Source: Flagellimonas sp. 389 (GTDB lineage Bacteria; Bacteroidota; Bacteroidia; Flavobacteriales; Flavobacteriaceae). Taken from it: a stretch of DNA of 64,000 bases. Below are positions 1-64,000 of this stretch, one piece after another; position 1 is the first letter of the stretch; each line of letters opens with the position of its first letter. The stretch lies in NCBI RefSeq assembly GCF_018449435.1, contig NZ_JAHCMU010000017.1:1-64000 (forward strand), written 5' to 3'. The position numbers and the translations under genes are program-made. The notes under the pieces are model-generated. The model saw nothing but the letters and a program-made list of their open reading frames with translations. It had not been told where the DNA came from and ran no database searches.

Positions 1-83
1 TCTTTATAAATTTTTGAAAAAGGAGCATTAGGAAGATTAAGGAAGTGTCCTTAAAAAAGATATTAGATTAGTTCCCCGGCGGG

Positions 84-938
84 ATGGCGATACCTAATAG
101 AAATGTCGTTGGAGACTATAGATACGGGTATCAGGGAGAATATGCAGAGACAGACCCCGAGACTGGAAAGCCCGCTTTTGAACTCCGATTGTATGACCCC
201 CGTATCAATAGATGGTTGAACCCAGATCCTTATGGGCAGTATAATTCACCTTACATGGCAATGGGCAATAACTGGGTTGGTCAAATAGACCCTGACGGTG
301 GAAAAGCTGATGATTGGTATAGAAAATTAGATGAGAATGGAAACCCTACCGATGAATATGTTTGGTTCGACGGGTCAGAGCAAATCGAAGGTTATGAACA
401 CAAGGGACTCAGCTTCTATGATGCGGATACCGGTGCGTTCGGGTTCTCAGACGGCTCATTTAAAAACTATCGTACAGGAGAGTTTTACAAAGTAAATTTT
501 TTGGATGAAGTTGTTGTTGGACCAGGAGCCACTCTATCTTTCAATGAACAATTGGCAAATACGGTAGAACCATTAATTGGCTCACCATATGTTTGGGGTG
601 CTAACGGCCCTGATTGTTTTGATTGTTCTGGAACATTGATATACGGAATAAGACAAGTATTGAACCATACTTTTATCGACACCAATGCCGATGGATTGTT
701 TAGGAACTATTCAGTAAATACCGAAGGAGGTAGAGGAAGTTTGATTTTTTATGATTACACTTCAGACGGGATTATTGACCATGTTACAACGATAATGAAC
801 GACACGCACATGTTACATCCTTCGCAAGGTAATGGTGTATTGGAAAGGAGAGAAATTGACTATTTGGACAACTACACAGATAGACATGGTGGCACCAGTT
901 ATAGAAGAGAATTAGATTGGACTAGGATTAATAATTAA
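84..938 (+). CDS. Orphan Rhs tip: truncated Rhs core fused to an NlpC/P60-like toxin domain
   Basis: This 284-residue frame begins inside the Rhs-repeat-associated core. An in-frame TAG lies at 69-71, so the rest of an Rhs protein is missing here. Residues about 10-65 are recognisable core (YRYGYQGEYAETDPETG, then a DPRINRWLNPDPYGQY-type block). From about residue 70 the sequence changes to a different domain. Residues about 165-185 (SPYVWGANGP followed by FDCSG) match the catalytic-Cys motif of NlpC/P60 cell-wall peptidases, and a later IDHVTTIM supplies the candidate His. In the family these enzymes cut peptidoglycan peptides, so the inferred role is a wall-degrading effector tip. A lipoprotein gene starts 2 nt after the stop, as expected for a periplasmic immunity protein. 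Without its delivery part this is most likely a displaced, silent cassette. The domain call is fairly firm; toxicity is inferred. Confidence 0.7.
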   Translation: MAIPNRNVVGDYRYGYQGEYAETDPETGKPAFELRLYDPRINRWLNPDPYGQYNSPYMAMGNNWVGQIDPDGGKADDWYRKLDENGNPTDEYVWFDGSEQIEGYEHKGLSFYDADTGAFGFSDGSFKNYRTGEFYKVNFLDEVVVGPGATLSFNEQLANTVEPLIGSPYVWGANGPDCFDCSGTLIYGIRQVLNHTFIDTNADGLFRNYSVNTEGGRGSLIFYDYTSDGIIDHVTTIMNDTHMLHPSQGNGVLERREIDYLDNYTDRHGGTSYRRELDWTRINN

Positions 939-939
939 T

Positions 940-1371
940 ATGAGAATAGTAATTAGACTTGCCGTAATCACTGTTATGATTTTTTCATGTAAAGATGATA
1001 AAAAACCTTTTGAAATAACTAAAGAAGATACGATTTCCTTTAAAAAAGTTCACTCGTTGATTGATGCCAACGATAAAACGATAGGTGATGTAGTTATTGG
1101 GAATATGGTGAATGATACCCTGTTCAAAGAATTATACATTATAAAGAACACGGATACCATATATCAGATAAAAAATAGATTATTCAGGAATAAAGAAGGT
1201 ATTGATTTTGAAATTTATACTGATAATTTTTCAGGCTTTTATCTTGTCCATAACGCTTCCGATTATATAGTGTTGGGCGGAACTTTTAACAGAGGGAAAG
1301 ATATATCTGACAATTTAACCATAGAATGGAATCCTAGAAAAGAATTGATGTATCTCTTAAGACTTCCTTAG
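940..1371 (+). CDS. Putative immunity lipoprotein for the NlpC/P60 Rhs tip
   Basis: The 143-residue product starts with a short signal (MRIVIRLAVITVMIFSC) ending in a lipobox-like Cys at residue 17, followed by a charged tail. It should therefore be a lipoprotein facing the periplasm. The remainder is a small beta-rich domain with no family I can name. It starts 2 nt after the stop of the NlpC/P60 tip, the usual arrangement for toxin-immunity pairs, and a wall-cutting effector is best neutralised in the periplasm. The immunity role rests on position and localisation only. A CGCTAG boundary sequence follows 40 nt after the stop. Confidence 0.5.
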   Translation: MRIVIRLAVITVMIFSCKDDKKPFEITKEDTISFKKVHSLIDANDKTIGDVVIGNMVNDTLFKELYIIKNTDTIYQIKNRLFRNKEGIDFEIYTDNFSGFYLVHNASDYIVLGGTFNRGKDISDNLTIEWNPRKELMYLLRLP

Positions 1372-1410
1372 ATAGGATTGGGTCAGTAATCTATAAAATA
1401 ATGTAACCCC

Positions 1411-1613
1411 CGCTAGCACTCATCTGTGACGGGTGCCGAACCAGTTAAGAACACCGAGATATGAGGTATGGCATGCCCCTGGTAAAGTTCTTTTACAACG
1501 ACAGAAACCAAAGAGTGAAAAAAGAGACCTACTGGAACAACAATTTGGTACGCACGCAACATTATGTGCGCAATGTGGCGGGGCAAACAATGGCCATATA
1601 CACCGATCTGGCC
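1411..1613 (+). repeat. Rhs cassette direct repeat, copy A
   Basis: This copy starts at CGCTAGCACTCATCTGTGAC, runs through a non-coding lead (CGGGTGCCGAACCAGTTAAG), and continues into the Rhs core coding sequence up to CTGGCC at 1608-1613. Copy B lies at 3742-3938. The two share long identical blocks, notably from CCAAAGAGTGAAAAAAGAGA to ATGGCCATATACA, and differ by a 6-nt in-frame indel just after the shared GATATG. The repeat marks the joint between one tip/immunity cassette and the next displaced core. Confidence 0.85.
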
Positions 1614-2669
1614 CTTGCGGAACAGCCCGTTTACGGTGCCGGGCGCATTGGGGTCGCCTATAACGGCATTAACGACCAAAAGACCTACCTCTACGAGCTT
1701 ACGGACCATCTGGGCAACATACGGGCAACCTTTGTAAAGGTGGGCAACGAGCCGAACATCCATAGTTGGAGCGACTACTATCCCTTTGGATCCCCAATGC
1801 CGGGGCGCAATATCGTAGGGAATTATAGGTATGCCTTCCAGGGCCAGGAAAAGGATCCGGAGACTGGGATAGAAGCGTTCGAACTCAGACTTTGGGACTC
1901 TCGTATCGGGAGATGGTTGACCACTGACCCTTATGGGCAGTATAGTTCGCCCTATGTTGGTATGGGCAATGACCCTATCAATGGTATAGATTCCGACGGT
2001 GGTTGGAGATGGAAATTGTTCGCAAAATGGGCTAGAAACAGGGCAGTTAAAGCAGGGCTTGATCCGGGCGAACTTTACAAGAGCAATGGCGAATGGGGCT
2101 TCAATACTAGTTCTGTTACCAGTGGGTTTACAACAGATGCAGACGCAACAGCTACATTTAATTTTACCGATGCTTGGAAAAATAGTATTCCTGCACAAAT
2201 AAGGCCTACCTCTGATTTGCAAAACTTTCAATTTTGGAGAAACGAAGCACCTACGGGTGGTTTTGACTTGTTAAAACATGCAGGTGCCGAATTGACTTTT
2301 GGGACTGCTGATAACTTTAAAGTACTTTTTACAGGAAGGCATATTGGTGGAGCAAGCCCTAGAGGTTATAATAGCATGATTGATGCAAAAATGGATGGCT
2401 TTCTAACAATAGCAACTTTAGGAATGAATAGAGCAGTTAAACTGGGAACAGTAAGTACCAAATCCTCAGTACTATTATTTTCGGATTTTGCATCATATAC
2501 AAAAGGTTTGTTTAAAGGCACCTATCATGCACAATTAAGGGCAAAAGCTTATCGTGACATGCTCAATACTCATGATTCTAGAATTAAGGAAACATGGCAA
2601 AACATTGATGATTTTATGACACAAGAAACTAGATTCAGGACACTTTATCAAGAATCACAAAAAGAATAA
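1461..2669 (+). CDS. Orphan Rhs core fragment with an unrecognised C-terminal toxin domain
   Basis: This is the longest Rhs remnant here, 402 residues. Residues about 1-175 are typical core: YD-repeat-like sequence, then YELTDHLGNIRATF, DYYPFGSPMPGRNIVGNYRY, DPETGIEAFELRLWDSRIGR and a GMGNDPINGIDSDGG end. In full-length Rhs proteins this segment forms the last part of the encapsulating shell before the variable tip. An in-frame TAA at 1446-1448 shows that the upstream shell is absent. The tip (about 176-402) begins WRWKLFAKWARN and contains a Gly/Ala-rich stretch (LLKHAGAELTFGTADNF, FLTIATLGMNRAV) and a charged helical end. I do not recognise a toxin family. A 63-residue membrane protein starts 4 nt downstream and is the likely immunity partner. 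Confidence 0.75.
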   Translation: MRYGMPLVKFFYNDRNQRVKKETYWNNNLVRTQHYVRNVAGQTMAIYTDLALAEQPVYGAGRIGVAYNGINDQKTYLYELTDHLGNIRATFVKVGNEPNIHSWSDYYPFGSPMPGRNIVGNYRYAFQGQEKDPETGIEAFELRLWDSRIGRWLTTDPYGQYSSPYVGMGNDPINGIDSDGGWRWKLFAKWARNRAVKAGLDPGELYKSNGEWGFNTSSVTSGFTTDADATATFNFTDAWKNSIPAQIRPTSDLQNFQFWRNEAPTGGFDLLKHAGAELTFGTADNFKVLFTGRHIGGASPRGYNSMIDAKMDGFLTIATLGMNRAVKLGTVSTKSSVLLFSDFASYTKGLFKGTYHAQLRAKAYRDMLNTHDSRIKETWQNIDDFMTQETRFRTLYQESQKE

Positions 2670-2672
2670 CAT

Positions 2673-2864
2673 ATGGGTGGTGAGTTTGGTAATATTGCTT
2701 CCCTTGGGGCATTGCTTATATGGATTTATAAAGGATTTAAAGTTCCATATAGGAAAATTAGAACAGAAGGCAAGTACTGCTTTGAAGTTGGATTTGGATT
2801 CATCATTCTGGTTACATTTCTTGTTTTCTATTTACCAGACTTAATTGGGGATATTTGGGAATAG
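2673..2864 (+). CDS. Small membrane protein, putative immunity partner
   Basis: The 63-residue product has two hydrophobic stretches, about residues 8-20 (IASLGALLIWIYKGF) and 36-56 (VGFGFIILVTFLVFYLPDL), joined by a basic loop. It starts 4 nt after the stop of the preceding Rhs tip and is followed 43 nt later by another CGCTAG boundary. Small two-helix membrane proteins are common immunity factors for membrane-acting or periplasmic toxins. No sequence family is evident, so the role is inferred from position. Confidence 0.45.
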   Translation: MGGEFGNIASLGALLIWIYKGFKVPYRKIRTEGKYCFEVGFGFIILVTFLVFYLPDLIGDIWE

Positions 2865-2906
2865 GACCATACCAACTACAGCGATCGACTTGGGACACAT
2901 ACCCCC

Positions 2907-2916
2907 CGCTAGCGCA
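2907..2916 (+). repeat. CGCTAGCGCA boundary motif at the third cassette joint
   Basis: The run CCCCCCGCTAGCGCACC at about 2902-2918 shares CCC-CGCTAG with the starts of the two longer direct repeats (1411, 3742). It stands 43 nt after the stop of the preceding small membrane gene and directly before a truncated amidase fragment. The in-frame stop that truncates the fragment (TAG, 2910-2912) is part of this motif. It could be a recombination scar of the cassette array. Confidence 0.45.
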
Positions 2917-3236
2917 CCGATGGTACTACATACCAAACAGCAAGTCTGAACACTTCGGTGGCCCATATATATTCATCAAGCTCAAAACAAATGTATCCTG
3001 AATATTTTGGCATTCTTCAAAACACAAACTCTGTAGGAATCGAAGTAGTTGGAAACTATAAAAATGGTGAATGGGATTCATTAACAAATGAACAAATTGA
3101 TGCAACTACATTACTGGTACAACAAATCAAAAACCACTATAACGTCCATTGTGAAAATATCTATGCACATGAAAAAGTTCAGAGAAAGACGGCAGGCGAA
3201 GGGCAAACCGTACTTAAAGCTCTTAATATTGATTAG
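2913..3236 (+). pseudogene. 5'-truncated amidase_2/PGRP-like effector fragment
   Basis: The open frame after the TAG at 2910-2912 (a GTG codon at 2958 is the first possible start) reads TDGTTYQTASLNTSVAH, then NSVGIEVVGNYKNGEWDSLT, and ends with IYAHEKVQRKTAGEGQ. This order, DG-x-YQ, a His after a Ser/Val stretch, S-(V/I)-GIE-VVGN, W-x-x-LT-x-x-Q and a late His with Lys, matches the second half of N-acetylmuramoyl-L-alanine amidases of the amidase_2/PGRP family. The N-terminal part, with the first zinc-binding His, is missing, so the fragment cannot be an active enzyme. Its stop overlaps the next gene, which encodes a lipoprotein. It is best read as a decayed wall-targeting Rhs tip cut at the cassette boundary. 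Confidence 0.65.
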
Positions 3237-3708
3237 TATTATTATATCGGCAAGTTTTTGTAAAAAATCGGTATCGAATAAAGTCGATTCCTCTTTATCT
3301 ATAGAAGAAGAAAATACCGTCAAACTACAAGAGGAAAAAACAATAAAAGAAGCTAGTAGAATATATCATAATATGACAAAAGATTCAGTTTTATCCTATA
3401 GTATCTACAATAATAATATTGAAGACAAGGACTGTAAAAATTGGGTCAACGTTTCTAAAGACATACTAGATATTTCTTATCGACTTCATGAAATTTCAAG
3501 TTACGAATGGAATCAATGTTATGGTACATTTGATTGCGGAATCAAGGGAAAACTGATTCTGAATGACACCATTTATGATTATAACTTAAATTCTGGTGGA
3601 TGGATGCGTTTGAGTTCAAATGGGAAAGAAGTGTATTTAGGTGCTAAAGCAATCACCGAATCCTCTAGATTTATATCGATAAATTATTGTGATGAAGAAT
3701 GGGATTAA
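3163..3708 (+). CDS. Putative immunity lipoprotein for the amidase-type tip
   Basis: The start is taken at ATG 3163 (a second ATG is at 3169) because it gives a normal lipoprotein signal: a basic n-region (MHMKKFRERRQAKGK), a hydrophobic core LLILISIIISASF, then Cys. The alternative start at 3088 would put 25 extra residues before the signal. The mature part has about 150 residues, with Cys in KDCKN, NQCYG and FDCG, and resembles no family I know. The gene overlaps the end of the amidase fragment by about 70 nt, so the two evolved as a unit. Periplasmic anchoring suits immunity to an amidase. The gene itself looks intact although its partner is truncated. Function is inferred. Confidence 0.5.
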   Translation: MHMKKFRERRQAKGKPYLKLLILISIIISASFCKKSVSNKVDSSLSIEEENTVKLQEEKTIKEASRIYHNMTKDSVLSYSIYNNNIEDKDCKNWVNVSKDILDISYRLHEISSYEWNQCYGTFDCGIKGKLILNDTIYDYNLNSGGWMRLSSNGKEVYLGAKAITESSRFISINYCDEEWD

Positions 3709-3741
3709 TTGATGATTTTATGATTTGGTTTAATAGTCCCT

Positions 3742-3938
3742 CGCTAGTGCTCGTCTGTGACGGGTGCCGAACCAGTTAAGAACACCAAGATATGGGCATG
3801 TCATTGCTAAAGTTTTTCTACGACGACAGGAACCAAAGAGTGAAAAAAGAGACCTACTGGAACAACAATTTGGTACGCACGCAACATTATGTGCGCAATG
3901 TGGCGGGGCAAACAATGGCCATATACAACAATCTGGCC
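3742..3938 (+). repeat. Rhs cassette direct repeat, copy B
   Basis: This is the second copy of the 1411-1613 repeat, starting CGCTAGTGCTCGTCTGTGAC and ending at CTGGCC (3933-3938). Non-coding lead and coding part are both conserved, so the repeat is longer than the gene fragment it carries. After CTGGCC the sequence jumps directly to a later core segment, which marks an internal deletion of roughly 190 nt relative to copy A's continuation. Confidence 0.85.
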
Positions 3939-4112
3939 ATGCCCAATAGAAATATCGTTGGGGATGTAAATCTTTTGAGTGTAGGAGTCTCTGCTTTTGC
4001 ATCAAACATTGGGGCTGATTTTATTGATAGCAAGCATTTTTTACATGGAATCCAATACGCTCCCAAAACAAGATTTCAATACCATAATCCTATTCGTAAT
4101 ATCATTCCTTAA
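3792..4112 (+). pseudogene. Rhs core remnant with internal deletion
   Basis: The 106-codon frame starts MGMSLLKFFYDDRNQRVKKE, parallel to the beginning of the 1461 gene. At MAIYNNLA it then skips to MPNRNIVGD, losing the middle of the core (the equivalent of residues 52 to about 115 of the 1461 product). After IVGD it changes again to an unrelated 45-residue tail (NLLSVGVSAFASNIGADFID and on). No immunity-like gene follows. The frame runs 11 nt into the 3' end of the xylose transporter on the opposite strand. This is a decayed cassette at the edge of the array. Confidence 0.7.
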
Positions 4113-5511
4113 TCCAAAGTTCCTCCATTTGTTCCAAAGATTTCCCCTTGGTCTCAGGCACCCATTTCCATACAAACCACGCCGCGATAAAACCAATGAT
4201 ACCGTACAACCAATACGCAAAACCGTGATTGAATTTTTCGGTCAACCATGAATTTTCGTTCATCATCGGAAAAGTCTGTGATACGATGAAATTGGATATC
4301 CATTGTACTCCTACTGCCAAGGCCATGGCTTTGCCCCTAATCTTATTGGGAAACATCTCCGATAATAGCACCCAAGTAACGGGACCCCAAGAAATAGCAA
4401 AAGCAGCCACATAGACCAATATACTGATCAGTGAAAGTAATCCCATAGTATTGGTGGAAAATGTAGTTCCCAGTGCCAACATACTTATCCCCATACCTAT
4501 GGCACCGATAATTTGCAATGGTTTTCTACCAAAACGATCTACCGTTTTGATAGCTATAACCGTAAAAGTGAGGTTGATAGCACCTACTATTATGGTCTGC
4601 AGCAGCGATGTATCTGTATTGGCCCCAGCATTTTTAAAGATTTCAGGAGCATAATAAAGTACCACGTTAATCCCTACAAATTGCTGAAAAACAGAAAGAA
4701 GGATACCTATAAAAATGACAAGATACCCATAGGAAAATAAGCTTTCTGAAGTATGGCGGGTAATTCCGCCAACAATACTCTCTATGATGTCTTGGGTACT
4801 CTCTTTTGGATTTATTTTATTCAGAATTGCACGCGCCTCTTCCACTTTTCCTTTCAGCACCAACCATCTTGGACTCTTTGGGACAACAAACAACAATATG
4901 AAAAATAGTAAAGCGGGTATGATTTCCGAGGCAAACATCCAACGCCATCCCACCATTTTGAGCCAGTCTTCGCTGCCTTGGTTGGAAATACCGTAATTAA
5001 CAAAGTATACCACCAACATACCAAAAATAATGGCAAACTGGTTCCAGGATACCAAGCTGCCACGGCGTTTACTTGGTGCCACTTCTGAGATGTACATTGG
5101 GCTTAGCATAGAAGCCAGTCCTACACCAATACCTCCAATAATCCTATAAAAAATAAACTGTTTGAGATGGGCATGGTTTCCCTCACCTATAGCTGCAAAA
5201 CCTAACTCTGGCATAGCCGAACCCAGTGCCGATATTAAAAAAAGTAGCGCTGCCAGCATTAAACTTTTCCTACGCCCAAAACGGACCGAAAAATAGCCGC
5301 CCAAAATACTTCCTATAATACAACCGATCAAAGCGCTTGAAACCACAAAGCCCAATAAAGAATTTGCTCGTAATTCGTCGTAGCCCAGAGGATCAACGAA
5401 AAAGCTTTTAAGGGAGCCAACGGTCCCAGAAATAACAGCAGTATCGTATCCAAATAGCAAACCACCCAGAGCGGCGACCAACGTTATCTTTGTTAGGTAT
5501 CCTTTTTTCAA
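4102..5511 (-). CDS. xylE: Sugar:proton symporter (MFS sugar porter), probably xylose
   Basis: The 469-residue protein is a 12-helix major facilitator of the sugar porter family. The hallmarks are GYDTAVISG in helix 1, a G-R-(F)GRR-type loop (SVRFGRRKS), GGIGVGLASMLSPMYISE, PKSPRWLVLKGK in the central loop, QQFVGINVVLYYAP in helix 7, DRFGRKPL, and the C-terminal PETKGKSLE signature. It should import xylose with protons across the inner membrane. It is the last gene of the xylB-xylA-xylE operon, 3 nt after xylA. Specificity for xylose is inferred from this operon; related porters also carry arabinose or glucose. Its stop overlaps the end of an Rhs remnant on the other strand. Confidence 0.85.
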   Translation of the reverse strand: MKKGYLTKITLVAALGGLLFGYDTAVISGTVGSLKSFFVDPLGYDELRANSLLGFVVSSALIGCIIGSILGGYFSVRFGRRKSLMLAALLFLISALGSAMPELGFAAIGEGNHAHLKQFIFYRIIGGIGVGLASMLSPMYISEVAPSKRRGSLVSWNQFAIIFGMLVVYFVNYGISNQGSEDWLKMVGWRWMFASEIIPALLFFILLFVVPKSPRWLVLKGKVEEARAILNKINPKESTQDIIESIVGGITRHTSESLFSYGYLVIFIGILLSVFQQFVGINVVLYYAPEIFKNAGANTDTSLLQTIIVGAINLTFTVIAIKTVDRFGRKPLQIIGAIGMGISMLALGTTFSTNTMGLLSLISILVYVAAFAISWGPVTWVLLSEMFPNKIRGKAMALAVGVQWISNFIVSQTFPMMNENSWLTEKFNHGFAYWLYGIIGFIAAWFVWKWVPETKGKSLEQMEELWIKE

Positions 5512-5514
5512 AAT

Positions 5515-6849
5515 CTATAAATATTGGTTAATTATATTTTCAAATAACTCTTGTTTCCCACTAAACTGTTCAAGTTTGGAGTTTTCAAGTGCTAATCTCG
5601 TAAGGTCATCCAAGGAAAGTTTTCCATTTTTAAATGACTTTCCCGCCCCTGAGGAGAATGAGGCATACCGCTCTTCTCTTAATTTCCTATAGTTTGATTT
5701 CTCAAGGATTTTATCGGCAAGGATAATTGAACGGGCAAATACATCCATCCCTCCTATATGGGCATAAAATAAGTCTTCAAGATCCGTAGAGTTCCTCCGC
5801 GTTTTTGCATCAAAATTAATACCTCCGCCTTGGAGCCCCCCTGATTCTAGAAATACTAGCATAACCTCGGCCATTTCATAAATATTATTTGGGAACTGAT
5901 CGGTATCCCAACCATTTTGATAATCCCCCCGATTGGCATCCATACTACCCATCATGCCTGCATTGGCAGCAATCTGTACTTCATGTTGAAAGGTATGCTG
6001 TGCGAGCGTGGCGTGATTCACTTCCAAATTGAGCTTGAAGTCATCCATCAGATCATATTCCCTTAAAAACCCGATTACCGTTGCCGCATCAAAATCATAT
6101 TGGTGCTTCATCGGCTCCATAGGCTTGGGTTCAATGAAAAAGTTTCCTTTGAAACCGTTCGCCCGGGCATAGTCTTTGGCCATGTGGAGAAATGTTGCTA
6201 AATGATCCAACTCTGCTTTCATATCGGTATTGAGCAAGGACATGTATCCTTCACGGCCTCCCCAAAACACATAATTTTCTCCACCTAGTTTAATGGTGCT
6301 ATCTAATGCCTGTTTAACCTGTGCACCAGCGTGAGCAACCACATTGAAGTCAGGATTTGTAGCTGCCCCGTTCATGTATCGAGGGTTGGAAAACAGATTG
6401 GCCGTTCCCCAAAGCAGTTTAACACCCGATTCTGACTGTTTCTGATAGGCATAGTCCGTAATTTCCTGTAATCGCTTCTCGGAAGCAGAGAGCGTCTCCG
6501 CTTCATCGACAAGGTCATAGTCGTGAAAACAGTAGAACGGCGCCCCAATCTTGGTAATGAATTCGAAAGCGGCATCCATTTTATCTTTTGCACGATCCAG
6601 GGCATCGGTTTTTGAGTCCCATGGAAATGCTTTGGTACCAGGACCGAAGGGATCTCCTCCAGTTCCACAAAAGGAATGCCAATAGGCAATGGCAAAACGA
6701 AAATGCTCTTCCAGGGTTTTGCCTGCCACTACAAGTTTTGCATCGTAATATTTAAAAGCCAAAGGATTGTCTGACTCTTTTCCTTCAAATTGGACTTTTC
6801 CTATTCCTTTGAAAAACTCCTTGCTTCCTGTTATCACTTGTTTGCCCAT
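5515..6849 (-). CDS. xylA: Xylose isomerase
   Basis: The enzyme interconverts D-xylose and D-xylulose in the cytoplasm, the first step of xylose use. At 444 residues it has the length of class II (long) xylose isomerases. Recognisable sites are the catalytic-His region FYCFHDYDL, the metal ligands in [29 protein letters not shown] and GSMDANRGD, and FWGGREGY. It lies between xylB (52 nt upstream) and the transporter (3 nt downstream) on the same strand. The gene order, together with the Nudix regulator and palindrome upstream of xylB, indicates xylose-responsive control. Confidence 0.95.
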
Positions 6850-6901
6850 GAATTTATTATTTATAGATTGATTTTTATTGGATCGTTTTGATAGTTATTT
6901 T

Positions 6902-8392
6902 CTAATTGAACCCTGTTACTTTTTTTAAATCTTCTTTCCATAGCCTATAAGAGCTATAGTAGGCATCAGTATTTCTAGCAGGCTCATATGTTCTGATCAT
7001 CCGGTCGCCCGCCATGGCTTCTTTTAATGAATTAAATTGACCCATACTGTAAGCTGCAGCCCGTGCTGCACCTATTGCTCCGGTTGTCTCCACCATATCT
7101 ATTGGCCCTTTCATCAATGTAGCCACTGTATTGCCAAAAACCTCCGACCTGAACAAGTTGTCATTGCCGACCCGAATGGATGTAATGTCCATACCCATTT
7201 GATTCATTATCTCCATACCATATGCAAAAGAATAAGCAATGCCTTCCAATGCCGACCGAAAGAGATGGTTTTTTGAGTGTCTATTAAATTGAAGTCCACA
7301 TAGATGACATCCAACATCTACATTGTTCAATATGCGTTCAGCACCGTTACCAAAAGGAAGCATGCGCAAACCTTCGGCACCTATCGGTATTTTTTTGATT
7401 GCTTCTTCCAAATCATCGTAAGAGAATCCCTTTTCAGCAAGTTGTTCTTTTATCCAACGGTATTGTATACCAGAGCCATTTATACAAAGGAGGACGCCAA
7501 TATGGGGGTTGTCCATACTATGGTTAACATGTGCAAAGCTATTTACGCGGCTATGGGGTTCGTAAACGAGATTATCTGTAATTCCGTATACTACGCCCGA
7601 AGTCCCTCCCGTAGCGGCAACTTGTCCCGGTTCCAATACGCCAAGGGACATGGCATTGTTTGGTTGATCACCAGCACGATAACCTACGGGTATTCCATGG
7701 TTTAGTCCCAATTCATTGGCCGCCTCTCGAGTAAGGTAACCCTGTTCTGAAAAAGTAGGTACGGAACTAGGTATTAATTCGTTTGGTATTTCATAATAGT
7801 CGAGTAGTTTTTTATAAGGTTTCCCTGCATCAAAATTCCATAACATGCCTTCTGAAAGTCCGGCAACGGTTGTATTTGCTTCACCTGTCATACGTAGGGC
7901 TATATAATCTCCCGGCAGCATAAACTTGAATATCCTATCAAATAAATCAGGCTCATTTTCTTTTATCCAACGGAGTTTGGAAGCTGTAAAATTACCTGGG
8001 GAGTTCAGTATATGGTCAAAGCATTCTTGCTGTCCCAACGTTTCAAAAGCACGATTTCCAATCCCTACTGCTCTACTATCGCACCAGATAATGGACGGCC
8101 GAAGTACAGTCCCCAGTTTGTCGACCAAAACAAGGCCGTGCATTTGATAAGAAATACCAATGCCCTTTACATCTGATGGATTCACACCGGTTGTTTTGAG
8201 AAGTTTTCTTGTTGCCAGTTTTATATGTTCCCACCATACCACCGGGTCTTGTTCGGCCCATCCTGGTTGAGGGCTGGAAATGGCCATTTCAGTATTTGGA
8301 CTACTTGCAATTCCTATGTCGACATTGGTTTCACCATCCAAAAGTGCAGCTTTTATTGAAGAACTACCAATATCATAACCAATATAGTACAT
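6902..8392 (-). CDS. xylB: Xylulokinase
   Basis: The kinase phosphorylates D-xylulose with ATP, feeding the pentose phosphate pathway. The start is set at ATG 8392, giving MYYIGYDIGSSSIKAALLDG, the usual FGGY-kinase beginning. A longer frame starts in the upstream palindrome and would add 16 odd residues (MTIISYIYIPTQ...), which is clearly not coding. The 496-residue length fits the family. Further signatures are GIGISYQMHGLV, PGDYIALRMTGE, the catalytic-Asp block YRAGDQPNNAMSLGVLEPGQ, ATGGTSGVVYG, and GAIGAARAAAY at the end. It is the first gene of the xylBAE operon and divergent from the regulator at 8505. Confidence 0.93.
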   Translation of the reverse strand: MYYIGYDIGSSSIKAALLDGETNVDIGIASSPNTEMAISSPQPGWAEQDPVVWWEHIKLATRKLLKTTGVNPSDVKGIGISYQMHGLVLVDKLGTVLRPSIIWCDSRAVGIGNRAFETLGQQECFDHILNSPGNFTASKLRWIKENEPDLFDRIFKFMLPGDYIALRMTGEANTTVAGLSEGMLWNFDAGKPYKKLLDYYEIPNELIPSSVPTFSEQGYLTREAANELGLNHGIPVGYRAGDQPNNAMSLGVLEPGQVAATGGTSGVVYGITDNLVYEPHSRVNSFAHVNHSMDNPHIGVLLCINGSGIQYRWIKEQLAEKGFSYDDLEEAIKKIPIGAEGLRMLPFGNGAERILNNVDVGCHLCGLQFNRHSKNHLFRSALEGIAYSFAYGMEIMNQMGMDITSIRVGNDNLFRSEVFGNTVATLMKGPIDMVETTGAIGAARAAAYSMGQFNSLKEAMAGDRMIRTYEPARNTDAYYSSYRLWKEDLKKVTGFN

Positions 8393-8416
8393 ATATAAAA
8401 AACGTTGTGTTGGGAT

Positions 8417-8465
8417 ATAAATATAACTAATAATAGTCATTATGACTATTATTAGTTATATTTAT
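8417..8465. promoter_or_regulatory. 49-bp perfect palindrome, likely operator of the Nudix-type xylose regulator
   Basis: Both arms are 24 bp (8417-8440 and 8442-8465) around a single T at 8441. The inner part is TAATAGTCATTATGACTATT. The arms are exactly complementary, and the symmetry breaks at the next base on each side. The palindrome is centred between xylB (start 8392) and the regulator gene (start 8505). Each outer arm holds TATATTTA, one base off the flavobacterial -7 element TAnnTTTG, in mirrored orientation, so one bound protein could cover both promoters. Nudix-domain regulators of the NrtR/AraR type are known to bind AT-rich palindromes of about 21 bp, so the core would be the operator. 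The role is inferred from position and symmetry. Confidence 0.75.
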
Positions 8466-8504
8466 TTTCTTTGCTATCTTTTGCCAACGTTTATAAAGAA
8501 CGAT

Positions 8505-9188
8505 ATGAAATCAACAGGGTTGATAATGGACGACCTGTCCATAGATTGCGTTATTTTCGGTTTTACCAATGGATTAGAAGTTTTGTTAGTGAAGCATGGA
8601 GAAGGTATTAGTGAGGGAAAATGGGCGTTACCTGGCGGATGGATCAATACAGATGAGTCTCTTGACGCCGCGGCATATAGAATCCTATATTTGTTGACAA
8701 ACGTTGAAAATATTTATCTACAACAACTGAAAGCTTTCGGTAGTGTAGACAGATTCCCCACGAAACGTGTTGTTACCGTAGCTTATTACTCATTGATAAA
8801 GGCTGCTGATTTTAATCTGGTCGCAGGTTTTACCGCCTCTGATGCGAAGTGGTTCAAACCGGAAAGAATACCTCCATTACCCTATGACCATCGTGAAATA
8901 CTCGATTTTGCTTTCAGTACACTTAAGAAACAGGTAAAACAAGAACCCATTGGTTTTAACCTACTTCCTGAAAAGTTTACTTTATTTCAGTTACAAAACT
9001 TATATGAATCCATACTCGGAATCAAATTGGACAAGCCCAATTTTAGGCGGAAAATTTTGGGCATGAAACTGCTCATCGACTGCAATGAGAAACAGGATGA
9101 CGTCTCTCACAGGGCAGCCAAGCTCTATCGTTTTGATAAAGAGGTATACGATTCTTTGAAGGATCGAAAATTTGTACTTGACTTCTAA
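8505..9188 (+). CDS. Nudix-domain transcriptional regulator (NrtR/AraR-like), xylose operon
   Basis: The 228-residue product has a Nudix domain at about residues 8-135 (CVIFGFTNGLEVLLVKHGEG, KWALPGGWINTDESLD) and a winged-helix domain at about 145-225 (FTLFQLQNLYESILGIKLDK, NFRRKILGM). The Nudix box is broken: after GGWINTDESLDAAAYR the catalytic EE is replaced (RILYLL), as in regulators that use the domain to sense a sugar rather than hydrolyse nucleotides. ATG 8505 was chosen because the longer frame begins inside the palindrome. The gene is divergent from xylBAE and should repress or activate it through the palindrome. The family is known to control arabinose and xylose genes in Bacteroidetes; the exact effector is not visible. 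Confidence 0.82.
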   Translation: MKSTGLIMDDLSIDCVIFGFTNGLEVLLVKHGEGISEGKWALPGGWINTDESLDAAAYRILYLLTNVENIYLQQLKAFGSVDRFPTKRVVTVAYYSLIKAADFNLVAGFTASDAKWFKPERIPPLPYDHREILDFAFSTLKKQVKQEPIGFNLLPEKFTLFQLQNLYESILGIKLDKPNFRRKILGMKLLIDCNEKQDDVSHRAAKLYRFDKEVYDSLKDRKFVLDF

Positions 9189-9448
9189 AAAACTTTTTAA
9201 AAATTAGATTGTTCAATTAAATGAATTCTGATATAAATTATAACTTTTTGACTTTAAACTATAGTTTATCTTATAAATAACCTAGATTTCCTATTTATGT
9301 GAATGGAACAGGGATTTAATATAATTCTAAGAATGTATATCATACCATGTAGCTAGCACTCTGCGCTCCAATACATTGTTGATTTATCAGGCTTAGAAGG
9401 CTAATATTCTGCAGCAGGCTTCATTCAGGTTTTGAAGTTCTTTATATT

Positions 9449-10231
9449 TTAGAAATCCTTTTTCTTGGATTTAACAATGAGTCGCCAGATAGGCAGAACG
9501 GTCCAAAGTATCAGCATAAAAATGGAGATAAAAAACCCTTGCTGTGTTCCAAAAAACGTCTTAAAAACTGCTCCCGTGTATCCCAACAGTGCAGAAATGT
9601 CCAGTTTTAACAGTATTAAAATTCTTGATAGGTCAATTGGGTTTAACGTTGTGGCCACTATGGAGAACGTATCCAAAGGATATTCTTCAAAAACAATGAG
9701 CGACATCAAAAACAGTCCGTCGTAGATTACGGCCAAAAAAAGCCAAAGCAATACCGCATATCCAAATCCTTTAATTTTATTCTCGTTGGAAAGTCCCATG
9801 TTAAACGAAAGAGCGGTAAAAATAAAGGTCAAAAAGGCCCCTGTTACCAACAAGAGCGAAAAATCAAAAATTGCATCGCTTCTTAGCAGTCCGTACAAAA
9901 GGAAGGGAATACCCAGACCAAATACCAAACTTAGTGTCAACGAACCTGCCACTCCCAAATATTGACCTAAAAAAATCGAGGAACGCTTAATGGGTTGTGC
10001 CAATAGTAGTTCTGTAAATTCTTTGGAATTGTAGTAATACATAATTCCAAAAATTGTTCCTATAAGTGGCACCAATACTATAATGACGTTCATCAAGGTG
10101 ATTATGGCCTTGGAAACATCGTTGTTCAGGAATAACAGCACAAATCCCAGACCTAGATAAAACAGGAAGTACGCGTAACTCCAACGGCTACGGACAAGGT
10201 CGTAAAAGCTATATTTTAGAATCTTAAGCAT
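9449..10231 (-). CDS. nosY: NosY, ABC transporter permease for NosZ maturation
   Basis: The 260-residue membrane protein has about six helices and an NosY/ABC-2 type N-terminus (MLKILKYSFYDLVRSRWSYAY). Other features are VPLIGTIFGIMYYYNSKEFTELLLAQPIKRSS, the characteristic loop after helix 2, and a late IDLSRILILLKLD segment matching NosY proteins. With NosF and NosD it forms the inner-membrane ABC machine needed to assemble the copper-sulfide CuZ site of N2O reductase. It is the last gene of the nos operon and overlaps nosF by 8 nt. About 260 nt without a gene separate it from the Nudix regulator; no clear terminator is visible there. Confidence 0.88.
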   Translation of the reverse strand: MLKILKYSFYDLVRSRWSYAYFLFYLGLGFVLLFLNNDVSKAIITLMNVIIVLVPLIGTIFGIMYYYNSKEFTELLLAQPIKRSSIFLGQYLGVAGSLTLSLVFGLGIPFLLYGLLRSDAIFDFSLLLVTGAFLTFIFTALSFNMGLSNENKIKGFGYAVLLWLFLAVIYDGLFLMSLIVFEEYPLDTFSIVATTLNPIDLSRILILLKLDISALLGYTGAVFKTFFGTQQGFFISIFMLILWTVLPIWRLIVKSKKKDF

Positions 10232-10928
10232 TAGCGGTCGTTAGTGTGGCTATGGCACGTTCTACATCGGTTTGGTCAGTTTTTAGCTTTAGGTCATGTA
10301 TACTTCCTTTAAAGTAGATATTCCCCTCTAATAAATAGACAATTTCATCAGCTACTTCTTCTACAAATTGCATGATATGGGAAGTGACCAAAATAGTTTT
10401 TCCTTTCTCTTTTTCATTCTGAATCAGTTTCTTTAATCGTATGAGTGCAGCAGGGTCCAATCCGGTTGTTGGTTCATCTAGAATAATCAAGGGGCTATCG
10501 AACATGAAGGTCAATACGATGTTTACTTTTTGTTTGGTTCCGCCCGATAATGTTGACAACCGTTTATCCAAAAAAGGCTTAAGTCCAAAAAGGGAAATCA
10601 GGACTTCCTCTTCGCTTGGCCTTTCCCTAAGATCCTTTATCATTCGTATCAACTCTTTAACTTTAAGATTGCCTGGAAAATTGGCTATTTGCGGCAGGTA
10701 TTCTATTTCCCTTCGATATTTCCATTGATTTTTTATCGATACTCCTGAAATGGCAATAGTTCCCTTATTGGGAACCACCATTCCCAAAATACTCTTGATC
10801 AGCGTAGTTTTCCCCGATCCGTTTGGCCCTAAGATGGCTATGATACCGCCTGCACCGATTGAAAGATTAAGGTTTTTTAAAACCTCATTTTTACCGAATT
10901 TCTTGTATAAATTTTCAATCTGTATCAT
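10224..10928 (-). CDS. nosF: NosF, ABC transporter ATPase
   Basis: The 234-residue ATP-binding subunit has Walker A GPNGSGKTTLIKS (about residues 33-45), a Q-loop around YLPQIANFPG, the signature LSGGTKQKVN, Walker B LIILDEPTTGLDP and the switch His in VTSHIMQFVEE. It couples ATP hydrolysis to the NosY permease and periplasmic NosD during delivery of copper or sulfur to NosZ. It overlaps nosD by 4 nt (ATGA) and nosY by 8 nt, indicating translational coupling. Confidence 0.92.
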   Translation of the reverse strand: MIQIENLYKKFGKNEVLKNLNLSIGAGGIIAILGPNGSGKTTLIKSILGMVVPNKGTIAISGVSIKNQWKYRREIEYLPQIANFPGNLKVKELIRMIKDLRERPSEEEVLISLFGLKPFLDKRLSTLSGGTKQKVNIVLTFMFDSPLIILDEPTTGLDPAALIRLKKLIQNEKEKGKTILVTSHIMQFVEEVADEIVYLLEGNIYFKGSIHDLKLKTDQTDVERAIATLTTANA

Positions 10929-12163
10929 TGCGTCCTTTTCATTCGTGGGTTGGCATCCAAAAGTTTATCCGGTGTAAAAACGGGTGAAACCTTCTCAGAA
11001 AAATCGATAATATCCATAAATAGGCTGCGTAACAGCACAATAGTTTCTGGGGTACGGTTCACAATATAAGAGAATAGCTTCACGGGTCTATAAGGTACAT
11101 CCCCTATTCCATCCTTATCAAGATCATATCCCGTGTAATCACTCCAATAGTTTTTATCGAATACATTATCGTTCAATTTGCTGTTGTAGGAGATATCGAA
11201 GCTATTGTTCAAAAAATTGTTGTTTTTAAACTCATTGGCATAGCAAGCCCCCAGTACTTTAACGGCCCATCCGTTTTGAATAAAATCATTGTTGCTATAG
11301 GTAATTCTGTTGGAGCCTTCTATGTTAATCCCTACGGTATTCTCTTCAAAGATATTTCCCGATATTTCACCATCATTTATCTCCTTCAATAAAATTCCAT
11401 AAGCTGCAGTTCCCCAATTTTTTCGAAATGTATTGTCCAGCATCTTAATGTGTTTAGAGAACATGACCGCTACCCCCGCACCATTATTCTCGAAGATGTT
11501 ATTCGTATAAACATCATGGTTACTGAACATAAAATGGAGTCCATATCTAAGGTTGTTCGTGCTGCTATTATTATTGATGGTAACATTATCTGAAAATTCC
11601 AGATAAATACCATCCCGAGTACCTTGAACAATATTACGATCTACGGAAACATTGTGGGAATACCATAATTGAATGCCATTGCCAGAGTTGTATTCGTCCT
11701 TGGCATCGCCAATAATCTTATTATGGTAAACTTTTCCATTGTTGGATTTTTCCAAATAAATCCCAAAAAAAAGTTTCTCCAATACAAGGTTCTGGATTAC
11801 AAAATTTTCACTTTTTACAACACGTAAAGCGGCATAATCGGTTGTATAGCTCACCCCTACATTGATAAGAAAAAGTCCGTCTACCGTTACCCCATCCGAA
11901 GTAATTCTGATGATCTCCCCTTTTTTCTCCCCATCGATTACGGGATAGTTTTCACCTTTTAGCGTTAGCGGTTTATCAATAATAATATTGAACTCTTTGT
12001 AAGTACCTTTTTTAACCAACAACGTATCATAATCCGATGCTAATGCTATACCTTCTTTAATCGATTTTAGAGGACATGTTTGGCATACTTCAATGGTATT
12101 ACCACATACTTCTTGCACATGCAACACTACAAAAATAAGTAAGGTAAGGCCGTATTTTTTCAT
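10925..12163 (-). CDS. nosD: NosD, periplasmic beta-helix protein for NosZ copper-site assembly
   Basis: The 412-residue product has a Sec signal (MKKYGLTLLIFVVLHVQEVCG) and a long right-handed beta-helix of PbH1/CASH repeats. Many rungs have the form 'N-x-I-x-x-N' or 'N-N-x-F' (for example NNNSSTNNLRYGLHFMFSNH and IFEENTVGINIEGSN). The C-terminal block NYWSDYTGYDLDKDGIGDVPY is typical of NosD. It is the periplasmic partner of the NosFY ABC transporter, which in well-studied denitrifiers supplies sulfur and copper for the CuZ centre. Its start overlaps the cupin stop by 1 nt and its stop overlaps nosF by 4 nt. Confidence 0.93.
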   Translation of the reverse strand: MKKYGLTLLIFVVLHVQEVCGNTIEVCQTCPLKSIKEGIALASDYDTLLVKKGTYKEFNIIIDKPLTLKGENYPVIDGEKKGEIIRITSDGVTVDGLFLINVGVSYTTDYAALRVVKSENFVIQNLVLEKLFFGIYLEKSNNGKVYHNKIIGDAKDEYNSGNGIQLWYSHNVSVDRNIVQGTRDGIYLEFSDNVTINNNSSTNNLRYGLHFMFSNHDVYTNNIFENNGAGVAVMFSKHIKMLDNTFRKNWGTAAYGILLKEINDGEISGNIFEENTVGINIEGSNRITYSNNDFIQNGWAVKVLGACYANEFKNNNFLNNSFDISYNSKLNDNVFDKNYWSDYTGYDLDKDGIGDVPYRPVKLFSYIVNRTPETIVLLRSLFMDIIDFSEKVSPVFTPDKLLDANPRMKRTQ

Positions 12164-12462
12164 TATCGGATAATAAGGAATTTAGAGTCTTGGAAAGCCT
12201 CTACCCAATGCTCTGTTTGTTTAGGAAAACTGGTTTTTTGTTGGTTTTTAAGAACTACAGCGTCTTTCCCTATATAAAAAGCAATATGTCCCTCCAAAAC
12301 TATTAAATGGGCGTCTTTGGGCGATTCATGAGGAGGAAAAACTGCTCCCTTTGCTAAACTGATGCTCAAAATTTCAAGTGAATCATTTTTTACAAGTTGC
12401 TTTACTTGCAACCCTTCAAATGCTTGAATTGCTATGGTATTCTCGATTTCAATATTTTCCAT
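12163..12462 (-). CDS. Small cupin-like protein within the nos operon
   Basis: The product has about 99 residues; the start is taken at ATG 12462 (MENIEIENTIAIQAF), and an upstream ATG at 12474 would add four residues. It has no signal peptide. The pattern LAKGAVFPPHESPKDAHLIVLEGHIAFYIG followed by a late His (TEHWVEAF) is that of a single-domain cupin, with His residues at metal-binding positions. It lies between nosL and nosD with tight spacing, so it is co-expressed with N2O reductase. A cytoplasmic metal- or redox-sensing role is possible. I know of no assigned function for a cupin in nos maturation. Confidence 0.6.
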   Translation of the reverse strand: MENIEIENTIAIQAFEGLQVKQLVKNDSLEILSISLAKGAVFPPHESPKDAHLIVLEGHIAFYIGKDAVVLKNQQKTSFPKQTEHWVEAFQDSKFLIIR

Positions 12463-12485
12463 ACTTTCTGGCACTTTAGTATCTA

Positions 12486-12914
12486 TTATCTGAATTTCTC
12501 TTTAAGCTGCTCCCATGTGAATATTTCGCCTCCATGTTCATCAAGTCCATCTTGTGCGGCATCTTTGGTTGCAAAAGCAGTTAAATACTCGCCCATTGGA
12601 CTAGGTATTCCTTCAGAAATCAAAAAAGTGGCTTCGGTTACATCAATTAGTTTTCCCGGTGCATTGTAGTCGTTCGCCAACCCAATTTGAATGGTTTCTT
12701 GGTCGATATCCTTAAGATGGTTAAGCATGCATTCAGTAGCATCAAAATTGAATACCTTTCCTTTTTTGGTGACCATCTGTGCAGCATGTTGTTTGTCGAC
12801 AATTGTCATTTTACAATAATGACATCCAGCCTCACCATAGGCAATTGGTTTTGGACCAATAGAACATGATATACCAAGAATCAAGGATAAAAACAATATC
12901 TTCTTCATAAGCAC
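12486..12914 (-). CDS. nosL: NosL, copper-binding lipoprotein
   Basis: The 142-residue lipoprotein has the signal MLMKKILFLSLILGISC (lipobox Cys at 17). The mature part begins IGPKPIAYGEAGCHYCKMTI, carrying the C-x-x-C-x-M cluster that in NosL proteins binds Cu(I). The pattern YLTAFATKDAAQDGLDEHGGEIFTW, near the C-terminus, is also typical. NosL hands copper to NosD/NosZ in the periplasm. It sits 4 nt after the preceding membrane gene and 23 nt before the cupin gene. Confidence 0.93.
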   Translation of the reverse strand: MLMKKILFLSLILGISCSIGPKPIAYGEAGCHYCKMTIVDKQHAAQMVTKKGKVFNFDATECMLNHLKDIDQETIQIGLANDYNAPGKLIDVTEATFLISEGIPSPMGEYLTAFATKDAAQDGLDEHGGEIFTWEQLKEKFR

Positions 12915-12918
12915 GATG

Positions 12919-13548
12919 TTAAGTTGAATAGTAAAGATTGCTCGCTTTTTTATACTTCCAACCCAAATAACCGGCGATTAGGGTAAGGCACATACCAAGA
13001 AACATGAAATAAGCTCCAAGTCTTGGATAGGAATACGCATCAAAATTCAACATTTTTTGATGCCCCAATAATGGTGGTTTATAACTCATTGGAGTTCCGT
13101 CTGGGTTCACCAATTTCATTATCGCTTTTGGGTCTAGGTTTGTTCCATAATCCAACAACCAAGCATTAAAGTCGTACATGCCCAAAACACCTAGAATGGT
13201 CATCAAAATAAACCATCCAAAAAACCAATGATAGGATATTTTATCGAAGTACCCCAAAACTCCGAAAAGTACGCCTAAAGATACCATTCCGCCTATAACA
13301 AGTGGAAATACACTGAACTCCCACATATCTTCTGGCTTTGGCAACGTTTTCATGCCAATGTAGTGGTTGAGGCCATCTATGTTTTGAATATCAAATTCAC
13401 TTTGCCCTTGTAAGCCATTAATGTAAATATTGATTCCCAAAGGTTCTGGATATTGTGGTGCTCCCAGTTCTATGTTCCACAATGGGAACACGAAAAGTCC
13501 CATTAATAATGCAGAACCAACTATCATTACTAAACTAGCCTTTTTCAT
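12919..13548 (-). CDS. Conserved membrane protein of the nos operon, unknown function
   Basis: The 209-residue product has four predicted membrane helices: residues 5-25 (an uncleaved signal-like segment), about 82-102 (VFPLVIGGMVSLGVLFGVLG), about 108-128 (WFFGWFILMTILGVLGMYD) and about 178-198 (RLGAYFMFLGMCLTLIAGYLG). A periplasmic loop of about 55 residues follows helix 1 (PEPLGINIYINGLQG) and a second, with His and Met (LLGHQKMLNF), precedes the last helix. Similar genes are found after nosZ in Bacteroidetes nos clusters as far as I recall. A part in electron or copper delivery is plausible but unproven. It starts about 45 nt downstream of a terminator-like hairpin after nosZ. Confidence 0.6.
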   Translation of the reverse strand: MKKASLVMIVGSALLMGLFVFPLWNIELGAPQYPEPLGINIYINGLQGQSEFDIQNIDGLNHYIGMKTLPKPEDMWEFSVFPLVIGGMVSLGVLFGVLGYFDKISYHWFFGWFILMTILGVLGMYDFNAWLLDYGTNLDPKAIMKLVNPDGTPMSYKPPLLGHQKMLNFDAYSYPRLGAYFMFLGMCLTLIAGYLGWKYKKASNLYYST

Positions 13549-13592
13549 TTATTCATTTTTTGATTATGACACCTTGATGTTTCCCCTGTAAT

Positions 13593-13629
13593 TAAAAAAA
13601 AGCGGGCAGGTCATCGACACAGCCCGCTT
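13593..13629 (-). terminator. Intrinsic terminator-like hairpin directly after nosZ, inside the nos operon
   Basis: Read on the minus strand, AAGCGGGC (13629-13622) pairs with GCCCGCTT (13607-13600) around a 14-nt loop, and the right arm runs into eight T residues. It lies 20 nt after the nosZ stop and 45 nt before the next operon gene. It should end most transcripts after nosZ or protect their 3' ends, so that nosZ is made in excess over the maturation genes. Confidence 0.7.
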
Positions 13630-13649
13630 CTATCATTGGTTAGATGGTG

Positions 13650-15611
13650 TTACTCTCCTAAAGACCAAGAAAGTTCAATGTCTGAATTTGCTGGAGATAC
13701 CCGTACGTATCCCTGCATTTCTTGGTGTAATGCAGAACAAAAATCTGTGCAGTAAAAAGGCCATACCCCTACTTTTTTGGGTTCCCAAATAGACGTTTTT
13801 GTCTGTCCTGGCATAACTAATAGTTCCGATGTATTCTGACCGATTATAGAGAAGCCATGTGGCACATCAAAATCCTGCTCATGATTGGTTATATGGAAAT
13901 AGACCTTATCCCCCACCTTAACTCCTTCTATGTTATCTGGTGTAAAGTGACTTCGGATAGTACTCATGTAAATGTGTACTTCCTTGCCATTTCTTTCTAC
14001 CCTAGCCTCTGAAGGATTACTAACGGCATATGGATGCTTGTTATCATCCAACCTGTAGATTTTCTTGGATTTTGGCGCCAATAATTCAGCTGGACATCCT
14101 GCTGCGTAATGTGGTTCACCGTGGGTCGGAAAATCGTAGATCAGCTCCATTTTTTCACCCGATATATCATAGATCTGTGCGGAGTGCTCCATTTCTGGTC
14201 CAGTGGGCAGATAACGGTCTTTTGTGATTTTGTTCATAGCCACTACGTATTTACCAAAAGGTTTACGGGAATTACCCCCGGGAATCATAAGATGACCTAC
14301 GGAATAGAAGGTTGGTTTACGGTCAATGACTTCCCAGGTACCCAGCTTCCATTTTACAACTTCGGATGAAATAAAGAACGTTGTGTATGCATTGCCTTTT
14401 TCATCAAATTCTGTGTGAAGTGGTCCTAGGCCACCACTTTTTACTGTTCCGGCCAAAACATCTTCAAACTTTAAAATAGGGATTCCGTAAGCTTCACCAT
14501 CAAACTTTTCATCCTCTATCGCTACAATCATTTTATCAAACGAATGTACCGTTAAGTCGGCGGAAAGCTTACCGTTGCCAATAATGTATTGTCCCGTGGG
14601 ATCAACATCGCAACCATGTGGAGATTTTGGAGTTGGCAAGAAAAATACAGCTCCCGGAACTTTTAAAGGATCTACGGTCAAAACCTCTTTCTTCATGGTA
14701 CTCGTTCCCATATGGGTACCTTCATCGTAAACGTTATGGGCATAGTCGGCAGGCATTTTGGTTCCACCACCATTGTTTACATATTCTTCAATCTTTTTCC
14801 AATTTACCGCAGCTATAAAATCTTTGTCATTTTGAGATGAATTCACCTCCATTAAAGAATTTGCTTCTTCGGTATTATAAGTAGTAAAGAAAAACCATCC
14901 ATGACTATCGCCACGACCGGGATGTGAAAGGTCATAGTTAAACCCGGGCATCAACAATTGAAACTTAATATCCATGTTACCGTGTTCCTGCTCTACACTG
15001 ATAAAGGTCAGTGCTCCCTTAAAATTGCCTTTGTATTCGTTGATGGGCATATCCTTTTGAGGGACCGGTACGGAAAAACGTGTCCCTGCGACCACATATT
15101 CCGTATTTTCGGTTATGAAAGAAGAACTGTGATTACCAGCACTGTTAGGTACTTCGATAATTTCCTCTGTTTCAAAAGTACTTAGGTTGATTCTTGCAAC
15201 GCGTGGCGTATTGTTCCCATTGATAAAAATCCATCTTCCATCCAATTCTCCATTAGTTTGCGAAATATCTGGGTGGTGCGCATCATCCCAAGGAACAAAT
15301 CCAAAAGACGTATTCAACATGGGTTTGGTTTCCTCGGAATACCCATAGCCTGATGTTGGAAATTGCGAGAAAACAGGAATCTCCTTGAACATTCTACCAG
15401 ATGGTAGTCCATACACGGTCAAGTTACCGCTATATCCGCCTGAAAGGAAAGCATAAAACTCATCTTGTTGTCCGGGCGCTACATATACTTTTTCTGCTGC
15501 GCTCGACCCCAAAGCTCCATTAGATGAAGATTTGTTGCTACCATTGCCGCAACTCGAGATAATCATGGCGACCCCTATCAAGGCCATCATATAATAGTGA
15601 TACTTTTTCAT
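13650..15611 (-). CDS. nosZ: Nitrous oxide reductase, clade II (Sec/lipoprotein type)
   Basis: NosZ reduces N2O to N2, the last step of denitrification. The 653-residue protein begins MKKYHYYMMALIGVAMIISSCGNG: a Sec-type, lipoprotein-like signal with no twin-arginine motif, which marks the clade II (atypical) enzyme. A seven-bladed propeller follows, with CuZ-type His residues in DAHHPD, HPGRGDSHGW, SPHGCDVDPTGQYI, GPLHTEFDEKG, MEHSAQIYD and FPTHGEPHYAAGCP. The C-terminal cupredoxin carries the CuA set CTDFCSALHQEM (C-x3-C-x3-H-x2-M, about residues 625-636). Upstream genes encode a cytochrome c and a fasciclin protein, and maturation genes follow. The Cys in the signal suggests it may be membrane anchored, facing the periplasm. 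Confidence 0.97.
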   Translation of the reverse strand: MKKYHYYMMALIGVAMIISSCGNGSNKSSSNGALGSSAAEKVYVAPGQQDEFYAFLSGGYSGNLTVYGLPSGRMFKEIPVFSQFPTSGYGYSEETKPMLNTSFGFVPWDDAHHPDISQTNGELDGRWIFINGNNTPRVARINLSTFETEEIIEVPNSAGNHSSSFITENTEYVVAGTRFSVPVPQKDMPINEYKGNFKGALTFISVEQEHGNMDIKFQLLMPGFNYDLSHPGRGDSHGWFFFTTYNTEEANSLMEVNSSQNDKDFIAAVNWKKIEEYVNNGGGTKMPADYAHNVYDEGTHMGTSTMKKEVLTVDPLKVPGAVFFLPTPKSPHGCDVDPTGQYIIGNGKLSADLTVHSFDKMIVAIEDEKFDGEAYGIPILKFEDVLAGTVKSGGLGPLHTEFDEKGNAYTTFFISSEVVKWKLGTWEVIDRKPTFYSVGHLMIPGGNSRKPFGKYVVAMNKITKDRYLPTGPEMEHSAQIYDISGEKMELIYDFPTHGEPHYAAGCPAELLAPKSKKIYRLDDNKHPYAVSNPSEARVERNGKEVHIYMSTIRSHFTPDNIEGVKVGDKVYFHITNHEQDFDVPHGFSIIGQNTSELLVMPGQTKTSIWEPKKVGVWPFYCTDFCSALHQEMQGYVRVSPANSDIELSWSLGE

Positions 15612-15640
15612 TCTTGTTATGTATTTAGTTTGTTTAAATT

Positions 15641-16195
15641 CTATTCCTCGGAAGGTGGTAGTATGACTTTGTCCACAACATGTACGATTCCATTGCCAGC
15701 AGGTACGCTTGCCAATATTTTTGCACCGCCAACATATACATCATCATCTTTCACCTCAACCGTAGTGTTTTGATCGTTGGCTTGCCCCAATTTTTTAAAC
15801 TTTTTCAGAAACTCCTTATCATACTTGCCAGGGGTAACATGATGCTTCAAGATATTGGCTAAAGCATCCTTATTTTCTGGCTTTAGCAGGTTTTCCACAG
15901 TTCCTTCGGGTAGTGCATCAAAAGCTTCGTTCGTAGGTGCAAATACCATCAATGGCCCTGCATTGACCAAAGCATTTTCCAAATCTGCAGCTTGTACCGC
16001 CGCAACCAAGGTTGTATGATCAGGTGAGTTTATGGCTATGCTCAATACCGTAGGGGTAGATTCATCATTTTGGATAAAGGCTTGTCCTTGCTCTTTGGAT
16101 ACTTCCACACCAATAGTTGATACCGGTTCGGTTTTAGTTTTAGTATTGCACGCCGTTACCATAAATAAAATCAGTAATGGTACAAATAGTTTCAT
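15641..16195 (-). CDS. Fasciclin-domain lipoprotein of the nos operon
   Basis: The start at ATG 16195 gives a compact lipoprotein signal (MKLFVPLLILFMVTAC); ATGs at 16216 and 16222 would add 7 or 9 polar residues. After a linker, one fasciclin (FAS1) domain spans about residues 40-184: DHTTLVAAVQAADLENAL, GPLMVFAPTNEAFDALPEGTVENLLKPENK, ILKHHVTPG and a final GNGIVHVVDKVILPP. FAS1 domains mediate adhesion or protein-protein contacts. Here the gene stands between the cytochrome c and nosZ, so a scaffolding or electron-transfer docking role near NosZ is possible but is inference. It lies 29 nt before nosZ. Confidence 0.85.
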   Translation of the reverse strand: MKLFVPLLILFMVTACNTKTKTEPVSTIGVEVSKEQGQAFIQNDESTPTVLSIAINSPDHTTLVAAVQAADLENALVNAGPLMVFAPTNEAFDALPEGTVENLLKPENKDALANILKHHVTPGKYDKEFLKKFKKLGQANDQNTTVEVKDDDVYVGGAKILASVPAGNGIVHVVDKVILPPSEE

Positions 16196-16228
16196 GGTTG
16201 ATTCTTTTGTTTTCATATACATTAGAGT

Positions 16229-16735
16229 TTAGAGGGTTCTGAAAAATTCCAGTAATGAACGTGTCTGCTCAACCGTTAGGTTTTGATTCGACATCGCAGC
16301 ACCATTAAATTCCACTAAAAGATCTTTGGCACAACGGTCTTCCTCGGTCATTAACTTTGGATCAAGAATCATGTTCATTACCCATTCTGGGCTTCTTCTG
16401 TCAAGAATCCCTTCCATTTTTGGCCCTATGAAACGTTTGTCGGTTTTATGGCAAGCGGTACAATTGGTTTTGAACAGTTCGGCCCCTTTCGTCACCATAG
16501 CATCATCAATCTCTGGATCTAGGGTAATTTCCTTTATTTGGCCTACTCCTTTATTATCCAATGTAATTCGTTGGGAAGCAGGTACTTCACTGGTTTTAGG
16601 AGTTGTTTCTTCAACTTTTTCGGTAGATTTGGTTCGATCTACACTGAACCCATCTTTCTTTTTCTCTTCTTTACCACCACAAGCAAAAAGGAAAAAGGCA
16701 CATAAAACTGAATAAATTGCAATATTTACTTTCAT
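16229..16735 (-). CDS. c-type cytochrome lipoprotein, probable electron donor to NosZ
   Basis: The 168-residue product has a lipoprotein signal (MKVNIAIYSVLCAFFLFAC) and a charged linker rich in Lys/Glu/Thr. A single class I cytochrome c domain follows from about residue 80: heme attachment NCTACHKTDKRFIGP (C-x2-CH) and a Met ligand in GAAMSNQNLT. It opens the nos operon and is anchored on the periplasmic face, where it likely carries electrons to the CuA site of NosZ. Its promoter (16760-16803) has a Crp/Fnr-like site. The electron-donor role follows from operon position and common nos clusters. Confidence 0.88.
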   Translation of the reverse strand: MKVNIAIYSVLCAFFLFACGGKEEKKKDGFSVDRTKSTEKVEETTPKTSEVPASQRITLDNKGVGQIKEITLDPEIDDAMVTKGAELFKTNCTACHKTDKRFIGPKMEGILDRRSPEWVMNMILDPKLMTEEDRCAKDLLVEFNGAAMSNQNLTVEQTRSLLEFFRTL

Positions 16736-16759
16736 AGAGGGGTATTTTTAATAATTTTT

Positions 16760-16803
16760 CAAAAATAACCCCTCTTTAATGCTAAAAACATGATATATGT
16801 CAT
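16760..16803 (-). promoter_or_regulatory. nos operon promoter with Crp/Fnr-like activator site
   Basis: Read on the minus strand, TATTTTTG at 16767-16760 fits the Bacteroidetes -7 element TAnnTTTG. Upstream, ATGATATATGTCAT (16790-16803) has the TGA-N6-TCA core used by Crp/Fnr regulators. Its centre lies 36.5 nt from the downstream edge of the -7 box, which puts it near -42 from a start about 6 nt after that edge: the class II activator position. No TTG -33 element is present, in keeping with activator dependence. The same arrangement occurs at 20474-20517. Confidence 0.6.
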
Positions 16804-16831
16804 ATAGAAGATAAAAAAGTCTTTTAATCTT

Positions 16832-16839
16832 TATATTTG
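16832..16839 (+). promoter_or_regulatory. -7 promoter element for the Rrf2 regulator gene
   Basis: TATATTTG matches TAnnTTTG exactly and ends 16 nt before the ATG at 16856, giving a very short leader. The divergent nos promoter lies about 65 nt away, so the shared region could be bound by the Rrf2 protein itself as well as by the Crp/Fnr-like factor. Confidence 0.5.
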
Positions 16840-16855
16840 TTGAAAAATCTTGCTT

Positions 16856-17287
16856 ATGCTTTCCACTTCTACTAAATATGCCCTAAAAGCTGTACTTTAT
16901 CTTGCGGTTAATTCTTCTGAAAAGAAGAAGATTTTAGCAAAGGATATTAGTAATCCTACCAATATTCCAAAAGCATATTTATCAAAGCTATTGCAGGAAC
17001 TGTCACGACATCAAATTGTATCCTCCGTTAGAGGGCCAGGTGGCGGATTTTATATGACACCTGAAAACATTAAAGTTCCATTAATAGAAATCGTAAAGGT
17101 CATAGATGGTGATAGCCGACTTAATTCCTGTATGTTGAGCCTTAGTGAATGTAATGAGGAGCGACCATGCCCCATACATCATCTAGTTGGTAATGCGAAG
17201 ACAAATTTTGTTAAAAACCTTGAAGAGAATCGTTTAGAAGATTTGATTGAAAGTATACAAAGTGGCAAGTCTGTTTTACCACTTTAA
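16856..17287 (+). CDS. Rrf2-family Fe-S transcriptional regulator
   Basis: The 143-residue product starts MLSTSTKYALKAVLYLA at ATG 16856 (a TTG at 16850 is less likely), with an Rrf2 winged helix in the first 85 residues: PKAYLSKLLQELSRHQIVSSVRGPGGGFYM. The dimer helix is followed by three cysteines in NSCMLSLSECNEERPCPIHH (C-x6-C-x5-C), the cluster-binding pattern of IscR/NsrR-type proteins. In this family the cluster senses NO, oxygen or Fe-S status. The gene is divergent from the nos operon, so nitrosative or redox control of nos genes is the natural hypothesis. The specific signal cannot be read from the sequence. Confidence 0.85.
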   Translation: MLSTSTKYALKAVLYLAVNSSEKKKILAKDISNPTNIPKAYLSKLLQELSRHQIVSSVRGPGGGFYMTPENIKVPLIEIVKVIDGDSRLNSCMLSLSECNEERPCPIHHLVGNAKTNFVKNLEENRLEDLIESIQSGKSVLPL

Positions 17288-17691
17288 CAGCATGGTTTTT
17301 AATAGGTTTCCTTTAAAATTACAGGTTTGAAACATTTATGGTCTCATACTTCTAAAGAAAAGAGTAAATATAAAAACTAAATCTAAATTCATAACACTGC
17401 TCTTTATCTACCTGAATATTAATATGGCCTGTTGAAGACAAGATAAAAGAAAGTTCGAACGATACCAAAACTAATATATTGGGAGAGACTCAACATCAAT
17501 GTCCGACGAACTTTAAAAAGAGGAAAACATATACGACTAAAGAAGTATCCGCTATTTGCAAAATGATTTAGTTATCCTTTAAGAAACAAATAACAAGACC
17601 CATTCTATCACGCAGACGGCAATTACAATTGCGAAGGTGATAAATGCCTGTGCCCATTGTGCAGAGTAAGCAGCGTTATATTTTTAGAAAT
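17288..17691. other. About 400 nt without a supported gene
   Basis: No frame longer than a few dozen codons is convincing. Short stretches look like possible gene debris: one frame near 17485-17565 reads INVRRTLKRGKHIRLKKYP, and one near 17600-17690 reads ADGNYNCEGDKCLCPLC. Neither has a start, a family match I know, or a flanking repeat. It may be a decayed gene; I cannot identify it. Confidence 0.3.
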
Positions 17692-17727
17692 AAAAAACCT
17701 TCCAAATTAAGTTTTGGAAGGTTTTTT
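17692..17727. terminator. Terminator hairpin downstream of the TonB receptor gene
   Basis: AAAAAACCTTCCAAA (17692-17706) pairs perfectly with TTTGGAAGGTTTTTT (17713-17727). A-tract and T-tract on the two sides let it work in both directions. It lies about 20 nt after the receptor stop (minus strand). Confidence 0.8.
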
Positions 17728-17747
17728 ATTATTAAAGGCGAACTGCG

Positions 17748-20009
17748 CTAAAAAGTAAAATTAATCGATGCGAACGCATTTCTGCCCGGAGCCAAAATTG
17801 GAACATTGTTTCCTCGTACCGACCTGTTTAAATGCTCATAATAGTTTTCATCAAAAATATTGTTGACTCCTGCTGTTATTTTGGCCCCTTTTGTCAGTTG
17901 ATAAGCCACTTGAACGTTCAATAATGAAAAGGCCGGAGTTTCTGTCTCCCCAAACTCCTGCGATATTCGAGACTGCTGCATGACATGCCTAAATACCAAT
18001 TCGGGTTGAAGTTTACCATCTGCATAATTACCTATTAAGCTGTACCTTAAATCTAAAGGAGCTATTTCTGGTAGAGGTTCATTACGTTCCAAATCTTTTG
18101 CATAGGTATAGGCAATGCCCAATTGATGTTGTAGGCCCACCAACAATTCTTGGTTCCAACTCAATTCAAATCCTGTTTTATAGGCATCCTCTATATTGAC
18201 AAATTGCCGTACCCCAGGACTCATTGGCAATCTGGGAGATAGGTCATCATCAATAAAAGAAGAAATGAAGTCTTGTAAATACCCAGCAAATACATCAACG
18301 TTTATATTCGTATGATCGCTTTTCCATTGAAAAGTTACATCCAGTTGGTTGTTGATCTCTGGATCAAGTTGCGGATTGCCCAACAATTCAAAAGGATCTT
18401 GACCTACCGGGAAAAAGTTGATAAAACGTTCGGTAAGCCCTGCACTACGCTGTGCTCGCCCCAACCAAATGCCAAAGGTGACATTCTTGCCCGTATTAGT
18501 GGTTGCGCCCAAACTAAAACTCGGATTGAACTGTGAAACCCGGGTATCGCCATTGGCTTGTACAAACTCATCGGCAGCATCATTAATATCTGCTGTATTT
18601 AGCTCTAAACGAGTAGAAAAAACCAACAGGGTCTTATTTAGATTCAAGTGGTATTCACCAAACATACTACCCTTGGCAATGTAGCCATCTTGCCACGCAT
18701 TATCTTCGAACGTACGGCCCGCATTCGGTCCCATCAGAAATTCACGTATTCGTATGCCTTCTGCCCCTTCACGCCTAAAATCTGCACCGGCAAACAGGTT
18801 TGATTTCTCAAAGTTCCAGATACCTTCGGTTCTACCTCCAAAATTGTAAGTGGTAGCATTCGTTTGCGCATTTAACATCCTTGGATCTAAAGGTTTTAAA
18901 AGATTATCCATTAAATGGTCTACAAATGAACCGAATATGGTGGTATTCCACGAACTCAGGTTTTTTTTATCAAAAGTCATATCATGTCTGGCATTGAATA
19001 GCCAAGTATCATCATCTCTCAAATCCATCGGTAAAGCAGGAAAATCAGCATCTCTAGCGACATTGTAAATAACCGAAAATCTGATTTGGTTGCTATCGGT
19101 AATTCTAAAGCCCATATTGGTACCAAAACTTCCACGGTTAAAGTCAGCAGCTATGGTCTGACCATTTCCTGCTGTATAATCGTTGCCTTCAGACCAGGAA
19201 CCAAATAATGAGATATCATGGTTGTCGCCACTAAAACCTAGTTTTCCCTCATTTCTAAATACTGTTCCATTACCTTCATATCCGCTTGAAACCCTACCAT
19301 ATATCTCGTCTTGCTCTGTGAAGCGTAACTTCACGGGCATAAAATTAATGGTCGCCCCAAAACCTGTTCCAAAGCGAAGGGCATGGGGGCCCTTGAACAC
19401 CTCGATTCTATCTAACATGTTTGGAGCCATTTGGCTTGTAGGCGGATCCATACGATTTGGACAAGCTGCTGTCGCACCCTGTGCACCATCTAGTACAATG
19501 TTCAATTGGTCGTATTTAAACCCTCTAAATACGGGGTCAAAACCATAATTGCCCCCTTTTCTAATACTGTTTAACGCTGGGTTCTGGTTGAGTATGGCAG
19601 CACCGTCATGTGCCAGTTGTTCTTGATAGCCCATCTTCAATCTGTCATTAGGCTTTTCATTAGGCCTAAGTGCAATCACCGTTACCGGATACAAATTGAC
19701 CATGACACTTTGCCGGTAAAAAACTTTATCACGGAATAATGTCAAGACCTCTTCGTCATTTAAGGTCCATTTTCCATAATTGATGTGTGAAAAGATTATG
19801 GAATTCTCCTCATCATATGAAACTTGAAAGTTTCCATTTCCATCTGTTATTCCATTTTGAATTCCGTATTCAAAAGTTGCCCCTACAATTGGCAGGGTAT
19901 TATTCTTGTCCAATAATTTAATTGTGCTGGTCTCTTGGGCTACCATAGAAAGGAAGCCCATATAAATTAGGGCGACCAGCCACCCTTTATAATCGCGTGT
20001 AGATTTCAT
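17748..20009 (-). CDS. OprC/NosA-like TonB-dependent copper receptor
   Basis: The start is set at ATG 20009 (MKSTRDYKGWLVALIYMGFL, a signal peptide); a GTG 30 nt upstream is less likely. The 753-residue protein has a CarboxypepD_reg-like N-terminal domain (about 28-95), a plug (about 105-235, with PVFRGFKYDQLNIVLDG and RIEVFKGPHALRFGTG) and a 22-strand barrel ending in Phe (FASINFTF). Residues 183-187 read CPNRM, and HLM lies at 365-367, about 182 residues further on. OprC of Pseudomonas binds copper through a CxxxM and an HxM motif with almost the same spacing. It therefore most likely imports copper for NosZ. Its gene follows a small Cys-rich protein gene whose promoter resembles the nos promoter. 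Confidence 0.82.
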   Translation of the reverse strand: MKSTRDYKGWLVALIYMGFLSMVAQETSTIKLLDKNNTLPIVGATFEYGIQNGITDGNGNFQVSYDEENSIIFSHINYGKWTLNDEEVLTLFRDKVFYRQSVMVNLYPVTVIALRPNEKPNDRLKMGYQEQLAHDGAAILNQNPALNSIRKGGNYGFDPVFRGFKYDQLNIVLDGAQGATAACPNRMDPPTSQMAPNMLDRIEVFKGPHALRFGTGFGATINFMPVKLRFTEQDEIYGRVSSGYEGNGTVFRNEGKLGFSGDNHDISLFGSWSEGNDYTAGNGQTIAADFNRGSFGTNMGFRITDSNQIRFSVIYNVARDADFPALPMDLRDDDTWLFNARHDMTFDKKNLSSWNTTIFGSFVDHLMDNLLKPLDPRMLNAQTNATTYNFGGRTEGIWNFEKSNLFAGADFRREGAEGIRIREFLMGPNAGRTFEDNAWQDGYIAKGSMFGEYHLNLNKTLLVFSTRLELNTADINDAADEFVQANGDTRVSQFNPSFSLGATTNTGKNVTFGIWLGRAQRSAGLTERFINFFPVGQDPFELLGNPQLDPEINNQLDVTFQWKSDHTNINVDVFAGYLQDFISSFIDDDLSPRLPMSPGVRQFVNIEDAYKTGFELSWNQELLVGLQHQLGIAYTYAKDLERNEPLPEIAPLDLRYSLIGNYADGKLQPELVFRHVMQQSRISQEFGETETPAFSLLNVQVAYQLTKGAKITAGVNNIFDENYYEHLNRSVRGNNVPILAPGRNAFASINFTF

Positions 20010-20093
20010 AATCGTAATTTGATAGTTCAACTTTTGCACGCTCCATTGTTATCAGCAAAATCGATGGTGCTTGCAGCTATTTGATTCCTAGAT

Positions 20094-20468
20094 TCAGGCG
20101 GTTTGGGGAGGTTGAACTAGCTCAAAAACCAAAAGACGCCCATTGAGCGAATTATGGTATAAAAAAGAAGATTTTGTGATAAAGGTGTAATTGTCCATCC
20201 TTTTAAGAAGGCTGTCCACTTGGTCGAATGTAATTTGGGGGATTTCCATTTCTTGGGACGTTCCGAACGGATTTTCTTCATTCTGTTCGGTCTCCTTTGC
20301 TATCATTACGGCGAGATAACATTTACCATTACATTGAAGCTGGGGTTTATCTTTGTTTTCACAAAGAACATTTGAGATATAATCATAATTAAGTATATAT
20401 TCCGCAACTGGCCAAAGTGGCTTGACCAACATAAGAATAGCAACAAAACAGATTACCAAACTTTTCAT
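20094..20468 (-). CDS. Small Cys-containing membrane/secreted protein upstream of the copper receptor
   Basis: The 124-residue product has one N-terminal hydrophobic segment (MKSLVICFVAILMLVKPLWPV) and then YDYISNVLCENKDKPQLQCNGKCYLAVMI, with three Cys in a C-x10-C-x3-C pattern. Similar short proteins with the 'CENKDKP..CNGKCYL' motif occur beside metal-related TonB receptors in flavobacteria as far as I recall. A metal-binding role outside the inner membrane is plausible. It lies 84 nt before the receptor on the same strand and carries the Crp/Fnr-like promoter, so the two are probably one unit. Confidence 0.65.
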   Translation of the reverse strand: MKSLVICFVAILMLVKPLWPVAEYILNYDYISNVLCENKDKPQLQCNGKCYLAVMIAKETEQNEENPFGTSQEMEIPQITFDQVDSLLKRMDNYTFITKSSFLYHNSLNGRLLVFELVQPPQTA

Positions 20469-20473
20469 GCGAA

Positions 20474-20517
20474 CAAAAGTACATTACCTTTGAAGGTGGA
20501 AATATGATAAATGTCAA
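20474..20517 (-). promoter_or_regulatory. Promoter with the same Crp/Fnr-like site as the nos operon
   Basis: Read on the minus strand, TACTTTTG at 20481-20474 is a perfect TAnnTTTG -7 box, 6 nt before the ATG region of the 124-residue gene. Upstream, ATGATAAATGTCAA (20504-20517) has TGA-N6-TCA and shares 12 of 14 positions with the nos site. Its centre is again 36.5 nt from the downstream edge of the -7 box. The identical geometry argues for one activator controlling both units. Confidence 0.6.
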
Positions 20518-20663
20518 TATAAAAGACTTACTTATCCTTTATTTCATGATTACCTAGTATTCTTGCAAATAGAAGGATTTATTTTGCATTTTATCCAACA
20601 ATCTTAATTATGATTGGTAGCATGTCATTTGGGATAACAGCTTAACTTAAAGTAGCTATTGAT

Positions 20664-21527
20664 TTAAGACTTACTTTTGTCTTCTTCGACCAATTTGTCA
20701 TTCTTCCAGATACCTTGGGTGACCACTTGGTTATCAGCACCATAAAACACACCTTCGCCATTGCGTTTATCATCTTTCCATTGGCCTGTATATTTTTCTC
20801 CATTAGGCCAATAATAGGTGCCATATCCGGTGCGTTGGTCATTTATGTAATTCCCTGAGTAGTGTTCGCCATCTGCCCAGTAAAAGTTCCCTTCACCATG
20901 GCGTTGGTTATCCTTCCACTCTCCTTCATAGCGGCTCCCCGTATTCAACAAGGCTATACCATAACCATTGGCCTTATTATTTTTCACTTCGCCCACATAA
21001 TGGAACTGACTACCTTTTTTATTGGTGAACGTTATGTACTCACCAAAAGACTTTCGCTGTAGTTGCCGTTTTATACTCACCAGTTCTACTTTGGTTTTCT
21101 CCAAAACAAAGTTCAAGGAATCGTATTGTTTAATTTCTCTGGGGATACTGGAAATTCGAACATTTTGAATGGAATCCAAAGAATCTTTTTCTGTCAAGTC
21201 CAATTCAGAAAATTGTTGGCTCCTATTCAAGTTGGATAACTTTTTGGCAATATCGATACGCAGCTGTATTCCAGAAGCTTCTTCTACATCTTTATCCGAC
21301 AGTTGAGAAGTATACGCATTTATGGCTGAATCGTATTCACCTATTACGAGCAAAGAGTCGATTCGCAGTAACTCGTCATACTCGCTTACTTTTTTAAACA
21401 TGCCCGATGCCTTATCCTCAGAAGTTTTTAATTCCTTTTTTAAGCTGGTGATCTTAAAAAATCCGTAGGTAGCTATTAACACCATAACTACCAATAAAAT
21501 CATTCCAATATTTTTTGCCTTATTCAT
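20664..21527 (-). CDS. Membrane-anchored MORN-repeat protein
   Basis: The 287-residue product has one N-terminal helix (IGMILLVVMVLIATYGFFKI, residues 7-26) and a Lys/Glu/Ser-rich coiled-coil region (about 28-160). From about 170 to 275 it has four to five MORN repeats of the type YEGEWKDNQRHGEGNFYWADG / YTGQWKDDKRNGEGVFYGAD. MORN repeats form an elongated beta-sheet that in other proteins binds lipids or partner proteins. It is the third gene of an operon with the DUF2490 and 652-residue genes (34 nt gap). Function is unknown; the neighbours point to the cell envelope. Confidence 0.8.
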   Translation of the reverse strand: MNKAKNIGMILLVVMVLIATYGFFKITSLKKELKTSEDKASGMFKKVSEYDELLRIDSLLVIGEYDSAINAYTSQLSDKDVEEASGIQLRIDIAKKLSNLNRSQQFSELDLTEKDSLDSIQNVRISSIPREIKQYDSLNFVLEKTKVELVSIKRQLQRKSFGEYITFTNKKGSQFHYVGEVKNNKANGYGIALLNTGSRYEGEWKDNQRHGEGNFYWADGEHYSGNYINDQRTGYGTYYWPNGEKYTGQWKDDKRNGEGVFYGADNQVVTQGIWKNDKLVEEDKSKS

Positions 21528-21561
21528 AGCTTATGTATTGTTCTTTGTATTGGATAGTGTT

Positions 21562-22389
21562 TTAGTCATCTAAGTGAATAGCAGGAAGTTTGTTTTTGAC
21601 TTTTCTGATATCAGGTGAAAAATAAACATGGAAACGCATGGTCCAACCCTGTTTAAAAATACCTGCATTCTCAATGGTTTGTCCTTGTGAATACATTAAT
21701 CCGGCAGCCAATGTTAATCTTGGGGTCACAATATAGCCCAAAGTAGTGGTCAAACGTAAATCCTCCATAACACTACCAACTACTTCCTTACCGCTTTGCA
21801 TGATCAATTCTGCTTCCGGTGAAACGTAAAGTGTCCTTGGCACTAGTTTGTGATTGGTCAAAGGGACTTTTGCCCTGAACATGTAACGCCATCGATTCCT
21901 AAAAATATATTCGCTGTTTTCCTCAAAACCTTGGGTCCATCTATGCTCAATCCTGATCCTATGGTATATCATGGCACTGTACAGAGGTTGTGCAAATTGG
22001 TATTGATGCCAGATACGCCATTCGGGAACAACATTTCGTTCCGTAGAATCTTCATCAGTATTAAAATTTATGCGCACTACCCCTCCAAGACTAAAATTGA
22101 CCTTTTTTGAATAAATATATCCGATAGCATGTCGATTATATATTTGACCTATTTGACCAATGAACGGAGTATCTTCGGTTTCTTCAAAGCGAACATGGGT
22201 TTGGGCATCCCAAAACAAACGTTTTGATATACGGATATTGCCGTAAGAATTAAACCATACTCTGGTACCTGGGTCCTTAAACTTGGATTCTTCTGGAAGC
22301 ACTTCACCATCCTGAGCCACCATCGTGGATACAAAACACGACAAGCACAAAGCTGAAAACCAAACTATATTCTTACAATATACCTTCAT
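21562..22389 (-). CDS. DUF2490-family outer-membrane beta-barrel protein
   Basis: The 275-residue product has a signal peptide (to about residue 25, ending VAQ). The rest is alternating hydrophobic strands, with the DUF2490 pattern TRVWFNSYGNIRISKRLFWDAQTHVRFEE, then PEWRIWHQYQFAQPLYSAMIYHRIRIEHRW and FRNRWRYMFRAKVPL. The family is predicted to form small outer-membrane barrels; no substrate is known. Its ATG overlaps the stop of the 652-residue gene by 4 nt, so the two are translationally coupled. Confidence 0.75.
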   Translation of the reverse strand: MKVYCKNIVWFSALCLSCFVSTMVAQDGEVLPEESKFKDPGTRVWFNSYGNIRISKRLFWDAQTHVRFEETEDTPFIGQIGQIYNRHAIGYIYSKKVNFSLGGVVRINFNTDEDSTERNVVPEWRIWHQYQFAQPLYSAMIYHRIRIEHRWTQGFEENSEYIFRNRWRYMFRAKVPLTNHKLVPRTLYVSPEAELIMQSGKEVVGSVMEDLRLTTTLGYIVTPRLTLAAGLMYSQGQTIENAGIFKQGWTMRFHVYFSPDIRKVKNKLPAIHLDD

Positions 22390-24344
22390 TTCTCAGTTTT
22401 GCCAAGGGATTCTAAATTGAACAACTGTATAATTACCAATGGATCTTGTTCCCTTTTAAGTTTGCGTTCCAACCTTGAGGTATCCTCATCTCGCATTTCC
22501 AACATACGCCGGTGCGTATTGTTCAACAATCCGACCAGTTCTTCAACATTGTCACAGTTAAGTTCTGTTTCTACCCTATCCAATATGTGCGGGATCAATA
22601 CTCTTTGGTATGCAGAGGTAATTCGCTTTTTCACCTCTTCATTCATTATGTTTGCCATAAACGGGTTCCAAATGGCATCTTGATACTTTTCCTCAATAAC
22701 TTGCATCCTACCAGGTTGCTGTGCCAGTGCTTTGGTCAGCATATCCATAGACTCAAAACAGCGTACTAAATGACGACCAAGCTCCATTTTTTCTTTGGTC
22801 TCCTCCATTTTTGAATATCGGGTGAGGTTTTGGTCGGCGGTGGATTTAACTTTTTCAAACGACTTCATGTACTTCAACGGCAATTTATCCGACAAAGAAT
22901 CTAAATCATTGTTCAATTGATTTACTTGCGCTATTATCCTCTCTTCCAGTGCAATAAACTCTTGTTGCCGTTTATCTTTGGTCAGTTTATCGTTTAAAAC
23001 CTGCTGAATGGAATCTAGACTCAACGTGGCATAGTGTGCCATTTTATAGATTGACGCTATGTTATTTTGGGTAAAATCGAAGTCCGGCGCTCTTGGCCCT
23101 TTGAAGACCTTGTTCTCATTTTCTTGACCGCCAACAATTATTTCGGTGGAAGGTTTTCCATTTGGCCATACATGTTCAATCAATTCGTCAATTGGAACGT
23201 ATTGAAGAATATTCGATTCATGAAAACCCAAAATATTTTCTAGGGGATCAACAAAGTTTTCAGAAATGGCGACAACAACGGAATGTAGGAATTGGGCATC
23301 TTCATCGGCCATTTTCAAAATGGTCAATTGTGTGTTGTTCAATAATGACCCACTTATCAATTTGGACTTCTGGTACAATGTTTTTACGGAATCCATTTGT
23401 TTGGATTCTAAAGAATCTATTGGGTAATAAGGAACTTTGACCTTAAACTCCGGATAGAAAGCTGATTCACCTAATTCAGATAAAACACCATCTATCTTGC
23501 CATAATAAGCCGCGTTTACCGCAAGTGATTTATTGATAGCACTTTGTGACAAATTAAAAGTGTCTTGAGATTGCTGTACGACATCAAGAATCTTTAGATA
23601 GTTATCATCCAAGGTGATGATTTTTTCGTCAAGAACCCTGCTTTGGTAAAGGTTGATTACTTTGTTTTCACCATCTGTATTTAATTCAATCTTCTCTAAA
23701 CGACCATCTTTAAAGTACCAGCGTTCCACCACGCCGATGTCATCTTCGGAATAAAGTGTCCACTCGTCATGTGCCAATCCGTTGCGCAAAAATCTACCCA
23801 CCAGTGTTGTACCTTCACTTTCAATACGGAAGCTTTTTTGGGGCACTCCGTTGTTAAATTCAATGGCACTCTTGAACAGTACTTCATCCACCTCAGAGTC
23901 TTTGATGCGATTTTTGGTTATGGTCCATGTTCCATCAGGTTTTCCATTGTTCAAAATACCTTCCGCTTCTTCTTGCGTTCCTGTAATGTTCAAAATATAT
24001 TGATAATCCAATACCTGCGTAATACTATCTGACTGGAATTCGCCGAACTGAAATTTCCAATATCCGTTAGGGTAATTATCTTTAAACACCCCTTTGAACA
24101 AGAAAGAATAGTCACTTTTTGCCAATAAAGCGCCGAGGTTCGAACGTTGCAATTGAAACGGGCCGTCCAATACCGTATCGTTTTCCACCATTTTGTATTG
24201 AAAGTCCGCCATGCCTTTATACTTTCCAACTTTAAGGCTGTCCTTGTAGGAGATGACCTGACAGTGGGCAATCATGGAGAAAGAAGTAAATACTAGGATA
24301 GCTATCCTCCTGACCAGTAAGTTCTTTATTGGATTATTCGACAT
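22386..24344 (-). CDS. Large secreted protein with MORN-variant repeats and coiled coils, unknown function
   Basis: The 652-residue product starts with a signal peptide (RIAILVFTSFSMIAHCQ). Residues about 30-230 contain repeats of the antitoxin-like MORN variant (GVFKDNYPNGYWKFQFGEF, GILNNGKPDGTWTITKNR, GRFLRNGLAHDEWTLYSED). Residues about 240-652 are mostly helical and charged, with long coiled-coil stretches (for example IALEERIIAQVNQLNNDLDS). No enzyme motif is visible. It is the first gene of the operon with DUF2490 and the MORN membrane protein. I read the set as an envelope-spanning assembly: periplasmic coiled coil, outer-membrane barrel, inner-membrane MORN protein. The 286 nt upstream, up to 24630, contain no gene I can see. 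Confidence 0.65.
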   Translation of the reverse strand: MSNNPIKNLLVRRIAILVFTSFSMIAHCQVISYKDSLKVGKYKGMADFQYKMVENDTVLDGPFQLQRSNLGALLAKSDYSFLFKGVFKDNYPNGYWKFQFGEFQSDSITQVLDYQYILNITGTQEEAEGILNNGKPDGTWTITKNRIKDSEVDEVLFKSAIEFNNGVPQKSFRIESEGTTLVGRFLRNGLAHDEWTLYSEDDIGVVERWYFKDGRLEKIELNTDGENKVINLYQSRVLDEKIITLDDNYLKILDVVQQSQDTFNLSQSAINKSLAVNAAYYGKIDGVLSELGESAFYPEFKVKVPYYPIDSLESKQMDSVKTLYQKSKLISGSLLNNTQLTILKMADEDAQFLHSVVVAISENFVDPLENILGFHESNILQYVPIDELIEHVWPNGKPSTEIIVGGQENENKVFKGPRAPDFDFTQNNIASIYKMAHYATLSLDSIQQVLNDKLTKDKRQQEFIALEERIIAQVNQLNNDLDSLSDKLPLKYMKSFEKVKSTADQNLTRYSKMEETKEKMELGRHLVRCFESMDMLTKALAQQPGRMQVIEEKYQDAIWNPFMANIMNEEVKKRITSAYQRVLIPHILDRVETELNCDNVEELVGLLNNTHRRMLEMRDEDTSRLERKLKREQDPLVIIQLFNLESLGKTEK

Positions 24345-24630
24345 TTTCCTTTGATGCTATAAAATATACGAACGGGCTAAAGCCTTTAAACATATCATCT
24401 ATCATAAGCTTATACGTAGGGATTGGAGAAAAAGATTATATTTTTTGTTAAAGGGACATTACTTTTTCCAGTTCTTCAATTTGATATCAATTTTTATAAA
24501 AAAAAGAAATTTAGAATGCCTACTTATTGAGATTCTATAAGGTACTTGAAAATAGTATCATAACTACTTGAACACCCCGATTTTGTAAACTCTCGGTCAG
24601 TTTTACGACAAAGAACAAAACAGACCCAAC

Positions 24631-25125
24631 ATGAGAAATTTATTCTTAGTCTTCCTTTTATACGTATTTGCAAATAGTGTTCATTCACAAGAGATGACAG
24701 CTGATGGACTCCACGATATCATAGTAAAACAGGCGGACACGGTGAAAACCAATGGAAACTCATATCATTTCTCGATTAAAAAAGTGGTATTGATTTGTGT
24801 TTTTGATGAAAATGCCAATCGGATGCGCATTATTTCCCCTATTGTAAAACGTGAGCGTATTGGGGAAGAAGAGCTGTTGAATGCCATGGTCGCCAATTTC
24901 CATTCGGCACTGGATGTAAAATATGCACTGAGCGATGAAATTATCTGGTCTGTTTTTACACATCCACTCAAAGAACTATCGGAGCATCAGGTAGAGGATG
25001 CCATTAAACAGGTATATGCCGCGGCGCTTACTTTTGGTGGGTCATATTCAAGTACCGATATGGTTTTCCCGGGAAACACAAAAAAAATAGAGAAACCCAA
25101 ACCTCAGGTTTTGAAAAAAATCTAA
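24631..25125 (+). CDS. Secreted protein of unknown function
   Basis: The 164-residue product has a signal peptide (MRNLFLVFLLYVFANSVHSQ, cut after residue 19 or 20). The mature domain has mixed alpha/beta character, with FSIKKVVLICVFDENANRMRII, a helix LLNAMVANFHSALDVKYALSDEIIWSVF and a Lys/Pro-rich tail. I do not recognise it. It is divergent from the 652-residue MORN-variant gene and convergent with the acyltransferase, with a 4-nt overlap of the ends. Confidence 0.6.
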   Translation: MRNLFLVFLLYVFANSVHSQEMTADGLHDIIVKQADTVKTNGNSYHFSIKKVVLICVFDENANRMRIISPIVKRERIGEEELLNAMVANFHSALDVKYALSDEIIWSVFTHPLKELSEHQVEDAIKQVYAAALTFGGSYSSTDMVFPGNTKKIEKPKPQVLKKI

Positions 25126-25661
25126 AAACTGTATTCAGGGATTTTCCCTACCACTCCATCAAAAAAATCATGAAATACTTTAAAATCCTCTTGTATTTCC
25201 CCGGTAGGGTATATTGCCTCTGAAATCTTCACCTGTTTTTTCCCAAAATCAAATGCAACGGCTACTATTGGAACTTGTGCCATTACTGCTATGTGGTAAA
25301 ATCCCGTTTTTAGTTCCGAAACTTTTTTACGGGTACCTTCTGGAGCCAAGGCAAATCTAAAAACCTTGCGTTCTTTAAAAATGTTTACGATGCTTTCAAC
25401 GGTATTGGAACTTTTTGAACGATCAATCGGCGCTCCTCCCGTCCATCTAAAAAACCATCCAAATGGAGGTTTAAAAAGACTTCGTTTACCAATATAATTA
25501 ATTTCTTCATTGATTACTTTCCGAACCAACAATCCTAAAAAGAAATCCAACCAATGGGTATGGGGAACCACGGCAACAACACATTTATCTACATTGGGAA
25601 ATTCCCCGATCAGCTTCCAGGCCAAAATTTTAAAATATAAAAACTTATATAGTTTACGCAT
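25122..25661 (-). CDS. PlsC-like 1-acylglycerol-3-phosphate acyltransferase family protein
   Basis: The 179-residue protein carries the four acyltransferase blocks: VVPHTHWLDFFLG (HX4D, residues about 33-38), GGAPIDRSK (block II), LAPEGTRKK (block III, EGTR) and VPIVAVAFDFGKK (block IV). Members transfer acyl chains to lysophospholipids or other lipid acceptors at the inner membrane. The short length and lack of a long N-terminal helix place it in a soluble/peripheral subgroup common in Bacteroidetes. The exact acceptor is not evident. Confidence 0.8.
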   Translation of the reverse strand: MRKLYKFLYFKILAWKLIGEFPNVDKCVVAVVPHTHWLDFFLGLLVRKVINEEINYIGKRSLFKPPFGWFFRWTGGAPIDRSKSSNTVESIVNIFKERKVFRFALAPEGTRKKVSELKTGFYHIAVMAQVPIVAVAFDFGKKQVKISEAIYPTGEIQEDFKVFHDFFDGVVGKIPEYSF

Positions 25662-25711
25662 GGAAGGTGTTTGGTTTGCTTATTAAAAGCAAGACTATAT
25701 GATAATATGTT

Positions 25712-26821
25712 CTAGATTTTTTGATAAATAGTTTGTAGACGTTCTGGAGTCATGATTTGTTTCCAGTCCTTACCCAGTGCATTCTCCCATAGCGCCTCCA
25801 TACCTAGAGAAACATTGATTAAGGTATCAAAATCATTTTGGGTCAAATCTGCACAAACTCCTTGGGGCAGTTTTATATGGTGTTTAGTTAGCATTTGTTT
25901 AAAAAGATCTACTCCATCTGGGTAAAATTCTTCGAGATGTTGAAAAACAAGGCAATTCCCTATGCCATGTTTTATTCCTAAAAGATAAGAAAGACCATAG
26001 CTCATAGCGTGTGCTACACCTACTTGTGAATATGCAATGCTCATACCTCCATGCCAAGAGGCCATCATAAGTTTATCCCTAGACTCACTTTCCGAAATAT
26101 CCCCTAAAAATACATCTTTGCAAAGCTCAAGGGCTTTTTCGCCATAGCTCTGGCTAAATGCGTTCAAATATGTACCGTTCAAAGATTCGACACAATGTAT
26201 AAAGCAATCCATTCCTGTATAAAACCATTGTTCTTTAGGAACGGTTTTCGTCAAATTTGGATCTAAGAGCACCTGGTCATATGTTGTATGATCTGAATTT
26301 ATTCCAAGTTTTTTTTCTGGTCCCAATAGTACTGTTGTTCTTGAAACTTCAGCCCCTGTTCCACTTATTGTGGGGATTCCAACATGATATATGGAAGGAC
26401 TGCTAACCAAATCCCAGCCTTGATAGTCTTTGGCCTGTCCCTTGTTATTAAGAAGTATAGCAACCGCTTTTGCTAGGTCTAGAAGTGTGCCCCCTCCTAT
26501 ACCAACAATTCCAGAAGGTAATTCACTGAAACTTTCTCTAATTTCATGTACTAAAGCATCCACTTGCTCTGTTTTAGGTTCCTCTTCTGCAGAAACAAAA
26601 ATTAACCTGTCGTTGAACATCAATGGCATGCTCATCGCGAGTTCCTTGTTCTCAAAATAATCGTCCACTAAAAAGATGAACGGAGCATTGGAATTTCTTC
26701 GTTTGGGCAACAAAATATCTCCTAACTGACTAAAACTGCCTTGTCCAAAAACCACTCTAGGAACCATTGGAAAATTACGGTACGTAGTTCTCTTCTCTAA
26801 CTTTATTTCGCTTTTCTTCAA
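25712..26821 (-). CDS. Fe-dependent alcohol dehydrogenase, KdnB-like (Kdo 8-oxidase)
   Basis: The 369-residue type III alcohol dehydrogenase has the NAD(P)-binding GIGGGTLLDLAKA and the metal-binding block from MDCFIHCVES to KHGIGNCLVFQHLEEFYP, with His residues in SYLLGIKHGIGN. The N-terminus (FPMVPRVVFGQGSFSQLGDIL) and KTEQVDALVHEIRE closely recall KdnB of Shewanella, which oxidises Kdo at C8 before amination to 8-amino-Kdo. KdsB lies two genes upstream on the same strand, supporting a Kdo-related role. The aminotransferase KdnA is not in this window. A general alcohol dehydrogenase remains possible. Confidence 0.7.
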   Translation of the reverse strand: MKKSEIKLEKRTTYRNFPMVPRVVFGQGSFSQLGDILLPKRRNSNAPFIFLVDDYFENKELAMSMPLMFNDRLIFVSAEEEPKTEQVDALVHEIRESFSELPSGIVGIGGGTLLDLAKAVAILLNNKGQAKDYQGWDLVSSPSIYHVGIPTISGTGAEVSRTTVLLGPEKKLGINSDHTTYDQVLLDPNLTKTVPKEQWFYTGMDCFIHCVESLNGTYLNAFSQSYGEKALELCKDVFLGDISESESRDKLMMASWHGGMSIAYSQVGVAHAMSYGLSYLLGIKHGIGNCLVFQHLEEFYPDGVDLFKQMLTKHHIKLPQGVCADLTQNDFDTLINVSLGMEALWENALGKDWKQIMTPERLQTIYQKI

Positions 26822-26834
26822 ATTGTTTTCCGTC

Positions 26835-27542
26835 TTATACGTTATCCAAATACTTTAAAATTTCTCTAAGGCTGTTCAGTTTTAAGTGGTTGTTTATTTG
26901 TTCGGAATCATTTACCATTTCGTGTGCCCATGTTGTATGAAAAGGAATATGAATGGCATTTGCCCCAATATTCAATATAGGTAATACATCTGACTTTAAA
27001 GAATTTCCTATCATTAAAAACTCTTTAACATTGATTTCCAAATGCTCCAATAGGTTACTATAATTTTGCTCTTTCTTATCGCTAAGCACCTCTACATGAT
27101 GAAAATATTTGGAAATACCAGATTTTTCAAGCTTTCTTTCCTGATCCAACAAATCACCTTTGGTGAGTACGATTAATCTATATTTATCCTCCAGTTTGGC
27201 CAAAACCTCTTCCACTCCATCCAATAATTCAACAGGATGGGAAATCATCTCTTTCCCTAGATTTAAAATTTTGAAGATTGTTTCTTGTGGTACATTATTA
27301 TTTGATAAATCCAATGCAGATTCTATCATGGAAAGCATAAAGCCTTTTATACCATAACCATACAGAGGCAAATTGTCCATTTCCATTTTAAAGAGTTCTT
27401 GGTCAATTTTGTTTTTGGTCTCATAACCTTCCAACAATTCTGCAAATCGCTCTTCTGTATCCCTAAAATAGGTTTCGTTGACCCACAACGTATCGTCAGC
27501 ATCAAAACCAATAACCTTTATGTCCTTAAAATCTATTTCCAT
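26835..27542 (-). CDS. HAD-family hydrolase
   Basis: The 235-residue HAD phosphatase has motif [13 protein letters not shown] (D-x-D-x-T), motif II VLTKGD, motif III Lys in SDKKEQNYS and motif [13 protein letters not shown]. The helical cap (about 20-100) is that of the YjjG/haloacid-dehalogenase subfamily. Its start overlaps the end of kdsB by 10 nt, and the KdnB-like gene follows 13 nt later. A Kdo-8-phosphate phosphatase role is tempting, but KdsC proteins are shorter and lack this cap, so the substrate is open. Confidence 0.75.
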
Positions 27543-28261
27543 GCTTTTTTTGCTCGCTCTAAGTCTTCAGGAGTATCAATTTCTATACCAGTTACATGCG
27601 TTTCGACCATTTTTATTTTTTTCCCATATTCCAAAAACCGAATTGCCTCTATCTTCTCCTTAGCCTCTAACGGAAGCATGGGCAACCGTTGAAAATCTAG
27701 CAAGGCCCTTTTCCTAAAAGCATAAACTCCCTTGTGTTTGTAATAGGTAGCTTCAATAGTTTTATCTCTAGGATATGGAATAGGTGAACGTGAAAAATAA
27801 AGCGCAAAATCCTGATTGTCCACGATAACTTTAACCGTATTTGGATTGGAAATTTCGTCCCAATCGGTTATTGGAGTCATTAAGGAAGCTAAGTCGATTT
27901 CCTTTTTTTCATCTTGGTGAAATACCTGTATTACTTTCTGTAAGCTTACTTCATCTATGAACGGTTCGTCACCTTGAACATTGACGACAATATCAACATC
28001 CAGTTCTGTAACTGCTTCAGCAATTCTATCACTGCCACTTTCGTGCTCATTTACGCTCATAAGTACATGTCCGCCTATGGCCGAAATCGTATCAAAAATT
28101 ATAGCGCTGTCCGTCACTACATAAACCGCATCAAACAATCCAGTTTGTATGGCAGCTTCATAAGTTCGTACGATTACAGGTTTACCTTCCAGATCTTGCA
28201 TAAGCTTAGCCGGAAACCTTGAAGCTTGGTACCTAGCGGGTATCATTGAAATTATTTTCAC
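27533..28261 (-). CDS. kdsB: 3-deoxy-manno-octulosonate cytidylyltransferase
   Basis: KdsB activates Kdo with CTP to CMP-Kdo for lipopolysaccharide inner core. The 242-residue product shows the family motifs [20 protein letters not shown] (nucleotide binding), [43 protein letters not shown] and [15 protein letters not shown]. Length is normal (about 240-250). It begins the kdsB-HAD-KdnB-like operon. In organisms with KdnA/KdnB the KdsB enzyme uses 8-amino-Kdo instead of Kdo; which applies here cannot be told from the sequence. Confidence 0.93.
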
Positions 28262-28286
28262 GAGTATTTGTTTAAAATGTGTGAAA

Positions 28287-28856
28287 TCATTTTCTGGGTC
28301 TTAGTTTACGATATATCCTGAATATTATGAATAGAATAATAATGACTAGAATTGCTGCAATCGGCGGCACCAAGATTGAAGCGGTTGAGACCGCTACAGC
28401 AGTTCCCGTTTCAATTGTTGATATTACGGGATTTGCCACACCTCCTGTTGTAGTACTAGAGGTCACCCTCCCTACAGCATTGGCTCCTTTTATGGCCGTT
28501 GCAGTGCCGCCCCCTGCGATAATGGCCAAGGACCATGTTATGACCGGGTCTAAATTTGCCACCGTAGATACCATCACAGCAGTACCTGCAATAGCTGCCA
28601 AGGGTACGGCAAGACTATCCAATAGATTATCAACCCAAGGGATGAAATACGCAAAAATCTCTATTATCATTGCAACACCCAACATAATCAATGCGGTTAA
28701 ACTTCCTATCCATTGCCAATTATCATTAAGTTCCCAAACACCCAGATACGCTGCAAAACTTAAGGCAAAGAGTGGAAGGAATACTCTAAAACCTACAGAA
28801 GCGGCTAGGCCTATGCCCAAAAAAATACTTATGATAGTGTCTGGTGACATCCCCAT
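28287..28856 (-). CDS. DUF4126 membrane protein
   Basis: The 189-residue protein has about five to six membrane helices and matches the DUF4126 pattern: [22 protein letters not shown], a Gly-rich loop [31 protein letters not shown] and a C-terminal helix ending in basic residues ([10 protein letters not shown]). Function of the family is unknown. It starts 24 nt after the helicase stop on the same strand, so it may be co-transcribed with it. Confidence 0.8.
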
Positions 28857-28880
28857 GATTTTGACTAAAATAGGCTATTC

Positions 28881-30314
28881 TTAGTCAACAAAAAAATCAT
28901 CTTTAAATCCAATAAGAAATAGTTTTTCTTTAGATCTAGTGACCGCTGTATACAGCCATCGCAAATAATCCTTGTCCACGCCATTGGGCAGATAGGGCTG
29001 TTCCACAAAAACAGTGTTCCATTGCCCTCCTTGGGATTTATGACATGTTATGGCGTAAGAGAATTTAACTTGTAGTGCATTAAAATATTTATTGTTTTTT
29101 ACTCCCATAAACCTCTTGTATTTAGACTTTTCGTGTGCGTAGTCCTGAAGCACTTCTTGATAGAGTCGGTTTCCCTCTTCATAGGAAAGTGATGGGGTTT
29201 CTGCATTGATCGTATCCAACAAAAGAACAGTTTCAAAAGGTTTTTGATTGGGATAATCCACCATTTTCACTTTTACTTCGGCAAAGGAAAATCCATACAG
29301 TTCTACTATAGAAAATAGTTCCAATATCTCGATAATATCTCCATTGGCGATAAACCCGGCCTCCGAGTTAGGTCTTAACCAAAAATAATTGTTTTTCACC
29401 ACCATCATAAAATCCCCTACCGCTATCTCATTATCCAGAAAAAGTATGCGTTCCCTTATATTTTGATTGTAGAGATTTGCCCTTTTATTGGAACGAACGA
29501 TAATCGCGGTTTCCTCTTTCCCATTTTGGTTATAAGCGGTATCGATAGCTTCCTGAATTTCCGTGCCATCGATCAATCTAATGATATCTTTAAAAGGATT
29601 TACTTCAAATTTAAATTCTTCAAAAAAAAAGGACTGGAGCTGTTCCCTTAGATTTGTAGCGTTATATAGAATCCCCGAATCACTTGTTTGCCGCATTACC
29701 TCATCCAATTCCAAACATTCAACTTCTTTGTTGTAGTTCAATGAAAGTCTTTGTTCTTCCAAAGCGGGGCTCAAGTCTAGTTTTACAGGTGGTAACTGGG
29801 CAGTATCACCAATCAATAATAATTTGCAATTGTGACCGGAATAGACATAGAACATTAAATCATCTAGCAACGAGCCATTTTCAAAAAGTTTGGAATCTGC
29901 AGGGGTATCGGGAATCATAGAGGCTTCATCCACAATAAAAAGTGTATTAAGATGCTTATTGGGGGCCAAAACAAACTGAATACCTCCTCCAGTCTGTTTC
30001 TTTGGAAAGTATATTTTTTTATGAATGGTAAACGCTTTGTTACCTGAATAAACGGACATCACCTTGGCCGCTCTACCAGTGGGCGCCATTAAAACAGCAC
30101 TCATTTTTACTTTCCAAAGACTGTTTACTATTGTTCCAACTAAAGTTGTCTTTCCCGTACCGGCAAATCCTTTCAATAGAAATACTTCTTCTTGTTTCGT
30201 ATTCAATACAAATTTTGAAAGTTTTTCTAAAGCAACTTGTTGTTTTATGGTTGGCGCATGCGGAAATTTTTCCAATAGGATGGCTAAAAAAGCGGTAGGC
30301 TCAAAATTGTTCAT
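28881..30314 (-). CDS. RecD-like superfamily 1 DNA helicase
   Basis: The 477-residue protein has Walker A GFAGTGKTTLVGT (about residues 48-60), Walker B TLFIVDEASMIPD, motif III LLLIGDTAQLPPV and motif IV-like IIVRSNKRANLYNQ. A UvrD_C_2-type end (FSYAITCHKSQGGQWNTVFV, LRWLYTAVTRSKEKL) closes it. These are the motifs of the RecD/Pif1-like 5'-3' helicases. No RecB/RecC-like domains are present, so it is a stand-alone helicase of the type common in Bacteroidetes. A role in DNA repair or replication is inferred. Confidence 0.88.
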   Translation of the reverse strand: MNNFEPTAFLAILLEKFPHAPTIKQQVALEKLSKFVLNTKQEEVFLLKGFAGTGKTTLVGTIVNSLWKVKMSAVLMAPTGRAAKVMSVYSGNKAFTIHKKIYFPKKQTGGGIQFVLAPNKHLNTLFIVDEASMIPDTPADSKLFENGSLLDDLMFYVYSGHNCKLLLIGDTAQLPPVKLDLSPALEEQRLSLNYNKEVECLELDEVMRQTSDSGILYNATNLREQLQSFFFEEFKFEVNPFKDIIRLIDGTEIQEAIDTAYNQNGKEETAIIVRSNKRANLYNQNIRERILFLDNEIAVGDFMMVVKNNYFWLRPNSEAGFIANGDIIEILELFSIVELYGFSFAEVKVKMVDYPNQKPFETVLLLDTINAETPSLSYEEGNRLYQEVLQDYAHEKSKYKRFMGVKNNKYFNALQVKFSYAITCHKSQGGQWNTVFVEQPYLPNGVDKDYLRWLYTAVTRSKEKLFLIGFKDDFFVD

Positions 30315-30421
30315 AAGCTTCTAAAGATAGCATGGATTTTTGAAGCAAAAAGTTTCGTGATTAAAAAAAAATTGTAGATTTGTCTGTAACCGCTAAATTA
30401 ATTCAGAAAGACAGTATTAGT

Positions 30422-31156
30422 ATGTTAAACTTAATCATTATTGTTTTAGTTATATGCCTTTTGACCCTAGGCCTTGTATTCTTAATTGATAGATTTTTAC
30501 CACAAAAGATAAAGCCAGTTCTTGTGATTCTCTTTGGGCTTTTAAGTATTTTCTTAGGATATCAAATCTATCAATCCATAAATGCACCTATTGAGTTCAA
30601 TAAGATAAGAAAAGAAAGATTTACGCAAGTAATTGCAAAGCTCAAAGACATTAGAGATTCCCAAGAAGCCTATAGAACGGTGAATGGAAAATTCGCAAAG
30701 GATTTTAATAGTCTTATCCAGTTTATTGATACAGGAAGCTACACGATTACCCAACAAAGAGATTCCTCTTTCATGCGTTTTGATAAAACGTATCAAATCG
30801 AACTTCAAAAGGATACCGTTATTATAGATACACTCGGACTAGTGAAAGTTAAAGATTCATTGTTTAAAGATGATCTAAGTTATAAGACAATGATGAACGT
30901 ACCCTATGCTCAAGGAGGCGAGAAATTTGAAATGAAAGCTGATATTATAGACAAACAGGGATTCAAAGCTCCTGTCTTTGAGGCCAAAGTCAAGAAAAAT
31001 ATTATCCTATACGATCAGCCAGAAGATTTGTTAGCAAGAGAAAATGCGCATAAGAGCGTTGAAGAAGTGAACGGTACAGAAATTAAAGTAGGTTCTCTTA
31101 CGGATGTAAGTTCAAATGGTAACTGGCCTCCAATCTATGATAGAAAAGACAAATAA
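30422..31156 (+). CDS. Membrane protein of unknown function, first gene before DUF3822/rsmD
   Basis: The start at ATG 30422 (MLNLIIIVLVICLLTLGLVF) is chosen over a TTG at 30380, because a TAGATTTG -7 element at 30375-30382 overlaps that TTG. The 244-residue product has two helices (about 2-22 and 29-49) and a soluble C-terminal part. That part contains an EFNKIRKERFTQVIAKLKDI helix and a region on KMKDIRDSQEAYR-like pattern resembling pilin-like or lipid-facing domains, but no clear family. Its end overlaps the next gene by 20 nt. Confidence 0.6.
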   Translation: MLNLIIIVLVICLLTLGLVFLIDRFLPQKIKPVLVILFGLLSIFLGYQIYQSINAPIEFNKIRKERFTQVIAKLKDIRDSQEAYRTVNGKFAKDFNSLIQFIDTGSYTITQQRDSSFMRFDKTYQIELQKDTVIIDTLGLVKVKDSLFKDDLSYKTMMNVPYAQGGEKFEMKADIIDKQGFKAPVFEAKVKKNIILYDQPEDLLARENAHKSVEEVNGTEIKVGSLTDVSSNGNWPPIYDRKDK

Positions 31157-31970
31157 GATAACAAGTTCAGATACAGACAACACTTTTAAAAAATTGTCCA
31201 TTCAGGTAGGCCTGAATGGACTTTCTTTTTGTGTTCTAGATACTATTTCCAATACTATATTGGCTTTTGAAAAAATAGATTTTAAAACCTCTTCTACCCC
31301 ATATTTAATTCTGAAAGAATTAAAATCAGTTTTAAATCAACAAACAAAGCTTAACAAGGATTTTGATGAAGTTGTTGTTATTCATAACAACGCATTGTTC
31401 AGCTTGGTTCCAAAAACACTTTTTACTAAAGAAGAACTACCAAATTATCTCAAGTTCAATGCCAAGATAATGGCAAATGACCAAATTGTCTTCGATGAGA
31501 TCAGTAATCATGACATCGTTAACGTCTATATCCCCTTTACCAATATCAATAATTATGTTTTTGATCTCTTTGGTGAATTCGAATTTAAGCATAGTGGCAC
31601 AGTTTTGATAACGATGCTTTTAAACCAGACCAGAACTTCTACAGGGCCGACCTGCTATGTTCAGGTTTCCAAAAAAGAAATGGAAATTGCGGTAATCGCT
31701 GATAAAAAAATACTTTTCTATAATCATTTCGAATACAAGACCCATGAAGATTTTATTTATTACCTACTCTTTAGTCTAGAACAATTACAATTGAATTTGG
31801 AAAATGTACAATTAAAATTATTTGGTCTCGTAGAAGAGGGCGATACCATTTATGAGCTATGCTACAAGTACATAAAAAACGTCTCTGTATTTATCCCAAA
31901 AAACAATACTTTTCCAATAGAAAATATAGAGGGCAAAACATTCGATTTCACATTATTAAGTGCCTTATAA
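31137..31970 (+). CDS. DUF3822 family protein
   Basis: ATG 31137 (MIEKTNKITSSDTDNTFKKL) is taken as start; a GTG-type start 21 nt upstream is possible. The 278-residue product fits DUF3822: KLSIQVGLNGLSFCVLDT, VVVIHNNALFSLVPKTLF, DIVNVYIPFTNINNYVFDLF, and a second half with VSKKEMEIAVIADKKILFYN and YYLLFSLEQLQL. Its shape, two repeated beta-alpha lobes, recalls the actin/ASKHA fold. Function is unknown. It is conserved beside rsmD in flavobacteria and overlaps rsmD by 1 nt (TAATG). Confidence 0.82.
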   Translation: MIEKTNKITSSDTDNTFKKLSIQVGLNGLSFCVLDTISNTILAFEKIDFKTSSTPYLILKELKSVLNQQTKLNKDFDEVVVIHNNALFSLVPKTLFTKEELPNYLKFNAKIMANDQIVFDEISNHDIVNVYIPFTNINNYVFDLFGEFEFKHSGTVLITMLLNQTRTSTGPTCYVQVSKKEMEIAVIADKKILFYNHFEYKTHEDFIYYLLFSLEQLQLNLENVQLKLFGLVEEGDTIYELCYKYIKNVSVFIPKNNTFPIENIEGKTFDFTLLSAL

Positions 31971-32512
31971 TGCGCATCATATCTGGTAAATACAAGGGAA
32001 AAAGACTTGTGGCACCTAAAAAACTTCCGGTAAGGCCAACTACTGACATGGCTAAAGAAGGACTTTTCAATATATTAAACAATCGTTTTTATTTTGATGA
32101 GCTCCAAATCATAGATCTATTTGCTGGTAGTGGAAACATCAGCTTTGAATTTGCATCAAGAGGAGCTAAAAAGATTATTACAGTTGATAGTTACGCAGGG
32201 TGTATTCAATACATCTCAAAAACAGCAAAGGAGCTCGATTTTCAAATCACTACATTAAAATCCGATGTCTTTAAGTACTTAGAAAGAACCAAAGAAAAAG
32301 CAACACTAATTTTTGCCGATCCTCCTTATAATTTTGAAGATGCAAAGTTTGAGAAAATCATAAACCTGGTTTTCGAAAAAGATTTGCTACTGGAAGATGG
32401 TCTTTTGATTATCGAACATTCTGATCAAACTGATTTATCCCAACACGAACATTTCTCGGAAAACAGAAAGTATGGCGGTAGTATTTTTAGTTTTTTTGAT
32501 TCTAAAAGTTAA
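31970..32512 (+). CDS. rsmD: 16S rRNA (guanine-966 N2)-methyltransferase
   Basis: The 180-residue SAM-dependent methyltransferase modifies G966 of 16S rRNA in the 30S subunit. MRIISGKYKGKRLVAPKKLP at the start, PTTDMAKEGLFNIL, the SAM-binding IIDLFAGSGNISFEFASRGA and the catalytic IFADPPYNF (DPPY) are diagnostic. Start ATG 31970 overlaps the DUF3822 stop; an upstream in-frame extension from 31859 is a shadow of that gene. A terminator hairpin follows. Confidence 0.92.
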   Translation: MRIISGKYKGKRLVAPKKLPVRPTTDMAKEGLFNILNNRFYFDELQIIDLFAGSGNISFEFASRGAKKIITVDSYAGCIQYISKTAKELDFQITTLKSDVFKYLERTKEKATLIFADPPYNFEDAKFEKIINLVFEKDLLLEDGLLIIEHSDQTDLSQHEHFSENRKYGGSIFSFFDSKS

Positions 32513-32551
32513 TATTTTTTTAAGCCCTCAAGGTTAGCAATTATGGAATAG

Positions 32552-32594
32552 AAACCAAAAGCCAACAAAATCTAGTTTTGTTGGCTTTTGGTTT
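32552..32594. terminator. Bidirectional terminator between rsmD and rnpB
   Basis: A 19-bp perfect stem: AAACCAAAAGCCAACAAAA (32552-32570) with its complement at 32576-32594, loop TCTAG. It lies 40 nt after rsmD (plus) and 7 nt after the 3' end of RNase P RNA (minus), so it serves both convergent units. Confidence 0.85.
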
Positions 32595-32600
32595 AAAAAA

Positions 32601-32974
32601 GCAGGCCATAAGCCGGATTCTGTAAATCTCTTACCCATAAATAGGATTAGGATTCCTTATCATTTATCTAGACTTTCAGTTGCCTAAAAGTTCCAACCGT
32701 CTACCCTCCAATTTGGGCGTGCAGCCCTCAAACATTGGTTTACATGACGTTTCACCGCATAGAGTTTACCTGATTTCACTACAGCCTAACTGTACTTGCT
32801 TTCTGTTGCACTGGTCCTCACCTTTCGGTGGACGGGCGTTACCCGCTATGCCGCACTATGGTGTCCGGACTTTCCTCCTTGTCCCAAACTTGATTTGGGG
32901 CCTCTAAAAAAATGTTGACCAAATTCAAAAAGATGCCGAAACAAGTTCGGCACAAGACGATAAGGTGGCCTGCT
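32601..32974 (-). ncRNA. rnpB: RNase P RNA (class A)
   Basis: Read on the minus strand, the conserved 5' core GGAGGAAAGTCCGGACACCA and the 3' core ACAGAATCCGGCTTATGGCC are both present, with the GGCGTT..CCGTCC-type P-region between. The outer stem P1 is formed by AGCAGGCCA at the 5' end (32974) and TGGCCTGCT at the 3' end (32601), which sets the boundaries. The RNA matures tRNA 5' ends together with RnpA. Between P1 and the 5' core lie two extra hairpins (TGCCGAA..TTCGGCA and CCCAAA..TTTGGG), making this side longer than in many bacteria. The terminator at 32552-32594 follows. Confidence 0.93.
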
Positions 32975-33052
32975 GGCCACAAAGGTAAAGTAATTGTTAA
33001 TAAAAAATAGCTTACTTCCTTAACCTTAGGCCGCTTTGCTAACTGCTATTTT

Positions 33053-33060
33053 TATATTTG
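33053..33060 (+). promoter_or_regulatory. -7 promoter element of dnaX
   Basis: TATATTTG fits TAnnTTTG exactly and lies 23 nt before the proposed TTG start at 33084. Because an upstream ATG at 33036 would precede this promoter, the element supports the TTG start. Confidence 0.5.
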
Positions 33061-33083
33061 TAGAATACAAAATTTTTCCTGAT

Positions 33084-34817
33084 TTGGAACCCTTTGTAGT
33101 ATCAGCTCGAAAATATCGTCCCCAAACCTTTAAGGATGTTGTGGGCCAAGAGGCTATTACCAATACGTTGCTAAACGCCATTGATAATAACCATTTGGCG
33201 CAGGCGCTTTTGTTCTGTGGACCAAGGGGCGTAGGTAAAACTACGTGCGCCCGTATCCTGGCCAAAAAAATTAATCAGGATGGTACCGAACAGGATGATG
33301 AAGACTTTGCCTTCAATATTTTTGAACTGGATGCGGCTTCCAATAATTCCGTAGATGATATCCGAAGTCTTATAGACCAAGTACGCATACCGCCACAGGT
33401 TGGAAAATATAAAGTGTATATTATCGATGAGGTGCACATGTTATCCCAATCCGCTTTCAATGCATTTTTGAAAACGTTGGAAGAGCCTCCTAAGCATGCT
33501 ATTTTTATTCTGGCAACTACCGAAAAACATAAAATTATTCCTACCATACTTTCCCGTTGTCAAATTTTCGATTTTAAGCGAATAACGGTAAAAGATGCAG
33601 CTTCATATTTAAAATATATAGCAGAACAGCAAGGAATAGAAGCGGAAGAAAGTGCGCTGCACATTATAGCGCAAAAAGCGGATGGGGCTATGCGAGATGC
33701 GCTCTCCATCTTTGATAGAGTGGTCAGTTTTTCTGGAAAACAATTGACTCGAAAAGGAGTCACGGAAAACCTGAATGTTCTCGATTACGACACTTACTTT
33801 TCGAGTACCGACCTCATCATTCAAAATAATATTCCAGAGTTACTGATGCTCTTTAACAACACACTCTCACTTGGGTTTGATGGACACCACTATATTACTG
33901 GCCTAGCATCACATTTTAGGGATTTAATGGTCTGTCAACATCCCGAAACACTTTCTTTATTAGAAGTTGGGGACGATGTAAAGAACCAATACCAGGAACA
34001 ATCCAAAAAAGCTTCCAAAGAATTTTTGCTTCAAGCCTTAGAAATAGCGAACGATTGTGATTTAAAGTACAAGACCAGTAAAAATCAACGATTACTTGTA
34101 GAATTAACCTTAATGAAATTGGCCTCCATTACTTTTAATGGAGAAAAAAAAAAGTCTGATTTCATAGTTCCAGCTTCATTTTTTACTGCAAAACCAACTG
34201 CAAAAGACGATGTTGTCGTTCCACAAGAAGAAAAACCGGAACAGAAAGTTACTGCCAATGAAGTAGCGTCTATAGAACCCATAGCTAAAAATACTGAACA
34301 ACAGGAGCCTATATTAGAAAAACCTCCTGTTAAAAAAATCCAGTTAAAAAATACCACAAATCGAGTATCGGGATTGTCATTGTCCAGCATTAAGGCCAAA
34401 AAGGAACATGAGAACATTAAATCACCTCCAATTGCAGAAGAAGAGCTTCCAAAAGAACCATTCACAGAAGGCGAAATGCAAAAGCACTGGAATGATTTTG
34501 TACAACAACTAGAGGATGAAGGTCGAAAAATACTGGCTAGCAACCTTCAAACAGACGTCCCAAAATTAAAAAAAGAACATATTATATGGATTGAGCTTCC
34601 AAACGACACCATGAAGAAAGAAGTGGAACGGGAACAAAGTTTAATGCTAAATTATTTAAAGCAAAAACTGAACAACTATTCCATTTCGCTGTATATAACC
34701 GTTAATGAAGTCGTAGCGAAGAAATTTGCTTTTACTCCAGAGGAAAAATATCAAAAGTTACGGGAGAAAAACCCTGCTCTAGATATTTTACGTAAAGAAT
34801 TCGATCTAGATTTTTAA
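33084..34817 (+). CDS. dnaX: DNA polymerase III subunit gamma/tau
   Basis: The clamp-loader ATPase has 577 residues. The TTG at 33084 gives (M)EPFVVSARKYRPQTFKDVVG, the standard flavobacterial N-terminus; the longer frame from 33036 adds 16 residues and starts upstream of the -7 box. Motifs are Walker A FCGPRGVGKTTCARILA, Walker B YIIDEVHMLS, sensor ATTEKHKIIPTILSRCQ and the SRC arginine. The four-Cys zinc module found in E. coli gamma between Walker A and B is absent; a short acidic loop (QDGTEQDDEDFAF) replaces it. A charged, Pro/Glu-rich linker (about 370-440) leads to a C-terminal tau-like domain. No frameshift site for gamma is obvious. Confidence 0.93.
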   Translation: MEPFVVSARKYRPQTFKDVVGQEAITNTLLNAIDNNHLAQALLFCGPRGVGKTTCARILAKKINQDGTEQDDEDFAFNIFELDAASNNSVDDIRSLIDQVRIPPQVGKYKVYIIDEVHMLSQSAFNAFLKTLEEPPKHAIFILATTEKHKIIPTILSRCQIFDFKRITVKDAASYLKYIAEQQGIEAEESALHIIAQKADGAMRDALSIFDRVVSFSGKQLTRKGVTENLNVLDYDTYFSSTDLIIQNNIPELLMLFNNTLSLGFDGHHYITGLASHFRDLMVCQHPETLSLLEVGDDVKNQYQEQSKKASKEFLLQALEIANDCDLKYKTSKNQRLLVELTLMKLASITFNGEKKKSDFIVPASFFTAKPTAKDDVVVPQEEKPEQKVTANEVASIEPIAKNTEQQEPILEKPPVKKIQLKNTTNRVSGLSLSSIKAKKEHENIKSPPIAEEELPKEPFTEGEMQKHWNDFVQQLEDEGRKILASNLQTDVPKLKKEHIIWIELPNDTMKKEVEREQSLMLNYLKQKLNNYSISLYITVNEVVAKKFAFTPEEKYQKLREKNPALDILRKEFDLDF

Positions 34818-34912
34818 CCTTCAATTCTTCATCTGCTCTTCCCAGTAAAACCAAAACGCATTGAACGAAATACTTTTATCTTTGCTAAGTTTCAAATATT
34901 TAATAGAATCCA

Positions 34913-35494
34913 ATGCTAGGACTAAAATTACCTACGGACCCAAGATGGGTGAACATTGTTGAAAAAAACATAGAGGAAATCCTTACAGACCACGCTTACT
35001 GTGAGCAGAAGGCTGCAAGTATGGCTATATCCCTTATTATCGGTTTTCCAGAGAAATCCGAACTGGTCAAAGAAATGACCGCTCTTGCCAGAGAAGAAAT
35101 GGGACATTTTAATATGGTTCATGATAAAATCTTGAAACGTGGCTGGGTATTGGGCCGTGAACGTAAAGATGAGTATGTTATAAAACTGATGAAATTCTTT
35201 CCAAAAGGTGGTAGTAGGGAAACACATCTGGTTCATAAGCTTTTGTACGCTGCCCTAATCGAAGCCAGAAGCTGCGAGCGCTTCAGGTTACTGTCCGAAG
35301 AAATGAACGATACCGATTTGGCGGATTTTTATCAAAAGTTAATGGTGAGTGAAGCCAACCACTACACGATGTTTTTAAAATTTGCCCGTAAATATGGAAA
35401 TCGGGAAGAAGTGGACAAAAAATGGCAACAACTTTTAGACCACGAAGCAACCTTGATGCAGGACTTGGGCAAAAAGGAAACCATGCACGGTTAA
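34913..35494 (+). CDS. miaE: tRNA 2-methylthio-N6-isopentenyl-adenosine-37 hydroxylase
   Basis: The 193-residue di-iron monooxygenase hydroxylates the ms2i6A37 tRNA modification. The iron ligands fall in ferritin-like helices: EEILTDHAYCEQKAA, LAREEMGHFNMVHDKI (E-x2-H), ALIEARSCERFRLLSEEM and MVSEANHYTMFLKFA (E-x2-H). WVLGRERKDEYV is typical of the family. A TATCTTTG -7 element lies at 34877-34884. It stands alone between dnaX and the convergent ppx gene. Confidence 0.9.
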   Translation: MLGLKLPTDPRWVNIVEKNIEEILTDHAYCEQKAASMAISLIIGFPEKSELVKEMTALAREEMGHFNMVHDKILKRGWVLGRERKDEYVIKLMKFFPKGGSRETHLVHKLLYAALIEARSCERFRLLSEEMNDTDLADFYQKLMVSEANHYTMFLKFARKYGNREEVDKKWQQLLDHEATLMQDLGKKETMHG

Positions 35495-35503
35495 CTTAGA
35501 ACA

Positions 35504-36385
35504 TTATTGGTAATAAAGTGTTTTTATCATACCGTCCGCCAATCCAATTTTAGGAACATTTATTTTTTTGGCCCCGCTCCACTTTGCGGCGGACAAAAAT
35601 ATTTTAGTAGCAGGAATTATCACATCTGCCCTATCTTGATTTAGCCCTAATTCGGAAATTCTGTCATCGTATGCCATACTGTTCAAAAAATGGTATTGAG
35701 CATTCAGCCAAATAAAGGACAACGGTTGTCCCATTTTTCTACCTGACATTTTATGGAGCTTATTGATGTTTCCGCCCGAACCAATAATCTCAACCTTGCT
35801 CTCTTTATCAAAGTGAGGTATAATCCATGCTTTTGCTTCATCCCATACTGCATCTTTCACCAAATCATTTAAGATTCTTACCGTTCCTATTTTAAATGAT
35901 TTTGATGCTAACAGGTTCCCTTCTTTAAAAACCGTAAACTCGGTACTTCCTCCGCCTACATCTACATACAAATAGGATTTGTCCTTTTTTATCAAGTCCT
36001 TCAAATCTGTAGATGCAATGATCGAGGCCTCCTTCTTTCCGTTGATAATCTCTATTTTGACGCCTGATTCTTTTAGTACTTGCTCCACCACCACTTGACC
36101 ATTGTTCGCTTCACGCAAAGCAGACGTTGCACAGGCCATATATTTTTCAACTCCATAGACCTGCATCAACAAATCAAAGGATTTCATGGTCTTAATTAAT
36201 CTAGCTAGATTTCTTTCGGATATCTCACCCACTGTAAAGGAATCTTCGCCCAAGCGTATGGGCACTCGTATCAATTCACTTTTCTTGAAAACTGTTGGTT
36301 TTTCACGATGCTCGATTACATTGTGGATGAGCAACCTAATTGCATTGGAACCAATATCGATAGCCGCGAACTTTCGTATTCTCAA
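35504..36385 (-). CDS. ppx: Ppx/GppA-family exopolyphosphatase
   Basis: The 293-residue ASKHA-fold phosphatase has FAAIDIGSNAIRLLIHNV (phosphate 1), KYMACATSALREANNG, YLYVDVGGGSTEFTVFK (phosphate 2) and VEIIGSGGNINKLHKMSG (adenosine region). It covers only the two N-terminal domains, about the length usual for single-module Ppx/GppA proteins in Bacteroidetes. It degrades polyphosphate or pppGpp. It lies 10 nt downstream of ppk on the same strand, so synthesis and breakdown of polyphosphate are coupled. Confidence 0.9.
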   Translation of the reverse strand: MRIRKFAAIDIGSNAIRLLIHNVIEHREKPTVFKKSELIRVPIRLGEDSFTVGEISERNLARLIKTMKSFDLLMQVYGVEKYMACATSALREANNGQVVVEQVLKESGVKIEIINGKKEASIIASTDLKDLIKKDKSYLYVDVGGGSTEFTVFKEGNLLASKSFKIGTVRILNDLVKDAVWDEAKAWIIPHFDKESKVEIIGSGGNINKLHKMSGRKMGQPLSFIWLNAQYHFLNSMAYDDRISELGLNQDRADVIIPATKIFLSAAKWSGAKKINVPKIGLADGMIKTLYYQ

Positions 36386-36395
36386 TTCGGAAATA

Positions 36396-38477
36396 TTAGG
36401 ATTCTAATTTTTGTTGATAGTAATCGTAAAGGGCAAATTGAGACCTCAATTTTACTTCATCCGCACTGTTTTGTCTATATGCGTTATCGTGCATTTCGGA
36501 AAAAATCCTCGCTTTTTGATTGTCTCGCCAAGAAATATCAAAGGTATCCAGTAACTCCTGTTTAATATCCTCATCATATATGGGGCAACCAACTTCTACT
36601 CTAAAATCGAGGTTTCTAGTCATCCAATCAGCAGAAGAAATATATATTTTTGGGTTGCCGCCGTTCCCGAAAATAAACAATCTCGGATGTTCCAAGAATT
36701 TATCCACAACACTTATGGCCTCAATATTTTCGCTCATGCCTTCTATACCGGGGACCAAACAGCAAACACCTCTTATAATCAGCTGAACTTTTACCCCCGC
36801 TCTACTTGCCTCATACAGTTTGTCCACCATTTTATAAGATGTTAAACTATTCATCTTAATTTTTATATAAGCTACTTTCCCTACTATAGCGTTGGCTATT
36901 TCGTCATCGATCAGCTTAATAAAAGTAGACTTGGTGTAGTGGGGAGAAACTATTAAATGCTTGTATTTATTGATCTTATAATTTGTTTCAAAAAACTCGA
37001 AAACCTTGCCCATTTCTTTAAGAATGCCTTCATGGGCGGTGAACAAGGTATAATCCGTATAGATTTTTGCCGTGGATTCGTTAAAGTTCCCCGTGCTTAC
37101 AAAACCATACCTTTTGATGCCTGACATCTCCTCTCTTTCCACCAAACAAATCTTACTGTGCACTTTTAGACCGGGTACACCAAAAATTAGTTTGATGCCC
37201 TCTGCCTGAAGCTGATTCGCATATTTGATATTCGCTTGCTCGTCAAACCTTGCCTGTAGCTCTATTTGTACCGTAACTTGTTTACCGTTCTTCACGGCAT
37301 TGACCAAAGCGGATGCTATCTGACTGTCGTTTGCCAAGCGATAGATAGTAATTTTGATTGTCCTGACTTTAGGGTCCAATGCAACTTCCCTAAGAAATTT
37401 GGTAACATAGGAAAACGTATGATAAGGGGTGTAAATGAGATAGTCTTTTTGAGCTATCAGTTCCAGTAGACTGCCTTTCATGCTGAACCCTTTTACTGGT
37501 AGAGGCTCGATTTTTTCATACATTAGATCATTTCTACCTAAACTGGGAAAACCCATGTAGTCCCTCCTATTATGGTATCTACCTCCCGGAATCACACTAT
37601 CCGTATCGATAATGTTCATTTTTTCCTTCAGAAACTGGAGCGTATCCTTATCGATACTTTTATCATAAACAAAACGAACGGGATCACTTATTTTTCTATC
37701 CTCAACACTAGATGAAATCTTCTCGATAAAGCTCTTCGTCAAATCATTATCGATATCCAGTTCAGCGTCGCGCGTAATCTTGATCATATGCGCCGTAATC
37801 GATTTAAACTCGAACATGGTAAAGACACTGTCCAAACAAAACCGGATCAGATCATCTAAAATGATAATGTAATTTTTATCTCCTTGTTTGGGCAATACCA
37901 CAAAACGATCTATCCCTTTTGGAATTTCAATCAAAGCGTATCTATTATTGCCATGTGCTGCCGCCGTTTCATTATCCAGCATGACCATTTTAACGGCCAA
38001 ATAAGCTGCTGTATCTTTTAGTAGGGGAAATTCGGTAAGATCATTAAGTATAATGGTCATGAGTTCTTGGTTTACCTTTTTAAAGAAGTATTCCCTTATG
38101 AACTCGGCTTGGTTTTCATCTATTTCATTTTCATCTATAATGAAGATATTTTCTTCTTTAAGCTCTTCTTCAATACTGTTCAGGATTTCAAGACTCCTTG
38201 CCTGCTGAGCGATTACAATTTTTGTAATCTCTTCCAACAAATCTTTTGCCTTTTCACCTCCCAAAACACTTTTGCCCGTTTTACCAACATCAACAATACG
38301 CTTTACAGTGGCATATCTTACTTTAAAAAACTCATCAAGGTTATTACTGAAAATACCCAAGAACCTGAGCCTATCTATCAATGGTACATTTGTATCCGCA
38401 CTTTCTTGCAGTACCCTGGCATTGAAGTGCAACCAGCTTATTTCCCTATTTACGTATTGATTCTTTGTCTTGATCAT
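36396..38477 (-). CDS. ppk1: Polyphosphate kinase 1
   Basis: The 693-residue enzyme makes polyphosphate from ATP. The four-domain order is visible: N-domain YVNREISWLHFNARVLQE, head domain, and the two catalytic phospholipase-D-like domains with the active-site histidine in GVPGLKVHSKICLVER and YGFVSTGNFNESTAKIYTDYTLFT, then HPRLFIFGNGGNPKIYISSADWMTRNLDFR. Length is standard. It forms an operon with ppx, preceded by sixA (3 nt) on the same strand. Confidence 0.95.
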   Translation of the reverse strand: MIKTKNQYVNREISWLHFNARVLQESADTNVPLIDRLRFLGIFSNNLDEFFKVRYATVKRIVDVGKTGKSVLGGEKAKDLLEEITKIVIAQQARSLEILNSIEEELKEENIFIIDENEIDENQAEFIREYFFKKVNQELMTIILNDLTEFPLLKDTAAYLAVKMVMLDNETAAAHGNNRYALIEIPKGIDRFVVLPKQGDKNYIIILDDLIRFCLDSVFTMFEFKSITAHMIKITRDAELDIDNDLTKSFIEKISSSVEDRKISDPVRFVYDKSIDKDTLQFLKEKMNIIDTDSVIPGGRYHNRRDYMGFPSLGRNDLMYEKIEPLPVKGFSMKGSLLELIAQKDYLIYTPYHTFSYVTKFLREVALDPKVRTIKITIYRLANDSQIASALVNAVKNGKQVTVQIELQARFDEQANIKYANQLQAEGIKLIFGVPGLKVHSKICLVEREEMSGIKRYGFVSTGNFNESTAKIYTDYTLFTAHEGILKEMGKVFEFFETNYKINKYKHLIVSPHYTKSTFIKLIDDEIANAIVGKVAYIKIKMNSLTSYKMVDKLYEASRAGVKVQLIIRGVCCLVPGIEGMSENIEAISVVDKFLEHPRLFIFGNGGNPKIYISSADWMTRNLDFRVEVGCPIYDEDIKQELLDTFDISWRDNQKARIFSEMHDNAYRQNSADEVKLRSQFALYDYYQQKLES

Positions 38478-38480
38478 GTA

Positions 38481-38966
38481 TTACTTTAAATGTTTTGGAA
38501 AAATGACCTGTTCAGTAATTCCTTCTGTTATTTCTTCCCATTTGGAAACGTCAAATTTTATTTGGACCAATCCAGATGTAGGAACATTTTCAAGATACTG
38601 ATCTCCCCATCTATTTGCAAGTGATGTGAAGGCATAATTATGACCAAAAATAAGCACGGTGCTATGCTTGTTATCCAAAGCTTTTATAAACCGTTGAACA
38701 CTATTTCCAGAAAAATCATAAATCTCCTCTTTGACCTGAAACTTATCAAAATCAAAATCTAGGTTGCGCAAAAAGACCATGGAAGTGTGCAATGCCCTAT
38801 TTGCAGGACTGGAATAAGCGAAATCAATATTAAAACCGTTCTTTTTAAACTTTGTAGCAACCAAATGAGCATCATTGATTCCCCGTTCTTTTAATGGTCT
38901 ATCTTTATCCGAAACCTCATAATCCCATGAGGATTTTCCATGCCTGACCAAGATTATCGTTTTCAT
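38481..38966 (-). CDS. sixA: SixA-type phosphohistidine phosphatase
   Basis: The 161-residue histidine phosphatase starts MKTIILVRHGKSSWDYEVSD (catalytic RHG); the ATG at 38966 is preferred to an upstream one at 38999 because the extension is non-conserved. Further family residues are RPLKERGINDAHLVATK, SSPANRALHTSMVFLR and FGHNYAFTSLAN (second catalytic His). SixA removes phosphate from His in phosphorelay proteins. It lies 3 nt before ppk and 13 nt after pdxH, in a run of same-strand genes. Confidence 0.85.
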   Translation of the reverse strand: MKTIILVRHGKSSWDYEVSDKDRPLKERGINDAHLVATKFKKNGFNIDFAYSSPANRALHTSMVFLRNLDFDFDKFQVKEEIYDFSGNSVQRFIKALDNKHSTVLIFGHNYAFTSLANRWGDQYLENVPTSGLVQIKFDVSKWEEITEGITEQVIFPKHLK

Positions 38967-38979
38967 ATTTTTTAAGGAT

Positions 38980-39627
38980 TTAGGGTTGCAAACGTTCAAT
39001 TTTCCAATTAAAATCTTCTTGAAGCGTGTATCGTATACGATCGTGCAAACGATTGGGGCGACCTTGCCAAAACTCCAAGGAAACAGGCCTTACCAAATAA
39101 CCGCCCCAATACGATGGCCTTTCGGGTTGTTTTCCTTCGTACGCTTTCTCCAAATCATGTAGTTTTTTCTCCAATGCTTCTCTTGAGGTTATTATGCTAC
39201 TTTGATCCGATACAATAGCCCCAAGTTGGCTGCCCATGGGTCTGGATTCAAAATAACCATCCGAAAGGTTTTCCGCTATCTTTTCTGCTTTGCCTTTAAT
39301 AATTACTTGTCGCTCTAAATTGGGCCAAAAAAACGAAAGGCAAACGGAAGGGTTGTTTTCTATGGCTTTCCCTTTTTCACTCTCATAATTGGTGTAAAAA
39401 ATGAATCCTTCGTGAGTGTATTTTTTCATGAGTACCACCCTGTTTTTTGGGAATCCATCCACACCAATTGTAGAAACGGTCATAGCATTCACTTCTTCTA
39501 AACCATCTGTAGCCTCAACTTCATAAAACCATTTTTGAAACTGCTCCAACGGATTCTCCTTGATGGAATTTTCTGCTAATTCACTTTTTTCGTACGATTT
39601 TCGGTAGTTGCTTAAGTCCTTTTGCAT
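38980..39627 (-). CDS. pdxH: Pyridoxamine 5'-phosphate oxidase
   Basis: The 215-residue FMN enzyme makes pyridoxal phosphate. ATG 39627 gives MQKDLSNYRKSYEKSELAE, the normal start; the frame upstream adds ten residues. Family motifs are AMTVSTIGVDGFPKNRVVLMK, GFIFYTNYESEKGKAIENNP, SLSFFWPNLERQVIIKG-type flavin binding, SRPMGSQLGAIVSDQS and FWQGRPNRLHDRIRY at the end. It forms a plausible operon with sixA. Confidence 0.94.
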   Translation of the reverse strand: MQKDLSNYRKSYEKSELAENSIKENPLEQFQKWFYEVEATDGLEEVNAMTVSTIGVDGFPKNRVVLMKKYTHEGFIFYTNYESEKGKAIENNPSVCLSFFWPNLERQVIIKGKAEKIAENLSDGYFESRPMGSQLGAIVSDQSSIITSREALEKKLHDLEKAYEGKQPERPSYWGGYLVRPVSLEFWQGRPNRLHDRIRYTLQEDFNWKIERLQP

Positions 39628-39710
39628 CTTTTGTTCTTGTGATACACAAATTTCCACAAAAGAATGCAGACTAAAAAGATTGATGCACTTTTGTTTTTAA
39701 TGCTAAAAAG

Positions 39711-40616
39711 TTAGAGTTCAAAGCATTTTCCATCCTCGGCCAATACAACATTTGGAAATACCTGCATTGCTTCTTCTTTAAAGAGCTCAATGGATTTGTA
39801 TCGCGTGGAATAATGTCCTAAAATAAGATGGTTCGCATTGGCTTTCTTGGCGATTTCTGCCGCTTGTTTTGCTGTGGAGTGTTTGGTTTTTTTACAAAGA
39901 TGGGATTCTGTTTCTAAAAAAGTGGATTCATGGTAGAGCGTGTCAACATCTGTAATAATGGGCAAGATAGATTCTTTATACACCGTATCACTACAAAAAG
40001 CATAGCTCTTGGGAGGCGGCGGTTCTAGCGTAAGTTCTTTATTTAAAATTGCTGTTCCATCTTTAGAAACGCCATTCTTTCCGTTTTTAATATTGTTGAA
40101 TTGACTTTTATCAACTTTATACTTGGCAACAGCTTCAACGTTCAGTTTTTTGGATGCCGGTTTCTCCTTAAACAAAAAGCCATTGGTATACACTCTATGT
40201 TCTAACGGGATAGTGCGTACACTTACTTTATCATCTTCAAAAACCAATTCGGTTTCTTTTGAACTGAGTTCATGGAAAATTAGGGGATAGTTCGTCCATG
40301 AATCTCCCAATTTAAGAAGTAACGTAATCGCTTCTTTAATACCTTTTGGACCATAGATATGGAGTTCTGATTCTCTGCCCAACAATCGAAACGTGGAAAC
40401 AAGCCCTGGCAGTCCAAAAAAATGGTCTCCGTGCAAATGTGAAATGAAGATGTGCTTTATTCGTGAAAATTTGATTTTATTTTTCCGCAACTGTACTTGG
40501 GTTCCCTCACCACAATCAATCAAAAAAATATGATTTCGTATTTCCAAAACCTGCGAAGTAGGATTGGTAAATGTGCGAGGAGTAGCGGAATAGCATCCGA
40601 GAATTGTTAACCTCAT
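39711..40616 (-). CDS. rnz: Ribonuclease Z
   Basis: The 301-residue metallo-beta-lactamase nuclease removes tRNA 3' trailers. It shows the zinc motif HIFISHLHGDHFFGLPG (HLHGDH), NHIFLIDCGEGTQVQL, AFCSDTVYKES, TLYHESTFLET and the C-terminal HLILGHYSTRYKS. Length matches the short RNase Z form. It lies upstream of pdxH with an 83-nt gap. Confidence 0.95.
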   Translation of the reverse strand: MRLTILGCYSATPRTFTNPTSQVLEIRNHIFLIDCGEGTQVQLRKNKIKFSRIKHIFISHLHGDHFFGLPGLVSTFRLLGRESELHIYGPKGIKEAITLLLKLGDSWTNYPLIFHELSSKETELVFEDDKVSVRTIPLEHRVYTNGFLFKEKPASKKLNVEAVAKYKVDKSQFNNIKNGKNGVSKDGTAILNKELTLEPPPPKSYAFCSDTVYKESILPIITDVDTLYHESTFLETESHLCKKTKHSTAKQAAEIAKKANANHLILGHYSTRYKSIELFKEEAMQVFPNVVLAEDGKCFEL

Positions 40617-40748
40617 ATTAAATGAAAATGGAAAATTGAGGGTACTTCACAAGAATGATTGTCAATAGTACAATTCTAAGATACGTTTTCAAAAAGCTCA
40701 TTTTTATATTTATCATATTTAAAGAATAAGAACTAGCTGATGAGTACC

Positions 40749-40776
40749 GACCACTGACCACTGACCACTGACTACT
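40749..40776. repeat. Tandem heptamer GACCACT x4
   Basis: Three perfect copies of GACCACT and one GACTACT follow each other, directly upstream of rnz's promoter region and 6 nt after the end of the small STAS-like gene. Simple slippage repeats like this are scattered in flavobacterial intergenic DNA. No function is evident. Confidence 0.8.
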
Positions 40777-40781
40777 ATCAA

Positions 40782-41114
40782 TCAAATTCCCAAATCTCGT
40801 TCAATCTCTTCCATTTCAATGATATCCTTCGCTTCCTGTATGGAGGGAACCAGATTAATTTCTTCTGGAATCTCATCGTAGGATACTTTATCGGTTACCA
40901 AAATAAAAGATTTGCCCGAAGCTTTATGTGTATTAGAAACCACCAAAAACTCCAAGATATCGTCTGAAGTCAGTGTATCAAATGAAAAAAGATTCAGAAT
41001 GATGTTGTCGTGCTTAATTTTAGCATACCCATTCTTAAAGTTTTCCAAGAAGGCAGAAATTGATATGTTTTCTTGAAAAACCGTTGTTGTAGTTCCTTCT
41101 TTATCGAAAATCAT
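40782..41114 (-). CDS. Small STAS-like protein of the pyr operon
   Basis: The 110-residue product has alternating beta strands and helices: FQENISISAFLENFKNGYAKIKHDN, IILNLFSFDTLTSDDILEFLVVSN, SFILVTDKVSYDEIPEEINLVPSIQEAKDIIEM. This resembles a STAS domain (anti-sigma antagonist fold), including a late 'PSIQEA' helix, but the phosphorylated Ser is not placed with certainty. It follows pyrB by 1 nt, so it is co-expressed with pyrimidine synthesis genes; why is unknown. In databases it may be misnamed as ribonuclease Z because of its neighbour. Confidence 0.6.
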   Translation of the reverse strand: MIFDKEGTTTTVFQENISISAFLENFKNGYAKIKHDNIILNLFSFDTLTSDDILEFLVVSNTHKASGKSFILVTDKVSYDEIPEEINLVPSIQEAKDIIEMEEIERDLGI

Positions 41115-41115
41115 A

Positions 41116-42042
41116 TTATTTAATTTTTGATGCCAACAAATAAATCACGGCCATGCGTATGGCCACACCATTTTCAACCTGTTCTAAAATTATGGCCTGA
41201 TTGGAATCGGCTACGTCACTTGTAATCTCCACTCCCCTATTTATAGGTCCGGGATGCATGATTACAATTTCTTTCTCCAAACTGTTCAGTAGTTTTTTAT
41301 TGATTCCAAATTGCTGGGTGTATTCGCGTGTAGATGGAAAATAACTGATATCCATTCGTTCGTTTTGTACACGTAGCATATTGGCTACATCGCACCACTC
41401 CAAAGCCTTTCGTAAATCTGTCTCAACCTGCACTCCTAGCGATGGAATATGTTTTGGAATCAGCGTTTTTGGCCCACAAACCTTAACATTTGCTCCTTGC
41501 AATTTTAAAGCGAAAATATTGGATAATGCCACTCTGGAGTGCAAAATATCTCCAACAATAACAACATTCTTCCCTGCAACTTCTCCTAGCTTTTCTCGAA
41601 TAGAATACGAATCCAGTAGTGCTTGCGTAGGATGCTCATGAGCCCCATCCCCAGCATTTATAATCGCTGCATCTACATGTTTTGACAAAAAAATCCCTGC
41701 TCCCGGGTTTGGATGACGCATAACCACCATATCCACTTTCATGGAAAGGATGTTGTTTACGGTATCTATCAGGGTTTCCCCTTTCTTCACCGAGGATTGT
41801 GAGGCAGAAAAATTAATAACATCTGCTGACAAACGTTTTTCCGCTAACTCAAAAGAAAGTTTGGTACGGGTACTGTTCTCAAAAAAGATATTGGCGATAG
41901 TAATGTCTCTAAGCGTGGGAACCTTTTTAATGGAGCGATTGATAACTTCCTTAAAATGATCTGCTATTTCAAAAATGAGTTCGATATCCTTTTTGTTAAG
42001 ATATTTTATTCCCAGTAAGTGATTTACACTTAATTCACTCAT
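41116..42042 (-). CDS. pyrB: Aspartate carbamoyltransferase catalytic subunit
   Basis: The 308-residue enzyme joins carbamoyl phosphate and aspartate in pyrimidine synthesis. It has the carbamoyl-phosphate motif FFENSTRTKLSFELAEKRL (STRT), the catalytic His in DAAIINAGDGAHEHPTQALLD and IMHPGPINRGVEI. No pyrI regulatory subunit is next to it. It lies 6 nt after pyrR, forming a pyrR-pyrB operon. Confidence 0.95.
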   Translation of the reverse strand: MSELSVNHLLGIKYLNKKDIELIFEIADHFKEVINRSIKKVPTLRDITIANIFFENSTRTKLSFELAEKRLSADVINFSASQSSVKKGETLIDTVNNILSMKVDMVVMRHPNPGAGIFLSKHVDAAIINAGDGAHEHPTQALLDSYSIREKLGEVAGKNVVIVGDILHSRVALSNIFALKLQGANVKVCGPKTLIPKHIPSLGVQVETDLRKALEWCDVANMLRVQNERMDISYFPSTREYTQQFGINKKLLNSLEKEIVIMHPGPINRGVEITSDVADSNQAIILEQVENGVAIRMAVIYLLASKIK

Positions 42043-42048
42043 TTTTAA

Positions 42049-42588
42049 TTATTTGCTTACTAAATATACACTATCCTTTCCGTCATTTTCTTCCCACATT
42101 ACCTTTACTTTTTCTTCATTGATCGCATCTACCTGTCGTCCTCTGTAGTTGGGTTGGATTGGCAAATGCCTACTGAATCTTCTGTCAATCAAGGTCAATA
42201 GTTCAATATCCGAAGGTCTTCCAAAAGATTGAATTGCCGTTAATGCCGCCCTTATACTTCTCCCAGTATAAAGTACGTCATCAATGAAAACAACGTTTCT
42301 GTCCTCAACTAAAAAGTTGATTTTAGTCGTGTTTGCCTTTAACGTTTTATCGCCCCTGCCAAAATCATCGCGATAAAATGTGATATCCAGAAAACCCAAA
42401 TCAATATGCTTGACCTTGTATTCTTCTTGAAGAATTTTGGTCAAACGCTCTGCTAAATACACGCCCCTAGGCTGAATTCCTATTAAGGCAGTATTGGTAA
42501 AGTCAAGGTGGTTTTCTAAAAGCTGGCAAGCCAAACGATGCAATATAATGTTGATTTCTTTTGAAGTAAGAAGTACTCTTTGACTCAT
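42049..42588 (-). CDS. pyrR: PyrR regulatory protein / uracil phosphoribosyltransferase
   Basis: The 179-residue type I phosphoribosyltransferase-fold protein begins MSQRVLLTSKEINIILHRLA at ATG 42588 (an upstream frame start adds ten residues). The PRPP loop VVFIDDVLYTGRSIRAALTA and ALIGIQPRGVYLAERL are typical of PyrR. In other bacteria PyrR binds pyr mRNA leaders and attenuates transcription in response to UMP. No clear anti-terminator/terminator pair is visible in the 60 nt between it and the rpsA terminator, so here it may act mainly as an enzyme or by another mechanism. Confidence 0.92.
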   Translation of the reverse strand: MSQRVLLTSKEINIILHRLACQLLENHLDFTNTALIGIQPRGVYLAERLTKILQEEYKVKHIDLGFLDITFYRDDFGRGDKTLKANTTKINFLVEDRNVVFIDDVLYTGRSIRAALTAIQSFGRPSDIELLTLIDRRFSRHLPIQPNYRGRQVDAINEEKVKVMWEENDGKDSVYLVSK

Positions 42589-42649
42589 ATGCTTTGCTGC
42601 CGACTCTATTACAGGCAAAAGTAAACAATTCTTTAAAAGGTATGAAAAT

Positions 42650-42681
42650 AAAAAAGCCCCGTCCTTTTAAGGACAGGGCTT
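42650..42681 (-). terminator. Terminator after rpsA
   Basis: On the minus strand, AAGCCCTGTCCTT pairs with AAGGACGGGGCTT (one mismatch) followed by a T-run. It lies 24 nt after the rpsA stop and separates it from pyrR. Confidence 0.85.
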
Positions 42682-42704
42682 CTAAAATATCTGATATAAA
42701 CCGA

Positions 42705-44543
42705 TTACTTTTTAGAATCGGCTTCCATTTTATCCTTCAACGCCTGTAACTGAGAGTTTGCATCACCAAGGGTGGTTTTGGACTCCTCTGCAGCTGCAGC
42801 TGCTTTTCTTTTAGCTGTACTAACATTACGTTCTTCTTGCTCTCTAAAGATAGCCGTATGGCTTGCAACAACACGCTTGAAGTCTTTGTTGAATTCAATA
42901 ATCTTGAAATCGACCTCTTCGCCTTTTCCAAGCTTTTTGCCATCTTCTTTTTCCATGTGTCTTGAAGGTATAAAACCTACAATATCCTCATTGAAAGTTA
43001 CTGTAGCACCTTTATCTACAATTTCAGAGATAGCTGCTTTGTGAACGGTTCCTTCCGCAAACTCTTCAGCATATTTATCCCAAGGGTTCTCAGTAGTCTG
43101 TTTGTGACCAAGACTTAGTTTACGTCCGTCCACATCCAATTCCAATACTTCAACTTCTAAAGTATCGCCAACGGTTACAAATTCAGATGGGTGTTTAATT
43201 TTCTTGGTCCATGAAAGGTCAGAGATGTAAATCAATCCATCGATTCCCTCTTCCATTTCAACAAACACACCAAAGTTTGTAAAGTTTCTTACGATTCCTT
43301 TGTGTCTGGAACCTACTGGGTACTTAGATGTAATATCTGTCCATGGGTCTGGAGTCAATTGCTTGATACCTAAGGACATCTTACGATCTTCCCTATCCAA
43401 AGTCAACACAACCGCTTCAACCTCATCACCTACGCTAACAAAATCTTGTGCAGATCTCAAGTGTGTAGACCAAGACATTTCAGAAACGTGAATCAACCCT
43501 TCAACACCTTCGGCTACTTCGATAAAGGCACCGTAATCTGCAATGACCACGACCTTACCTTTAACCTTGTCACCTATTTTTATCTCATCCCCAAGGGCAT
43601 CCCATGGGTGTTTCTCCAATTGCTTAAGACCTAACTGGATTCTTGATTTGTTATCATCAAAATCAAGGATTACCACATTTAGTTTTTGGTCCAATTCAAC
43701 AACTTCGTTCGGGTGGTTGATTCTGCTCCAAGAAAGGTCTGTAATATGAATCAATCCATCAACACCACCAAGGTCGATAAAGACACCGTAAGAAGTAACG
43801 TTTTTAACAACGCCTTCCAATACTTGTCCTTTTTCCAACTGACCAATGATCTCTTTCTTCTGCTCTTCAATATCCGCTTCGATAAGTGCTTTGTGGGAAA
43901 CAACTACGTTTTTGAATTCGTGGTTGATCTTAACCACTTTGAATTCCATGGTTTTACCAACGTACTGATCGTAATCACGGATAGGTTTTACGTCAATTTG
44001 CGAACCTGGCAAGAATGCCTCGATTCCAAAAACATCAACGATCATACCTCCTTTGGTTCTGCATTTTACAAAACCTTGAACAATCTCTTCTTTATCATGG
44101 GCAGCATTGACTCTGTCCCAAGCCATGATCGTTCTTGCTTTTCTGTGGGACAACACCAATTGTCCGGTCTTGTCCTCACGAATATCGATAAGAACCTCAA
44201 CTTTATCCCCAACTTTAAGGTCAGGATTGTAGCGGAACTCGTTCAACGAAATAACACCTTCTGACTTTGCATTGATGTCAATGATAGCCTCACGGTCGGT
44301 CATGTGAACTACTTTACCTTCAACCACTTCTTCATCTGCGGTATCCACAAAGTTTTCCTCTACAAGTGCTTCGAATTCCTTAAGCTTTGTATCGTCTACG
44401 CGCTCAATGCCTTCTTCGTACTTTTCCCAATCAAAATTTTCAAGATACTCTTTTGGATCCTGTTGGGTCTGAACTTTTTCTTTTGTTTCTTGTACTGTTT
44501 CAGTAGTTTCTTCTACCTCAACGCTTGTTTTTTCTTCAGCCAT
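42705..44543 (-). CDS. rpsA: 30S ribosomal protein S1
   Basis: The 612-residue protein carries six S1 RNA-binding domains: repeats of the form G-x-V-x-x-(I/V)-x-D-(K/Y)-G-A-x-V/I (for example VKNVTSYGVFIDLGGVDGLIHIT, VVIADYGAFIEVAEGVEGLIHVSE, VRNFTNFGVFVEMEEGIDGLIYIS). It has an acidic N-terminal extension (VEETTETVQETKEKVQ) and an Ala/Lys-rich tail. S1 melts mRNA on the 30S subunit, and in flavobacteria, where Shine-Dalgarno sites are rare, it is central to initiation. The 258 nt between rpsA and the divergent BON-LysM gene contain no other gene and probably hold both promoters. Confidence 0.96.
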   Translation of the reverse strand: MAEEKTSVEVEETTETVQETKEKVQTQQDPKEYLENFDWEKYEEGIERVDDTKLKEFEALVEENFVDTADEEVVEGKVVHMTDREAIIDINAKSEGVISLNEFRYNPDLKVGDKVEVLIDIREDKTGQLVLSHRKARTIMAWDRVNAAHDKEEIVQGFVKCRTKGGMIVDVFGIEAFLPGSQIDVKPIRDYDQYVGKTMEFKVVKINHEFKNVVVSHKALIEADIEEQKKEIIGQLEKGQVLEGVVKNVTSYGVFIDLGGVDGLIHITDLSWSRINHPNEVVELDQKLNVVILDFDDNKSRIQLGLKQLEKHPWDALGDEIKIGDKVKGKVVVIADYGAFIEVAEGVEGLIHVSEMSWSTHLRSAQDFVSVGDEVEAVVLTLDREDRKMSLGIKQLTPDPWTDITSKYPVGSRHKGIVRNFTNFGVFVEMEEGIDGLIYISDLSWTKKIKHPSEFVTVGDTLEVEVLELDVDGRKLSLGHKQTTENPWDKYAEEFAEGTVHKAAISEIVDKGATVTFNEDIVGFIPSRHMEKEDGKKLGKGEEVDFKIIEFNKDFKRVVASHTAIFREQEERNVSTAKRKAAAAAEESKTTLGDANSQLQALKDKMEADSKK

Positions 44544-44801
44544 GTGCTGATTTAAATTTGTATTCTACAGTTTTACAAGAGTTAAACAATTACTGCAGAA
44601 GCTGTTATTTGTTTTTTATCTTCCCTTTTCCTCTTGCTATTTGTTAAAAAGGAGTGCAAAAATACAATTAATTCCTTGTTTTACAAACCCTTGTGATTGG
44701 TTATTTGATTAATGCAATAATTAATGAAAATTTAGATCGTATTGTGACTTTTATATCTATATTGTTTCTAAATATTAACCATTAAAACAATACATATTAC
44801 T

Positions 44802-45182
44802 ATGAGTGCAAAAGCAAAATACCAAGCAGTTTTGGATCTAGGCCAAGAATTGGGGATACAAGGCGGTGATGTTTCTGAAGACGGAGGCGTTTTGAAAATC
44901 AAAGGAACAGCAAATACGCCTTACGAGAAAAATGCCATTTGGGATAAAATTAAACAAATTGGTGGTGAAAGCCCTTCTGATGTTCAAGCGAACATATCTG
45001 TTGCGGATGACTCCGTGTATCACAGGCACACTGTAAAAAGTGGGGAATCCTTAAGCAAGATTGCCAAGCATTACTACGGTGATGCCATGAAATACAATAA
45101 AATCTTTGATGCCAATACCAATATTTTGAGCAACCCGGATGTTATCCATCCCGATCAGGTGTTGGTGATTCCGAATATTTAA
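44802..45182 (+). CDS. BON-LysM domain protein (Kbp/YgaU-like)
   Basis: The 126-residue cytosolic-looking protein (no signal peptide) has a BON-like domain in residues 1-70 (GDVSEDGGVLKIKGTANTPYEKNAIWDKI) and a LysM domain in residues 76-125 (HRHTVKSGESLSKIAKHYYGDAMKYNKIFDAN, PDVIHPDQVLVIPNI). This order and size match E. coli Kbp (YgaU), a K+-binding protein. A potassium-sensing or stress role is inferred by similarity. A terminator hairpin follows 75 nt downstream. Confidence 0.88.
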   Translation: MSAKAKYQAVLDLGQELGIQGGDVSEDGGVLKIKGTANTPYEKNAIWDKIKQIGGESPSDVQANISVADDSVYHRHTVKSGESLSKIAKHYYGDAMKYNKIFDANTNILSNPDVIHPDQVLVIPNI

Positions 45183-45256
45183 TTTGATGTCATATTGAGC
45201 ACAGTTTAGATATTTTCTATAGTTGTCCACTGCGCTCGAACTGATAAATTTGATAG

Positions 45257-45283
45257 AAAAAGGTGCCCAAAAGGCACCTTTTT
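45257..45283. terminator. Terminator after the BON-LysM gene
   Basis: AAAAAGGTGCC (45257-45267) pairs with GGCACCTTTTT (45273-45283), loop CAAAA, ending in a T-run on the plus strand. The same stem could also act on the minus strand. Confidence 0.85.
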
Positions 45284-45458
45284 TCGTAGTGAGCATTTTT
45301 ATATCAACTGAAAAGGGTGTTCCATAAACCTGGAAAGGCTATTCACCAATTCTAACTGATTTTTATGTTAAAAATCAAGAACTTCACGTATCGGTTGATA
45401 TAATCTACCATGTAACAAATCATACCTTAAACGTTGTACAATATTTAAGAAAAACGAA

Positions 45459-46625
45459 ATGATAAAAAACATTCTAACCATAATTCTACTTTTTCTCTTT
45501 ACCGCATTATTTGCCCAAGAAACAGTGATAATTCCACATTTTTTACAAAATCCGATGGATTCTATCAAAAAACAAAATTTCAATCAAAGTTTGGAATCCC
45601 TTTTATCAGAAATAACGAAAGGAAAAATAAATGAAAGTTTGTTAACACCTAAAAGAGTAGAATTGACACAATCGCTACTCCAAGAATTGGTAAACTACGA
45701 GAAAAAAAAGGACAGTTCGGCTTTGAAATTCAAAGATAAACAGTTGATAAATGTTTATCCGATATCTAATGGTGAATACTTTGTTTCCATTTCATACACT
45801 TCCTATAAGGAACCCGAATCAGACCCGGTTCTTCTGTATATCATAGATTTAATCGCAACTAAAATTGATGACAAATTCACATTTTCAGTGCCAATTGATT
45901 ATTTGACACGCTACTGGAAAACACAAGCTATTGGTAACATTACTTATCATTACAGGAGTGATATTAACATCAAAAGAGCGGAACTATTCAATAAAAAAAA
46001 TTCTGAAATAGCAGAAAAACTGGGTTTAGAAGTAGAAAAATTGGATTTCTACATAACCGATAATTTTCAGGAAATATTAGAGCTCATGGGTTTCAAATAT
46101 TCACTTTTTCCAAACGGAAAATACAGAGATGGCTATGGGGTTGACTCAAAAACAATCTTTGCAATAATGAGTAACGAAGATTTTTCACACGATATATTCC
46201 ACTATTATTCTGGAAAAATCAATAAACGTGAAAATCGAAATTGGATAACCGAAGAGGGGATTGCTTATCTGTGGGGAAATGCCTATTACACTGACAACAA
46301 TGGCGAAATGATCACACATCAAAGATTGGTACTGGAATTGCAAAATTATCTGTCTAAAAATCCGAAAACGAATCTCTATGAACTTTTTAAGAGTAATAAG
46401 AAGATTTTCAACGACATAGCACCTGAAATTTCTGTACGTTCCACAATAGCCGGAATCATTGCCCAAGAAATTGAGACAAAAAAAAGAAAGGAAGGAATTA
46501 CAAAACTAATTAACGCTGGAAGGGAAAACAGATTGGAAAGCTATTTAAAAGCTACAGACGAACTAATTGGAATTAACAAGAAGAACTTCAATGTGATAGT
46601 TAAAAAACTGATTGAAAATTATTGA
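45459..46625 (+). CDS. Secreted protein with an HDxxH metallopeptidase-like motif, unknown
   Basis: The 388-residue product has a signal peptide (MIKNILTIILLFLFTALFAQ). Residues 25-230 are an unassigned alpha/beta region. Residues 244-248 read HDIFH and residues 264-268 read TEEGI in NWITEEGIAYLWGNA, the arrangement of gluzincin (MA clan) peptidases, HExxH plus a downstream Glu, but with Asp instead of the catalytic Glu. This could be an atypical or inactive peptidase. The gene is flanked by about 275 nt of mostly empty upstream sequence with a terminator and by cmk convergently downstream. Confidence 0.6.
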   Translation: MIKNILTIILLFLFTALFAQETVIIPHFLQNPMDSIKKQNFNQSLESLLSEITKGKINESLLTPKRVELTQSLLQELVNYEKKKDSSALKFKDKQLINVYPISNGEYFVSISYTSYKEPESDPVLLYIIDLIATKIDDKFTFSVPIDYLTRYWKTQAIGNITYHYRSDINIKRAELFNKKNSEIAEKLGLEVEKLDFYITDNFQEILELMGFKYSLFPNGKYRDGYGVDSKTIFAIMSNEDFSHDIFHYYSGKINKRENRNWITEEGIAYLWGNAYYTDNNGEMITHQRLVLELQNYLSKNPKTNLYELFKSNKKIFNDIAPEISVRSTIAGIIAQEIETKKRKEGITKLINAGRENRLESYLKATDELIGINKKNFNVIVKKLIENY

Positions 46626-46780
46626 AAAGCGCTGCACAATAATGGTTATAAGCAATTGGGACAGTAGTGATAAAAAGAAAGCACAAAAATAAAACAAAGG
46701 TCAATACTAAACCGAAAAATTAATTCTTAAAATCCCCAACTGTTCATAGCCGATACGTTTACCCAAAAAATCCACTTATG

Positions 46781-47476
46781 TTATTCCCGCTCTGTTATAA
46801 CCCGAAGCGTATAATTATGAACACGCTCAAACTGTTCATCCAGCCCCATGTCGCTATTATCAAATTCAATGGCATCATCTGCTTTTCGCAGAGGAGATAC
46901 GTCGCGGGTAGAATCTATAAAATCCCGCTTTTGAACGTTCTCCAATACTTCTTCAAAACTTACTTGTTCGCCCTTATCCAACAGCTCTTTGTATCGTCTG
47001 GTCGCTCTGGTATTGGGTGAAGCGGTCATAAAAAACTTCAGTTCCGCATTAGGAAAAACGACGGTACCTATATCCCTACCATCCATCACGATGCCTTTTT
47101 CCTTGTTGCCCATTTCTTGTTGCAATTTCACCAACATATGCCTTACCTCTTCAATCGCAGCAACCTTACTGACATATTTGGAAACGTACATTGTCCGTAT
47201 TTCCCGTTCCACATTTTTGCCGTTCATGAACATTTCAGATTTGCCCAGTGCTTTGTTCGCAACAAATTTTAAATCAATAGTGGGCAGCTGCGCTATTAGG
47301 GAAGGAATATCCTCTTTTTCCCCTATCAAACCTTGGTCTAGGGCAAAAAGGGTTACGGCACGGTACATGGCACCCGTATCCACATACACATAATCAAGCG
47401 CCTTGGCCAAACGCTTGGCTAGGGTACTTTTGCCTGTGGAAGAGTATCCGTCTATGGCAATGGTAATTTTTTGCAT
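46781..47476 (-). CDS. cmk: Cytidylate kinase
   Basis: The 231-residue P-loop kinase phosphorylates CMP and dCMP. It has the P-loop IDGYSSTGKSTLAKRLA, YVDTGAMYRAVTLFAL, GIVMDGRDIGTVVFPNAELKFFMTAS (catalytic Arg, DGRD) and RATRRYKELLDKGE. Length is normal. It lies 55 nt after lon on the same strand. Confidence 0.94.
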   Translation of the reverse strand: MQKITIAIDGYSSTGKSTLAKRLAKALDYVYVDTGAMYRAVTLFALDQGLIGEKEDIPSLIAQLPTIDLKFVANKALGKSEMFMNGKNVEREIRTMYVSKYVSKVAAIEEVRHMLVKLQQEMGNKEKGIVMDGRDIGTVVFPNAELKFFMTASPNTRATRRYKELLDKGEQVSFEEVLENVQKRDFIDSTRDVSPLRKADDAIEFDNSDMGLDEQFERVHNYTLRVITERE

Positions 47477-47531
47477 TTATGCTGAATTTAGTTCAGTAAT
47501 GCTAAAAATAGTTAGAAAATCATTAGAAAAA

Positions 47532-50000
47532 CTAAAGTTTCTTTGCGTTTTTGACCTTGGTCTTGGTCACGGCAATGGCTATCACCTCGCTCATATCAGA
47601 AACATAGTGAAACGTAAGTCCCTTTAAATAATCCTCCTTGATTTCTTGAATATCCTTTCTATTATCCTCACAAAGAATGATTTCCTTGATACGAGCCCTT
47701 TTAGCCGCTAAAATCTTTTCCTTGATTCCGCCAACGGGCAGCACTTTTCCCCTAAGGGTTATCTCCCCTGTCATCGCCAAGCTCTTTTTCACTTTTTTCT
47801 GTGTAAAGAGCGAGACCAAAGAGGTAAGCATGGTTATACCGGCACTGGGGCCATCTTTTGGTGTGGCTCCTTCGGGAACATGAATGTGCACGTTGTAGTT
47901 GTCAAAAACCTCAGAATCGATTCCAAAACTATCTGCATTGGATTTGATATACTCCATGGCTATCGTAGCAGATTCTTTCATCACCTTCCCTAAGTTTCCC
48001 GTGATGTTCAGTGTACCTTTTCCCTTGGATAAGATGGATTCTATAAAGAGAATATCGCCTCCAACGCTGGTCCATGCCAGACCTGTGACAACTCCGGCCA
48101 CATCGTTGTTTTCGTATTTATCACGCTCCAATCGGGCAGGTCCCAATATTTTTTCTACATCGGTATTGTTGACCTTGATGTTATATTCCTCTTCAATAGC
48201 TATGGATTTGGCCGCATAGCGCACCATTTTTGCCAATTGCTTTTCCAGACTACGCACTCCAGATTCTCGGGTATATCCTTCGACAATCTTTTCCAATTGT
48301 GGCTTTCCAATTTTTAAATCTTTGTTCGAAAGCCCATGCTCCTTTAACTGCTTTGGCAATAGGTGTTTTTTGGCAATCTCTACCTTTTCTTCGATGGTAT
48401 ATCCTGTTACGTTGATGATTTCCATTCGGTCTCGAAGAGCGGGCTGAATGCTTCCCAAATTATTTGCGGTGGCAATGAACATTACTTTGGAAAGGTCATA
48501 GCCCATCTCCAGGAAATTATCATGGAACTCACTATTTTGCTCAGGGTCCAATACTTCCAACATGGCAGAAGAAGGGTCGCCCTGATGGCTATTTGAAAGT
48601 TTATCGATTTCGTCCAAAATGAAAACTGGATTGGAAGTACCTGCCTTTTTAAGGCTCTGGACAATTCGCCCGGGCATAGCACCAATATAGGTTTTACGGT
48701 GTCCCCTAATCTCGGCTTCGTCACGCAAGCCTCCCAGCGACATACGCACATACTCCCTCCCCAAAGCTTCCGCAACGGATTTTCCCAAAGATGTTTTACC
48801 GACCCCCGGGGGTCCGTAAAGACAAAGAATGGGCGATTTCATGTCGTTTCGAAGTTTTAAGACCGCAAGGTACTCGATGATTCTTCGTTTAACGTCTTCA
48901 AGTCCGTAGTGATCACGATCTAAAATTCGCTGGGCCCTTTTTAAATCGAACTTATCCTTGGAAAATTCGTTCCATGGTAAATCCAAGATCAAGTCCAAAT
49001 AGTTACGCTGAATGGAATATTCCGCAACCTGTGGATTCATGCGCTGCATTTTAGCTAGTTCGCGCTCAAAATGTTCCTTAACTTTTTTGTTCCATTTCTT
49101 TTTCTTGGCCTTGGCCCGCATTTCATCTACTTCTTCCTCGTACGAAATCCCTCCAAGTTCTTCTTGAATGGTTTTCATTTGTTGATGCAAGAAATACTCT
49201 TTTTGCTGCTGATCCATATCACTTCGGACCTTGGACTGGATATCATTTTTCAATTCCAGTTTCTGAAGTTCCGTGTTCATGTACTTCAAAGTCGTCAGTG
49301 CACGCTCTTGTAAATTTGGAATCTCAAGAAGATTTTGCTTTTCGGCAACGCTCAGATTGAGATTGGACGATACAAAGTTGATGAGAAACGAATTGCTCTG
49401 TATGTTCTTGATAGCAAAAGTCGCTTCACTTGGAATATTTGGATTATCCTTAATAATCTTGAATGCCAATTCTTTAATAGAATCTATGATCGCTTTGAAC
49501 TCTTCGCTTTTTTCATCGGGTCGCTCTTCTGCGGCTTCTTTTACAGTAGCGGTCAGATAAGGCTTTTCAGAAACCACTTCGGCAATTTCAAACCGTTTTT
49601 TTCCCTGAATAATGACCGTTGTATTTCCATCGGGCATTTGCAAGACCCTTAAAATTCGTGCAACGGTTCCCAAAGTATTGATGTCCTTCACTCCGGGGTT
49701 TTCCGTTTCTTCGTCTTTCTGTGAGACCACACCAATGGTTTTAGAACCATTATTGGCATCTTTTATTAGGTTTATGGACTTATCCCTTCCAGCAGTAATT
49801 GGAATCACCACTCCCGGAAAGAGTACGGTATTGCGTAAAGGCAGAACAGGCAATGTCTCCGGAAGGTCTTCCTTGTTCATTTCCTCTTCATCCTCTGGTG
49901 TCAACAATGGTATTAATTCTGCATCTTCATCTAGACCTTGCAGTGAAATATTGTCAAAAGTTGAAATTTTTATTTCTCCCATAGCATCAATTTCGGTCAT
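47532..50000 (-). CDS. lon: Lon ATP-dependent protease
   Basis: The protein has about 822 residues when started at ATG 50000 ([20 protein letters not shown]); an upstream ATG at 50042 adds 14 residues of doubtful value, and ATG 49982 is also possible. The domain order is a LAN substrate-recognition domain ([21 protein letters not shown]), AAA+ with Walker [21 protein letters not shown] and Walker [12 protein letters not shown], then a serine protease domain with catalytic Ser in [14 protein letters not shown] and Lys in [16 protein letters not shown]. It degrades unfolded and regulatory proteins in the cytoplasm. The sigma-factor gene is divergent. Confidence 0.95.
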
Positions 50001-50198
50001 TTTGTCACAAACGACCCATATCTTCAGTTTATAATTGAACAACCAGCCCTTTTAATAGCTTTAAAACAAGAATTATAAAGGGTTTGGGGTTCTTTTTCTC
50101 TTCCATAAAGGCAATTCTTGTGCCATTAAAAATTAAAATTTTAGAAAAAGTGTAACAATTGATAAATTCATCCATCTCTAAGACAAACCATTCATTTT

Positions 50199-50762
50199 TT
50201 GAGCCACCAAAATGAACATACTGATGCACTGCTTGAATCTTGTTTAAAAGGAAAACAAAGTGCGCAACTGGAAATTTACAATAGGTACTATAAAGCTATG
50301 TACAACATATCTTTTAGAATTGTAAAGGACGCTGCGGAAGCTGAGGATGTAATGCAAGAATCGTTTTTGAACGCGTTTACGAAACTGCATACATTTAAAG
50401 GAGATGTAACCTTTGGAGCATGGTTAAAGCGAATTGTGATAAACAACAGTATCTATCATTACAAAAAACAGCAAAAAACAAAAGCTGTTGATTTAGATGA
50501 AGTATTGTACAAGGTCGAAGATAATGATGAAGTTGCTTTGAATCACAATGGTTATACTGAACTGAAGGCTCAAAAAGTGATGGAGACCATGAAAAGTTTA
50601 AAAGATAATTACAGAGTTTCTTTGACCTTACATCTAATTGAAGGATACGATTACGAGGAAATCAGTGACATTATGAACATTAGCTATGCTAATTGTAGAA
50701 CCACAATTTCTAGAGCCAAGCAGAGTCTTAGAAAAAAATTGACTGTAAATACAGAACTATGA
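50199..50762 (+). CDS. ECF-type RNA polymerase sigma factor
   Basis: The 187-residue sigma-70 family factor starts at TTG 50199 (MSHQNEHTDALLESCLKGKQ). Region 2 is YNRYYKAMYNISFRIVKDAAEAEDVMQESFLNAF; region 4 is a helix-turn-helix ending DYEEISDIMNISYANCRTTISRAKQSLRKKL. No region 3 is present, as usual for ECF factors. It overlaps the next gene by 4 nt, and that gene looks like an anti-sigma factor, so the pair should control the following envelope genes and perhaps others. Confidence 0.9.
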   Translation: MSHQNEHTDALLESCLKGKQSAQLEIYNRYYKAMYNISFRIVKDAAEAEDVMQESFLNAFTKLHTFKGDVTFGAWLKRIVINNSIYHYKKQQKTKAVDLDEVLYKVEDNDEVALNHNGYTELKAQKVMETMKSLKDNYRVSLTLHLIEGYDYEEISDIMNISYANCRTTISRAKQSLRKKLTVNTEL

Positions 50763-51319
50763 ATAAAGATAATTTAGAACAGCTTTTTAAAAATCTTGAA
50801 AATGATTTTGACTTTGAGGAGCCTAAAAGTGGGCATCAGGAAAGGTTTTTGGAAAAGCTGAACCAGCATAACGGTGTAGTTTCCATAGCAAGGAAAAAAA
50901 CCACTTGGTGGAAGCCCTTATCGATTGCGGCGTCCGTAGTACTTATTTGCATGGTAGGGCTACAACTGTTCACCACCGAACAAAGTGTAAGAGAACAGGT
51001 CGTGGAGATTTCTCCAGAAGTTTCAAGAACCGAATCTTACTTTGCCGGTCTAATTGAAGAACAAGTACAACTGCTCAAGGATGAAAAATCCCCAGCAACG
51101 GCACAATTGGTGGATGATACATTGGTACAACTGGATAAACTCGAAACTGATTATAAAGCACTTGAGAAAGAACTCATAAATGGCGGCAACAGTAAATTTA
51201 TTTTAAATGCCATGATAACCAACTTTCAAACTAGAATTGACCTTTTACAAGAGGTATTGGTCAACGTTGAAAATATTAAAAATCTAAAATCATACAATGA
51301 TGAAAATTCTACTATATAA
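50759..51319 (+). CDS. Probable anti-sigma factor with one membrane helix
   Basis: The 186-residue product has a cytoplasmic N-terminal part (DNLEQLFKNLENDFDFEEP, RFLEKLNQ) that could bind the sigma factor. A single helix follows at about residues 61-80 (SIAASVVLICMVGLQLF), then a periplasmic coiled coil (LETDYKALEKELINGG, NFQTRIDLLQEVL). The position directly behind the sigma gene with an ATGA overlap is the classic arrangement. No zinc-finger (ZAS) motif is seen. It overlaps the next gene by 23 nt. Confidence 0.75.
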   Translation: MNKDNLEQLFKNLENDFDFEEPKSGHQERFLEKLNQHNGVVSIARKKTTWWKPLSIAASVVLICMVGLQLFTTEQSVREQVVEISPEVSRTESYFAGLIEEQVQLLKDEKSPATAQLVDDTLVQLDKLETDYKALEKELINGGNSKFILNAMITNFQTRIDLLQEVLVNVENIKNLKSYNDENSTI

Positions 51320-52391
51320 ATATATTTTATTGGCATTTGCCATTATACCGTTTTCAATAAATGCGGGCACGGGTAAAATGGGCGGAAGATACACCAAGGA
51401 AAAAACCATTAAAAAAGAGTTCAATGTATCTGTCAATGCACTCCTTAAGGTAAAGAACAGCTATGGTAACCTTAACATTACCTCATGGAACGAAAACCGT
51501 ATCGTAATAGAGGTTCATATAAAAACCAATGGTAACAACGAAGAGAAGGTACGGGAACGCTTAGACGAGATAGATGTTGATTTTGAAGCCAGTAACAGTT
51601 TAGTGTCAGCAAGAACACTCTTTGGTGATAAAAGCAATAGGTGGGGATGGAAATGGGGGAAAAGTAAAAATGTAAATGTTCAAGTAAATTACACCATAAA
51701 AGTCCCGGTAAAAAATAACGTAAGCCTAAGCAATGATTACGGAAATATTTATCTGGATAGAATAGACGGACATGCCAAAATATACTGCGATTATGGGAAA
51801 ATTGATGTTGGAGAACTACGAGGACGAAACAATGAACTCCGATTCGATTATACTTCCCGCTCTACTTTTGACTATATTAATAGTGGTGAAATAATTGCAG
51901 ATTATTCAGGATTTACAATTGAAAAAGCAGGGAATCTAATTGTAAGGGCAGATTATACCAACGCCGTTATCAGGGAAATGGAAAATTTGGATTACACGAG
52001 TGATTACGGTTCCATTGAAGTAGGGAAAGTGAAAAATGTAACTGGGAATGGAGACTACATTGGTGTAAAACTTGGAACTGTTCACGGAAATGTTAGTATC
52101 ACATCTGATTATGGATCTGTCAAAATTAATGAAATGGCATCCGATGCGGGTAACATAGACATTAGGACAGATTACACCGGAATTAAAATTGGGTACGATC
52201 CAGAATATTATTTCGATTTTGAAATTATCGCAGAGTACGCCAGTGTTAGTGGCAAAGATGATTTCGAGATCAATATTAGTAAAGAAAAATCCAGTGAAAA
52301 GTATTATAAGGGGTATTACGGTAAAGCAAACTCAGGAAATATCGTAAATATCAATAGTGAGTATGGTGGAATATCGTTTTATCAAAATTAA
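51297..52391 (+). CDS. Secreted DYG-repeat beta-structure protein
   Basis: The 364-residue product has a signal peptide (MMKILLYKYILLAFAIIPFSINA) and then about nine repeats of roughly 20 residues centred on D-Y-(G/S/T): SNDYGNIYLDRIDGHA, YCDYGKIDVGEL, IADYSGFTIEKAG, TSDYGSIEVGKV, TSDYGSVKINEM, RTDYTGIKIGYD and others. This looks like a beta-helix/solenoid of the DUF4097-type adhesin-like kind. It should lie outside the inner membrane. It shares an operon with the sigma/anti-sigma pair and the GIN protein, and probably responds to envelope conditions. Function unknown. Confidence 0.75.
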   Translation: MMKILLYKYILLAFAIIPFSINAGTGKMGGRYTKEKTIKKEFNVSVNALLKVKNSYGNLNITSWNENRIVIEVHIKTNGNNEEKVRERLDEIDVDFEASNSLVSARTLFGDKSNRWGWKWGKSKNVNVQVNYTIKVPVKNNVSLSNDYGNIYLDRIDGHAKIYCDYGKIDVGELRGRNNELRFDYTSRSTFDYINSGEIIADYSGFTIEKAGNLIVRADYTNAVIREMENLDYTSDYGSIEVGKVKNVTGNGDYIGVKLGTVHGNVSITSDYGSVKINEMASDAGNIDIRTDYTGIKIGYDPEYYFDFEIIAEYASVSGKDDFEINISKEKSSEKYYKGYYGKANSGNIVNINSEYGGISFYQN

Positions 52392-52427
52392 ATGTCAAAT
52401 CAAAAAGCAATCAGTAAACACACAACT

Positions 52428-53153
52428 ATGAAAAAAATCATCACACTAGGTTTAGCACTATCCATGGTAGCTATTACAAATGCCCAATGGGGAAGAAGAA
52501 TTAAAGGAAATGGTAATGTAACAACGATAGAACGCTCTGTTGGGAGTTATGACGAAGTGGCGTTGGCAGGTTGGTTCGATGTAGATTTAGTAGACGGTAA
52601 TGAAGGAGAACTTACACTAAGAGGTGAATCTAATTTACTGGAACACATTAAAACCGAAGTAAAGGATGGTAAACTTGTAATCAAAGTGGAAAAAGGTCTA
52701 AACTTAAAACCATCCAATTGGAAAGACGGAATCCATATTACCGTTCCCGTTGAGACCATTGATGCAGTTACTTTATCCGGTTCTGGTGATATTGTTGGTA
52801 AAAAGACAATTAAAACAGGTGATTTTAAGACCAGAATGTCCGGTTCGGGCGATATCACACTTTCTATTGAGGCAGAAAGCGTAACAGCCACCATGTCTGG
52901 TTCTGGAGATATAAATCTTGACGGCCGTACCACTGATTTGGAGGTACAGATTTCAGGTTCAGGTGATATTAAAGCCTACAACCTTGAAGCTGATAATGTT
53001 ACAGCACAAGTATCCGGTTCTGCCGATATAAAAGTCACTGCTAATAAAAGCTTAGATGCCAGAGTTTCAGGCTCAGGAGATATTAGTTACCGCGGGAATC
53101 CCGAAAAGCTAAAAACCAAGTCTTCCGGTTCTGGGGATATCTCCAAATATTAG
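52428..53153 (+). CDS. GIN-domain (DUF2807) head protein with SGSGDI repeats
   Basis: The start is set at ATG 52428, giving the signal peptide MKKIITLGLALSMVAITNAQ; the 12 codons upstream have no signal. The 241-residue product is a GIN domain (DUF2807): IERSVGSYDEVALAGWFDVDL, then seven solenoid turns with the motif (V/I/M/L)SGSGDI about every 19-20 residues (LSGSGDIVGKK, MSGSGDITLS, ISGSGDIKAY, one VSGSADI variant). Such proteins are predicted adhesins or envelope scaffolds in Bacteroidetes. It is the last gene of the sigma operon and is followed by a terminator. Confidence 0.88.
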   Translation: MKKIITLGLALSMVAITNAQWGRRIKGNGNVTTIERSVGSYDEVALAGWFDVDLVDGNEGELTLRGESNLLEHIKTEVKDGKLVIKVEKGLNLKPSNWKDGIHITVPVETIDAVTLSGSGDIVGKKTIKTGDFKTRMSGSGDITLSIEAESVTATMSGSGDINLDGRTTDLEVQISGSGDIKAYNLEADNVTAQVSGSADIKVTANKSLDARVSGSGDISYRGNPEKLKTKSSGSGDISKY

Positions 53154-53202
53154 AACGGAGTTTATAACCAATCAAAAAACAAAATCATCATCAATCAAAA
53201 TA

Positions 53203-53236
53203 AAAAACCCTGACCACTTCATTGGTCAGGGTTTTT
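53203..53236. terminator. Terminator after the GIN gene
   Basis: AAAAACCCTGACCA (53203-53216) pairs with TGGTCAGGGTTTTT (53223-53236) around loop CTTCAT, with a T-run on the plus strand. It lies 50 nt after the GIN stop and ends the sigma operon; it can also serve the convergent gene. Confidence 0.9.
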
Positions 53237-53253
53237 AAATTTATGATAATTTT

Positions 53254-53859
53254 TTAATCTCTTTTTATACGATAGATTTCGTTGTCTTCATACATTTTTT
53301 TCAAATCCTTTATATGGATTGAAAACGCTTCAGAAGCATAATTCTCCTCTTTATCAATTTTATATACCCTGCTCATTTTAGCTATCTCAAACTTATTGAA
53401 TACCAAATAAATACTGTCATTGGTTACATTCACCACTTTTCCGGTACTGTATGAACCATTTGGCAGCTTTTGGTAATAGACATCGCCGCTTGCAGGAGAT
53501 TGAATATATAAACTCTCGTTTTTATTGTCCGTATTAATTTGAAAAGCAATAAAACATATCAAGAAAACCAACAGCACTAATCCTGAAAACTGCCAAACAG
53601 GCCCTTTATGTTCTTGTTTAATTTTATGGTACTCGTTTTTTAATCTTTCTGGCATCTCCTTATGCGTCAACACATTTTTACAATGGCTACATTGGGATAC
53701 TCCTTTTTTACTGTACGGGAACATTGGTATCCAAAACACATGAAAATGATTTCTGAATACACTTAAATTGATTGTTCCAGAATTTGAACAACTTGAACAT
53801 ACTGAATTACGAACAGGCATTGTGACTACATGCGCCGCTCTACTTCCAAAAATAATCAT
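53254..53859 (-). CDS. Zinc-ribbon membrane protein, unknown function
   Basis: The 201-residue product starts MIIFGSRAAHVVTMPV and has two CxxC knuckles (NSVCSSCSNSG and VSQCSHCKNV) forming a zinc ribbon in the first 60 residues. One membrane helix follows at about 92-110 (FSGLVLLVFLICFIAFQI), then a periplasmic domain (SLYIQSPASGDVYYQKLPNG). Proteins with this short N-terminal 'GSRA' zinc-ribbon start are widespread but of unknown function. It is convergent with the sigma-GIN operon. Confidence 0.7.
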   Translation of the reverse strand: MIIFGSRAAHVVTMPVRNSVCSSCSNSGTINLSVFRNHFHVFWIPMFPYSKKGVSQCSHCKNVLTHKEMPERLKNEYHKIKQEHKGPVWQFSGLVLLVFLICFIAFQINTDNKNESLYIQSPASGDVYYQKLPNGSYSTGKVVNVTNDSIYLVFNKFEIAKMSRVYKIDKEENYASEAFSIHIKDLKKMYEDNEIYRIKRD

Positions 53860-53930
53860 TGAATAAAAATTTTAATTAAACAATGTGAGGTCGAACTAAA
53901 CAACGTTGTAAAAACAGTTAGATTGCCCAT

Positions 53931-55250
53931 TCAGCGCTTTTTCACTCGTAACAACAAGAATACGCCAATTAAAAAAAATAGTCCTAAAAAGATAGTGCCA
54001 TCCCGCATACTTCCTGTGATTTGTGCCACTATACCGTAAAGAAGGGTACCAATGACAATACCTATTTTTTCGGCCACATCGTAAAAACTAAAAAATGAAG
54101 CGGTATCAGTCGTTTCTGGTAAAAACTTGGAGTAAGTTGATCGCGACAATGCTTGTATTCCTCCCATAACGATTCCGACTAAACCAGCGGCGATGTAGAA
54201 ATCCATAGGAGTCTGCAGAAAATAAGCATATACGCATAAGAGTACCCAGAAAATATTGATAACGACCAAGGTCTTAATATTACCGAAAGCCTTAGAAGCA
54301 AAAGCTGTGACCGTTGCCCCAAAAATTGCTACGATCTGTATCACTAAGATACTTATTATAAGCCCTGTGGTTCGTTCACTATCCGTGCCCCAATTAATTT
54401 CTTCTTCACCAAAATAAGTAGCAATCAACATGATGGTCTGTACAGCCATACTATAAACAAAGAATGCCCCCAAATATCGCTTAAGACGGGTTTCGGTTCC
54501 CAGCTGTTTCCAAACACTCCGCAGCTCTTTGAATCCGTTAAGGATAATATTGGTTCGCTCCCCCTCCTTTTTGTAACCTTTCGGCAAAACAGTAAATGTA
54601 TATTGGCTAAAGAGTATCCACCATATTCCCACAGATACAAAAGAATATTTCATTGCTTTTATTTCGGCTACTTCGTTACCATTATCTGTAATTCCAAACA
54701 AGGCTGGTTGCATCACCATTGCCAGATTAAAAACAAGTAGAATCACGCTACCAATGTATCCCAATGAAAATCCTTTGGCACTAATACCGTCTTGTTGGTC
54801 TGGAAATGCAATATCTGGCAAATAGGAATTATTTATGGCAAAACTTACCCAAAACCCTACCAATCCAAAAAAATAGCATAGTAATCCAAAATAAATATTC
54901 TCTAAAGAAAACCAGTATAGCCCAATGCACGATAGCGCACCCAAATAGCAGAAAAACTTTAGAAAAAGCCGTTTATTACCTAAATAATCCGCTATCCCAG
55001 AGATTAAAGGTGTTATAATCGCTATAAAGACAAATGCCAGGGAAGTCACATAACTGATCAATGGTGCCCTTGCAATTTCTCCCCCGAATACGGTAACTTT
55101 TTCAATCTCTGCAATACGGAACAACGCTCCATAAAAAATTGGAAAGACAGCTGAAGAAATAACAAGACTGTATACAGAGTTTGCCCAATCATAAAATGCC
55201 CATGCATTCAGTAATTTTTTACTTCCTTTTAATGCCAATACTTTAGTCAT
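53931..55250 (-). CDS. MFS transporter of the UMF1 (Atg22-like) family
   Basis: The 439-residue protein has 11-12 membrane helices and the N-terminal signature NAWAFYDWANSVYSLVISSAVFP of UMF1 transporters, related to yeast vacuolar Atg22. Other family features are GIADYLGNKRLFLKFFC, SLGYIGSVILLVFN and GGIQALSRSTYSKFLPE with SFFSFYDVAEKIGIV. The substrate is not known; relatives are thought to move amino acids. It lies 88 nt after the M48 protease gene on the same strand, with a terminator between. Confidence 0.85.
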   Translation of the reverse strand: MTKVLALKGSKKLLNAWAFYDWANSVYSLVISSAVFPIFYGALFRIAEIEKVTVFGGEIARAPLISYVTSLAFVFIAIITPLISGIADYLGNKRLFLKFFCYLGALSCIGLYWFSLENIYFGLLCYFFGLVGFWVSFAINNSYLPDIAFPDQQDGISAKGFSLGYIGSVILLVFNLAMVMQPALFGITDNGNEVAEIKAMKYSFVSVGIWWILFSQYTFTVLPKGYKKEGERTNIILNGFKELRSVWKQLGTETRLKRYLGAFFVYSMAVQTIMLIATYFGEEEINWGTDSERTTGLIISILVIQIVAIFGATVTAFASKAFGNIKTLVVINIFWVLLCVYAYFLQTPMDFYIAAGLVGIVMGGIQALSRSTYSKFLPETTDTASFFSFYDVAEKIGIVIGTLLYGIVAQITGSMRDGTIFLGLFFLIGVFLLLRVKKR

Positions 55251-55270
55251 AAACCATATATAAATAAAAA

Positions 55271-55313
55271 TGTCATTGGACTCTTCCTTTAGTTAGGGAA
55301 CAGTCCAATGACA
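55271..55313 (-). terminator. Terminator after the M48 protease gene
   Basis: TGTCATTGGACT (55271-55282) pairs with AGTCCAATGACA (55302-55313), extended by an inner TTCC/GGAA step. On the minus strand it ends in TTTTTATTT, and it lies 25 nt after the protease stop. Confidence 0.8.
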
Positions 55314-55338
55314 TTAAAGTTTGCTGCATTCAATCTAA

Positions 55339-56148
55339 TTATTTAAATGAAGTCACTCCAAATTTGGCAGCTTCTTTTTTGGCATCAGGAGCCCATGCTG
55401 TTAAGTTACTGATTCTTGTATCATTTGAAGGGTGTGTACTCATAAACTCAGGTGGAGACTGTCCTCCAGATTTGGCTTTCATTCTTCTCCAAAGGTTAGC
55501 TGCTTCATCTGGGTTATAGCCAGCAATCGCCATAATTTGTAGCCCTATTCTATCGGCCTCTGTTTCGTGACCCCTGCTAAATGGCAACATAACGCCCAAA
55601 GAAGATCCAACACCATACGCTTGATTGAACATGTTACGCTTTTCTGGGTCCTTAATTGCGACATTACCTGCAACTGCTCCAATTTGTTGCAACATTCCTG
55701 CACTCATGCGTTGCGCCCCATGGTCCGCCAAAGCATGGGCCACTTCGTGTCCCATTACGACGGCTACACCCGTTTCACCTTGACATATGGGCAAAATCCC
55801 CGTATAAAAGACAATTTTACCACCGGGCATACACCATGCATTTACGGTCTCATCTTTTACGAGGTTGTATTCCCATTGATAATCTTTAAGATATCCAGGG
55901 TGACCATTGGCATTTAACCAACGCTCAGCTGCAGATGATATACGCTGGCCAACATTGGTAATCATTTGTGCTTCTGAAGTTCCAGTTACAACATTATTTT
56001 CTGTCAAAAACTGGTCATATTGGGCAAAAGCCATAGGAAATACTTGGCTATTGGGATAAAAATTCAATGTACTTTTTCCAGTAAACGGATTTGTTTTGCA
56101 GGCAGTAACGATTAAAAAAACAACTGCTATGTGAACTATTTTTTTCAT
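55339..56148 (-). CDS. M48-family metalloprotease lipoprotein
   Basis: The 269-residue product has a lipoprotein signal (MKKIVHIAVVFLIVTAC) and an M48 peptidase domain. The zinc motif is VVMGHEVAHALADHGAQRMS (HExxH), with the third ligand in GHETEADRIGLQIM (E-x3-D). The length and single domain resemble LoiP/BepA-like outer-membrane quality control proteases, but without TPR repeats. It likely acts in the periplasm. It follows the GH31 gene on the same strand with a 41-nt gap. Confidence 0.9.
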   Translation of the reverse strand: MKKIVHIAVVFLIVTACKTNPFTGKSTLNFYPNSQVFPMAFAQYDQFLTENNVVTGTSEAQMITNVGQRISSAAERWLNANGHPGYLKDYQWEYNLVKDETVNAWCMPGGKIVFYTGILPICQGETGVAVVMGHEVAHALADHGAQRMSAGMLQQIGAVAGNVAIKDPEKRNMFNQAYGVGSSLGVMLPFSRGHETEADRIGLQIMAIAGYNPDEAANLWRRMKAKSGGQSPPEFMSTHPSNDTRISNLTAWAPDAKKEAAKFGVTSFK

Positions 56149-56189
56149 GGTATTGTATAGTGTTTAATTTAGGTAAAATACAAAAAATA

Positions 56190-58589
56190 TTATTTTCCGA
56201 TGATATGCAATTCCGTAAAATCTTTGCTTATTTCGATAATATTGTTACCATTTAATTTTATGTCTTTATTATCCACAACCTCGTTATCCAACTGTACCGT
56301 TGCTATGGTAAAGGGCAATCCGTGGAAAGTGAGTTTAAATTTTTCATACGGAGTGGTAAAATTTCCATCCTTGAACTGTTGTATGATCAATTGATTTTCT
56401 TTTCCGCGCAGCCTGAACCTTCTTAAACTAAAGCGCCCCTTTTTATAATCATATCCATCTTGTTGGTCTTCATAAACCATAGAGTTTTCTATTCCTTCTT
56501 TATAATAGATATCGATTCCCAGTTCTTTAAAATCTTTTTCTCCAACATATTGTTGTACCGGGTATTTGGGAATCATGGCGCCTTCTTTAACAAATAAAGG
56601 TATCGTTTCTATTTCTGCTGCTACCCATTTTTCAGACCCCCCAGTAATTACTTCATCGGTCCAGTAATTATACCATTTACCTTGAGGGAAATACATTCTT
56701 CTACCCTGTGCATTGGGTTCCTGGACCGGACATACCAACATTTGTTCACCAAATAGAAACTCGTCCGTTCTAAAGTGCGTTTGCGTGTCTTTCTGATCAT
56801 AGAAAACCAAGGATTGAAGCATTGGCAACCCATTTTTGATGTACTTATAGAACATCGTGTACAAATAAGGTAACAATTGATACCTCAGTTCCACATATTT
56901 TCTAACTATTTCGGTTATTTCATCACCAAATGACCAAGGTTCTTGATCGCCATGATCTCCACTGGAGTGCACTCTACAAAATGGATGAAAAATTGCCAAT
57001 TGCATCCATCGTGCAAACAATTCTCCATTGGGTTGTTCGGCGAAACCACCAATATCGGAACCTGCAAAGGAATAACCGCTCATACACATGCGTTGCATCT
57101 GTACATTGGCAATCCAAAGGTGTTCCCAAGTTGCAACATTATCTCCCGTCCAAGTAGAGGCATAACGCTGCGTACCGGAATACGCAGCACGTGTCAATAC
57201 AAACGGACGTTTTGGAAAGGTAAATTTCTTGATTCCTTCGTAAGTGGCGCGCACCATCTGCATTCCGTAGATGTTATGTGCCTTCCTGTGGCTGCAAGGA
57301 TGACCATCGTAATCATGTCGCACATCAAGATTGGCTGTTTTTGTGGGCACTTCCATGACCGCAGGCTCGTTCATATCGTTCCAAACGCCGTGAACGCCAA
57401 TCTCAGCAATCATTTCCTTATAAAGTCCGGCCCACCATTCCCGTACTTCTGGATTTGTGTAGTCTGGGAATTTACATTCACCAGGCCATACTTTTCCTTT
57501 AAAATGCGGACCATCTGCACGGCGACAAAAAAATCCATTGTCCATTGCTTGTTGATAGACCCAATAATCCCTATCGATTTTTATTCCCGGATCGATCATG
57601 GTAATAGTCTTGAAACCATCTTCTTCCAGTTCTTCAATCATTTTCTTTGGATTTGGGAAACGATGATTGTCCCACGTAAAGCATCGGAAACCATTCATAT
57701 AATCAATATCCAAATAAATAGCGTCACAAGGAATCTGAAGTTTTCTAAATGTAGCCGCAATATCCTTCACCTTACGTTCTGGAAAATAGCTCCATTTGGA
57801 TTGATGAAATCCTAATGCCCACAATGGTGGTAATTCAGGTACTCCCGTTAAATCAGTATAGGATTCGACCACTTGGCTCATCTCTGGGCCATAAAAGAAA
57901 TAATAGTTCATCTCTCCCCCATCTGCCCAGAAACTGGTCACATTTCTTTTTTCATTGGCAAAATCAAAATATGTGCTGAACGAATTATCAAAGAAAACCC
58001 CATAGGCTATGTTTTCCTTTAGTCCAACATAAAACGGTATTGATTTGTACAACGGTTCTTGGTCCTTACCATAGGCATATGAATCCGTTACCCAATTATT
58101 TACGCGTTTGCCTTTTAAATTTGTGTGCGAAGCTTTGTCACCCATGCCATAATAGCTTTCGCCAGAATGACATACTTTTCCCATTTTAACAATGTTACCC
58201 CCATAGTCATAGTTCTCTTCCCAATGAAACCCCAACTCGTCATCACTAATGATTACATCTTCCAAATCGACAATCTGCACCTTTAGGTTGGACTTGTTGA
58301 TGTATATCTTAATTTTTGATGTGGTAACTACATACTCGGGAATCTCGTCTTTTACTTCAAGCTCGTTGTACCCCAAGCTAACGTCGTCGCTTATGGCATA
58401 AGAAAAATCAGGTTCAAAAACATGTTCGGTCGCGTACCTGAACCGTACCACACTATCGCGTAGTATGGTCAGCTCCAAAATTACACCGTTCTGGGTGGTA
58501 AAATAAAGCTTATCATTTTCGTGCTTAAAGTCGACTATATGGTTAGGGTGCTGGTTACCTCTTTTTTCAATCTCTGTGTTGGTAATCAT
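56190..58589 (-). CDS. GH31 alpha-glucosidase
   Basis: The start is set at ATG 58589 (MITNTEIEKRGNQHPNHIV); ATG 58610 would add seven residues. The 799-residue enzyme has no signal peptide, so it is cytoplasmic. An N-terminal beta domain precedes a (beta/alpha)8 barrel with the GH31 nucleophile block GVWNDMNEPAVMEVP and the acid/base region RYASTWTGDNVATWEHLW. PFVLTRAAYSGTQRY and AGSDIGGFAEQPNGELFARW follow. GH31 alpha-glucosidases release glucose from maltodextrins or related glucosides. The branching enzyme gene upstream on the same strand supports glycogen/maltodextrin metabolism. Confidence 0.92.
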   Translation of the reverse strand: MITNTEIEKRGNQHPNHIVDFKHENDKLYFTTQNGVILELTILRDSVVRFRYATEHVFEPDFSYAISDDVSLGYNELEVKDEIPEYVVTTSKIKIYINKSNLKVQIVDLEDVIISDDELGFHWEENYDYGGNIVKMGKVCHSGESYYGMGDKASHTNLKGKRVNNWVTDSYAYGKDQEPLYKSIPFYVGLKENIAYGVFFDNSFSTYFDFANEKRNVTSFWADGGEMNYYFFYGPEMSQVVESYTDLTGVPELPPLWALGFHQSKWSYFPERKVKDIAATFRKLQIPCDAIYLDIDYMNGFRCFTWDNHRFPNPKKMIEELEEDGFKTITMIDPGIKIDRDYWVYQQAMDNGFFCRRADGPHFKGKVWPGECKFPDYTNPEVREWWAGLYKEMIAEIGVHGVWNDMNEPAVMEVPTKTANLDVRHDYDGHPCSHRKAHNIYGMQMVRATYEGIKKFTFPKRPFVLTRAAYSGTQRYASTWTGDNVATWEHLWIANVQMQRMCMSGYSFAGSDIGGFAEQPNGELFARWMQLAIFHPFCRVHSSGDHGDQEPWSFGDEITEIVRKYVELRYQLLPYLYTMFYKYIKNGLPMLQSLVFYDQKDTQTHFRTDEFLFGEQMLVCPVQEPNAQGRRMYFPQGKWYNYWTDEVITGGSEKWVAAEIETIPLFVKEGAMIPKYPVQQYVGEKDFKELGIDIYYKEGIENSMVYEDQQDGYDYKKGRFSLRRFRLRGKENQLIIQQFKDGNFTTPYEKFKLTFHGLPFTIATVQLDNEVVDNKDIKLNGNNIIEISKDFTELHIIGK

Positions 58590-58683
58590 CTTTCTGTGAT
58601 TAGGTCTCACAAAAGAAAGGCTTTATACCGAGAAATTAAAAAGATGTTTTAAACAACTTTACTACAACGTTTGCGTAAAATAA

Positions 58684-60579
58684 CTATCGGTAAACCACTA
58701 CACTCAAGGGAGGTAACGTCATTAAAACAGATTGCTTATGACCGTTCCATTCTTTTGCTGAAGGTTTTAGCGTTTTTTTGCCTTTTCCGGAACCGCTATA
58801 TTTTTTATCATCACTGTTAAACAGCAATTTTAACTGTGTTGTCTTTGGCACCCCAACCCTATAATTTTCTCTGGGCACGGGTGTGAAATTGCAAGCAACA
58901 ATGAGGTCATCCTTCGAATCATGGCCTTTTCGCATGTAAGTTATGGCCGTATTTTCCTGATCATTGTATTCAACCCATTGAAAACCCTCTGGACTAAATT
59001 GTTTTTCATAGAGTGCAGGGTTGTTTTTGTACAACGCATTTAAATCTTTGACGACTTCTTGAATCCCTGAATGAAAATCGTACTGCGTTAAATGCCAATC
59101 CAAGCTTTCCTGAAAATTCCATTCGGAAGATTGCCCAAATTCCCCTCCCATAAAAAGCAGATTTCCTCCAGGGTGGGTAAACATGTATCCAAAAAGCAAT
59201 CTTAGGTTGGCAAAACGTTGCCATTCGTCACCGGGCATTCTGTACAGCAGTGATTGTTTACCGTAAACTACTTCATCATGTGAAAATGGAAGCATAAAAT
59301 TTTCAGTAAACGCATAAGTCATACTGAAGGTCATCATATTTAAGTCGTACGAACGATGAATCGGTTCCTTTTTAAAAAATTCCAACGTATCGTGCATCCA
59401 ACCCATCATCCATTTCATGCCAAAACCAAGTCCGCCATAATGTACAGGCTTGGAAACTCCTGTAAAGGCCGTAGATTCTTCTGCAATGGTCTGTACACCT
59501 TTAAAGCTCGCATATACTTCTTGATTCATTTCCCTAAGAAAAGACATGGCTTCTAAATTCTCGTTATTACCATACATATTGGGTTCCCACTCACCATCTT
59601 CGCGGGAATAGTCCAAATACAACATCGAAGCTACTGCATCAACACGAAGTCCATCCACATGATATTGATCTAGCCAAAAAATTGCATTACTGATCAAAAA
59701 CGCTCGTACTTCGTTTCGTCCATAATTGAAAATCAAACTTTTCCAATCAGGATGGTAGCCTCTTCTTCTGTCTGGGTGTTCATATAAGTGAGAGCCATCA
59801 AAAAATCCAAGACCGTGGGCATCTTCGGGGAAATGGGACGGTACCCAATCCAAAATTACCCCTATCCCTTTTTGGTGGAATTTATCAACAAGCAGTTTAA
59901 AATCTTCAGGCTTTCCAAATCTGGATGTTGGTGCAAAATACCCTGTCAATTGATATCCCCAAGAAGGGTCATAAGGATATTCCATTATGGGCATAAACTC
60001 TACATGGGTAAAGCCCATTTCAGCAACATAATCAACGAGTTCATCCGCCAATTCAATATAGGAAAGCGATTCCCAGCCATTTTTCTTTTTCCAAGACCCC
60101 AAATGTACTTCATAAACCGAATAAGGCTTATCCAGCGCATTGTGGGCCTCTCTAGAATCCATCCATTTTTTATCCTTCCAGCTATATGGGCCGTCCCAAA
60201 CTACAGATGCCGTATTTGGGGGAATTTCGCAGTACCTGCCAAAAGGGTCCGCTTTTTCGGTCCAAATGTCATTGTTATGCGATTGAATTTTATACTTGTA
60301 TTTTGTGCCTTTGTCCACTCCAGGTACAAAGCCCTCCCAAATACCGCTTTCATCCCAACGTACATTGAGCTGATGCTCCCCTACTTGCCAAAAATTAAAA
60401 TCCCCAACTACGGCCACAGATTTTGCCGAAGGAGCCCAAACCGCAAAATAAGTCCCTTTGACACCATCAACTTCCGTTAAGTGGGCGCCCAATTTTTCAT
60501 AAAGCCGAAAATGCTTTCCTCCCTTAAAAAGATTGATATCAAATTCAGTAAAAAGACTATGGGCAACTACCTTGGACAT
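58684..60579 (-). CDS. glgB: 1,4-alpha-glucan branching enzyme
   Basis: The 631-residue GH13 enzyme introduces alpha-1,6 branches into glycogen. It has an N-terminal CBM48 domain (YFAVWAPSAKSVAVVGDFNFW), VYEVHLGSWKKKNG, and the GH13 regions DWVPSHFPEDAHGL, DGLRVDAVASMLYLDYSR (nucleophile), IAEESTAF (acid/base Glu) and LPFSHDEVVYGKQSLL. Length is on the short side for GlgB (E. coli about 728), as in many Bacteroidetes that lack the extra N-terminal module. It lies 94 nt before the GH31 gene on the same strand. Confidence 0.93.
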   Translation of the reverse strand: MSKVVAHSLFTEFDINLFKGGKHFRLYEKLGAHLTEVDGVKGTYFAVWAPSAKSVAVVGDFNFWQVGEHQLNVRWDESGIWEGFVPGVDKGTKYKYKIQSHNNDIWTEKADPFGRYCEIPPNTASVVWDGPYSWKDKKWMDSREAHNALDKPYSVYEVHLGSWKKKNGWESLSYIELADELVDYVAEMGFTHVEFMPIMEYPYDPSWGYQLTGYFAPTSRFGKPEDFKLLVDKFHQKGIGVILDWVPSHFPEDAHGLGFFDGSHLYEHPDRRRGYHPDWKSLIFNYGRNEVRAFLISNAIFWLDQYHVDGLRVDAVASMLYLDYSREDGEWEPNMYGNNENLEAMSFLREMNQEVYASFKGVQTIAEESTAFTGVSKPVHYGGLGFGMKWMMGWMHDTLEFFKKEPIHRSYDLNMMTFSMTYAFTENFMLPFSHDEVVYGKQSLLYRMPGDEWQRFANLRLLFGYMFTHPGGNLLFMGGEFGQSSEWNFQESLDWHLTQYDFHSGIQEVVKDLNALYKNNPALYEKQFSPEGFQWVEYNDQENTAITYMRKGHDSKDDLIVACNFTPVPRENYRVGVPKTTQLKLLFNSDDKKYSGSGKGKKTLKPSAKEWNGHKQSVLMTLPPLSVVVYR

Positions 60580-60710
60580 ACATGCTGATTTAACGTGTAC
60601 AAGATACTACATCTTTGACCAAGAATTCGATTTTAAACACTTGGTTTAAAATAAAACTAACGTTACACAAAAATGGAATGCTTTTTGATTTTAACAAAAA
60701 AACAAATACA

Positions 60711-61268
60711 ATGAAGACAAATCAAAAATCAAAAATTATGAATAAATTTAATGTACTAATTGGAGCACTGCTTATTTTATTTACCGTGTCATGTGAAGGC
60801 CCCGAAGGTCCTCCGGGATTTGACGGAAGGGACGGAGAAGATGGACTTGATGCTCCCATAACTGAAGTGTTCGAAGAGACCGCAAATTTTAGTTACGATG
60901 TGGAGGGCAATATTTGGAGAAGTAATCTGCTATCTTATGACATCTTAGTCGATGATGTTGTTTTTTTAGTTTACATCTCCTTGGAAGACGGGTTATTTAC
61001 ACCGTTACCTGCAAGTATTTTTGATGAGTTTGGAGAATTTCAATACGTTTTTGATCATGATATCAACACTGTTGAATTGCAAATTATTGGTGATAATGAC
61101 CTTAGTACATTAGAGGCTGTAGATACCCAGAATATACCTGTTCGAGTAGTTATAATAGCGGCCGATCTAATCGCAACCATGTCTGCAGATCAATTGTCCA
61201 ACATTAATACCGCAATGAGCTTGGATAGTGTAAATGTTCAAGACATTGAAAGTATAATCAAAGAATAA
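60711..61268 (+). CDS. Lipoprotein with a short collagen-like segment
   Basis: The start is taken at ATG 60711; ATG 60738 (MNKFNVLIGALLILFTVSC) gives a more compact lipoprotein signal and may be the true one. The lipobox Cys is followed by EGPEGPPGFDGRDGEDGLDAP, a few Gly-x-y triplets like collagen. A 150-residue domain then starts ITEVFEETANFSYDVEGNIW. The family is common in flavobacteria as a small outer-surface lipoprotein, without known function. It is divergent from glgB and ends before a terminator. Confidence 0.75.
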   Translation: MKTNQKSKIMNKFNVLIGALLILFTVSCEGPEGPPGFDGRDGEDGLDAPITEVFEETANFSYDVEGNIWRSNLLSYDILVDDVVFLVYISLEDGLFTPLPASIFDEFGEFQYVFDHDINTVELQIIGDNDLSTLEAVDTQNIPVRVVIIAADLIATMSADQLSNINTAMSLDSVNVQDIESIIKE

Positions 61269-61328
61269 ATTACTGTATCCCACAAGTTTTGAGATACGAA
61301 GTTTTATTTCTTCAAGATATTAAACCAG

Positions 61329-61358
61329 AAAAATCCCTTTCTTTCGAAAGGGATTTTT
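61329..61358 (+). terminator. Terminator after the collagen-like lipoprotein
   Basis: AAAAATCCCTTTC (61329-61341) pairs with GAAAGGGATTTTT (61346-61358), loop TTTC, followed by more T residues. Confidence 0.9.
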
Positions 61359-61418
61359 TTTATTTATATTAGTTTGAAAGGTTCTACTTAAAATTACGTC
61401 TATTTATAAAAAGATTAC

Positions 61419-61919
61419 ATGGGAAAAAAATTGCTATTACTAGTACTCATAAGTATTGCTGGGTGTAAGGGTATATCACAAGAAGAGAAAAAGGAAACTA
61501 CAACGAAAGAAAAAGAAATTGCTTATGCCGTAACCAAAACGGATGCAGAATGGAAAGCCGAGCTGACCGATATGGAATACTACGTACTTAGAAAAGCGGC
61601 AACCGAAAATGCATTCTCAAGCGATTTATTGGAAAACAAAGAAAAAGGAACTTATGTTTGTGCTGCCTGCCAAACCCCATTGTTCAGAAGCGAGAACAAG
61701 TTTAAATCGGGAACGGGGTGGCCAAGTTTTGACCAAGAAATAGAAGGGAACGTAGCGTATGACGTAGACTATAAAATTGGTTACGCACGTACCGAGGAAC
61801 ACTGTGCGACCTGTGGAGGACATCTAGGTCATGTTTTTAATGATGGTCCTAGCGACACGACCGGAAAAAGACATTGTATCAATGGCGTGGCATTGGACTT
61901 CATTCCAGATGTGAAGTAG
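61419..61919 (+). CDS. msrB: Methionine (R)-sulfoxide reductase, lipoprotein form
   Basis: The 166-residue product has a lipoprotein signal (MGKKLLLLVLISIAGC) and an MsrB domain at about residues 45-165. The zinc pairs are CAACQ and CATCGG, with [18 protein letters not shown] and the catalytic Cys in RHCINGVAL. It repairs oxidised methionines of envelope proteins in the periplasm. A second, cytoplasmic MsrB follows at 62098, so both compartments are covered. Confidence 0.93.
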   Translation: MGKKLLLLVLISIAGCKGISQEEKKETTTKEKEIAYAVTKTDAEWKAELTDMEYYVLRKAATENAFSSDLLENKEKGTYVCAACQTPLFRSENKFKSGTGWPSFDQEIEGNVAYDVDYKIGYARTEEHCATCGGHLGHVFNDGPSDTTGKRHCINGVALDFIPDVK

Positions 61920-61920
61920 G

Positions 61921-61976
61921 GTTCGTTGTTCGTTGTTCGTTGTTCGTTGTTCTTTGTTCTTTGTTCTTTGTTCGTT
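61921..61976. repeat. Tandem heptamer GTTCGTT x8
   Basis: Eight copies of a 7-bp unit follow 1 nt after the msrB stop: four GTTCGTT, three GTTCTTT and a final GTTCGTT. The length invites slippage. It lies between two msrB genes and could affect their spacing, but it is not in a frame or a promoter that I can define. Confidence 0.85.
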
Positions 61977-62097
61977 AAAAATGTACTTTTATAACAACAT
62001 GCCGCGAATTTTCAACTTAAAAACTTAGAGCTTATATTTTAGAGGGCTAGGATTCAGGAAAATTGCAAAATCCATCTGCCATCGACCAAAAAAAGAT

Positions 62098-62508
62098 ATG
62101 GAAAACAAATACGATATTCAGAAAACGGAAGCTGAATGGAAAGAGGAGCTCTCTCCCGAAGAGTTTTATGTACTGAGGCAAAAAGGTACAGAGCGACCAA
62201 ATACTGGAGCATACAATCTCCATTTTGAAAATGGCAATTATCATTGTAAAGCTTGCAATGCAAAACTCTTTGAAAGCGAGCACAAGTTCGAAAGCGGCTG
62301 TGGATGGCCTTCTTTTGATAAAGCTGTAGAAGGAGCAATCGAATATATTAGGGATACCAGCCATGGTATGCTAAGGACCGAAACCGTCTGTGCAAACTGT
62401 GGAAGCCATTTAGGCCATGTTTTTAATGACGGCCCCAAAGAAACAACGGGACAGCGTTACTGTATTAACTCGGTTAGTATTGGTTTTGATGCCAAGGAAC
62501 AGGAATGA
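62098..62508 (+). CDS. msrB: Methionine (R)-sulfoxide reductase, cytoplasmic form
   Basis: The 136-residue product has no signal peptide: [20 protein letters not shown]. The MsrB domain has zinc Cys in CKACN and [24 protein letters not shown] and the catalytic Cys in RYCINSVSI. It is similar to the upstream lipoprotein MsrB, so a duplication with loss or gain of the signal is likely. Its stop overlaps the next gene by 4 nt (ATGA). Confidence 0.94.
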
Positions 62509-63041
62509 CGTTTGAAGAAAACTATTTAAAAAATGTTCTCTTTGAGTTTCATCGATATAAAACATTGGGAGACAAAACCTTTGCACAACTTTCCAATGAT
62601 GAAATCCATTGGGTACACGGCCCTAACGACAATTCCATTTCTATCATCGTAAAGCATATGGTTGGCAATATGTTGAGCCGCTGGACCAATTTCTTGACCG
62701 AGGATGGCGAAAAAACTTGGCGAAATCGAGATACGGAATTTGTCGAAGCCTATGATTCAAAAAAAACAATGATCATTGCTTGGGAAAAAGGGTGGAATTG
62801 CCTTTTTGAAGCAATCGCCAGTATCGATGCATCTAATTTCAACACAAAGATTAAAATCCGCAATGAAGAACATACTGTTGTTGAGGCCATCAATCGGCAG
62901 TTGGCACATTATTCCTATCATGTGGGCCAGCTTGTTTTTGTTGGAAGGATGATTAAAGGTTCGGAATGGATTTCACTTTCAATCCCCAAAGGAAGCTCTG
63001 GGGGTTTCAACAAAAAAATGTTTGGACAAGACATTTCTTAA
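62505..63041 (+). CDS. DUF1572 (DinB-like) protein
   Basis: The 178-residue helical protein matches DUF1572: [38 protein letters not shown] and [20 protein letters not shown]. The three His in KHMVGN and AHYSYH are placed as in the metal site of DinB/YfiT four-helix bundles. Relatives are thiol-dependent transferases in some bacteria; the substrate here is unknown. It overlaps the cytoplasmic msrB, suggesting a shared role in oxidative or thiol stress. Confidence 0.82.
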
Positions 63042-63075
63042 ATCAAGGCCGAAGATAATTCAATGGATTTAACAC

Positions 63076-63107
63076 TTGGTTTTTGGTGTCTTAATTGCGT
63101 ACTTTTG
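63076..63107 (+). promoter_or_regulatory. Promoter of lpdA
   Basis: TTG at 63076-63078 and TACTTTTG at 63100-63107 (TAnnTTTG) are 21 nt apart, within the flavobacterial range of about 17-23. The start codon follows 33 nt after the -7 box. Confidence 0.6.
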
Positions 63108-63140
63108 CACTTCATTTTTAATAATTAAAATCAAAAACGA

Positions 63141-64000
63141 ATGAGCAATTTCGATGTAATTGTTTTGGGTAGTGGTCCTGGTGGATATGTAACTGCAATA
63201 CGAGCTTCTCAGCTTGGATTCAAAACAGCTATTGTAGAAAAAGAAAGTTTAGGTGGCGTATGTCTTAATTGGGGCTGTATCCCTACTAAAGCACTATTGA
63301 AATCCGCTCAGGTTTTTGAATACTTGAAGCATGCCAAAGATTACGGCCTAAATGCCGAAAACGTAGAACACGATTTTGATGCCGTTGTTAAAAGAAGCCG
63401 TGGTGTAGCCGATGGCATGAGCAAAGGTGTTCAGTTTTTGATGAAGAAAAATAAGATTGAAGTTTTAAACGGCTTTGGAAAAATACAACCGGGAAAAAAA
63501 GTAGTGGTCAAAGGCGAGCATGGTGACCCTGCCGAGTATTCCGCCGACCATATTATCATTGCTACCGGAGCACGAAGCCGTGAACTACCAAGCCTGCCAC
63601 AGGACGGAAAAAAGGTAATAGGCTATCGTGAGGCCATGACCTTGGAAAAACAACCGAAGAAAATGATCGTTGTTGGTAGTGGTGCCATCGGAATCGAATT
63701 TGCTTATTTCTACAATTCGATGGGCACGGAAGTTACCGTTGTAGAATATCTGCCCAATATCGTTCCCGTAGAAGACGAAGATATCTCCAAACAACTGGAA
63801 CGTAGTTTCAAAAAAACAGGCGTTAAAATAAAAACCTCTGCAGAGGTCACTAAGGTAGACACTTCGGGAGAAGGTGTAAAAGCTACCGTAAAAACTTCGA
63901 AGGGCGAAGAAGTACTGGAAGCTGACATTGTATTATCTGCAGTAGGTATAAAAACCAATATCGAGAACATTGGATTGGAAGATGTAGGGATAGCGGTGGA
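63141..64000 (+). CDS. lpdA: Dihydrolipoyl dehydrogenase (partial, cut by window end)
   Basis: The frame is open from ATG 63141 (MSNFDVIVLGSGPGGYVTAI) to the last base, about 286 codons of an expected 465 or so. The FAD-binding GSGPGGYVTAIRASQ, the redox disulfide GGVCLNWGCIPTKALL, IIATGARSRELP and the NAD-binding VVGSGAIGIEFAYFYNSMG identify the E3 component of 2-oxoacid dehydrogenase complexes, glycine cleavage or similar. It has its own promoter. Neighbours upstream are not E1/E2 genes, so which complex it serves cannot be told here. Confidence 0.93.
   Translation, partial: MSNFDVIVLGSGPGGYVTAIRASQLGFKTAIVEKESLGGVCLNWGCIPTKALLKSAQVFEYLKHAKDYGLNAENVEHDFDAVVKRSRGVADGMSKGVQFLMKKNKIEVLNGFGKIQPGKKVVVKGEHGDPAEYSADHIIIATGARSRELPSLPQDGKKVIGYREAMTLEKQPKKMIVVGSGAIGIEFAYFYNSMGTEVTVVEYLPNIVPVEDEDISKQLERSFKKTGVKIKTSAEVTKVDTSGEGVKATVKTSKGEEVLEADIVLSAVGIKTNIENIGLEDVGIAV

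Follow-up and report, generated by a model that had tools for sequence, protein, structure and literature searches.

A recurring Fnr-type promoter architecture ahead of the nos genes and an OprC-like receptor unit in Flagellimonas and related genera

Because the same Fnr-type site stands at the same promoter position ahead of the nos genes and of an OprC-like receptor unit, and recurs in many genera, N2O respiration is probably induced together with copper supply at low oxygen in Flagellimonas sp. 389 and its relatives. The window analyzed here is the whole 64,000-nt stretch of contig NZ_JAHCMU010000017.1 (positions 1 to 64,000). NosZ is the known biological sink for N2O and is copper-hungry, and our literature search found no account of nos control or copper acquisition for the clade II N2O reducers of Bacteroidota. 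The recurring geometry, a named candidate regulator, and a unit of receptor and small protein make the question directly testable, and the promoter pattern is a simple means to find candidate low-oxygen genes in related genomes.

Promoter geometry at the nos and receptor units

On the minus strand of the window, the nos promoter carries the palindrome ATGACATATATCAT (16790..16803) and the −7 box TATTTTTG (16760..16767), with the start predicted at 16755. The receptor promoter, also on the minus strand, carries the palindrome TTGACATTTATCAT (20504..20517) and the −7 box TACTTTTG (20474..20481), with the start predicted at 20469, 1 nt before the ATG at 20468. Both palindromes have the TGA-N6-TCA form of FNR-type class II sites. 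In both promoters, 23 nt separate the TCA from the TA of the box, and the palindrome center lies 36.5 nt from the downstream edge of the box, so the near-identical sites, the TAnnTTTG boxes, and the distance described in the first-pass annotation were all found. A passage of PMC9723704 places the TAnnTTTG box at −12 to −5 relative to the start. With the box so placed and a distance of 36.5 nt, both palindromes are centered at a predicted −41.5. Measured from the predicted start, this is the class II position.

The first gene of the nos unit, all of which lies on the minus strand, encodes a c-type cytochrome (16229..16735; PF00034). It is followed by genes for a fasciclin-domain protein (15641..16222; PF02469), the Sec-dependent (clade II) nitrous oxide reductase NosZ (13650..15611; TIGR04246, 935.4 bits, above the cut-off of 625), a membrane protein with no family match (12919..13548), a NosL-like protein with no NCBIfam match (12486..12914), a cupin-domain protein (12163..12474; PF07883), NosD (10925..12163; TIGR04247, 443.2 bits, cut-off 300), an ABC ATPase that by position would be NosF (10224..10928; PF00005), and a membrane protein with no NCBIfam match that by position may be NosY (9449..10231). 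Divergent from nos, on the plus strand, is a gene for an Rrf2-family regulator (16850..17287; PF02082) with its own box, TATATTTG (16832..16839, plus strand), which has the nos palindrome in common at a gap of 29.

The receptor unit, on the minus strand, begins with a gene for a small Cys protein that we call cys124 (20094..20468), which has an N-terminal helix and the motif LCENKDKPQLQCNGKC, and continues with a TonB-dependent receptor (17748..20012) that carries CPNRM and HLM as putative copper ligands. The receptor scores 236.7 bits against TIGR01778, below the curated cut-off of 472.45, and for this reason we call it OprC-like only. When it was searched against the PDB, six OprC chains came at the top (4.7e-38) with a heme receptor seventh (1.1e-11), and all four OprC ligands (CxxxM and HxM) are kept, from which copper is the probable substrate.

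By itself the TGA-N6-TCA core occurs 22 times in the window against 22.64 expected; at this chance frequency it is uninformative alone, and we dropped it as evidence in its own right. The full pattern, TGA-N6-TCA with N23 and TAnnTTTG, is found 12 times in the 4.16-Mb genome and 0 times for a reversed-pattern control. With the gap left free from 8 to 38, there are 59 matches in the genome and 29 in the control. Gap 23 accounts for 12 of the 59, and the other 30 gaps share 47 (mean 1.57; Poisson P ~1e-7), one of which is the box of the Rrf2 gene. The possibility raised in the first-pass annotation, that the motif is as frequent at random promoter distances, thus does not hold. The genome has three exact copies of a 13-nt motif, ATGATANATGTCA, of which the nos and receptor sites are two, against one control match. 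Several genome matches are uncertain or probably arose by chance: C12:279615 has an odd core and an epimerase-like gene, C46:141180 has no start of a gene close by, and those at C21, C23, and C45 precede genes without an obvious low-oxygen link.

Conservation across the family

We compared 120 genomes of the window's family, one per genus, of which 56 have nosZ; all counts ignore shared ancestry. Upstream regions were taken from the window and 54 related genera, making 55; one genome (G058) was left out because it has no upstream DNA, and two of the 55 regions (G037 and G066) are too short to include the promoter. The strict site precedes the nos genes in 47/55 regions, every time at gap 23, and TAnnTTTA stands at gap 23 in 4 more. 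On the coding strand the 55 regions hold 54 strict matches, all at gap 23 and none at the 30 other gaps (8 to 38); on the opposite strand 19 matches are scattered over 9 gaps. Site identity is 0.79, compared with 0.28 for the last 16 nt of the spacer (0.26 when shuffled), and the spacer has diverged in sequence to chance level while the site and gap 23 were kept. Two genomes (G022 and G077) have nosZ with no good site upstream. The nos architecture is thus conserved across species, and where close relatives keep the same gene order, the nos and receptor sites are both present in 5/5, as the first-pass annotation would have it. Across the phylum, NosZ was found in 74/198 genomes; at 26 new nosZ loci (best matches, with 1.5 kb inspected), the site is present in 3/4 within the window's family and in 2/22 outside it.

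Receptor promoters follow this architecture less evenly. The 18 receptors of the window's type (type A) comprise 5 with Fnr-type sites, 8 with a GTGA..TCAC variant that occurs in 0/47 nos sites, 1 mixed, and 4 without a strict site. All eight with the variant come from genomes that have a receiver-Crp protein, which other genomes have too. Among named receptor loci the strict site is found in only 7/20, and one locus (L140) has it at nos and not at the receptor. Robiginitalea marina (L141) carries the receptor promoter, and both units would be expected in a Croceivirga-type strain. The type-A ligand pattern C[PG].RM is found in 38/38 loci and H.MD in 21/38 by pattern, the remaining loci being unaligned. 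A second OprC-like family, type B, keeps AC...MD and H.MDD in 28/28, and its operons in 28 genomes have the site at gap 23 in 16, gap 22 in 2, and gap 24 in 1 (19/28 in all), with no site at gap 22–24 in 9/28. The proposal that an OprC-like copper receptor has a nos-type promoter therefore extends to a second family, and for type A it applies unevenly (5/18 Fnr-type, 4/18 none strict).

Directly 5′ of the receptors of both families stands cys124, in 46/46 cases, a count that is partly built in because the cys124 alignment was made from receptor loci by motif search. Its start ahead of receptors is usually predicted to be leaderless. In 54 sequences C36, C46, G48, C50, P120, and P121 are invariant, and look-ups of these 54 proteins against known families gave single stray matches or none. 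The predicted structure has a mean pLDDT of 61.7, with only the N-terminal helix fair. A further 48 cys124 matches lie away from a known receptor; 20 of these loci were examined, and family names were tested at 5. We tentatively propose that cys124 acts as a partner in copper acquisition that has gone unrecognised in Bacteroidota: anchored in the membrane, the protein would accept copper in the periplasm from OprC-like receptors of two families. It also stands first in MbnP/MbnH-like operons, and its expression from leaderless mRNAs under a low-oxygen regulator would let copper uptake start together with N2O and cbb3 respiration.

The wider regulon and its candidate regulator

Other sites in the Flagellimonas sp. 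389 genome precede hemN (HemN), usp (Usp), hpf (S30AE), ompW (OmpW), tonB (TonB_C), cbb3-side, and crp/fnr genes. Targets of this kind are typical of a general regulon of low-oxygen type, one that reaches beyond nos and copper. The first-pass annotation had envisaged a regulon joining nos to copper import; the common architecture supports the joining, and we reject a regulon dedicated to the two, since all of these genes are candidate targets as well. Portions of PMC9723704 report that cbb3 oxidase and heme enzymes are raised at low oxygen in F. psychrophilum.

The likeliest regulator, from its sequence and location, is a 229-aa CxxC Crp/Fnr protein encoded beside cbb3 genes (G000:C1:158704-159393). 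Aligned to an FNR-type regulator of the PDB, it has the recognition-helix Glu and Arg and equivalents of Cys20, Cys23, and Cys122, three of the four [4Fe-4S] cluster ligands of FNR; Cys29 is replaced by Asn, and another conserved Cys (VYC) is present. Residue numbers and contacts follow E. coli FNR. The recognition helix was found by pattern in 25/30 orthologue loci, CxxC gives 30 pattern matches over the 30 loci, and most orthologues keep V[FY]C and the CFIP-type Cys. By eye, each of the three other Crp/Fnr proteins of the genome lacks the Glu or the Arg at the helix positions. Of the 56 nosZ genomes, 55 have an orthologue of the 229-aa protein or else a receiver-Crp protein of 350 aa whose helix closely resembles that of the 229-aa protein (TE[ST].IR). 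Crp/Fnr homologues of one Flavobacteriales genome are predicted to sense carbon in passages of PMC8510549.

It is quite possible that feeding cbb3 oxidase, itself a copper enzyme, is the main reason for the receptor's place in the low-oxygen regulon, and that nos and the receptor are co-regulated merely as low-oxygen functions. A copper-type ATPase and cbb3 genes adjoin the regulator and regulon sites, and 5/18 type-A genomes have no nosZ, so copper may also serve the cbb3 oxidase. Three of these five (G011, G049, and G057) have a gap-23 site and a fourth (G113) has gap 22, and a gap-23 site lies upstream of cys124 for 2/6 type-B receptors of nosZ-free genomes (G071 and G093). However, either receptor and nosZ co-occur (34/45 versus 22/75; Fisher 1.4e-6 with ancestry uncontrolled), and type-B receptors lie <10 kb from nosZ in 10/22 nosZ genomes.

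An activator that senses NO (Dnr/NnrR-like) instead of oxygen seems unlikely: passages of PMC1274295 describe the DNR motif CTTGATnnnnATCAAG ahead of Proteobacteria nosZ and predict that NnrR controls Brucella nosA, but the candidate's orthologues keep the cysteines given above, and hemN and cbb3-side genes are among the targets. We consider it quite doubtful that the receptor carries heme, a siderophore, or chelated copper; although its TIGR01778 score is under the cut-off and hemin-receptor models match too, the four OprC ligands are intact and OprC ranks far ahead of any other match in the PDB. Hardly credible is a role for the divergent Rrf2 protein in binding the palindrome and repressing. 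An Rrf2 homologue adjoins nos in 30/55 regions, yet the nos site also occurs in regions without a detected homologue (e.g., G078, G054, and G013), many unrelated genes are preceded by the site, and the fixed −41.5 geometry suits an activator.

Taken as a whole, control of both units by a low-oxygen Fnr-type activator is a likely explanation. The activator would bind TGAYNNNNRTCA with its center at −41.5 in promoters of the TAnnTTTG type, activating them in the class II manner and not repressing them. At low oxygen it would turn on the nos genes and the unit of cys124 and receptor, with hemN, cbb3-side, tonB, usp, hpf, and ompW genes induced alongside. Driven by TonB, the receptor would then carry ionic copper across the outer membrane to supply apo-NosZ and cbb3 oxidase.

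Comparison with known systems

Operons of the MbnP/MbnH copper type are also headed by cys124 homologues; no OprC-type receptor was seen there, and the 20 cys124 loci examined away from a known receptor have no gap-23 site in the first 900 nt. Known FNR class II promoters resemble ours in having a TGA..TCA palindrome at −41.5, which here is counted from the predicted start. They differ in their outer bases, ATGAY/RTCAT here and not the TTGAT/ATCAA of the FNR consensus, and our promoters have a TAnnTTTG box and a candidate regulator without an equivalent of Cys29. The predicted Brucella NnrR regulon with nosA (PMC1274295, in part) likewise places denitrification and an outer-membrane copper receptor under Crp/Fnr-family control, but the regulator and site are others, and here the sites, which recur in many genera, form part of a wider regulon of low-oxygen type.

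Proteobacterial precedents for a nos-linked copper receptor exist. NosA of Pseudomonas stutzeri and OprC of P. aeruginosa are, as sections of PMC8610252 describe, anaerobically expressed OprC-type TonB receptors with CxxxM-HxM ligands and a tie to N2O reductase; the same sections state that NosZ activity was unchanged in a nosA knockout of one P. stutzeri strain and that OprC is also present in non-denitrifiers. Compared with these, the window receptor is only distantly similar in sequence and comes from another phylum, and the receptors here are preceded by cys124 (46/46, partly built in), mostly with a predicted leaderless start and a TAnnTTTG promoter.

Promoter architecture and its conservation upstream of nos

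The nos unit (c-type cytochrome, fasciclin-domain protein, NosZ and others) and the receptor unit both lie on the minus strand, and as the first-pass annotation claimed, they carry near-identical sites and a TAnnTTTG box at equal spacing. The nos palindrome ATGACATATATCAT (16803-16790, minus strand) precedes the -7 box TATTTTTG (16767-16760, minus strand), and the receptor-unit palindrome TTGACATTTATCAT (20517-20504, minus strand) precedes the -7 box TACTTTTG (20481-20474, minus strand), with 22 nt between the 14-bp palindrome and the downstream box in each case (a gap of 23 when counted from TCA to the TA of the box). Start-site mapping in Flavobacterium psychrophilum (PMC9723704) places this box at -12 to -5, so both palindromes would be centered at -41.5. 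The predicted nos start is 16755 (minus strand), 20 nt upstream of the cytochrome ATG, and the nos promoter is predicted not to be leaderless. The predicted receptor-unit start is 20469 (minus strand), 1 nt upstream of the ATG of cys124, the small Cys protein gene that heads this unit. The divergent Rrf2 gene (16850-17287) has its own box (16832-16839) and shares the nos palindrome at a gap of 29; in other genera, divergent boxes are separated from the strict nos site by gaps of 24 (5 regions) or 23 (2 regions). The genes upstream of the receptor unit encode a protein in which GExYxWPNG-type segments repeat, judged by eye to be MORN-like (20664-21527), and another large, unassigned protein (22386-24344).

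The window's family was sampled with one genome per genus, 120 in total, of which 56 encode NosZ. In 55 nosZ upstream regions, including that of the window, the coding strand carries 54 matches to the strict pattern (TGA-N6-TCA plus TAnnTTTG), every one at gap 23 and none at other gaps from 8 to 38. The opposite strand gives 19 matches spread over 9 gaps, partly because divergent boxes use the same palindrome. The strict site is correctly positioned in 47 of the 55 regions and is conserved upstream of nos within this family; in other families, 2 of 22 nosZ regions examined have it. Among the remaining eight of the 55, two regions are too short, four show TAnnTTTA instead of TAnnTTTG at gap 23, genome G022 is weak, and no site was found upstream of nos in G077. 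The 14-bp site has a mean pairwise identity of 0.79, compared with 0.28 for the spacer's final 16 nt and 0.26 for a shuffled control; a spacer conserved in length and diverged in sequence points to a spacing that would be held by protein contact.

Targets and candidate regulators

TGA-N6-TCA alone is at chance level in the window (22 versus 22.6 expected), whereas core plus box at gap 23 gives 12 matches in the whole genome versus 0 in a reversed control, and the looser form TGAY..RTCA plus TTTR gives 16 versus 0. The informative element is the core combined with the box rather than the core alone. With the gap free from 8 to 38, 12 of 59 genome matches fall at 23 (P about 1e-7), unlike a motif placed at random promoter distances.

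Gap-23 sites in this genome precede genes for an S30AE ribosome-hibernation protein, universal stress proteins, HemN, TonB_C, OmpW, a PPDK-like protein and several unrelated or doubtful products. Another precedes a Crp/Fnr gene adjoining copper-type ATPase and fused CcoNO, CcoP and CcoG genes, and one at contig C1, position 155422, has ccoNO 228 nt downstream. From sequence, this set reads as a general low-oxygen regulon. Both the nos and the receptor unit have the site, as part of a set that is wider than the proposed nos-copper regulon and extends to HemN, OmpW, S30AE, stress and cco genes.

Four Crp/Fnr proteins were found in this genome by PF13545. The 229-aa protein beside cco is the only one with Glu and Arg at the FNR Glu209/Arg213 positions; equivalents of Cys20, 23 and 122 are kept and that of Cys29 is absent. 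Its orthologue (at least 40% identity) occurs in 71 of 120 genomes, and a receiver-domain Crp protein of about 350 aa with a closely similar recognition helix, absent from this genome, in 53. Among 56 nosZ genomes, 17 have only the 229-aa type, 19 both, 19 only the receiver type, and 1 neither. Since strict sites are present in all four classes, the site may be recognised by both the 229-aa and the receiver type, as two alternative sensors that share a type of DNA-binding head. Receiver-type proteins (loci L186-L200, L205-L234) are encoded near nosZ, at a distance of up to about 21 kb, in at least 10 genomes.

Two OprC-like receptor families

OprC is the best PDB match (4.7e-38) of the 754-aa window receptor, whose ACPNRMD and DHLMDN segments align with OprC Cys143/Met147 and His323/Met325; we call it "OprC-like" because its score is under the TIGR01778 cut-off. 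Five close relatives (L135-L139; Flavobacteriaceae bacterium GF1 and four Croceivirga sp.) have the Rrf2, cytochrome, fasciclin and nosZ genes immediately after the receptor unit, and all five carry the nos site as well as the receptor site at gap 23. In locus L140, nos lies on the opposite side of the receptor unit, with a strict site at nos only. Overall, a strict receptor site is found in only 7 of 20 named receptor loci. The family set has 18 receptors of this type (type A): 5 with Fnr-type sites, 8 with a GTGA..TCAC variant (L121-L123, L127, L129-L131, L134), 1 mixed and 4 without a strict site, the gaps being 23 (n = 11), 22 (n = 2) and 24 (n = 1).

Part of another TonB receptor was found in four nos upstream regions, with the plug motif ACTDKMD visible in three. 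OprC is the only PDB match of a representative of this second family (type B), which is present in 28 of the 120 genomes (22 of them nosZ-positive) and has AC...MD and H.MDD motifs in 28/28 receptors. In 10 of those 22 genomes, the type-B receptor is no more than 10 kb from nosZ. A site precedes 19 of 28 type-B operons (17/22 with nosZ, 2/6 without) at gap 23 (n = 16), 22 (n = 2) or 24 (n = 1), with TTTG or TTTA boxes; extending the scan past 1.5 kb showed 10 of the 19 to lie farther 5′, with intervening genes before the receptor. In the 19 regions scanned farther upstream, gap 23 accounts for 9 of 14 matches over gaps 8-38. NosZ occurs in 34 of 45 genomes with either receptor type versus 22 of 75 without (Fisher 1.4e-6, uncorrected for kinship).

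A start codon that follows the -7 box by 4-5 nt, and so falls at +1 or +2, predicts leaderless mRNAs for cys124 in many genera, the window's copy (20468-20481) included, and for a crp/fnr gene of this genome (G000:C1:157902-157950). This arrangement is seen in 10 of the 14 type-A promoters that carry a site, in 6/7 named receptor promoters and in 15/19 type-B promoters. PMC9723704 gives only 5.5% of F. psychrophilum mRNAs with mapped starts as leaderless.

The small Cys protein and comparison with known systems

No family was found for cys124 by Pfam, NCBIfam or PDB look-up. A homologue is next after the site in 18 of 19 type-B operons and nearby in the other (L240), and one is present at 46/46 receptors by a profile built from receptor loci, a result hence partly built in. 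By the profile search, 72 of the 120 genomes encode a family member; among the matches listed (96), 48 are immediately upstream of a receptor of type A or B. Twenty of the other 48 were examined: some come first in MbnP/MbnH-like operons (domains confirmed for L319), and others are 5′ of a beta-barrel-type protein or of TonB receptors other than types A and B. Among L319-L338, the homologue opens MbnP/MbnH-like operons as well as others that encode a GHAPISVM-type beta-barrel protein; one such operon is in this genome (G000:C45:79558).

A literature search, largely of records without full texts, found no paper on the TAnnTTTG/palindrome promoter or the receptor unit in Bacteroidota. Known beforehand are the association of NosA/OprC with N2O reductase (PMC8610252) and, as a published prediction, NnrR control of nosA in Brucella (PMC1274295).
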